Shown: positions 1 to 28,256, counted from the stretch's first letter. The stretch is DNA of 28,256 bases from a virus (IMGVR_UViG_3300037427_002079:1-28256), one strand, 5' to 3'. Numbers and translations: made by a program. Notes: a model not told the origin generated them from the letters alone.

Positions 1-2
1 AA

Positions 3-566
3 ACCATATTAGACTCTATGGTAGATCAACTAAGAACGTACGGAAAGAAAGATAACATTATCTACGATAGATGTCCGGTTGATAACTTAGTATACACACT
101 GTACGGATATGCTCATGGAGACGATGCAGACGATGATAATATTACTGAAGAGTTTGTTCTCAAAAGCGCGGCGGCTCTTAAAGAGGCTCTTAGGATGATT
201 GATTTAATACTATTCATACCTATAACTAGTCAAGATAATATTAATATTGAATCTAATCTCGAAGGTAAAGGAGACTTGGATGTATCATACGCTAAGGAAA
301 TTGATCATATTTTTAAGGCTCTGTATAAAGAGTGGGACAAGAGAGGTTCACCATATGTGGATTTTGAGGATAAACCTCATGTAGTTGAAGTGTTTGGTAC
401 CCCGGAGGAAAGAATTGAGCTCGCGAAGCTATATATCGATGTAACAGGAGAGGCATTTGGAGAGGGTCAGATTATTAAACCGGATGAGTTAGAAGATTTA
501 CATCACATGAACGAACTACTGACACAACAAGAGGAACTCACAGAAGACTCTAGGTTGGATATTTAA
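3..566 (+). CDS. P-loop nucleoside/nucleotide kinase-like NTPase (5'-truncated by window)
   Basis: The reading frame is open from the first full codon at base 3 through the ATG at 18, so that ATG is probably internal and the true start lies outside the window. The visible part contains YDRCPVDNLVY, which resembles the DR(S/C)P-D Walker-B/substrate segment of thymidylate-kinase-like and NadR-like P-loop kinases. It is followed by a hydrophobic strand (LILFIPIT) and a C-terminal FGTPEERIELA segment. The Walker A loop would lie upstream and cannot be seen. A role in nucleotide or nucleotide-cofactor metabolism is inferred from this fold resemblance only. The last ~30 residues are acidic and probably unstructured. 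Confidence 0.5.
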   Translation, partial: TILDSMVDQLRTYGKKDNIIYDRCPVDNLVYTLYGYAHGDDADDDNITEEFVLKSAAALKEALRMIDLILFIPITSQDNINIESNLEGKGDLDVSYAKEIDHIFKALYKEWDKRGSPYVDFEDKPHVVEVFGTPEERIELAKLYIDVTGEAFGEGQIIKPDELEDLHHMNELLTQQEELTEDSRLDI

Positions 567-587
567 GTAAATAATAATACCGAGAGG

Positions 588-595
588 TATAAATA
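588..595 (+). promoter_or_regulatory. T4-type late promoter box TATAAATA
   Basis: An exact TATAAATA octamer, the known T4 late -10 element. Only 5 nt separate it from the ATG at 601. T4 late transcription starts about 6 nt after this box, so the predicted transcript would begin at or beside the start codon. There is no obvious -35 element, as expected for late promoters. Confidence 0.7.
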
Positions 596-600
596 TCTAT

Positions 601-873
601 ATGGAACAGTTTAATAGTGAAGTTAAGAACCTCGTAGAAGGTTATGGTATGTTTAAACAGACAATCCGACAACGATTTCCTAGACATTTAAATCTGAGCG
701 ATGAATTTATAACAGCCTTCAAGGAGGAGTTTGTTAAGCAAGTTAAGCCGCTAATGGAAGAAGATGGTGAGGGTGGATCTATAGAGACTAGAGGTCTACG
801 GAAACCGGAGGCTGTACTAAAGGATTTTCAAAAAGCACTCCAATTTTTAGTACCAGCGGAAAAGCTAAATTAG
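601..873 (+). CDS. Small phage protein of unknown function
   Basis: A 90-residue, charged, soluble, mostly helical protein with no membrane segment. I do not recognise a family. The N-terminal half (FKQTIRQRFPRHLNLSDEFITAFKEEFVKQVKPLM) looks like two or three amphipathic helices. A Gly/Glu-rich hinge follows, then a final helix. The start is fixed by an exact late promoter box ending 5 nt upstream and by the absence of any upstream in-frame ATG in the short gap. The late box suggests expression with virion genes, so a minor structural or assembly role is possible but not shown. Confidence 0.6.
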   Translation: MEQFNSEVKNLVEGYGMFKQTIRQRFPRHLNLSDEFITAFKEEFVKQVKPLMEEDGEGGSIETRGLRKPEAVLKDFQKALQFLVPAEKLN

Positions 874-901
874 TTGATTTTTACAGCTCGTATATTATAA
901 T
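874..901 (+). promoter_or_regulatory. Sigma70-like promoter TTGATT-N16-TATAAT
   Basis: TTGATT (874-879) and a perfect TATAAT (896-901) are separated by 16 nt. The -10 box ends 5 nt before the ATG at 907, so transcription would start on or next to the start codon. The same arrangement recurs at 11834-11861 and, in variant form, at 8412-8439. It probably drives the glycan cluster with host RNA polymerase. Confidence 0.6.
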
Positions 902-906
902 AATAT

Positions 907-1716
907 ATGGGCTTAGATATAATAATACCTACTAAAGGTAAGACTGAGTACTTATTTAAATGCTTACAAAGCATATTAGATCATACAGAGTGTGACTATC
1001 AAATACATATAGCAGACACCGGTAGCTCAAAAGAAGAGCTCCAAGAAATTTCCCGGTTTATAAAAAAGAAGTTTTCTCTATATAAAAATGCTAGTCTATA
1101 CTCGTATAACTATTATAATTTTGCAAAGATTAATAATAGTGTAGTTACAAAACACTGTAAAGAGGATACAGTTCTTTTCTGTAACAACGATATCGAGCTA
1201 CAGGGACCGTGTATTGATCAATTGTGGGAAATGGCTAGGAAGCCGAATGTAGGTACTGTAGGGTGTAGGTTGTTGTTTGAGGACGGAACAGTACAGCATG
1301 CCGGACAAATAGCATTTACACACCGACCAGAGGAATGGCCGTTCGATGAAGATAAGCTAGAAGTCACTCACAGAGGCCTTCATCAACTTACAACCTATGC
1401 ACCGGTGGAGGAGGTAATGGGTAACACAGCCGCCCTTATGTGTGTTGATCGAGAGAAGTTCGATAAGGTTGGTGGTTTTAATAATAACTATGTTGAATGT
1501 TTTGAGGACGTAGAGTTAAATATGAATATTCTATTAGCTGGTTATATTAACATATATATAGATAGAGTACATGCTGTACATGCAGAAAGTGTCACTAGAA
1601 CTAAAGGAGCCGCGGCCATGGATTTGCTAGGGCAAGACTATTTAAATAATTTATATCCTTTCTGGAATAAGTTGTCAACTTCACAACAACGAACTATTAC
1701 TAATTTTACAAAATGA
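907..1716 (+). CDS. Family 2 glycosyltransferase (GT-A)
   Basis: A 269-residue GT2-type transferase. The N-terminus (MGLDIIIPTKGKTEYL) is the usual first strand and nucleotide-binding start. CNNDIEL at residues 92-98 is the DxD-like metal/nucleotide-sugar motif. GGFNNNYVECFEDVEL at 189-204 matches the GGFDE-x-ED-DL acceptor/catalytic segment of rhamnosyltransferase-like GT2 enzymes. It should transfer a sugar from a nucleotide donor to a growing glycan; donor and acceptor cannot be read. First gene of a plus-strand glycan run, overlapping the next gene by 4 nt (ATGA). No transmembrane segment is visible, so it is probably cytoplasmic. Confidence 0.85.
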   Translation: MGLDIIIPTKGKTEYLFKCLQSILDHTECDYQIHIADTGSSKEELQEISRFIKKKFSLYKNASLYSYNYYNFAKINNSVVTKHCKEDTVLFCNNDIELQGPCIDQLWEMARKPNVGTVGCRLLFEDGTVQHAGQIAFTHRPEEWPFDEDKLEVTHRGLHQLTTYAPVEEVMGNTAALMCVDREKFDKVGGFNNNYVECFEDVELNMNILLAGYINIYIDRVHAVHAESVTRTKGAAAMDLLGQDYLNNLYPFWNKLSTSQQRTITNFTK

Positions 1717-2489
1717 AAATCGCATGCATGCTTACAGTTTGGAACGAGATTGAATATATACCATACAAGATCGCGTTTTGCAAACAGAACAACCTAGTAC
1801 CATACGTAGTAGATAACTACTCAGATGATGGTACGTGGGAGTGGTTACAAGATAATAAAATACACTCACATAGGTTAGATACTAACGGAATGTTTAAGCT
1901 CCGACCGTTACAGGACGAACTGATCAAAACGCTACATCAGATGGAACCGAAACCAGACTGGTGTATCTATAACGGATGTGATCTTTTTCCTCTTGCTCAC
2001 AACAATAACTTGCATGATGAACTTGTAAGACTTGATAGCTTAGGCTTCAATATGGCTAACATTAATAATATAGACGTGTACAATACTGGTGAGGGTATCG
2101 AAGACCGGGGTGTTAATAATGTATTTAACACGTATTTCTATACCGGTAAAACAAGGAACTTTACTATGATACATAAATATTCTAAGAGATTACACTATCA
2201 AGGTGATGCTGTTTTTATTAGGGATCAGGTCTCTAATACCGGTAAGATTAACGGTCTACAGATTAATTATGGTAACACTAAAACTGCAGAAGAGAGAGAC
2301 GGCACTCTTGCGAGGAGATCGAAGGCGTGGGAGAATGGGGAGCATAAGGTCCATGGCTCTCACTACCGTGTAGGTAAGAGTAAGAATTGGGAGTGGTCAA
2401 AGGGAGAACTAATAGATATTCGTAATACGGATAACTACAAATATGTAAAATACTTACAGGAGCTGGTTCCGTATGAGTTTACAGGTTAG
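1713..2489 (+). CDS. Glycosyltransferase-like protein (GT-A, family 2-like)
   Basis: 258 residues. The N-terminus (KIACMLTVWNE-EYIPY) is typical of the 'Glyco_tranf_2_4' type of GT-A protein, followed by VVDNYSDDGT, a common nucleotide-binding segment. WCIYNGCDLFP occupies the DxD position in variant form. The C-terminal half carries EERDGTLARRSKAWENG and HGSHYR, a pattern seen in bacterial glycan-cluster proteins of this type. The start overlaps the previous stop by 4 nt, indicating translational coupling. Substrate unknown. The family assignment is solid at fold level but weaker at activity level because the acidic motif is atypical. Confidence 0.7.
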   Translation: MKIACMLTVWNEIEYIPYKIAFCKQNNLVPYVVDNYSDDGTWEWLQDNKIHSHRLDTNGMFKLRPLQDELIKTLHQMEPKPDWCIYNGCDLFPLAHNNNLHDELVRLDSLGFNMANINNIDVYNTGEGIEDRGVNNVFNTYFYTGKTRNFTMIHKYSKRLHYQGDAVFIRDQVSNTGKINGLQINYGNTKTAEERDGTLARRSKAWENGEHKVHGSHYRVGKSKNWEWSKGELIDIRNTDNYKYVKYLQELVPYEFTG

Positions 2490-3294
2490 TATTATAGGGT
2501 TAGGTTTTGTAGGTGGCGCTATGCTTGATAGTTTCAAGCAAAAGAACATCAATGTCGTAGAGTACGATAAGTATAAAGAATCTAAAAACGAGCTTGTAGA
2601 TGTTCTTAAAACTGATATAGTGTTTATGTGCTTACCTACTCCTTATGACAGTAAGCAATATGAGTATGATAAGTCTGCAATATATGAGATATGCCAGTAT
2701 TTGAGCGAAAATAAATATACTGGTGCAGTGGTTTGTAAGAGCACTGTAGAGCCGGGGACTTGCCAGGAGATTGCGGAAGAATTTCTCAACTTAAACTTAA
2801 TACATAATCCAGAATTTTTAACAGCAAGGACTGCAAAAGAAGACTATCATAATCAAAAGCATATTGTATTAGGTAGAACAAAGAGATGCGATGATAATCA
2901 TTACAACACTATTGTTGATTTTCATAGTGAACACTACCCATGGGCGCAGATTACAAGATGTAAGAGTATAGAATCGGAATCTGCAAAGCTTTTCGCGAAT
3001 AGCTTCTATGCAGTAAAGGTACAGTTCTTTACTGAGCTTTTTCTGCTGTGTAAGAAGTCTGGTTGTGATTATAATACAGCGAAACAGATACTGATCAGAA
3101 ACGATTGGGTGAATCCTATGCATACAACTGTTCCAGGACCGGATGGTAGTATCAGTTATGGTGGCCTATGTTTCCCTAAGGATACAAACGCTCTCAATGA
3201 GTATATGAAGGAGATGAAGAGCCCTAACGGAGTGCTAGATGCGTGTATTATTGAACGTGATGAGATGAGAGATGATCATGATAACTGCAAGTGA
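2473..3294 (+). CDS. UDP-sugar 6-dehydrogenase-like protein lacking the C-terminal domain
   Basis: 273 residues, against about 400-450 for typical UDP-glucose/UDP-GlcNAc 6-dehydrogenases. The Rossmann motif GLGFVGG is at 9-15. STVEPGT (89-95), HNPEFL (110-115), ESAKLFANSF with Lys171/Asn175, and the catalytic GGLCFPKDT with Cys232 are all present. The NAD domain, central helix and catalytic cysteine are therefore intact, while the second Rossmann-like UDP-binding domain is missing. It should oxidise the C6 hydroxyl of a nucleotide sugar to a uronic acid (WbpA/Ugd/WecC type) if the short form is active. AGGAG at 2458-2462 could act as ribosome binding site, and the start overlaps the previous gene by 17 nt. 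With the following oxidoreductase and the later acetyltransferase and epimerase it suggests an acetamido-uronate route. Confidence 0.8.
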   Translation: MSLQVSIIGLGFVGGAMLDSFKQKNINVVEYDKYKESKNELVDVLKTDIVFMCLPTPYDSKQYEYDKSAIYEICQYLSENKYTGAVVCKSTVEPGTCQEIAEEFLNLNLIHNPEFLTARTAKEDYHNQKHIVLGRTKRCDDNHYNTIVDFHSEHYPWAQITRCKSIESESAKLFANSFYAVKVQFFTELFLLCKKSGCDYNTAKQILIRNDWVNPMHTTVPGPDGSISYGGLCFPKDTNALNEYMKEMKSPNGVLDACIIERDEMRDDHDNCK

Positions 3295-4312
3295 TATAGG
3301 TAAACATCTTAAGATAGCAGTATGTGGTTGTGGTCATATTGGACAACGACATATTGAGATGATACACCGACATAAAGATATGAAGCTGACTGGTATGATT
3401 GACGTAGAGATAAAAGCGGCGCTGTCAGCGAAGTATGATACATCGTTTTACACAGATTTAGCTAATTTTATAGATAATGAGAAATTTAGTAAAGATTGGT
3501 CAGATGTAATCGCGATAGCGACGCCGAATGGGTTGCACTATGAACAGGCAATATTGTGCTTGCAGTCCGGTTATCATGTTATTATCGAGAAGCCGATGTG
3601 CTTTACTAAACAACAGGCAGAGCACATAATTCAAGAATCTATCAAATCAAAGAGAAATGTATTCTGTGTTATGCAAAATAGATACTCTCCACCATCGACC
3701 TGGTTCAAGGAGTTGATAGAATCTAATATACTAGGTGATATATACCTCGCGCAATTAAACTGTATGTGGAATCGTGATGAAAGATATTATAATGAAGATA
3801 CTTGGCATGGAGATAAGGACCTAGACGGTGGCAGCCTATACACTCAATTCTCTCATTTTATAGATCTGATGTACTGGTACTTCGGAGATATATGTAACAT
3901 CAAGGGAGCTGTTGCAGACTTCAACCACCAACAACTTACCGATTTTGAAGACACAGGGAGCTTTGTGTTTGATTTTATTAAGGGTGGTATGGGTACGTTC
4001 ACCTTCACAACTGCGGTCCATGGAAAGAATCTACAAAGTAACATAACCGTCATTGCAGAAAATGGTACTGTTAAGATAGGCGGTCAGTATATGAACGAGG
4101 TTGAGTACTGTAATATTAAACATTATGACATGCCGGTATTAGAGCCGACAAATGCAGCTAACGACTACGGACCATACAAAGGATCTGCAGCTAATCACTG
4201 TTATGTTTATGATAATGTATATCACCATCTACTAACACCGGATGTACCTATCACATGTAACATGTTTGAGGGTATGAAGGTTGTTGATATTATTGAGAGA
4301 TTATATAAATGA
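3272..4312 (+). CDS. Gfo/Idh/MocA oxidoreductase (WlbA/WbpB-like sugar 3-dehydrogenase candidate)
   Basis: 346 residues. The dinucleotide-binding GCGHIG is at 19-24 and the family's EKP motif at 106-108 (IIEKPMCFT). GGSLYTQFSHFIDLMYWYFGD carries the conserved histidine (His195) at the catalytic position. The GGS-x-H-x-D-x-YW-FG pattern is closest to the WlbA/WbpB group, which oxidises C3 of UDP-GlcNAcA. This inference is strengthened by neighbours resembling WbpA, WbpD and WbpI. The start overlaps the preceding gene by 23 nt, and the stop overlaps the next ATG by 4 nt. Another Gfo/Idh activity cannot be excluded from sequence alone. Confidence 0.8.
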   Translation: MIMITASDIGKHLKIAVCGCGHIGQRHIEMIHRHKDMKLTGMIDVEIKAALSAKYDTSFYTDLANFIDNEKFSKDWSDVIAIATPNGLHYEQAILCLQSGYHVIIEKPMCFTKQQAEHIIQESIKSKRNVFCVMQNRYSPPSTWFKELIESNILGDIYLAQLNCMWNRDERYYNEDTWHGDKDLDGGSLYTQFSHFIDLMYWYFGDICNIKGAVADFNHQQLTDFEDTGSFVFDFIKGGMGTFTFTTAVHGKNLQSNITVIAENGTVKIGGQYMNEVEYCNIKHYDMPVLEPTNAANDYGPYKGSAANHCYVYDNVYHHLLTPDVPITCNMFEGMKVVDIIERLYK

Positions 4313-5121
4313 ATATCACAATAGCTATGAGTATAGGTGGAGCGGCTTCCTTTACAAAGCTCGACAAAGGTTCGTGTCTTCCTAACGTTTTATATAGTAT
4401 TGTTAATCAGTCGGGGTTTGACCAATATAATATAAAGTTCGCTATTTTTAATCATAGTGAAGACGATACCAATGTTAGAGATATATTTAGTAAGTTTATA
4501 GATGTAGAGCAAATGAAAATACAGTCTGGGAGTTGTGAGTCGTTTACCAGACTAAACACTAAATTTAAAAGAGATACCGGGATTGTAGATACAGATGCAG
4601 ATGTAGTTTTCTATCAATCATGTGACACGATATGGTTTGATCCAAACATTCTTAAGAGTACTACTGATATGATTAATGACAAAAATATTGTTGTATCAAC
4701 TAACACACAGGATGTCCATGTACCATACGCTTTACATAACAATAGTGCTGATTATACAGCTTTTAACAATACACTAACCACTCTACTAAACAATACTCCG
4801 GCTGGAGCACGAGGGAGGAAAAATGCTAAATTTATGTATCTAGGAGCGATGCGGAAGGACTTGTTTGATATGTATACTGATGAACCATTCATGTGTGATT
4901 TAACACAGCATAATTTCTTTCAAGCGAATGATGTAGAGTTTGTGATATCTGATAACATGTCGATTCACCAAAAGCACAAATATAACGTGATGCCATGTCT
5001 TGACTTCAACAATTGCAATAATAAGTATGGTAATAAGGCATCGTGCGGAAGGAAGACTAATCCTAGGATGCAGCAAGAGACTTTAACTTTTATAGAACAA
5101 TTTAAAAACAAACAAAAATGA
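4309..5121 (+). CDS. Glycosyltransferase-like GT-A protein
   Basis: 270 residues. The N-terminus (NITIAMSIGGAAS) is followed by CLPNVLYSIVNQSGFDQYNIKFAIFNHSEDD, the usual shape of a GT-A start. DTDADVVFYQSCDTIW holds acidic residues where the DxD motif is expected. A later segment (FMYLGAMRKDLFDMY) has the layout of the acceptor-side region of GT2-like enzymes. I do not recognise a precise family. Coupled by 4-nt ATGA overlaps at both ends, so it is translated with the neighbouring sugar-nucleotide enzymes. Several Cys and Asn-rich residues occur near the C-terminus (FNNCNNKYGNKASCG), with no clear role. Confidence 0.55.
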   Translation: MNITIAMSIGGAASFTKLDKGSCLPNVLYSIVNQSGFDQYNIKFAIFNHSEDDTNVRDIFSKFIDVEQMKIQSGSCESFTRLNTKFKRDTGIVDTDADVVFYQSCDTIWFDPNILKSTTDMINDKNIVVSTNTQDVHVPYALHNNSADYTAFNNTLTTLLNNTPAGARGRKNAKFMYLGAMRKDLFDMYTDEPFMCDLTQHNFFQANDVEFVISDNMSIHQKHKYNVMPCLDFNNCNNKYGNKASCGRKTNPRMQQETLTFIEQFKNKQK

Positions 5122-6086
5122 TTAAAAATATGAATATAGTAATAACCGGTGGAGCAGGGTTTATAGGTTCACACTTAGCGGATGAATTAATTGAGAGAGG
5201 TGATAGTGTATATATTATTGATAACTTAGAGACTGGGCGAAGAGATAATATTAACAGTAAGGCGGTTTTTATTGAAGGAGACATTGCAGATGCTGATACT
5301 ATAAAAGAGTTATTTGACCTAGCACAACCAGATGTAGTAATACATGCGGCGGCATCTTATAAGGATCAAAGTAATTGGTCTGGGGATATTTTAGCTAACG
5401 TACTCGGTTCTGCGAACCTCGTTAAAGCTGCGCTAGCGCATGATGTAGAAAAATTTATATACTTTCAAACTGCACTATGCTATGGGCATGAACCAGATGT
5501 ATCACCTATACCGCTACTACATCATATCGATCCAGATAACAGCTACTCAGTGTCTAAGACGGCCGGTGAGCAGTATATTAGATTCAGCGACATAAACAGC
5601 ACTTCATTTCGGTTGGCTAATGTTTATGGACCGAGGAACCTAAGCGGACCAGTTCCTACGTTTTTTCACCGACTAAACAACAACGATGATGTGTTTATAT
5701 CATCATCTAGGAGAGATTTTATTTATATTAAGGATCTAGTAAGAATAGTATTAGCTAATATTGATGGAGTGGGTGAGCGAGACGTTTACCACATATCTAG
5801 TGGTGAAGATTGTTCAATTGAGGAGATATTTGAAATTGTAGCAGATGAGATGGGTGTTGATAAGAATGTCCAAGCTTCATATGGCAGATTTAAAGATGAT
5901 ACGAAGACATTACTGATCGACCCAAGTATAACTCTAAAAGACTTTAACTATATTCCAGATACACCTATGAGTGTAGGTATACCAAAGGCACTGGAGTGGT
6001 ATCGACAAAACGGTGTAACTGAAACATACACTCACCTATCTGCTGAACAGCTACGAACTAAAGCTCGCGAGCATCTAGATGAATAA
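5118..6086 (+). CDS. NAD-dependent sugar epimerase/dehydratase (extended SDR)
   Basis: 322 residues with the full extended-SDR signature: GGAGFIG at 11-17, D35 after strand 2 as NAD-ribose acid, HAAAS at 76-80, and the catalytic pair Tyr143/Lys147 in NSYSVSK. FRLANVYGPRN follows, typical of UDP-glucose 4-epimerase-like and UDP-glucuronate decarboxylase-like enzymes. It should act on a nucleotide sugar, through 4-epimerisation, dehydration or decarboxylation; sequence does not decide which. The start overlaps the previous stop by 4 nt and the end overlaps the methyltransferase start by 8 nt. Length is normal for the family. Confidence 0.85.
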   Translation: MIKNMNIVITGGAGFIGSHLADELIERGDSVYIIDNLETGRRDNINSKAVFIEGDIADADTIKELFDLAQPDVVIHAAASYKDQSNWSGDILANVLGSANLVKAALAHDVEKFIYFQTALCYGHEPDVSPIPLLHHIDPDNSYSVSKTAGEQYIRFSDINSTSFRLANVYGPRNLSGPVPTFFHRLNNNDDVFISSSRRDFIYIKDLVRIVLANIDGVGERDVYHISSGEDCSIEEIFEIVADEMGVDKNVQASYGRFKDDTKTLLIDPSITLKDFNYIPDTPMSVGIPKALEWYRQNGVTETYTHLSAEQLRTKAREHLDE

Positions 6087-7257
6087 TGTCGAACGGCACT
6101 GGACCAATCATACGATCCAAGGAAGATCTAGCTGGCGCGACTCAAAAGCGAGCGCCGACTACATACACACAATCGATAGATCGTACCCGATGTATCTTCA
6201 GTTGTTCGGTTTATATGATGAACATCTTAACGAAACGATACTAGATTACGGATGCGGACCAGGAAATGACCTAGTTGGTTATTCTCTATATTCAAGATGT
6301 AAGAAGATAGTTGGAGCGGATATCTCGTCAAAGGCTATTGCGCAGGCTATTGATAGATTGAGTCTACATAATATACAAGTATCTAAAGACATCTCCGGAA
6401 GCCTCCCAGCACCTCCACATCATCAGAGCGTTTCAATATTAAAGATTGATGAAGAAAAGTCAGAGATTGATTGCGAGGATGATTATTTTGATTTTATTCA
6501 AAGTACAGGAGTTATACACCATACATCAGATCCTGAGAAGGTATTAGGTGAGTTGTATAGAGTGCTAAAGCCGGGGGGAAGGTTGAATGTTATGATGTAT
6601 CACAGAAACTCACTATGGGTGAAGTTAGTAATACCTAATGATATGTACAACTTACAGAGTAATATTAGTAGCCCGGTTGTCGCGGTTCCAGGTTCAAGAT
6701 TTAATGAGCTCAAGAGTCTTAATAGCGAGCAGATATTTGAAAGGCTAGCAGACAACGGGGCACCGGTTGCTTTTTTGAGTGATAAGTCTGACTTTACTAG
6801 TTTGGCGAATAGTGTTGGTTTTACGGGTGGTTTTGATAATGCAGCGTTTTCACTACATGATTTACGAGCTTGTTTAGTACTTAACTCCAGCATACAACAT
6901 TTACCAGAAGATACTCTAGAGTTTGTGAACCAGTTAGACTACGACCATCACGATAAGATACAGATAGTTATATCACCAGGGAGTAGGAATAATGTAAATG
7001 TCGCGAAAAATCGTCTATATTATGTACAGTCAGATGACCTAGGTGATATACATATAGCTAACGCTACTATGGATATTGATGGCAGTCAAGTAAGCTTAAG
7101 AGGTGAAGATATACAGCACAAGTTAATATATACTAACAGCGACAATGTAACAATCAGTGCAGAGCGAGGTGGTGAGGTAATATTAACAGAGGTATATCCT
7201 GTTATAGGAGATGAATATTACCCAGGCATCAATGCTATATACAAGTTTATAAAATAA
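6079..7257 (+). CDS. Class I SAM-dependent methyltransferase with C-terminal extension
   Basis: 392 residues. Motif I is LDYGCGPGND (55-64), motif II is VGADIS (78-83), and post-motif elements STGVIHHTSDPEKVLGELYRVLKPGG (142-167) match a Methyltransf_11-type fold. Two unusual parts stand out: an insertion before the VIHH strand (about 100-130), and about 200 residues after the catalytic domain that I do not recognise. The context points to methylation of a sugar or nucleotide sugar. No aromatic or membrane anchor is seen. Starts inside the epimerase gene (8-nt overlap) and is the last gene before a new promoter region. Confidence 0.8.
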   Translation: MNNVERHWTNHTIQGRSSWRDSKASADYIHTIDRSYPMYLQLFGLYDEHLNETILDYGCGPGNDLVGYSLYSRCKKIVGADISSKAIAQAIDRLSLHNIQVSKDISGSLPAPPHHQSVSILKIDEEKSEIDCEDDYFDFIQSTGVIHHTSDPEKVLGELYRVLKPGGRLNVMMYHRNSLWVKLVIPNDMYNLQSNISSPVVAVPGSRFNELKSLNSEQIFERLADNGAPVAFLSDKSDFTSLANSVGFTGGFDNAAFSLHDLRACLVLNSSIQHLPEDTLEFVNQLDYDHHDKIQIVISPGSRNNVNVAKNRLYYVQSDDLGDIHIANATMDIDGSQVSLRGEDIQHKLIYTNSDNVTISAERGGEVILTEVYPVIGDEYYPGINAIYKFIK

Positions 7258-7261
7258 CATT

Positions 7262-7279
7262 CTAATAAATAGTTATTAG
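7262..7279 (+). promoter_or_regulatory. Inverted repeat containing a late-promoter-like TAATAAATA box
   Basis: CTAATAA (7262-7268), loop ATAG, TTATTAG (7273-7279) form a perfect 7-bp inverted repeat. Within it lies TAATAAATA (7263-7271), one base off the T4 late box, 11 nt before the ATG at 7283. It may be a promoter, an mRNA 5' hairpin or an operator; the sequence alone does not decide. Confidence 0.4.
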
Positions 7280-7282
7280 GTA

Positions 7283-8434
7283 ATGGAGCATATATACTAT
7301 AGTAAATCCTTCCATGAAGCAGACTGTCTAGGAGACACCCATCACAGCTTACCTGTTACATACGTAACGAGTACAAATACGTGGGATCTTAGTCCAGTGG
7401 TTGATTGGATTAACGGGTTGAAGAACAACACGACACATCAATATACTATAGTAAACGCTTCGACTGTGGCAGTTGAGTATATTGATCCAGATTCTGTATT
7501 AGTGTTTGGTTGGGAGATGATGAATGCCTGTATGTTGTATAATAGTTATAGTAAGAGAGATAAGTTCATCAATCATATTAACAATGTACATAGGGGACCG
7601 GTTGTAGTAATTAAGCAAGACGAGCACTTGTATAACCCGGTTTTGGTTGATTTTGTTAAACGCATTGAAGGGAAGTTGTGCGCGATACTTACGTGTACGA
7701 GTAGTAATCAGGATGCAGAGAAGGTATATGGTGGTGTAGATACAAAGTATATTCATATATTACCAGGATATCTACCTGCTGCAGACATGAGTACGTCTAA
7801 AGACTTTAAGGATAGGGCGATAGACGTACTTAGTCGTGGTAGATGGCTCAAGCCTAAGTATGGGAAGTTAGGGCGATTGAAGGCTTCTATTGGTGAGGAG
7901 ATGCTTTTATACTGGAACAATAATCCGAAGGTGCAGCACTTAAAGATTAACCACTCTAACGATGCTCGGGACAGAATATACGGAGCGTGGATAGCCACAG
8001 TTAAGGAAGCTAAAACCTTATTAGCAACACCTACCGGGTGTAACGTTATACATAATACAAGGTCTCAGCTAGATATAATGCGCGATGGTACAACATACGC
8101 GAACTTCAAGAGAGTGTATGCGGCGGAAAGTAATAACTGGGAAGAGACTCTTAATTTTGAGTGTATAAGTCCTAAAATGTTACAAGCTATAAACTGTAGA
8201 ACAGCACTAATCTTGTACGAGGGCATTTATGGGGATGGTGTAAGCAATCTAGTTCCATGGAAGCATTATATAGAGCTGAAGCGCGATCACTCGAATATCG
8301 AGGAGGTTTGGGAGAACGTTCAAGACCTCGAGCTGATCGAGAAGATAACTAACCGGTCATTCAAATACGCTACCACTACGTATGCGTATGATAAGTTTGT
8401 AAGATTTATCGATTGCATTTACAGTGGACTATAG
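7283..8434 (+). CDS. GT-B-like glycosyltransferase
   Basis: 383 residues. The C-terminal third carries the hallmark of GT4/'Glyco_trans_1_2' proteins: SPKMLQAINCRTALILYEG followed by WKHYIELKRDHSNIEEVWENVQD. This corresponds to the family's SPK-x-E-x-x-ACG-x-LL pattern and the following 'HYI-L-KD-SN-DEV' donor-site element. DVLSRGRWLKPKYGKLGRLK near residue 180 matches the interdomain strand at the start of the C-terminal Rossmann domain. It should transfer a nucleotide-activated sugar; substrate unknown. It has its own short upstream region with an inverted repeat and late-like box. Confidence 0.65.
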   Translation: MEHIYYSKSFHEADCLGDTHHSLPVTYVTSTNTWDLSPVVDWINGLKNNTTHQYTIVNASTVAVEYIDPDSVLVFGWEMMNACMLYNSYSKRDKFINHINNVHRGPVVVIKQDEHLYNPVLVDFVKRIEGKLCAILTCTSSNQDAEKVYGGVDTKYIHILPGYLPAADMSTSKDFKDRAIDVLSRGRWLKPKYGKLGRLKASIGEEMLLYWNNNPKVQHLKINHSNDARDRIYGAWIATVKEAKTLLATPTGCNVIHNTRSQLDIMRDGTTYANFKRVYAAESNNWEETLNFECISPKMLQAINCRTALILYEGIYGDGVSNLVPWKHYIELKRDHSNIEEVWENVQDLELIEKITNRSFKYATTTYAYDKFVRFIDCIYSGL

Positions 8435-8439
8435 TATAA
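8412..8439 (+). promoter_or_regulatory. Sigma70-like promoter TTGCAT-N16-TATAAT
   Basis: TTGCAT (8412-8417), 16 nt, then a perfect TATAAT (8434-8439). The ATG of the next gene is 10 nt after the -10 box, so the transcript leader would be only a few nucleotides. The -35 lies inside the end of the upstream gene. Confidence 0.5.
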
Positions 8440-8449
8440 TTAATATATC

Positions 8450-10387
8450 ATGTGCGGTATATTTGGACAGCTTAATCTATCTTATCAGAAGTGTGAACAA
8501 TTACAGAGTAACTTAGATAGCGCCATAACGACTTTAGGTCATCGAGGACCGGATCAAGCGGGGACTTGGGCGCATGAAAAGACATTTGTAGGTTTTGCGC
8601 ATACTAGGCTAAGCATAATAGATCTACAAGGTGGTAAACAGCCGATGGGCGATACCGGTTATCATATTGTTTTTAATGGTGAGATCTATAATTACAAGGA
8701 ATTAGCGAGTAGTCACATGCTCGGACCGTTGACTAGTGATACTGAGGTGTTGTTAGAGATGTATAAAAAATATGGTGCTAGGTGTCTGGATTATATTGAC
8801 GGTATGTTCTCATTTGCAATATGGGACAACGTTAAACATGAGCTCTTCTGCGCGAGAGACCATACTGGTATTAAACCTCTATACTACACGGTACATGGTA
8901 ACAATATGTATTTTTCATCTGAAATTAAAGCTTTATTACGTCATGTTGATGAGATTAAAATGGATAGATCTTCCTTCTGTGAATATATTACATTTCAATT
9001 TACATTAGGTGCAAACACCATGTTTAGTAATATCAAGCAGCTCATGCCGGGGCATAGCTTGACTGTAGATCGACGAGGTGAAATTTGTGTTGAGGAATAT
9101 TGGAAACTATGCTTTAGTACTGATTTTGATCACACAGAAGAATATTTCACAAATAAACTCGATAGTCTATTAACTGATTCTATCACGTCGCACCTTATTA
9201 GTGATGTACCAATTGGGGGTTATGTCAGTGGTGGTATTGACTCGAGTTTAGTGGCGGCTATATGTACTAGTCAATATTCAAATTTTACTGGCTACACTGG
9301 TCGGTTTACAGGTACTACAGGTTACGATGAAAGTCAATATGCTAGAAAAGTAGCGAAGAAAAATAAGTTTGATTTGCATGTCATAGATATAGATCATAAC
9401 GATTTTGAGAATAATATAAACCAGATAATGTACTTCTTAGATCAACCAATAGCCGGTCCGGGTGCTTTCTCTCAATATATGGTTGCAAAGGAAGCTTCTA
9501 AGCATCATAAAGTGTTGTTAAGCGGGCATGGTGGTGATGAGATGTTTGGTGGCTATGCTAGATATCTAATAGCATATTTCGAGCAATGTATAAAATCAGC
9601 GATTACCGGTAGTAGTGGCGGTAGGTATATACTTTCTTACGATACAATACTGGATAGCTTATCGTGTCTCTCTACGTATATACCTACTATAAAAAGACAG
9701 TGGGCAGATGGCTTGTTTGGAGAAATGGATGAGCGATATTTTAATTTAATTGACAAGTCATACTCTATTAAATCTTACATACCGGAGGGCTTCATCGACG
9801 ATAATGCTGTCATGGATAACTTCAAAACTATATTCAACACTAGTAATGTACCTAGTAAATCATATTTTGATTTAATGACACACTTTGATTTAAAGACCTT
9901 ACTACCAGCACTGCTCCATGTAGAGGATCGAATCAGTATGGCTCATGGTATAGAAACTCGAGTACCGTTACTAGATAAAAATATTTTAGAGTTCTGCAGC
10001 ACAATACCGTCTAGTCTAAAATTTAAAAACGGTAAGCTGAAGTATCTGCTAAGACAATGTAGCAAAAAGTACTTACCTAAAAAGGTGTATAATAGAAAAG
10101 ATAAAATGGGATTTCCTACCCCATTTATGGAATGGGCTAGAGGACCTCTTAAAGAGCTAATATGCGATACACTGACGTCAACTAAAGCTATAAATAGAGA
10201 CTACATCGACAATGGTAAGATTGTTAGCGATTTACATAATGGCAACAACATGTATGATCGTAGTTTGTGGGGAGCGTTTTCTCTAGAGCTGTGGCATAAA
10301 ATTTATATAGATAAAATGAATAATACAAACATTAATATTGAACCTAATACAGGTATTGATATAAACATCTTAGCAGGCATCTACTAA
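8450..10387 (+). CDS. asnB: Glutamine-dependent asparagine synthetase-type amidotransferase
   Basis: 645 residues, full length for the AsnB family. The catalytic Cys2 follows the initiator Met (MCGIFG). Glutaminase residues HRGPD (31-35), TRLSIIDL (52-59) and FNGEIYN (75-81) are present, then the ATP-pyrophosphatase loop SGGIDSS (260-266), a GHGGDEMFGGYARY element, and GIETRVPLLD. It transfers ammonia from glutamine to an ATP-activated carboxylate. Inside a glycan cluster such proteins (WbpS-type) are thought to amidate uronic acids rather than aspartate; that is the preferred inference here because uronate-forming enzymes are adjacent. The stop overlaps the next ATG by one base (TAATG). Confidence 0.9.
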   Translation: MCGIFGQLNLSYQKCEQLQSNLDSAITTLGHRGPDQAGTWAHEKTFVGFAHTRLSIIDLQGGKQPMGDTGYHIVFNGEIYNYKELASSHMLGPLTSDTEVLLEMYKKYGARCLDYIDGMFSFAIWDNVKHELFCARDHTGIKPLYYTVHGNNMYFSSEIKALLRHVDEIKMDRSSFCEYITFQFTLGANTMFSNIKQLMPGHSLTVDRRGEICVEEYWKLCFSTDFDHTEEYFTNKLDSLLTDSITSHLISDVPIGGYVSGGIDSSLVAAICTSQYSNFTGYTGRFTGTTGYDESQYARKVAKKNKFDLHVIDIDHNDFENNINQIMYFLDQPIAGPGAFSQYMVAKEASKHHKVLLSGHGGDEMFGGYARYLIAYFEQCIKSAITGSSGGRYILSYDTILDSLSCLSTYIPTIKRQWADGLFGEMDERYFNLIDKSYSIKSYIPEGFIDDNAVMDNFKTIFNTSNVPSKSYFDLMTHFDLKTLLPALLHVEDRISMAHGIETRVPLLDKNILEFCSTIPSSLKFKNGKLKYLLRQCSKKYLPKKVYNRKDKMGFPTPFMEWARGPLKELICDTLTSTKAINRDYIDNGKIVSDLHNGNNMYDRSLWGAFSLELWHKIYIDKMNNTNINIEPNTGIDINILAGIY

Positions 10388-10791
10388 TGACATACACACA
10401 CGATACAGCAAATATATATGATACAGCTAATATAGGAGAGGATTGCTCAATAGGTGCTTTTGTAGAGATAGGTAAAGATGTAACAATTGGTAATAGATGT
10501 AAGATCGGGTGTGGAGCGTTTATTCCAGAGAACATTATTATAGAGGATGATGTTTTTATAGGACCAAAAGTAACTTTCACTAATGATAAGAATGCCCCAT
10601 CAAACGGGAAGTGGCGATCTCTACCACCAACTGTTGTAGAGGATAATGCATCTATTGGAGCTAACAGCACCATACTACCTAGCTTAACTATTGGGAGCGG
10701 GAGCGTAGTTGGAGCCGGAAGCGTTGTTACTAAATCAGTTCCTCGAGGCTGTACAGTATATGGTAACCCAGCAAAGAGGAGCTCTCAGTAG
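10387..10791 (+). CDS. Hexapeptide-repeat sugar N-acetyltransferase (WbpD/WlbB-like)
   Basis: 134 residues forming a left-handed beta-helix of imperfect [LIV]-G-x4 repeats (IGEDCSIGAFVEIGKDVTIG). The inserted loop VTFTNDKNAPS is characteristic of the WbpD/WlbB/PglD-like nucleotide-sugar acetyltransferases. It ends in GNPAK, the common end of the helix. The length is somewhat short of the ~190 residues common in the group. It should use acetyl-CoA to acetylate an amino sugar; in the Wbp route that is the 3-amino group of UDP-GlcNAc(3NH2)A. It is sandwiched by one-base overlaps (TAATG before, TAGTG after), so its expression is tied to the amidotransferase and the epimerase. Confidence 0.85.
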   Translation: MTYTHDTANIYDTANIGEDCSIGAFVEIGKDVTIGNRCKIGCGAFIPENIIIEDDVFIGPKVTFTNDKNAPSNGKWRSLPPTVVEDNASIGANSTILPSLTIGSGSVVGAGSVVTKSVPRGCTVYGNPAKRSSQ

Positions 10792-11825
10792 TGAAGGTTG
10801 CTAGCTTAGTTGGAACGAGACCGCAGTTCTTAAAATTATCACCTATATGTGATTATGTTAATGCAGCTGAGTCGGAGATCGATCATGTAGTGATACATAG
10901 TGGTCAGCATTACGATGCAAATATGTCGAGTGATATATTCTCTCAATTAGATATACCAACACCTATTAAGACGATTGACCGATTAAACGATTCTAACAGT
11001 ATGAATTTCGGTCATATGATGGCTGAAGTTGGAGATACCATTAATGAGCATGGCATAGATATATTAATAGTGTTTGGTGATTGTGATACTACTCTAGCGG
11101 GTGCGATGGCGGCAAGGAGGTTGAATATACCGGTGGTACATGTTGAGGCTGGTATGAGGAGTTTCAACCGACGGATGCCGGAGGAGGTTAATAGAGTGTT
11201 AACAGATAATATATCTGATATACTGCTGTGTCCAGATCAGCATTCAATTGAAAGGCTCCATCTAGAGGGCATACATGATAACATACATCTAGTCGGTAAC
11301 TTACAAATTGAGCTGATACGGAACACTATGGATTTAGAGGACTCACAGCAATATGACTTTAAGTATAGCCTACTCACTATACATAGAGATTACAACACAG
11401 TCCCGACTAAGATTAAATATTTCTTTGACGAGCTAAAAGATGTTGATATGCATTTTATCTTCCCGGCTCATCCCAGAACTAGTAAGATTATATCAGAGCA
11501 CAATATTAAGGTACCGGATAACATACACTTAAAGGGACCGTTCTCTTATCTACACACCTTACAACACCTAAACGGTTGTGAGTATGTTGTTACTGATTCC
11601 GGAGGTTTACAATTAGAAAGCTGGTATCTCGGCAAAAAATGTCTAGTTTTGAGAACGGAGACAGAATGGATCGATGCAGTTCACTCCGGTAATAGTATGC
11701 TATGTAATAGTGATACTCCGCGAGTTAGTGAGTGTATTGACTTATTGATTAATCAACCTATACTGAATTGCTACGATCTACCTCTCAACACTAGTGAGCT
11801 CATATTTAAGCATACATTAAGCTGA
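10791..11825 (+). CDS. UDP-GlcNAc 2-epimerase-family enzyme (WecB/WbpI-like)
   Basis: 344 residues; GTG start in a TAGTG overlap. The family motifs are in order: GTRPQ (8-12), SGQHYD (37-42), Asp97 in FGDCDTT, HVEAGMRS with Glu119, RRMPEEVNR (128-135), His198 in TIHRDYN and TDSGG (268-272). These correspond to the catalytic and UDP-binding residues of non-hydrolysing UDP-GlcNAc 2-epimerases. Substrate could be UDP-GlcNAc (WecB) or UDP-GlcNAc(3NAc)A (WbpI/WlbD). Proximity to the acetyltransferase and two dehydrogenases favours the second by inference. The usual 'GTRPE' reads GTRPQ here. Confidence 0.85.
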   Translation: MKVASLVGTRPQFLKLSPICDYVNAAESEIDHVVIHSGQHYDANMSSDIFSQLDIPTPIKTIDRLNDSNSMNFGHMMAEVGDTINEHGIDILIVFGDCDTTLAGAMAARRLNIPVVHVEAGMRSFNRRMPEEVNRVLTDNISDILLCPDQHSIERLHLEGIHDNIHLVGNLQIELIRNTMDLEDSQQYDFKYSLLTIHRDYNTVPTKIKYFFDELKDVDMHFIFPAHPRTSKIISEHNIKVPDNIHLKGPFSYLHTLQHLNGCEYVVTDSGGLQLESWYLGKKCLVLRTETEWIDAVHSGNSMLCNSDTPRVSECIDLLINQPILNCYDLPLNTSELIFKHTLS

Positions 11826-11833
11826 GTCACTAT

Positions 11834-11861
11834 TTGATTTTCTCAGTTTATATACTATAAT
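11834..11861 (+). promoter_or_regulatory. Sigma70-like promoter TTGATT-N16-TATAAT
   Basis: TTGATT (11834-11839), 16 nt, perfect TATAAT (11856-11861). The ATG at 11868 is 6 nt downstream. The -35, spacer length and -10 are identical to the promoter at 874-901, which argues against coincidence. Confidence 0.6.
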
Positions 11862-11867
11862 ATATGT

Positions 11868-12455
11868 ATGATAATTGAACAAGAACTGTATGATGGTAAT
11901 CTAATACATAAAAGATTCGCATATAACTATTTTAGAGACCGGACGCTTCCGATTGGTAATATTGTAACGTTTAGAGCACCGATGCTTGTAGAAGCAGAGG
12001 GCATGATTGATGAGGAGGATATAATTAAAGGTGAATATATTTATAGTGATGACGCTATTAACTTCTGCTGGGAGATCCCCGGTCTAGATCCTTTCGGAGC
12101 GGTTGCATACCAACGACTGTTCAACACTTTAATGGCTCAGATATTGAGCAACAGCTATCTTGAAGGAGCCCCGATTGAGGTGGATGGAGATGATTTGCTA
12201 GTGCACAAGGAGCATGATCAAGGCGGCATAGTTCAACAAAAAGGTAAGTGTAGTGTTAGTATAACTTATAGTAGTAATAACGTCGCTATTGGGCATACCG
12301 GCATTAACGTTACAGCTGGAAGGAAAGCGCCGGCGCATGCGTTTAGTACTAACCTAACTGACACACAGTGTACTGGTTTTATGAAAGATATAATTGATAT
12401 GTTTTATAGTCTGAATGATGACTTGTTTATAGCGACTACTAAGGTTATCGTCTAG
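11868..12455 (+). CDS. DUF366-like protein
   Basis: 195 residues. The order GNIVTFRAPMLV, MIDEEDI, a short helix ending in QRLFNTLMA, GDDLLV, then KCSVSITYSSNN-IGHTGINV matches my memory of the DUF366 family (conserved proteins of unknown function, mainly archaeal and bacterial). No catalytic role is established that I can name. It has its own sigma70-like promoter and is followed by a one-base TAGTG overlap into the clamp-loader-like gene, so it heads an operon of replication/chaperone-type genes. The family call rests on motif recall, not a search. Confidence 0.6.
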   Translation: MIIEQELYDGNLIHKRFAYNYFRDRTLPIGNIVTFRAPMLVEAEGMIDEEDIIKGEYIYSDDAINFCWEIPGLDPFGAVAYQRLFNTLMAQILSNSYLEGAPIEVDGDDLLVHKEHDQGGIVQQKGKCSVSITYSSNNVAIGHTGINVTAGRKAPAHAFSTNLTDTQCTGFMKDIIDMFYSLNDDLFIATTKVIV

Positions 12456-12853
12456 TGACGTTTTTTAATACACTAAACGATATACTGTTCTACAAGAAGG
12501 GTAATCAATTAAGTAACGTTGATAACTACAACGACTTCAGTCCGTTTCTAGTTAATAGGTGGGTGAGTATGTACTCACCAAATATGTGTAACATTGTTAA
12601 TGATACTATGAATCGATACCATAGTTTGTTTGATGATAAACGACAGATGTATAGATTATACTTAAATTTGTTACCAAGAGTGTCAAGTAAATACATTAGA
12701 TACATAAAAAAGAAAAAGGTCGACAAGGATAAAGTTGATACTGAAGAAGAAGAACGTGTGAGCGCTCTAGCGAAAGGACTTGAACTTTCAAAAAGAGAGA
12801 TAAATAATTATATAAATTATGAGCGCGAACATAGATCAACTAGCACCGACTAA
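12455..12853 (+). CDS. Clamp-loader small-subunit-like protein (T4 gp62-like)
   Basis: 132 residues, GTG start, against 187 for T4 gp62. The central pattern DFSPFLVNRWVSMYSP, then DDKRQMYRLYLNLLPR and KYIRYIKK, follows the gp62 layout DYSKFMVENALSQFPE ... [21 protein letters not shown]. The C-terminal LAKGLELSKREINNYI resembles gp62's LAKRYQVNTNDAINY. In T4, gp62 works with gp44 to load the gp45 sliding clamp. The usual neighbours (gp44, gp45) are not next to it here. The N-terminal ~20 residues of T4 gp62 have no counterpart. The call is by remembered pattern and should be tested by profile search. Confidence 0.6.
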   Translation: MTFFNTLNDILFYKKGNQLSNVDNYNDFSPFLVNRWVSMYSPNMCNIVNDTMNRYHSLFDDKRQMYRLYLNLLPRVSSKYIRYIKKKKVDKDKVDTEEEERVSALAKGLELSKREINNYINYEREHRSTSTD

Positions 12854-13229
12854 AAGTTTAATTGACTTAACGAAATACTCCACTGATGAATTTACCTTAC
12901 CGGATCATGCTATTACTGATCTGTTTGATGATTTAATCTTAGCAGAGTATACTGACGTATCACAAGATGGTACGGCTATTAAGAGAGGGGATATTTGGGT
13001 ACCGTTGAACTCGACACCAAAAGCGTGGAGAATAGGTAAGGTACTTAAAGTAGGCAAGAACGCAAAAAATGTCACTGAAGGACAGGACATTGTATTTCCT
13101 AGTGATAAAGGCGTCCCGGTAACAAAACTACAGTATATCGACAACGACGGAAAGACTCAAAGAGTTGAGTACGGAGTGTTTCTAAATGAAGAGAGGCTGT
13201 TCGGCGCAGTTGCGCAGGTCAGCGAATGA
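12819..13229 (+). CDS. GroES/gp31-like co-chaperonin
   Basis: 136 residues. After an N-terminal extension of about 35 residues, the sequence has the GroES beta-barrel order: LFDDLILAEYTDV (first strand), a 'mobile-loop' length stretch, IWVPLNS, WRIGKVLKVGKNAKNVTEGQDIVFPSDKGVPV (matching G-V-x-AVG-x-G-x-GD-V-F), then FLNEERLFGAV (matching the final 'i-E-dilgvv' strands). In T4, gp31 replaces GroES so that GroEL can fold the large capsid protein gp23. The gene overlaps the clamp-loader-like gene by 35 nt. The assignment is structural-pattern based. Confidence 0.65.
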   Translation: MSANIDQLAPTKSLIDLTKYSTDEFTLPDHAITDLFDDLILAEYTDVSQDGTAIKRGDIWVPLNSTPKAWRIGKVLKVGKNAKNVTEGQDIVFPSDKGVPVTKLQYIDNDGKTQRVEYGVFLNEERLFGAVAQVSE

Positions 13230-13603
13230 AGCTAGGAGCACCGGCACTAAAAGGTCTACTTGACAATAACGTACTAGAAATAAAGTTTACTAGGCGTCGC
13301 CCTAAAGCTAACCTACCGTTAACTAGAAGAATGCTATGTACGAACAGTCAAGGTATATTGCTGTCAGAAAATGGACTGAGCATACTCAATTATCACCCAG
13401 CGGGTGGAGGCGCTCTGTATAACAAGGAGCTTTATAATATAGTAATCGCTTGGGATATAATGAAACAGGACTATAGGTGTATCAGTGCAGATAATTGCGA
13501 GCTCGTAACGCAACTACCAGCGGATGATACGTTTTGGGAATATTTTAATAATAACATATTAGTTATGACGACCGATCAAAAAAATGCATTTATGAACTCA
13601 TGA
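13226..13603 (+). CDS. SH3-barrel-like conserved phage protein (DUF2693-like)
   Basis: 125 residues. MKLGAPALKGLLDNNVLEIKF, then RRMLCTN, a Gly-rich loop, VIAWDIMKQDYR-ISADNCELV and DTFWEYFNNN form a pattern I associate with conserved proteins of T4-like marine phages annotated as SH3 beta-barrel/DUF2693. Function unknown; such small barrels are often nucleic-acid or protein-binding. Overlaps its neighbours by 4 nt on each side (ATGA type), so it is co-translated with the co-chaperonin. No membrane or secretion signal. Confidence 0.55.
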   Translation: MKLGAPALKGLLDNNVLEIKFTRRRPKANLPLTRRMLCTNSQGILLSENGLSILNYHPAGGGALYNKELYNIVIAWDIMKQDYRCISADNCELVTQLPADDTFWEYFNNNILVMTTDQKNAFMNS

Positions 13604-13941
13604 GAATTACAGAATTAGAAGACAACCTTAAACCAATATTGCAGGATAGTATAGAGATAGTATCTGAGAAGACAAAAAAGATTATCAGGAAAGGTACACT
13701 AATCCTATACTCTATAAAAGAGTTCTATATAACTCTGATTATAAAAACAGCGAAGGGTGAGACGAAGCAATATCATATGCCCTTTCCATTTGACTTTGAG
13801 CTATCAAAAGACAGCTTAAAATTCGATTATGAGCTACACCATGTTTTTCAAACAAAAAAAGCTCTAGAGGATATTGTCGGAGACTTAGGTGATTCAAAGT
13901 CTCCCTTCTATGATAATATTATCGATATCCGCCGCTTATAA
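13600..13941 (+). CDS. Hypothetical protein, last gene of the replication/chaperone-type operon
   Basis: 113 residues, unrecognised. An N-terminal amphipathic helix precedes alternating beta-rich segments (GTLILYSIKEFYITLIIKTAKG) and a charged C-terminal half. The segment IKEFYITLIIKT is too short and too charged for a confident membrane helix. It starts in a 4-nt overlap with the previous gene and ends at a small hairpin that contains its own stop codon (13934-13948). No coding sequence follows for 466 bp, so this looks like the operon's end. Confidence 0.6.
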   Translation: MRITELEDNLKPILQDSIEIVSEKTKKIIRKGTLILYSIKEFYITLIIKTAKGETKQYHMPFPFDFELSKDSLKFDYELHHVFQTKKALEDIVGDLGDSKSPFYDNIIDIRRL

Positions 13942-13948
13942 GATAAGC
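13934..13948 (+). terminator. Small hairpin over the stop codon
   Basis: GCTTAT (13934-13939), loop AAG, ATAAGC (13943-13948): a 6-bp inverted repeat spanning the TAA stop of the gene ending at 13941. No T-run follows, so intrinsic termination is doubtful; mRNA 3'-end protection is an alternative. It shares the GCTTATAA core with the hairpin at 15858-15876. Confidence 0.3.
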
Positions 13949-13949
13949 C

Positions 13950-14395
13950 GGTAAGTCTGTTACAACTTCTAGGCAGTCTTGTTACACAATGCACCTATAG
14001 ACAGACTATAGATACATTTTAAGTATAACGTGAGTTACTACTTCTAGTGTAGCCTTCGTGTTATAGAGTGCACTTATGATAAGATCTTAGCTTCGATGGA
14101 GAATTCCAACCTGTAAACTCCGGTCATTAATTGACCGCTAAGACATGCTGACGTTAGTCGTGGTTCGGTGCGATGTAGCTTTTTATAGCTACCGTTTTTA
14201 CCTGTCACTCAACAGTGGTTTAATTTAGCTCGTCCCTTCCAGCAGTTACCATCTGCCGAGTCAAATCCAACCACTCTGAGGTAACTACTCCTCACGCTCG
14301 TATACCGATAGCGCCAGTTGGTGATGATATAGCGTTATTCCGCACTTGGTCACCATTAATATAATACGCCCAAATATATCATTATCCAGCTTAAA
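13950..14395 (+). ncRNA. Candidate structured non-coding RNA in a 466-bp gene-free region
   Basis: No credible reading frame lies in this stretch on either strand, in a genome where other gaps are under 65 bp. Many nested complementary segments are visible: 13954-13960/14001-14007 (AGTCTGT/ACAGACT) enclosing smaller pairs; 14024-14034/14055-14065 (with G-U pairs) enclosing 14038-14041/14049-14052; 14085-14091/14137-14143 (TCTTAGC/GCTAAGA) enclosing TGGA-GAAT-TCCA and GGTCA-TTAAT-TGACC; 14175-14180/14187-14192; 14214-14220/14269-14275 stacked on 14223-14226/14263-14266, 14229-14232/14257-14260 and 14242-14245/14253-14256; 14277-14281/14290-14294; 14319-14324/14350-14355 enclosing GCG/CGC. I could not match it to tRNA, tmRNA, RNase P or a riboswitch. 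Strand is inferred from the neighbouring plus-strand genes only. Confidence 0.5.
14171..14199 (+). terminator. Possible intrinsic terminator inside the gene-free region
   Basis: GTAGCT (14175-14180), loop TTTTAT, AGCTAC (14187-14192), extended by CG/CG across a 2-nt bulge and followed by TTTTT at 14195-14199. Stem plus T-run fits a weak rho-independent terminator for plus-strand transcription. It may equally be one helix of the larger RNA fold. Confidence 0.35.
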
Positions 14396-14407
14396 TATTG
14401 ATATAGC

Positions 14408-15166
14408 ATGAAAAAAAATCCTTTCCATTTCGAAATTAAAGATCTGCTAATTCAATTCGTCGCCGCTTTTGATGATGTTGTTATCGGTAGATATAATAGA
14501 GCAAGGGAATTACAAGACCGGATTGCAGTTAAATATGTGTATGCTCCTAAGCAGAGAGTGTTACATGACTTAGTTAATAAACCACAACATATAACAGTCC
14601 CAGCAATCGCGGTCAGTATAAGCAGTGTAGTTAGGGATAATGATAGAGTTTTTAATAAAATAGCTGGAAGCTGGTATCAGAGAGATCAAAAGTTACCGGA
14701 CGGTTTAATAAAGACTGACTATATGCCTCAGCCGGTACCGGTGGATATAGGTATTAACATGTCGGTAATAACTAAGTATCAGACAGATATGGATCAAATT
14801 TTAACTAACTTTATACCATACACAGATCCATATATAGTTATTAGCTGGAGAAATCCGGACAAGAATCTCTCTATACCACAAGAAATTCGAAGCCCGGTTG
14901 AGTGGTCCGGTAATATAAATATAACGTATCCGGTTGAGCTAGCTAGTAATCAGCCGTATAGAGTAACAGCAGATACTACATTCGTTATTAAAGGATGGAT
15001 GTTCAAGGCTGAGCAAAGAGAAATTCCAAACATCTTAACCGTTAGCGTTAATGCTGAACATGTGTTACACAATCAACAAATAACCAATTCCGGTGTTATA
15101 TATGAAATTGACAACGAGGTATTAACCCCACCTAAATTCACTATAGACGAAGACTATGACAGCTGA
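14408..15166 (+). CDS. 15: Tail sheath stabiliser / tail completion protein (T4 gp15-like)
   Basis: 252 residues (T4 gp15 is 272). The pattern FEIKDLLIQFVAAFDDVVIGRYN, VKYVYAPKQRVLHDLVNKP, VPAIAVSISSV-RDNDRVFNK, then PQPVPVDIGINMSVITKYQTDMDQILTNFIPYTDPYIVISW matches the gp15 family: a 'y-P-dk' segment, a central 'PVPYnl-f-l-i-tr' segment and 'QIleqilPfFtPd'. gp15 caps the tail tube and sheath and joins the tail to the neck. It lies just after the gene-free region and overlaps the next gene by 11 nt. No Shine-Dalgarno is evident; TTAAATA at 14391-14397 could be a late-like box. Confidence 0.75.
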   Translation: MKKNPFHFEIKDLLIQFVAAFDDVVIGRYNRARELQDRIAVKYVYAPKQRVLHDLVNKPQHITVPAIAVSISSVVRDNDRVFNKIAGSWYQRDQKLPDGLIKTDYMPQPVPVDIGINMSVITKYQTDMDQILTNFIPYTDPYIVISWRNPDKNLSIPQEIRSPVEWSGNINITYPVELASNQPYRVTADTTFVIKGWMFKAEQREIPNILTVSVNAEHVLHNQQITNSGVIYEIDNEVLTPPKFTIDEDYDS

Positions 15167-15863
15167 CAAACATGACCCAACACCATGGCGTCGATCATGG
15201 ATATTCTACGGTCGGCGGTACATCCCTGGTCATACTATCGAGAGATCTCTACTCGATGAAGCAACCGGAAAGAACGTCGTTGAATTCAATACATATGACA
15301 TGGCAGATAGTAACAGAGTCCGCTCAGTATACTCTGCCTTACCTAAAATAACCAATATGTTCCTATACGAGTACCCTGGTGGAGACATCATGGGTGGATA
15401 TCACAACGAAGGTCTATTACCTTTATCCGGTGTACAATTAGAAATCTGGGGGTATAACTTTGCTGGACTCCCAGCCTCTAGCGATATATCACCACCTCGA
15501 TCTTCGGATCGAGATAGAAGACATACAAACACTATGCACTTATACGTTAGTGCTACCCCTGGTGTTTTCTCGGACGGTGATTACACTGTGATCGATAGAT
15601 ACACAACGATTGATCTACTATCCGCTAAAAATCCAACCTTTAAAGGTATTGAGGTAGAATATGAATCAATACCAGTGGTTGATAAGTCTAAGTCTAAAAC
15701 ACAGACCAACCCGAAGACTATATTTTATACTAAGAAAAATAAATTAAGATTTCGACTGCCTTATATATATGAGAATGAAGGATGCATCGACATAATCGTC
15801 GCGAATGCCGCTGGGTACACTACATTAAATACATTAACTAACGAACTAGTCTGTAACTTATAA
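15156..15863 (+). CDS. Putative virion-associated protein, IPT/Ig-like fold possible
   Basis: 235 residues, beta-rich, unrecognised family. GVQLEIWGYNFAGLP resembles the start of an IPT/TIG Ig-like domain (G-x-I-x-G-x-NF). LRFRLPYIYENEGCIDIIVANAAGYTTL resembles its end (V-v-N-x-G-t). Between them lies a Ser/Arg/Asp-rich loop (SPPRSSDRDRRHTN). No signal peptide or membrane segment is seen. It is coupled to gp15 by an 11-nt overlap, so a tail or neck component is the most likely guess. The end overlaps the convergent sulfotransferase-like gene by 6 nt inside an inverted repeat. Confidence 0.55.
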   Translation: MTADKHDPTPWRRSWIFYGRRYIPGHTIERSLLDEATGKNVVEFNTYDMADSNRVRSVYSALPKITNMFLYEYPGGDIMGGYHNEGLLPLSGVQLEIWGYNFAGLPASSDISPPRSSDRDRRHTNTMHLYVSATPGVFSDGDYTVIDRYTTIDLLSAKNPTFKGIEVEYESIPVVDKSKSKTQTNPKTIFYTKKNKLRFRLPYIYENEGCIDIIVANAAGYTTLNTLTNELVCNL

Positions 15864-15876
15864 GCCCAGCTTATAA
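15858..15876. terminator. Perfect inverted repeat at convergent gene ends
   Basis: TTATAAGC, loop CCA, GCTTATAA: an 8-bp perfect stem. It contains the stop codons of both converging genes (TAA at 15861-15863 on plus; TAA read from 15860-15858 on minus). A bidirectional terminator or mRNA 3'-end structure is likely, though there is no long T-run on either strand. Confidence 0.5.
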
Positions 15877-16586
15877 AATGTATCAACTAAAGATTGATCA
15901 ACATGATCATCAATAACAGCAATAAGATCATCTGTAATATTGGATAAGTACTCTTCCTCAAGATAGTACTTTTTATTAAATTGCGACTTCTTATCAACCA
16001 ACAAACCGACGTCAGTAGATGCGTTTACTGGAGATGCTTCATCTACATACGACGCCTCCGGATGTCTTTTCGTCATACCGAACTTAATATCTAGATTTAG
16101 TAGTATATGATTTATATCTCTAATCAAACTCTCGTACGGAACAATGATAGACTTAGCTTCGTTTTGTCTATACAGCTCTAACCAGTTATAATAGCTTTTA
16201 TTATATCGCTCACACATATTCTTAACAATTGTTGGCGTGAGCTTCTTGTTTGGAAACCGGAAGTTCTTATAACTCAGCACGTAAGGTATAGGCTTCTTTA
16301 TACTAAAGATGTAACCTAGGTTTGGTATAGCTGCTAGCAAGACCTTCGGTGAGTAGCGCAATGGATATCCATCAACTGAAAAAACAACTCCGTGTTTAGA
16401 TTTTCTCTTCACCCACTCCTCATGACTCTTAGTATCATCTCTTGAGTTAGACACATCATACATACCATGCTTCCATCCTAGAATGCTTCCAAATACGTGA
16501 GCGTCTACAAAGTTTATCTCTATAAGACGCTTCAGGTAGTTAGTACCGGTCCTTATCTCACCATACTGCTTAATATACTTACTCAC
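15858..16586 (-). CDS. Sulfotransferase-like protein
   Basis: 242 residues, GTG start in a GTGA overlap with the upstream kinase-like gene. YGEIRTGTNYLKRLIE at residues 8-23 matches the PAPS 5'-phosphosulfate loop of phage/bacterial sulfotransferases ('GE-RTGTNYL'). FSIKKPIPYVLSYKNFRF, around residues 94-111, matches the second strand and 3'-phosphate-binding segment ('v-v-KnP-aw-lSyk'). IIVPYESLIRD matches the later 'rYE-L' element. It probably transfers sulfate from PAPS to a glycan hydroxyl. It is the last gene of a three-gene minus-strand operon and ends convergently with the putative virion gene. Confidence 0.7.
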   Translation of the reverse strand: MSKYIKQYGEIRTGTNYLKRLIEINFVDAHVFGSILGWKHGMYDVSNSRDDTKSHEEWVKRKSKHGVVFSVDGYPLRYSPKVLLAAIPNLGYIFSIKKPIPYVLSYKNFRFPNKKLTPTIVKNMCERYNKSYYNWLELYRQNEAKSIIVPYESLIRDINHILLNLDIKFGMTKRHPEASYVDEASPVNASTDVGLLVDKKSQFNKKYYLEEEYLSNITDDLIAVIDDHVDQSLVDTFYKLGL

Positions 16587-17101
16587 TCAACTCCCCACCG
16601 GTTAGTTATTCGATCCCTCACCTTCATGCATGAGTTGAGCTCCGGATGTCTTACTGCTCTTCCGGTTGGCTTGCCTATAGACCCTAGATCAAAATCAATT
16701 AAAGTCAATGCCCCGGTCAGATCAACAAATATATTTCTCACCTGTATATCATTATGATATACCTGCTTCTCCACCCGAAGGCGATCAACCTGTCGGTCCA
16801 TTTCATCTAATTGCTCAGACCAATCTGCCGGTAACTTCCTCCTAGTTATATTAAGACCACAGAACTTAGTTATAATATAAAACCCGCCATCCTCACTACA
16901 ACCACTACTCACCAACTCTTGAATTTTATTCAATCCTAACTCTTTCGCGAAAGATAAACACGTCATCTCAGTCTCTAACAACGATACCTTCTTTGGTAGG
17001 CTAGTCGCCTTCTTGTAATACCTATGGCACTTAGATACATATAAATCATAACGACGCTGTCGGTGGTATGATCTTTCCCACTGTATATCATCACTAGTCA
17101 T
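16583..17101 (-). CDS. Minimal protein-kinase-fold protein
   Basis: 172 residues, much shorter than a canonical ~260-residue kinase domain. The catalytic loop YHNDIQVRN places His116, Asp118 and Asn123 as HxDxxxxN. LIDFDLGS puts the metal-binding Asp at 136 (DFD in place of DFG). VSLLETEMTCL may supply the helix-C glutamate, and the Lys30/Lys31 region could supply the ATP lysine; a clear glycine loop is absent. The C-lobe after DFD is only about 35 residues, like the Kdo/heptose kinase (WaaP/KdkA) and ABC1 type. It could phosphorylate a sugar. Coupled by ATGA and GTGA overlaps to its neighbours. Confidence 0.7.
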   Translation of the reverse strand: MTSDDIQWERSYHRQRRYDLYVSKCHRYYKKATSLPKKVSLLETEMTCLSFAKELGLNKIQELVSSGCSEDGGFYIITKFCGLNITRRKLPADWSEQLDEMDRQVDRLRVEKQVYHNDIQVRNIFVDLTGALTLIDFDLGSIGKPTGRAVRHPELNSCMKVRDRITNRWGVE

Positions 17102-17754
17102 CGCTGATGTGGGATTCTCATATATGATATACTACTATCAACACATAATAAAGTGGTGAACAGTCTCTCCATTATAAACGGTATATATCCACATGTTATG
17201 CCTTTATCTGCCTTCGCGTATAGCTTCTCTCGTAATTTTGGGGATGTGTCGTGAGCTAGATAACTATATATCGGTTCTGTAAACGTTATATATTTGTCCC
17301 AAAACTCCGGAGAACCGACCCAATAATTACAGAAACAAGTCTTGTTAGCATCTTGATGTACGCTAGATATGTTTATATCGATATTTAAAATATCTAACAC
17401 CTCTTGAGTTAATGATATAATACCACTATGCCGGCGTTCACCGTGCGACCATACATTCTTCACTCTAGGGCCACAATTAACAAAATATACTTGCTGACTA
17501 AAATCATCTCCCTTAATTTGATCTATAAACTCTCTACCGGTCCACCCTGTTTTCTTGTTAAATTTCCTACTGACAAACCCGGTATAACAACCACTCTCGC
17601 ATAGTCTATTTGTATAAGCCTCGAGAAATACTTTATACTCTCTGTGATTATATATGCGGTTGCAATTATTATGTGAATTGTCGTATGGGAGGAAGCTAGA
17701 GTCACCTCCCGGTTGATTAGAGTCGTAGTTGATTTGATATACTTTAACGTCCAC
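17098..17754 (-). CDS. Glycan-cluster protein, probable glycosyltransferase-related
   Basis: The frame is open up to an ATG at 17865, but that would overlap the divergent gene by 97 nt. I chose the GTG at 17754 (N-terminus M-D-V-K-V-Y-Q-I-N-Y-D), which lies 8 nt after a promoter-like TAAATA box. This gives 218 residues. SGCYTGFVSRKFNKKTGWTG near residue 55 and CNYWVGSPEFWDKYITFTEPIY near residue 135 resemble proteins encoded in capsule/LPS loci beside glycosyltransferases. So does PFIMERLFTTLL close to the C-terminus. I cannot name the activity. It is the first gene of the minus-strand operon with the kinase-like and sulfotransferase-like genes. Confidence 0.55.
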   Translation of the reverse strand: MDVKVYQINYDSNQPGGDSSFLPYDNSHNNCNRIYNHREYKVFLEAYTNRLCESGCYTGFVSRKFNKKTGWTGREFIDQIKGDDFSQQVYFVNCGPRVKNVWSHGERRHSGIISLTQEVLDILNIDINISSVHQDANKTCFCNYWVGSPEFWDKYITFTEPIYSYLAHDTSPKLREKLYAKADKGITCGYIPFIMERLFTTLLCVDSSISYMRIPHQR

Positions 17755-17790
17755 CTTAAATATATTTAATGACGGCGTCCGGGAATTCAA
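17734..17790. promoter_or_regulatory. Divergent promoter pair sharing a 14-bp palindromic -10 region
   Basis: TTAAATATATTTAA at 17756-17769 is a perfect palindrome between divergent genes whose starts are 15 nt apart. Minus direction: TTGAAT (17790-17785), N16, TAAATA (17768-17763), then the GTG at 17754. Plus direction: TTGATA (17734-17739), N16-17, TTAAATA (17756-17762), then the ATG at 17769. Each -35 box lies in or beside the opposite gene. Confidence 0.5.
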
Positions 17791-18512
17791 ACATAGCAGT
17801 ATACTATCACGTCTACCTGCATAATGACAAATACCGGTTGTGGTTAGATGAGCAGATTGGAGCAATGAAACAGTCTGGACTCTTACAAGAAGGTCAACTA
17901 TACGTCAATATAATGAGGAACTGTAGTGATGCATTATTGAGTGATTGTCTTAACTATCTATCAACTAAATTCCCGGAGATTAAGAACATAAAAGTACACA
18001 CTCAACCGAAATTTAAGAATAAGAAGGAAGGCGTTACCTTAAACGAGTTATATGAGCATGCTCAGACGGAGCCTACTACAAAATTTTTATATATACACAC
18101 TAAAGGAATAATACGGCCATTCAAGTGTGATACTTATTTCCCATCAAACGACAAGAAGCCATGGGTGTATAATTGGAGGAACTGTATGCAGGATAATCTA
18201 GTAAAGAATTACAAGCAGTGCCTGGAGGATTTGAATACTCATGACGTGGTTGGGGTTAAGTGGAAACCTACACCAGTACCTCACTATTCCGGGAATTTTT
18301 GGTGGGCTAATGGTAGCTATATTAAAACACTAGAGTCTCCGTTAGAGAGATCTCGGTATTGGCGATGGGGTCGATTCTCTTGTGAGTTCTGGGTATGTGG
18401 TAGTCGAGTTGAGCAAATATCAGGTGTGCCTAGAAATATGTCTCCTATTATAGGTCAACCGATATGTAAAAAATATACATACAGTATAAGCAGATCCGGT
18501 CCTACATTATAG
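17769..18512 (+). CDS. Glycosyltransferase-like protein of the 'HTKG' type
   Basis: 247 residues. FLYIHTKGI, WRNCMQDNLVKNYKQCLEDLNTHDVVGVKW and HYSGNFWWANGSYIKTLE form a recognisable set found in bacterial and phage glycan-locus proteins thought to be glycosyltransferases (pattern 'FLY-HTKG ... WR ... DVVG ... H-SGNFWWA'). The Trp/Tyr-rich segment YWRWGRFSCEFWV follows. It is the only plus-strand gene inside the minus-strand glycan island and is divergently transcribed from the preceding gene. It converges with the GT11-like gene, overlapping it by 11 nt. Donor and acceptor unknown. Confidence 0.65.
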   Translation: MTASGNSNIAVYYHVYLHNDKYRLWLDEQIGAMKQSGLLQEGQLYVNIMRNCSDALLSDCLNYLSTKFPEIKNIKVHTQPKFKNKKEGVTLNELYEHAQTEPTTKFLYIHTKGIIRPFKCDTYFPSNDKKPWVYNWRNCMQDNLVKNYKQCLEDLNTHDVVGVKWKPTPVPHYSGNFWWANGSYIKTLESPLERSRYWRWGRFSCEFWVCGSRVEQISGVPRNMSPIIGQPICKKYTYSISRSGPTL

Positions 18513-19407
18513 TCTCTAGTGTCTTAGTGTAGTCACCTAAAATGAGTCTATCCTTATATGACACGTAAGTGTACCGAGGCTCGTTAACCATTAAATCATG
18601 ACCATAATCCTTCCATTTAGGTCGTTGGTCTTTACCATAGCTCCATGGCCCATCTTGTGTTATCGGGAAGTATATCTCATCAGCTTCTGATAGATAACCG
18701 GCCCACCAGGAGTATGTACTCTGAGAAAGAGCGATCTTATTAAACAATCTAACAAAACTAAATGTATCCATAGGTGATATATGATCTAGAAATATAGGGT
18801 CGTAAGGGTATAGGTCCTCTAGTACCGGGTTGTGCGGGTCTTGCGACGTGATGAATACTCGATCATAATCTACATTATCTAGAATAATCTTAAAGTAGTC
18901 GCCGATTAATAGTCTGAATCTGTGTTGCCCTAGATAATCTCTCCCTAGACGGATGCTCAGCACTATGTCGTTTGGTGTAATCTCTTTTACAGGGTACCGC
19001 TCAAACTTACCATTAATGAATTTTCTAAAACCTTTTTCCTTACCATTCAATCTAGGAAAATAATCGCACCGATACGGGTTATCTATATGTACCCACTCGT
19101 CTCTAATTGCATCGCGATGCTTTTCTATATTTGGATAATACTCTAGATACGAGTGAACATTAATCCGGCAATCAGTATAAGCTTTAATGTCGTCAAAATC
19201 TACCCGATGTCGCCATTTACTCTTATGACCTATATCAATCACCGGATCATCGAACCTTGCGCCGCTAGTATTAAAGTCTCCGGAGTTAGGTAGGTATGAA
19301 ATCTTGCTACACTTTACGTAGTAGTCAAGCTCTATTCCTAGAGCTCTAGCGAAGCAATATTGTATTAGTCTATTACCCCAACCATCAAATGGTGTACTAA
19401 CTATCAC
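18502..19407 (-). CDS. GT11-like fucosyltransferase-family protein
   Basis: 301 residues, GTG start (product M-I-V-S-T-P). GNRLIQYCFARALG near residue 11 corresponds to the GT11 start 'GNQ-FQYA-GraLA'. VLSIRLGRDYLG near residue 150 is in the place of the donor motif 'HiRRGDY', altered to RLGRDY. RVFITSQDPH matches 'fsDD', and ALSQSTYSWWAGYLSEADEIYFP matches 'SNSTFSWW-A-L'. GT11 enzymes are mostly alpha-1,2-fucosyltransferases using GDP-fucose; the changed Arg motif means donor specificity is uncertain. It overlaps the upstream minus gene by 11 nt and the convergent gene by 11 nt. Confidence 0.7.
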   Translation of the reverse strand: MIVSTPFDGWGNRLIQYCFARALGIELDYYVKCSKISYLPNSGDFNTSGARFDDPVIDIGHKSKWRHRVDFDDIKAYTDCRINVHSYLEYYPNIEKHRDAIRDEWVHIDNPYRCDYFPRLNGKEKGFRKFINGKFERYPVKEITPNDIVLSIRLGRDYLGQHRFRLLIGDYFKIILDNVDYDRVFITSQDPHNPVLEDLYPYDPIFLDHISPMDTFSFVRLFNKIALSQSTYSWWAGYLSEADEIYFPITQDGPWSYGKDQRPKWKDYGHDLMVNEPRYTYVSYKDRLILGDYTKTLETIM

Positions 19408-20188
19408 CTAGTGCTTCCCCATGGAGATCAAGCAAGGTTTGGTGATTCATAATATAATGCTTAAATACGGTACTAAGGAGCTCTTTATTAAAGTGTATAG
19501 GCAGCTTAATTGCATCCGCAGCTAATCCTATTTCGTGTGTAACTTTATTCATCGGTAAATTTAACAGCTTAGTAGCTTCTGAAACTACTGCCCACTGATC
19601 TATAAACGACTGAATAACTTGTTTAGATACTCCAGTTATATACATGACTGCTTCAAACGGCATTTTATAATTTAACCAATCCGTCTCATAATTTAATTCT
19701 TTCTTCAACGCGCGAAGCTTAGGTGTAAATTTTATATCTGACTTAGTGTTCGGCCATCCACCGCCGAACCCAGCAGATGAGTAACCTCTCCCAGCCCACA
19801 ACCCAGGAGGAGAGCATGCATCGAATACAGAGACGTCCCACTCACGGATTGTCATATCCATGTCAATGAATATTATATCGGTGTACCCAGCGTCAATCGC
19901 TGCCTGGTATCCATACCTCTTGAGAGAGTAATCGAAATTTCTAACAGTACCAGTACCAAACGTTCGATTTGAATCTATACCATGTAAAGCTTCCTCCGGG
20001 AGAGTCTTAACTGTGGCGAAGTCATACTTGCTGATATCTAATCCATCATAATCATCAACCACCAGCAAGACCTCCGGTCGATTGCCGGTGTGGTCAGCAG
20101 TAGCTATATTATAGTCATAACAAAAAAGATTCGCGAACTTTTTATACTTATCTCCAACAACAACACTAACTATACACACATCCTTCAT
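19397..20188 (-). CDS. GT-A fold glycosyltransferase-like protein
   Basis: I start this gene at the ATG at 20188 (MKDVCIVSVVVGDKY), giving 263 residues. It forms a 4-nt ATGA overlap with the upstream gene, and the residues further upstream do not fit a domain start. IIFIDMDMTI near residue 105 is a DxD motif after a hydrophobic strand, typical of GT-A enzymes such as GT8-like or nucleotide-diphospho-sugar transferases. MPFEAVMYITGVSKQVIQSFI further on could shape the acceptor site. WAGRGYSSAGFGGGWPNTK is a Gly-rich loop of unknown role. Donor unknown. Co-transcribed with the GT60-like gene upstream and the GT11-like gene downstream. Confidence 0.6.
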   Translation of the reverse strand: MKDVCIVSVVVGDKYKKFANLFCYDYNIATADHTGNRPEVLLVVDDYDGLDISKYDFATVKTLPEEALHGIDSNRTFGTGTVRNFDYSLKRYGYQAAIDAGYTDIIFIDMDMTIREWDVSVFDACSPPGLWAGRGYSSAGFGGGWPNTKSDIKFTPKLRALKKELNYETDWLNYKMPFEAVMYITGVSKQVIQSFIDQWAVVSEATKLLNLPMNKVTHEIGLAADAIKLPIHFNKELLSTVFKHYIMNHQTLLDLHGEALGDS

Positions 20189-21474
20189 ACTGCTACAGCT
20201 TCGAACCCAGGTACTGGTCTTATTATTTTCTCTCCCCAACCATCCTTACCACATGGCCATAGCATATATGTTTTTGGTGATGTCGCTGATATAATATTCT
20301 CTCTAAAGAACACCCGACCGTTGTTGACAAACTGGTTTATATTATTGCGAGTTTTGTCCTTTCTGTAAATCTCTTTACCGTCTGCATCATGTACACCAAA
20401 GAACCAAAAATTGATATCATCGCCATGAGGGACATCCTTCAGTGGTATGTCGACTCTAACTACAGCTTTAGTAGCGAAAGAATCTAACCACTCTTCGTCT
20501 GTATTAAAAGTAGGGCATGGAAGAGCTTGATTTTTAATAGTATGATCCAAAGCGGCTCGCTTCTTAAAATGTATACCGGCGTATTTTTCGTAATCCATTA
20601 CCGACCGGTCGGCGCCAAAATCATATATACCAAAATCTATATCCTTCTCGAGCCCATCCATCTCAAACAACTTCCGGTTGCGGAGATGGCACTCTGCATT
20701 CCGAACATGCCATGGTTTATTATCCTTGCTACTCTTCGCATCATGATCATCCCAATGCTTTGGTCTATTCTTTCTAGTGTATTCATGCCACACAACCATC
20801 CGGTGAGGGTGAAAAAGATCATAACCATGTGAAAACGCTCTAACAGCAATACTAATCTCCTCCCCATGAAAATAATACTCTGGATCATGAGGGACTTCTA
20901 AACAGAACTTACCGAGTGTAAACGTAAAGTGGGCTGAGTAGAACCTTGCTGGTAAAGGTGCATCTAGCTCTCTCCAGTTATCTATAGATGATGGTAAGAA
21001 GAAAACAGCTCCCTCTGGAATAAATCTATCAAAATCCATCTTCCATGGAACCTTGATTCTCTTTCCGGGATCATCATCCGGGTCGTATGACGGCATATAC
21101 CCTGTCAGGAGAGGCTTCTCGTGCCCATTAGCTTGTAATTGATCTATCATCTTTATCAGGATACTATCCCAATTCTTAACAAACCGGTGATGCGAATCTA
21201 GCTGTAAAGTGAAATCCTCACCATCGTATTGTTGTTGAACTAAGTTCCTGGCCCAGCAAACCCCCTTCGCTTCATCCCATGGTATATCGATAATCCGGAA
21301 TCGATCATCATCCGACCACTCACTCAAATCATCGAACAGATCTTTCTCATGAAACTGTCGGCATATTCCAAATACTAACCGGGATGGGTCCTTAGCTTTG
21401 GCTAAACAATCTTTAATTGTCGGTATTAATTCCGGATCTCTATAGGAGGCTATTTGAATAAATATCTTTTGCAC
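20185..21474 (-). CDS. GT60-type (Skp1-GlcNAc-transferase-like) glycosyltransferase with extra C-terminal domain
   Basis: 429 residues, GTG start at 21474. KIFIQIASYRDPELIPTIKDCL is the hallmark N-terminus of the PF11397 'GlcNAc' family, known for the Skp1 prolyl-4-hydroxyproline GlcNAc-transferase and many bacterial and viral relatives. FTLQLDSHHRFVKNWD carries the family's DSH/DxH metal motif. YFHGEEISIAVRAFSHGYDLFHPHRMVVWHEY matches its C-terminal catalytic block. After about residue 330 there is a ~100-residue module (VDIPLKDVPHGDDINFWFFGVHDADGKEIYRKD) that looks beta-rich and is not part of the catalytic core. First gene of its minus-strand operon, divergent from the portal gene. Confidence 0.8.
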   Translation of the reverse strand: MQKIFIQIASYRDPELIPTIKDCLAKAKDPSRLVFGICRQFHEKDLFDDLSEWSDDDRFRIIDIPWDEAKGVCWARNLVQQQYDGEDFTLQLDSHHRFVKNWDSILIKMIDQLQANGHEKPLLTGYMPSYDPDDDPGKRIKVPWKMDFDRFIPEGAVFFLPSSIDNWRELDAPLPARFYSAHFTFTLGKFCLEVPHDPEYYFHGEEISIAVRAFSHGYDLFHPHRMVVWHEYTRKNRPKHWDDHDAKSSKDNKPWHVRNAECHLRNRKLFEMDGLEKDIDFGIYDFGADRSVMDYEKYAGIHFKKRAALDHTIKNQALPCPTFNTDEEWLDSFATKAVVRVDIPLKDVPHGDDINFWFFGVHDADGKEIYRKDKTRNNINQFVNNGRVFFRENIISATSPKTYMLWPCGKDGWGEKIIRPVPGFEAVAV

Positions 21475-21480
21475 ATAAAT
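21473..21480 (+). promoter_or_regulatory. T4-late-like box CATAAATA before the portal gene
   Basis: CATAAATA, one mismatch from TATAAATA, ends 15 nt before the portal ATG at 21496. A second AATAAATA lies at 21457-21464. Both fall in the divergent junction with the GT60-like gene. Its position supports starting the portal at 21496. Confidence 0.45.
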
Positions 21481-21495
21481 AATTACAGACCTTAC

Positions 21496-23262
21496 ATGAA
21501 AAATCCAACTTCAACACCTAATCAATTATCTAAATTCATACAAGCGAGCTTACCTTGGTCATCGAAGACTGAAATACAGGGTATAGATGACCTAAACCCT
21601 AAGTACAGACATTTTTATGACCTAGGTACTGAACGTGATGATGCGCTTGCCCGCCATGCTGTATCTACAATGACACCTACCGAGCCCGGAGTCAGTGGTT
21701 CTGTAGAGGTGGATAAGAACTATTCCGCGTACATGTACGCTAACGTAGATACAGACAAAATTAAGAGGTTGTTGGACTATAGGATGATGGCAGCATATGC
21801 TGAAGTCGGTGATGCTTTAGATGAGATATGTGACGATATCGTGGTTGATGATGATGATGGACAATGCGTGTCGCTAAACTTCAAGGATCAAGTCGATTTA
21901 GACCCCTCAGTGAAGCAAGAGCTTGAAAAGGAGTTCACTCGCATAACTAGATATTTTGATTTTGAAACTAAGGGTTGGGAGTATTTTAGGAGCTTACTAG
22001 TAGACGGTGAACTGTTCTTTGAGAATGTAATACACGAAGAACATAAGGAACTAGGTATCTTAGGTGTAACCTTGATGCCGGTTGAGTTGTTAGACCCTAT
22101 ATTTGATAATGTGCAGAATATGATAATCAAGGGGTATCTCCTCCGCCGCCCGGTGTATAACCCTAAAACCGGTACGGTCGAAAAAACAGAATTTATACCG
22201 TTCGATAGAAACCAAATAACATACGTACATAGTGGGATATGGAATGAAGATAAAACATTGAGAGTACCTTTTGTTGAGAACTGCCGGAGAGCATATAGAC
22301 AGTTAACACTCGTTGAGGATGCTATTGTTATATATAGACTAGTTCGAGCACCAGAGAAATTAGTCTTTAATGTTGATGTAGGTAATATGTCAGCACCAAA
22401 AGCAGAGAGTTATCTTAAAAGACTAATGCAAGAATATTGGAACCGGAAGACATTTGACGCTCACCAATCTGGAACAACTAATGCTTTTAATCCACAATCC
22501 ATGCTAGATAGTTTTTGGTTTGCTAAAAGACAGGGTTCTGAAGGAAGCAGTGTTATATCTTTACCAGGTGGGGCGAACCTAGGTGAGTTGACAGATTTAA
22601 TGTACTTTGTACAAAAACTATATAAAGCATTGAAAGTACCATCCAATAGGCTGAATTCAGAGTCTAGATTTGAAGATAGTGCTGCGATATTACGAGAGGA
22701 GCTAAAGTTCGCTCGGTTTCTCATTAGACTACAACAAAAATTCTCCGCCGGGCTGAAAAATACATTTATAACACACTTAAAAATGAAAGGGCTTTGGGAT
22801 GAATATGACCTCAAAGAGAATTACATCCAGCCGATTTTCAACCCACCTAGTCAGTTCTACACTCTGCGCGAGCAGCAAATATTTGAGATTAAGAGTAATA
22901 ACTATACTAGTATGGCGAACAATCCTAAAGTTTCTGATACAATATCGCAGAAGAAGTATCTGGACTGGTCGGATGCCGAAATCGCAGAGAATAGGGCTTG
23001 GCTTAGAAAAGATGCTGGGTTTACGTTTGAACTCGCTCAAATTGAAGCTCTTGGGCCAAACTGGAGAGAGCAATTACAAGCGCAGGCAGATGCTGCTATG
23101 GGAGAGATGGGAGCACCAGGCGGGGGAGCGATGCCGATGGGCGGAGATAGTGCTTTACCAGCGTTTGGTGGTGAAGCTGAAGTCGCTGGTGATACTCCTG
23201 GAGAAGAGGCTGAACCAGCACCGATGAGCGACACAGAAACATCTTTACCGGCTTCCGCTTAA
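21496..23262 (+). CDS. 20: Portal vertex protein (T4 gp20-like)
   Basis: 588 residues from the ATG at 21496. An in-frame TTG at 21454 would add 14 residues, but that stretch contains the late-promoter-like boxes and lies within the divergent gene's 5' end. Conserved gp20 features are visible: MAAYAEVGDALDEICDDIVVDDD, EKEFTRITRYFDFETKGWEYFRSLLVDGELFFENVI, LGVTLMPVELLDPI, IVIYRLVRAPEKLVFNVDVGNM, and EGSSVISLPGGANLGELTDLMYFVQKLYKALKVPSNRL with RFEDSAAILREELKFARFI-type core. It forms the dodecameric DNA-packaging channel and head-tail connector. The last ~60 residues are Gly/Ala/Met-rich and acidic, probably disordered. Confidence 0.92.
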   Translation: MKNPTSTPNQLSKFIQASLPWSSKTEIQGIDDLNPKYRHFYDLGTERDDALARHAVSTMTPTEPGVSGSVEVDKNYSAYMYANVDTDKIKRLLDYRMMAAYAEVGDALDEICDDIVVDDDDGQCVSLNFKDQVDLDPSVKQELEKEFTRITRYFDFETKGWEYFRSLLVDGELFFENVIHEEHKELGILGVTLMPVELLDPIFDNVQNMIIKGYLLRRPVYNPKTGTVEKTEFIPFDRNQITYVHSGIWNEDKTLRVPFVENCRRAYRQLTLVEDAIVIYRLVRAPEKLVFNVDVGNMSAPKAESYLKRLMQEYWNRKTFDAHQSGTTNAFNPQSMLDSFWFAKRQGSEGSSVISLPGGANLGELTDLMYFVQKLYKALKVPSNRLNSESRFEDSAAILREELKFARFLIRLQQKFSAGLKNTFITHLKMKGLWDEYDLKENYIQPIFNPPSQFYTLREQQIFEIKSNNYTSMANNPKVSDTISQKKYLDWSDAEIAENRAWLRKDAGFTFELAQIEALGPNWREQLQAQADAAMGEMGAPGGGAMPMGGDSALPAFGGEAEVAGDTPGEEAEPAPMSDTETSLPASA

Positions 23263-23293
23263 AATCTTTGTAAATCAAATAAGTATTTAGAAC

Positions 23294-24700
23294 ATGGCTA
23301 TACGAAGCGCTGAAGAACTAAAGAAACTATTTGGTGACCAACAGAAACCAACTGGGCAGGATTTTGCAGATCTGTTAGACTCATGTCTAAACTCTACTCT
23401 CCGTACAGAGTTAACGGATAAGATTGAGCTGACAGAGGATGACTTAGAGTTAGTCATTTCTACTGTACAGAGCGTTCTAACTGCTAAGGATGTTTATCAC
23501 GACTATATAGATAGTATATTATCTACAGAACTAGACGCTTTGTCAGCAACCGTGATGGATCATATAGATCATAGCGATGTGATAGGAGTTTCTCGAGATG
23601 TAGTATTAGGTGGTAATGTTTTAACTGTAACCAACGGGCTGATAACAGCAGTCACTGCATATATACCACCAGTCCCAACTGCCACACCAACACCAACACC
23701 AACTCTTACTAGTCCTCCGCCCCCAACCCCAGTTCCGCAGTTTAAAGGTAAATGGGAGAGAATAAACTATAATATAGGGAATCGAGTATGCTGGGTTGGG
23801 AAGTTATGGGAGGCAGCATCTCAAAGAACTGACATTAATGATGTCCCTGGTTCATCCATACACTGGACTGAAATCGGTCTAGACCCACGATGTCCGGTTG
23901 TTACACCGACACCATCCCCAACACCTACACCTACACCTACACCTACACCTACTGACGATTATATGGATAGATGGAGAGGACCATGGAATGCTATTGCATA
24001 TACTAAAAAGAGTTATGTGTGTCATGAAAATATGCTTTATCGCGCTGTTAATAATACAGAGCCGGATGATATACCTGGTATATCCGTTCATTGGATGTAC
24101 ATGTATGATCAACTATGTCAACCGACACCGACACCGACACCAACACCATCTCCTACTGATAAATTTAAATCTGGATGGACTGCTAGAGGATATTCTAAGG
24201 GTAGCCAAGTGTGCTGGGGAGGGTACCTTTGGGAGGCTACATCGCAGAATGGTACAGACTATGACGATGTACCGGGAGTTTCAATACACTGGACTAATCT
24301 TGGACCTGATCCTAGATGTGCTACTACCCCGACACCGACGCCGACTCCGACGCCAACCATCACCATTGATCCTACAGTTACACCAACACCGACCCCAACT
24401 CCAACCGCAGACTTAGATGAGAGATTCGTCGGAGCTTGGACCGCGCAACCATACGCATTTACAGATGTTGTAGCTTATGATTGTAAGCTTTGGAGAGCAG
24501 ATAAACCAGGAGGTACGGAAGCTGATGATATACCAGGTACATCCGTACACTGGACATATCTACGCGATGAAAATGCAGTGTCGTTCAACAAGTGTTACCC
24601 AACACCAACAGCAACACCTACCCCGACTCCTACCCCAACTCCTACCCCGACCCCAACTCCGACTACAACATATCCATTACTTAGAAACAAGCGTCCGTAA
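23294..24700 (+). CDS. Fibre-like protein with four CBM5/12-type carbohydrate-binding modules
   Basis: 468 residues. Residues 1-124 begin AIRSAEELKKLFGDQQKPTGQDFADLLDS, a phage fibre-like attachment start, followed by a helical, acidic stretch. Four modules of about 50 residues follow (starting near 150, 225, 290 and 377), each with the ChtBD3/CBM5-12 layout: W-x-x-x-x-Y, then V-C/Y-x-x-x-LW/LY-A, then D-(D/N)-(I/V)-PG-S-x-HW. Each carries two cysteines in similar places, one in strand 2 and one just after the HW strand, suggesting a disulfide per module. Pro-Thr linkers separate them. It probably binds surface polysaccharide from the head or neck, since it lies between portal and neck genes. 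Confidence 0.75.
   Translation: MAIRSAEELKKLFGDQQKPTGQDFADLLDSCLNSTLRTELTDKIELTEDDLELVISTVQSVLTAKDVYHDYIDSILSTELDALSATVMDHIDHSDVIGVSRDVVLGGNVLTVTNGLITAVTAYIPPVPTATPTPTPTLTSPPPPTPVPQFKGKWERINYNIGNRVCWVGKLWEAASQRTDINDVPGSSIHWTEIGLDPRCPVVTPTPSPTPTPTPTPTPTDDYMDRWRGPWNAIAYTKKSYVCHENMLYRAVNNTEPDDIPGISVHWMYMYDQLCQPTPTPTPTPSPTDKFKSGWTARGYSKGSQVCWGGYLWEATSQNGTDYDDVPGVSIHWTNLGPDPRCATTPTPTPTPTPTITIDPTVTPTPTPTPTADLDERFVGAWTAQPYAFTDVVAYDCKLWRADKPGGTEADDIPGTSVHWTYLRDENAVSFNKCYPTPTATPTPTPTPTPTPTPTPTTTYPLLRNKRP
23680..24666 (+). repeat. Interspersed ACMCCN hexanucleotide tracts coding Pro-Thr linkers
   Basis: Five low-complexity tracts (about 23680-23735, 23902-23952, 24121-24153, 24322-24408, 24599-24666) encode alternating Pro-Thr/Pro-Ser. 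The unit is ACACCT, ACACCG or ACTCC(G/A)-like and differs in codon choice and copy number between tracts, so length change by slippage is possible. They separate four homologous carbohydrate-binding modules, which form a second, diverged protein-level repeat of about 75-residue period. Confidence 0.8.
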
Positions 24701-25699
24701 ATGAACACTGATGCTACAGCCTTAACTGCAGATCATCGAGACTTCTACAGTACTAACTTAAACCATAGAATCAAGTCGATAGCAGACTTGACTAAGCGGA
24801 TCGCTTATAGCTTAGGATGGCCACAGGTTAATGTAGAGACTCATGCAGCTCAAGTATATGACAGTATCGCTATTGCGTGCGAAATGTTTACAAAGTATGC
24901 CGGATATACCGAGGAGTACCTAATATTTGATTCTGACTTATATCATCCTGCAAAAGGTCTCCGGATGGATAAGCTAATGACCTTCACTCCGGAGTTGAGT
25001 GCGACTATTGAATATCTTGACGAAGAGAGTGATATGTCAATTGGTAATATGTTCCTCCCAGAGAATGATAATGTTCCATTTACTATAAACTCTCAAGCTG
25101 ATAAGGACCGAGGAGTTCAAAAAGCTCCGGCCGGTTATGATCCGTTGATGCTAAACTACCGAAAGGTTATAGATATCTTCGCGTTTGAGGAAGGATCAAC
25201 TGCTGGAGTTAACACTTTATTTACAATAGAGCAAACATTAGCGCAGCAAACATACTTTAGCTATGCGATGGGAAAATATGGATTTGACTTAGTGAGCTGG
25301 TACACACTTAAGGAATGGCTGGATACTAGAAAGAAGCTATTAGGTCAAAGCTGGCATGTAAGATTTGATGATAGGACTCAGCGCATGTATATAATACCTA
25401 ACCCAGCCGGACCCAACCGGGCACGATTTTATGGTCTAGTAGGTTGTTATGTTGAGAGGAGATTAGCTGACGTCATCAAAGAAATCTGGGTATATAAATA
25501 CTCTTTAGCTTTAACTAAAATCGCCTTAGGTAGAATTCGAGGAAAATATGCAAATACTGCACTCTTCGGTGGAGGAGCAGTTAATGCTCAAGACGTATTA
25601 GCTGAAGGTAATGCCGAGAAAGATGTCCTCGAAGAGCAGTTATATACAGGAGCCGCCGGTATAGGTGACGCTCCTCCGCCAAGATTCTTTGTTGGTTAA
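24701..25699 (+). CDS. 13: Neck protein (T4 gp13-like)
   Basis: 332 residues. The C-terminal half has the arrangement I know from gp13-type neck proteins: TYFSYAMGKYGFDLVSWYTLKEWLDTRKKLL, then WHVRFDDRTQRMYIIPNP, GLVGCYVERRLADVIKEIWVYKYSLALTKIALGRIRGKY, a Gly-rich stretch (LFGGGAVNAQDVLAEGNAEKDVLEEQL). The N-terminal part begins with a helical segment and VYDSIAIACEMFTKYAGYTEEYLIF. These proteins join the head connector to the tail after DNA packaging. It starts with ATG directly after the stop of the fibre-like gene. gp14 assignment is the main alternative, but T4 gp14 looks quite different. Confidence 0.7.
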   Translation: MNTDATALTADHRDFYSTNLNHRIKSIADLTKRIAYSLGWPQVNVETHAAQVYDSIAIACEMFTKYAGYTEEYLIFDSDLYHPAKGLRMDKLMTFTPELSATIEYLDEESDMSIGNMFLPENDNVPFTINSQADKDRGVQKAPAGYDPLMLNYRKVIDIFAFEEGSTAGVNTLFTIEQTLAQQTYFSYAMGKYGFDLVSWYTLKEWLDTRKKLLGQSWHVRFDDRTQRMYIIPNPAGPNRARFYGLVGCYVERRLADVIKEIWVYKYSLALTKIALGRIRGKYANTALFGGGAVNAQDVLAEGNAEKDVLEEQLYTGAAGIGDAPPPRFFVG

Positions 25700-26149
25700 A
25701 TGTCTAAGAAGTATTCGCAAGGAATCTACAAACCACGGGATCGATCAAAATATGTCGGGACTCGCAACCCTAGATATCTCAGTAGCTGGGAACTCCGGTT
25801 CTTTCGTTGGTGTGATAACAATCCTAGAGTAATTAAGTGGGGTAGCGAAACTCTTGCTATACCATATAAGTCACCAATCGACGGTAAAGTACATAAGTAT
25901 CTGGTAGATAATATAGTACATCTCAAAGAATCAGACGGAACTGTGGGTAGGTATTTAATTGAGATTAAACCTAAAAAACAAACAAAACCTCCAACTAAGC
26001 ATGGTAATAAAAAGAAAACCACCATACTGTACGAAGCTCATACGTATGCTATCAATTGCGCGAAATGGGAGGCGGCTAGAGACTGGGCCGCCCGGCATAG
26101 GTATAAGTTCACTATTATAACCGAAGATGAGCTGTTTTTTAGGCAATAA
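25700..26149 (+). CDS. 4: Head-completion nuclease-like protein (T4 gp4-like)
   Basis: 149 residues, the same length as T4 gp4 (150). KKYSQGIYKPRDRSKYVGTRNPRYLSSWELRFFRWCDNNPRVIKWGSE, then IPYKSPIDGKVHKYLVDN, then a V-x-YLIEIKPKKQTKPP segment. This follows a PD-(D/E)xK/VSR-TnsA-like layout: an SSWE segment, acidic Asp in 'D-nIV', and ExK in IEIKPK. YAINCAKWEAARDWAARHRYKFTIITEDEL closes the protein. In T4, gp4 acts in late head completion after packaging. Placed between neck and protease genes, with its ATG 1 nt after the preceding stop. Confidence 0.75.
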   Translation: MSKKYSQGIYKPRDRSKYVGTRNPRYLSSWELRFFRWCDNNPRVIKWGSETLAIPYKSPIDGKVHKYLVDNIVHLKESDGTVGRYLIEIKPKKQTKPPTKHGNKKKTTILYEAHTYAINCAKWEAARDWAARHRYKFTIITEDELFFRQ

Positions 26150-26151
26150 GT

Positions 26152-26159
26152 TATAAATA
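26152..26159 (+). promoter_or_regulatory. T4-type late promoter box TATAAATA
   Basis: Exact TATAAATA, ending 5 nt before the ATG at 26165. The predicted start site coincides with the start codon, exactly as at 588-595. No Shine-Dalgarno is present in between. Confidence 0.7.
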
Positions 26160-26164
26160 TTTAC

Positions 26165-26836
26165 ATGTCATTTAAATTAATAGTAGATAAAGCCCCGGTT
26201 GAAGAGCTGGAATATATAGTTGAGGAGAAGTCTCCAAAAACCGGTAAGGATACTATGTATGTTAAGGGTGTGTATGCAGAGTGCGAAGTTATCAACAAGA
26301 ATAAGAGGTCTTATCCAGTCGAGGAGTTAACTCGCGAGATGCACCGATATAGAGAAGAGATGGTAGAAACTAAGAGAGCTCTAGGTGAGCTTAACCATCC
26401 GACGAAAGCAGAGGTCGATCTCGAGAGAGCGTCTCACATGATCGTACATCTCGAGATGCAAGGTAATAAAGTGATTGGTAAGTCTCAAATATTGAGCACA
26501 CCTTGTGGTACGATAGCGAAGAATTTAATATTAGATGGTTGTGCGATAGGTTTCTCTACTAGGTCTGTTGGTCGGTTAGAAGAAAATGATAGAGGAGTTA
26601 ATGAGGTCAAGGACATGAGGTTAATAGCAGTAGATATGGTTGCTGACCCTTCTTGCCCGGATGCATTTGTTAATGGTATATTAGAGAGTAAAAATTACGT
26701 TTTATCGGAGAGTGGAGATTTTCAAGAAGCTTATAGTTCGTTTGAGCGTGGGCTGGATAATCTACCTAGGAAAGATTTAGAAAACGCTGTCGCGAACCAA
26801 ATCATGCAGTTTTTTGAAAAAATAAAAGGAAACTAA
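26165..26836 (+). CDS. 21: Prohead core protein protease (T4 gp21-like)
   Basis: 223 residues (T4 gp21 is 212). The S80/U9 phage prohead protease signature is intact: an early GVYAECEVINKNKRSYP block, the catalytic histidine in GELNHP (His78), a strand ending in MIVHLEM, and the serine segment GFSTRSVG (131-138) preceded by LILDGCAIGF. It cleaves scaffold, core and capsid proteins during head maturation and then itself. The C-terminal ~55 residues (SFERGLDNLPRKDLENAVANQI) are probably a removable regulatory tail. Start chosen because the exact late box ends 5 nt upstream. Confidence 0.9.
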   Translation: MSFKLIVDKAPVEELEYIVEEKSPKTGKDTMYVKGVYAECEVINKNKRSYPVEELTREMHRYREEMVETKRALGELNHPTKAEVDLERASHMIVHLEMQGNKVIGKSQILSTPCGTIAKNLILDGCAIGFSTRSVGRLEENDRGVNEVKDMRLIAVDMVADPSCPDAFVNGILESKNYVLSESGDFQEAYSSFERGLDNLPRKDLENAVANQIMQFFEKIKGN

Positions 26837-26842
26837 TAAATA
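26834..26842 (+). promoter_or_regulatory. Late-promoter-like box TAATAAATA
   Basis: TAATAAATA (one base from TATAAATA over its last eight bases) ends 5 nt before the ATG at 26848. The same 5-nt spacing occurs at 588-595 and 26152-26159, which supports function despite the mismatch. It overlaps the stop codon region of gene 21. Confidence 0.5.
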
Positions 26843-26847
26843 TTTCT

Positions 26848-27045
26848 ATGAGCGACAGAGAATCCGGTGAAAATCAAAATACATCCGCAGAGGGTAACCT
26901 CAACACGTTTGTGAAGAATGTAATAGATGGTGAGTATGCTCAAGCTAATAACGACTTAGCAAAAACTATAAATGATAAGATAAAGGACAAAATCCAACAG
27001 GTCCAAACTTCAAACCCAACAATTTTTAAAAACGACAATGAATGA
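26848..27045 (+). CDS. Small prohead-core-like protein
   Basis: 65 residues, highly charged and polar. FVKNVIDGEYAQANNDLAKTINDKIKDKIQQ resembles the short helical segment 'i-dGd-A-A-----i--Ki-d-i' found in small prohead core proteins and in N-termini of T4-like scaffold partners. Its position between protease (21) and scaffold (22) supports a core role, comparable to T4 gp67/gp68 although those lie between genes 20 and 21 there. Overlaps the scaffold gene by 8 nt. Short length limits certainty. Confidence 0.55.
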   Translation: MSDRESGENQNTSAEGNLNTFVKNVIDGEYAQANNDLAKTINDKIKDKIQQVQTSNPTIFKNDNE

Positions 27046-27946
27046 CGAAAAACAATCCACAATAGTACAGACGCTGAAAGATGCGACTGGTGATTTATTA
27101 ACTGAAGATACTCTAAAGTCACTTGAAGAGTCTTTCGAGGCCGCTGTTGCTGATAAGGTCAATGAAAGAGTCAGTCTACAGGTTGAGAAGGCCTTAGTAG
27201 AGCAGGATGAGGACCATGCCGGGAAGCTTGAAGCTTTACTAGAGGCTATAGATGGTGATCATACTGCCAAGCTGAGTAAGGTATTAAAAGCAGTTAATGA
27301 AAATCATGCACATAAATTAAAGCAGGTAGTTAACAAGTACAGCAATGATGTTGTTGAGGAAGCTGCAGAATTTAAATCATCGCTTGTCGATAAGATTAGT
27401 TCATATCTAGACTTATATATCGAAAATGCGATCCCGGTTAGCGACTTTAAGGAAGCTGTTAAGAACCGCAAGGCTTATGATCAACTCCAGGAAATGCGCA
27501 AAGTATTAGCTGTTAACTTTGCTATGAGTAAAGACTCTATTAAGAGTGCAATTAGAGACGGTAAGCGTCAGATTGATGAATCATCCGCCCAATCCGCTAA
27601 GTTGTTAGAGGAGAAAGATCAGCTAGAAGAAGACTTAACAGTATTAAAGCGCGCTAAGCTCTTAGAGGAGAAGACGAAAGGTCTTCCAACTATTAAGAGG
27701 CGATATATTTCCCGAGTCCTCGGCAATAAACCTATTGAGTTTATAGAGGAGAACTTCGACTACACCTTAAAGATGTTTGAGAAAACAGAAGAGGACAAGT
27801 TAGAAGACGTAAAGAAACAAGCACAGAAGAAAGCTGTAAGTGTCGACCGACCGGTTATCACTGAGGCTGCAAAGACTCCTGTAGCTTCCGGAAGGCCAGA
27901 ATCAGCAGACCCTATGGGGTATATGACTGAGCTGAGCAAGTTCTAA
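27038..27946 (+). CDS. 22: Prohead scaffold protein (T4 gp22-like)
   Basis: 302 residues (T4 gp22 is 269). Almost entirely helical and Glu/Lys-rich, with coiled-coil-like repeats: HAGKLEALLEAIDGDHTAKLSKVLKAVNENHAHKLKQVV shows a ~15-residue repeat of H-(A/T)-x-KL. The middle has DKISSYLDLYIENAIPVSDFKEAVKNRKAYDQLQEMRKVLAV, the most conserved portion of gp22-like scaffolds. The C-terminus ends MGYMTELSKF. It forms the internal core around which gp23 assembles and is degraded by gp21. It precedes the capsid gene, as in T4. Confidence 0.85.
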   Translation: MNDEKQSTIVQTLKDATGDLLTEDTLKSLEESFEAAVADKVNERVSLQVEKALVEQDEDHAGKLEALLEAIDGDHTAKLSKVLKAVNENHAHKLKQVVNKYSNDVVEEAAEFKSSLVDKISSYLDLYIENAIPVSDFKEAVKNRKAYDQLQEMRKVLAVNFAMSKDSIKSAIRDGKRQIDESSAQSAKLLEEKDQLEEDLTVLKRAKLLEEKTKGLPTIKRRYISRVLGNKPIEFIEENFDYTLKMFEKTEEDKLEDVKKQAQKKAVSVDRPVITEAAKTPVASGRPESADPMGYMTELSKF

Positions 27947-27958
27947 TTTTTTTGAATG

Positions 27959-27997
27959 AGGTAAAATGTACCTGAGTATGTGTAATGTCAAGGAGAC
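27959..27997 (+). promoter_or_regulatory. Capsid-gene leader: hairpin and strong Shine-Dalgarno
   Basis: AGGTA (27959-27963), loop AAATG, TACCT (27969-27973) form a small hairpin. A strong AAGGAGA lies at 27990-27996, 10 nt before the ATG at 28007. This 60-bp leader is the only place in the window where a long, classical Shine-Dalgarno sits at a good distance. Confidence 0.6.
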
Positions 27998-28006
27998 AAA
28001 TTTAAT

Positions 28007-28256
28007 ATGAGTATACAATCTGTTAAACCCCCCTCTCCATACGTTGATCAAGCTCGTGCGGACACATTGTTGGAAAAGTGGAGCCCCGTGCTCGACTATA
28101 AGTCTGATAATGTTGCTCCTATCGAAGATGATCACACTCGTTACTCAACAGCGGTCCTGTTAGAAAACCAAGAGCAATGGTGCCTCACCGAGGCACAAAA
28201 CTCCGCCAGTGGCGGTGGTGTTCTTGGTTCTGCATCGTACCCTACAGCTGGTTTCA
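28007..28256 (+). CDS. 23: Major capsid protein (T4 gp23-like), 5' part
   Basis: The first 83 residues are in the window; the gene runs off the right edge. LLEKWSPVLDYKSDNVAPIEDDHTRYSTAVLLENQEQWCL matches the N-terminal region of gp23 in T4-like phages ('L-EKW-PVLd--g---Ikd-hrr--tA-LLENQe'). In T4 the N-terminal ~65 residues are removed by gp21 during maturation. The start is set by a strong Shine-Dalgarno (AAGGAGA, 10 nt upstream). Its codons look richer in C-ending triplets than neighbouring genes, in keeping with high expression. Confidence 0.88.
   Translation, partial: MSIQSVKPPSPYVDQARADTLLEKWSPVLDYKSDNVAPIEDDHTRYSTAVLLENQEQWCLTEAQNSASGGGVLGSASYPTAGF

Follow-up and report, generated by a model that had tools for sequence, protein, structure and literature searches.

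Results

Gene content and origin of the fragment

The window analysed here is the entire IMG/VR contig IMGVR_UViG_3300037427_002079, a linear fragment of 28,256 bases. Profile matches identified it as a fragment of a T4-like phage with a portal (phrog_213, 8e-106), a gp21 protease, and head closure and sheath stabiliser proteins. Since the gp20 portal lies in the same record, the sugar cluster is part of a phage genome. A run of genes on the same strand extends from ~900 to 11,825, and neighbouring ORFs in this run mostly overlap or abut. The features are:

907..2489, + strand: two family-2 glycosyltransferase-like genes, 269 and 258 aa (Pfam PF00535, 1e-10; PF13704, 8e-5, below cut-off)
2473..3294, + strand: short UDP-sugar 6-dehydrogenase of the Ugd class, 273 aa, consisting of the NAD-binding and central domains alone (profiles, AlphaFold, Foldseek)
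3272..4312, + strand: Gfo/Idh protein, candidate WlbA-type UDP-GlcNAcA 3-dehydrogenase, 346 aa (PDB 3q2i/3q2k, Bacteroidota relatives, tree)
4309..5121, + strand: glycosyltransferase-like protein, 270 aa (no Pfam match itself; its homologue in viral record L263 is a GT2 protein, PF00535, 7e-10)
5118..6086, + strand: SDR nucleotide-sugar epimerase/dehydratase (PF01370, 6e-43; phrog_540)
6079..7257, + strand: SAM methyltransferase, 392 aa (PF08241, 6e-16)
7283..8434, + strand: probable GT-B glycosyltransferase, 383 aa (homologue in viral record L002, PF13524, 4e-4, under the curated cut-off)
8450..10387, + strand: AsnB-type glutamine amidotransferase, 645 aa, Cys2 (Asn_synthase, 3e-83; GATase_7, 3e-39)
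10387..10791, + strand: short hexapeptide N-acetyltransferase, 134 aa, WlbB/WbpD-like (PDB 7s43, 4mzu, 3mqg)
10791..11825, + strand: non-hydrolysing UDP-sugar 2-epimerase, 344 aa, WbpI signature RPQF, F95, W293
21454..23262, + strand: T4-like portal, gp20 (phrog_213, 8e-106)

An earlier note on this DNA had placed a set of five sugar enzymes at 2473-11825, and the ORFs bore this out, all of them lying on the + strand at these positions with family matches well above chance. Four further genes that the note had left unmentioned lie between the named ones and encode the glycosyltransferase-like protein, the SDR, the methyltransferase, and the probable GT-B protein. The last of these, the 383-aa protein, was considered as a hidden aminotransferase but is not one by sequence. 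It was treated as a glycosyltransferase because its L002 homologue weakly matches a GT-B family (4e-4), and a fold prediction from two sequences had low confidence (pLDDT 36.7).

The record had no DNA match in INPHARED, and the nearest phage proteins there were only 20-30% identical. A cyanophage host was rejected, as psbA was absent from 18/18 records (this one and 17 relatives). Shine-Dalgarno motifs were few (8 of 35 starts, against a background of 16%), which is compatible with a Bacteroidota host but not specific to it. A literature search of partial coverage returned no account of a UDP-ManNAc3NAcA-type pathway in phages.

A short 6-dehydrogenase that lacks the UDP-binding domain

The 6-dehydrogenase had been described as WbpA-like with a catalytic Cys232, but the residue is number 233 and the protein is a truncated Ugd-class enzyme instead. 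Pfam recognised the N-terminal UDPG_MGDP_dh domain (1e-18) and the central domain (5e-12), Ugd models scored 80-63 bits against 32-21 bits for WecC-type models, and the C-terminal UDP-binding domain PF03720 was found nowhere in the record. This domain was also missing from 36/36 and 12/12 viral records checked, and a short length of ~260-315 residues was common to all 80 viral relatives that were retrieved for comparison from 369 confirmed viral matches in all. Across 39 aligned phage 6-dehydrogenases, T91, E114, K172, N176, C233, and D237 were invariant; these are the known catalytic residues of the UDP-glucose/GDP-mannose dehydrogenase superfamily. The AlphaFold model was confident (pLDDT 95.6), and Foldseek aligned most of it with Ugd structures (TM 0.83 of the query). 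Given the retained catalytic residues, the uniformly short relatives, and the confident model, this is a conserved short enzyme rather than a gene in decay. The short form was the sole recognisable 6-dehydrogenase in several records with the remaining pathway genes, which favours it as the C6-oxidising step, with UDP-GlcNAc as the predicted substrate. Its Ugd class counts against this assignment, as the product could then be UDP-GlcA and not UDP-GlcNAcA.

A candidate WlbA-type 3-dehydrogenase of Bacteroidota character

The Gfo/Idh protein (GFO_IDH_MocA in Pfam, 2e-23) was compared with solved structures. It scored 167 bits to 3q2i and 147 bits to 3q2k, the WlbA structures of Chromobacterium and Bordetella, while the next best structure reached 58 bits and WbpB of P. 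aeruginosa 40 bits. This lead of ~90-110 bits upheld the WlbA-type assignment made previously, and the EKP, QNR, and SH..D motifs are common to the phage protein and WlbA. It stands on the WlbA side of the family and is a candidate for the C3 oxidase of UDP-GlcNAcA.

The nearest 80 cellular relatives all came from Bacteroidota (80/80, 52-57% identity); these were sampled by similarity to the phage protein and thus represent its nearest kin and not the whole family. Within 8 kb of these genes, DegT was encoded at 57/80 loci and a hexapeptide enzyme at 47/80, frequently arranged as DegT-HEX-GFO. At a locus from Chitinophagaceae (L142), the enzyme types are the same as in the phage and run HEX-GFO-ASN-EPI. 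In a phylogenetic tree, the phage Gfo/Idh proteins were nested with support inside the Bacteroidota sequences in at least two separate places, which would fit a Bacteroidota-like source or host. Many WlbA-type genes in phages stand without any partner enzyme.

An epimerase with the Trp that marks 3-acetamido substrates

The epimerase (Epimerase_2, 4e-75 in Pfam) matched structure 8sxv with 204 bits and E. coli WecB with 83 bits. In the UDP-GlcNAc3NAcA epimerase of T. thermophilus, Trp307 stands where UDP-GlcNAc epimerases have a conserved Arg in contact with the C3 hydroxyl, and Tyr96 in place of His/Gln and Ala18 in place of Leu/Met are further marks (PMC10622841). At the corresponding sites of the phage enzyme, Trp293 is a match, Phe95 is aromatic but not Tyr, and Leu16 is a GlcNAc-like mismatch; the catalytic residues are all retained. 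Arg-type epimerases, together with a few His-type ones, formed one clade (support 100/99) with the phage epimerase outside. The structure scores, the Trp signature, and the position in the tree all place this enzyme on the WbpI side, as had been proposed.

The neighbourhoods of viral epimerases were then evaluated using 60 clusters at 70% identity. DegT was found within 9-10 kb of 12/29 Trp-type clusters but only 1/31 others (Fisher p=0.0004), and a related hexapeptide gene near 10/29 and 2/31, respectively (p=0.009). All 11 clusters having both DegT and Gfo/Idh were Trp-type (11/11). Judging by these associations, the Trp signature tracks the 3-amino route in phages.

Acetyltransferase and amidotransferase

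The acetyltransferase (Hexapep, 1e-24) was closest to structures 7s43 (102 bits), 4mzu (95), 3mqg (WlbB, 88), and QdtC (84), a group of 3-N-acetyltransferases with a WxcM-like protein among them. The phage protein falls within this group, which includes WlbB, and is a putative WbpD/WlbB-like enzyme. Phage relatives with 62-68% identity occurred together with DegT and WbpB in L279, L280, and L281, and with DegT at a distance of 4.6 kb in L278, while the closest relative (L277, 73%) had no recognised partner in its 8.7 kb.

The amidotransferase has a complete AsnB architecture including Cys2. It has AGPGAF for the TTIR stretch of E. coli AsnB, which binds aspartate in asparagine synthetase, and GHGGDE for GEGSDE, so that the Glu of this motif is missing. 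The missing residues suggest that this protein probably amidates a substrate other than aspartate, with a uronate as the likeliest predicted target. WbpS and WbqG are members of the TIGR03108 family, and in P. gingivalis WbpS is the enzyme that amidates sugars of this kind (PMC7468200). The phage protein scored 393.7 bits to TIGR03108, below the curated cut-off of 816.9. The AsnB type proposed before stands, while uronate amidation in the manner of WbpS is the most likely reading and not a family assignment.

The missing aminotransferase

No match to DegT (PF01041) was found in a search over the whole record, and the control genomes were positive in 14/14 cases, in agreement with the reported lack of a PLP aminotransferase (WbpE). 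As the source record is a linear fragment, this does not prove absence from the whole phage. DegT was also absent from L001 and L002, the latter being the nearest phage relative that has the Gfo/Idh, AsnB, and epimerase genes, with no acetyltransferase near its cluster. Full-length DegT was present in 0/16 records with a WlbA-type gene, two of which have a mini-DegT only. Mini-DegT proteins (~212 aa; L003, L007) were rejected as a substitute: most of them accompany WbqC-like genes in records that have no Gfo/Idh gene, and none is encoded in the window.

Complete viral sets do exist. DegT, WbpB, hexapeptide enzyme, short 6-dehydrogenase, and epimerase genes follow each other in a row in L034, L035, and L044, and complete sets of pathway genes are also present in L254, L258, and L280. 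The 231 kb record L035 carries a T4-like portal too; its Gfo/Idh protein is a true WbpB (286 bits to 3oa2), and the closest matches of its DegT are sugar aminotransferases, WbpE (222 bits) among them. L263 has relatives of the phage SDR (424 bits) and AsnB (720 bits) together with a hexapeptide enzyme, a full-length DegT, WbpB, and a Trp-type epimerase; it was reached via the epimerase search, and a scan with AsnB alone gave no match.

Three explanations had been offered for the absent WbpE: a host enzyme, a gene elsewhere in the phage genome, or a non-3-amino product. The last is disfavoured here because DegT accompanies both the epimerase signature in phages and Gfo/Idh in Bacteroidota. As related phages carry DegT, and Bacteroidota have it beside Gfo/Idh, the aminotransferase is probably either supplied by the host or encoded beyond the fragment. 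WbpB of P. aeruginosa recycles its NADH via 2-oxoglutarate, in contrast to the Bordetella type, whose mechanism is sequential (PMC10622841). From this difference I would guess that phages with a WlbA-type enzyme can leave the aminotransferase step to the host, bearing in mind that the records are fragments.

Discussion

Proposed pathway and alternative explanations

The genes appear to encode the greater part of a pathway that leads from UDP-GlcNAc to UDP-2,3-diacetamido-2,3-dideoxy-mannuronic acid (UDP-ManNAc3NAcA), probably ending in the 6-amide, a reading to which I would assign a probability of roughly 0.66. Here, the short dehydrogenase would oxidise C6 and the WlbA-type enzyme C3, a PLP aminotransferase supplied by the host or encoded beyond the fragment would place an amino group onto C3, and the hexapeptide enzyme would acetylate it. 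The WbpI-type enzyme would then epimerise C2 and the AsnB-type enzyme may amidate the C6 carboxylate, before the adjacent glycosyltransferases would transfer the sugar onto a surface glycan or the virion. All substrates and products along this route are predictions from sequence. Points that weigh against it are the absence of an aminotransferase from the record, the Ugd class of the 6-dehydrogenase, the AsnB score below the TIGR03108 cut-off, the Leu at epimerase position 16, the missing acetyltransferase near the L002 cluster, and the many WlbA-type phage genes with no partner. The interpretation given in the earlier note is thus retained for the Gfo/Idh protein, the epimerase, the acetyltransferase, and AsnB, but not for a WbpA-like 6-dehydrogenase, and its non-3-amino option is disfavoured.

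It is possible, though less likely, that two separate partial routes are encoded instead, with the short dehydrogenase and the SDR leading to UDP-GlcA-derived sugars (UDP-GalA, UDP-Xyl), while the WlbA-type enzyme, the acetyltransferase, and the epimerase tap a UDP-GlcNAcA/Wbp pathway of the host. The Ugd class of the 6-dehydrogenase speaks for such a split, as does the frequent occurrence of short dehydrogenases and SDRs without Gfo/Idh in viral contigs, and Bacteroidota such as P. gingivalis own wbpA/B/E/D (PMC4031482). However, the complete phage sets place the short dehydrogenase inside the DegT-WbpB-HEX-EPI run, and the full-length dehydrogenase domain is absent from 12/12 complete-set records. 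Moreover, the wbpA homologue ugdA of P. gingivalis is required for A-LPS (PMC4031482), so that a Ugd-class enzyme may stand in for WbpA.

A loose assortment of sugar genes, gained by horizontal transfer into a hypervariable part of the phage genome and not forming one pathway, would be in keeping with the rapid gene-content turnover among relatives L001, L002, L019, and L021 and with the Gfo/Idh gene that is found alone too. This is unlikely, as the epimerase type associates non-randomly with DegT and the hexapeptide gene, and the same set recurs across several phages and in Chitinophagaceae. It is more improbable still that the product is another, non-3-amino acetamido-uronate such as UDP-ManNAcA: while the absence of DegT from this record, L001, and L002 would be explained by an aminotransferase that is unneeded, such a product would leave the 3-dehydrogenase and the 3-N-acetyltransferase-like enzyme without a role, and the epimerase carries the 3-acetamido signature, which tracks DegT.

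Comparison with known systems

The cluster shares the 3-dehydrogenase, the 3-N-acetyltransferase, and the WbpI-type epimerase with the UDP-ManNAc3NAcA route of P. aeruginosa (WbpA-B-E-D-I) and Bordetella (Wlb), a likeness that extends to related phages, in which DegT completes the set. In contrast to these bacterial systems, it is carried by a phage on a fragment without the aminotransferase, its 6-dehydrogenase is short and of the Ugd class, and its acetyltransferase has just 134 aa. The Wbp/WbpS route to the linking sugar of T9SS anionic LPS in Porphyromonas gingivalis (PMC4031482, PMC7468200) resembles it in the Bacteroidota-type Gfo/Idh protein, the AsnB-type amidotransferase, and the Wbp enzymes, but the phage has a wbpI homologue and P. 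gingivalis has none.

Among viruses, sugar islands of T4-like marine phages similarly combine sugar-nucleotide enzymes with glycosyltransferases, for example in pelagimyophages with a UDP-glucose 6-dehydrogenase. In the parts of that account consulted here, the sugar genes are thought to alter the host O-chain, and a Wbp-type 3-amino uronate route is not described (PMC7029224). The rare-sugar pathways of Megavirinae likewise lead to bacterial-like sugars by means of a 2-epimerase, an aminotransferase, and an acetyltransferase that the virus encodes, but these giant-virus sugars are based on a 4,6-dehydratase and are not uronates (PMC10117803).

Implications

The sugar may serve to change the host surface against rival phages, or to glycosylate the virion. 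A bolder extension, which is speculative and doubtful in its full form, would be that T4-like phages of one family synthesise amidated di-N-acetyl-mannuronic acid themselves, using for C6 a minimal dehydrogenase that functions in the absence of a UDP-binding domain. Some members, including the present phage, would use a WlbA-type 3-dehydrogenase that can do without a coupled aminotransferase and leave that enzyme to a Bacteroidota host whose Wbp sugar is diverted.

If the proposed pathway is correct, phages encode almost all steps, and in some cases every step, towards a rare acidic sugar that has until now been known from the O-antigens and surface glycans of bacteria. As short forms of the 6-dehydrogenase occur in hundreds of viral contigs, they would then reveal how much of this enzyme is dispensable, and the cluster would be a precise and testable example of a virus that remodels either a surface glycan or the virion itself.

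Features of the window and of related viral contigs (L003, L263)
15858-21474, mostly minus strand: second sugar-related block
23294-24700: 468-aa protein, flanked by the portal gene and a gene resembling a head-tail adaptor
601, 12819, 26165, 26848: TATAAATA-like or TAAATAT motifs a short way upstream of start codons
L263:5217-9004: interval between AsnB and the epimerase
L003:3928-4563: mini-DegT protein

The motifs closely preceding several start codons of the window resemble T4 late promoters, and Shine-Dalgarno motifs are scarce alongside them. The 468-aa protein, in which similar segments are separated by long Thr-Pro repeat tracts, returned no match in a Pfam search.

In the second block lie a kinase-like ORF and matches to GlcNAc transferase family PF11397 (1e-72) and, weakly, to GT11. 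The L263 interval holds methyltransferase, GDSL hydrolase, N-formyltransferase and GT2 genes, which suggests additional sugar tailoring.

Mini-DegT was also present in the related contigs L007, L022, L024, L039, L048 and L070, and the proteins, including that of L003, are ~211-228 aa long. An SFTGPYK-like segment bearing a lysine was observed in L003, and WbqC-like genes adjoin the mini-DegT genes in most cases. Mini-DegT is, after the short Ugd-class 6-dehydrogenase, a second sugar enzyme of shortened form in these phages.
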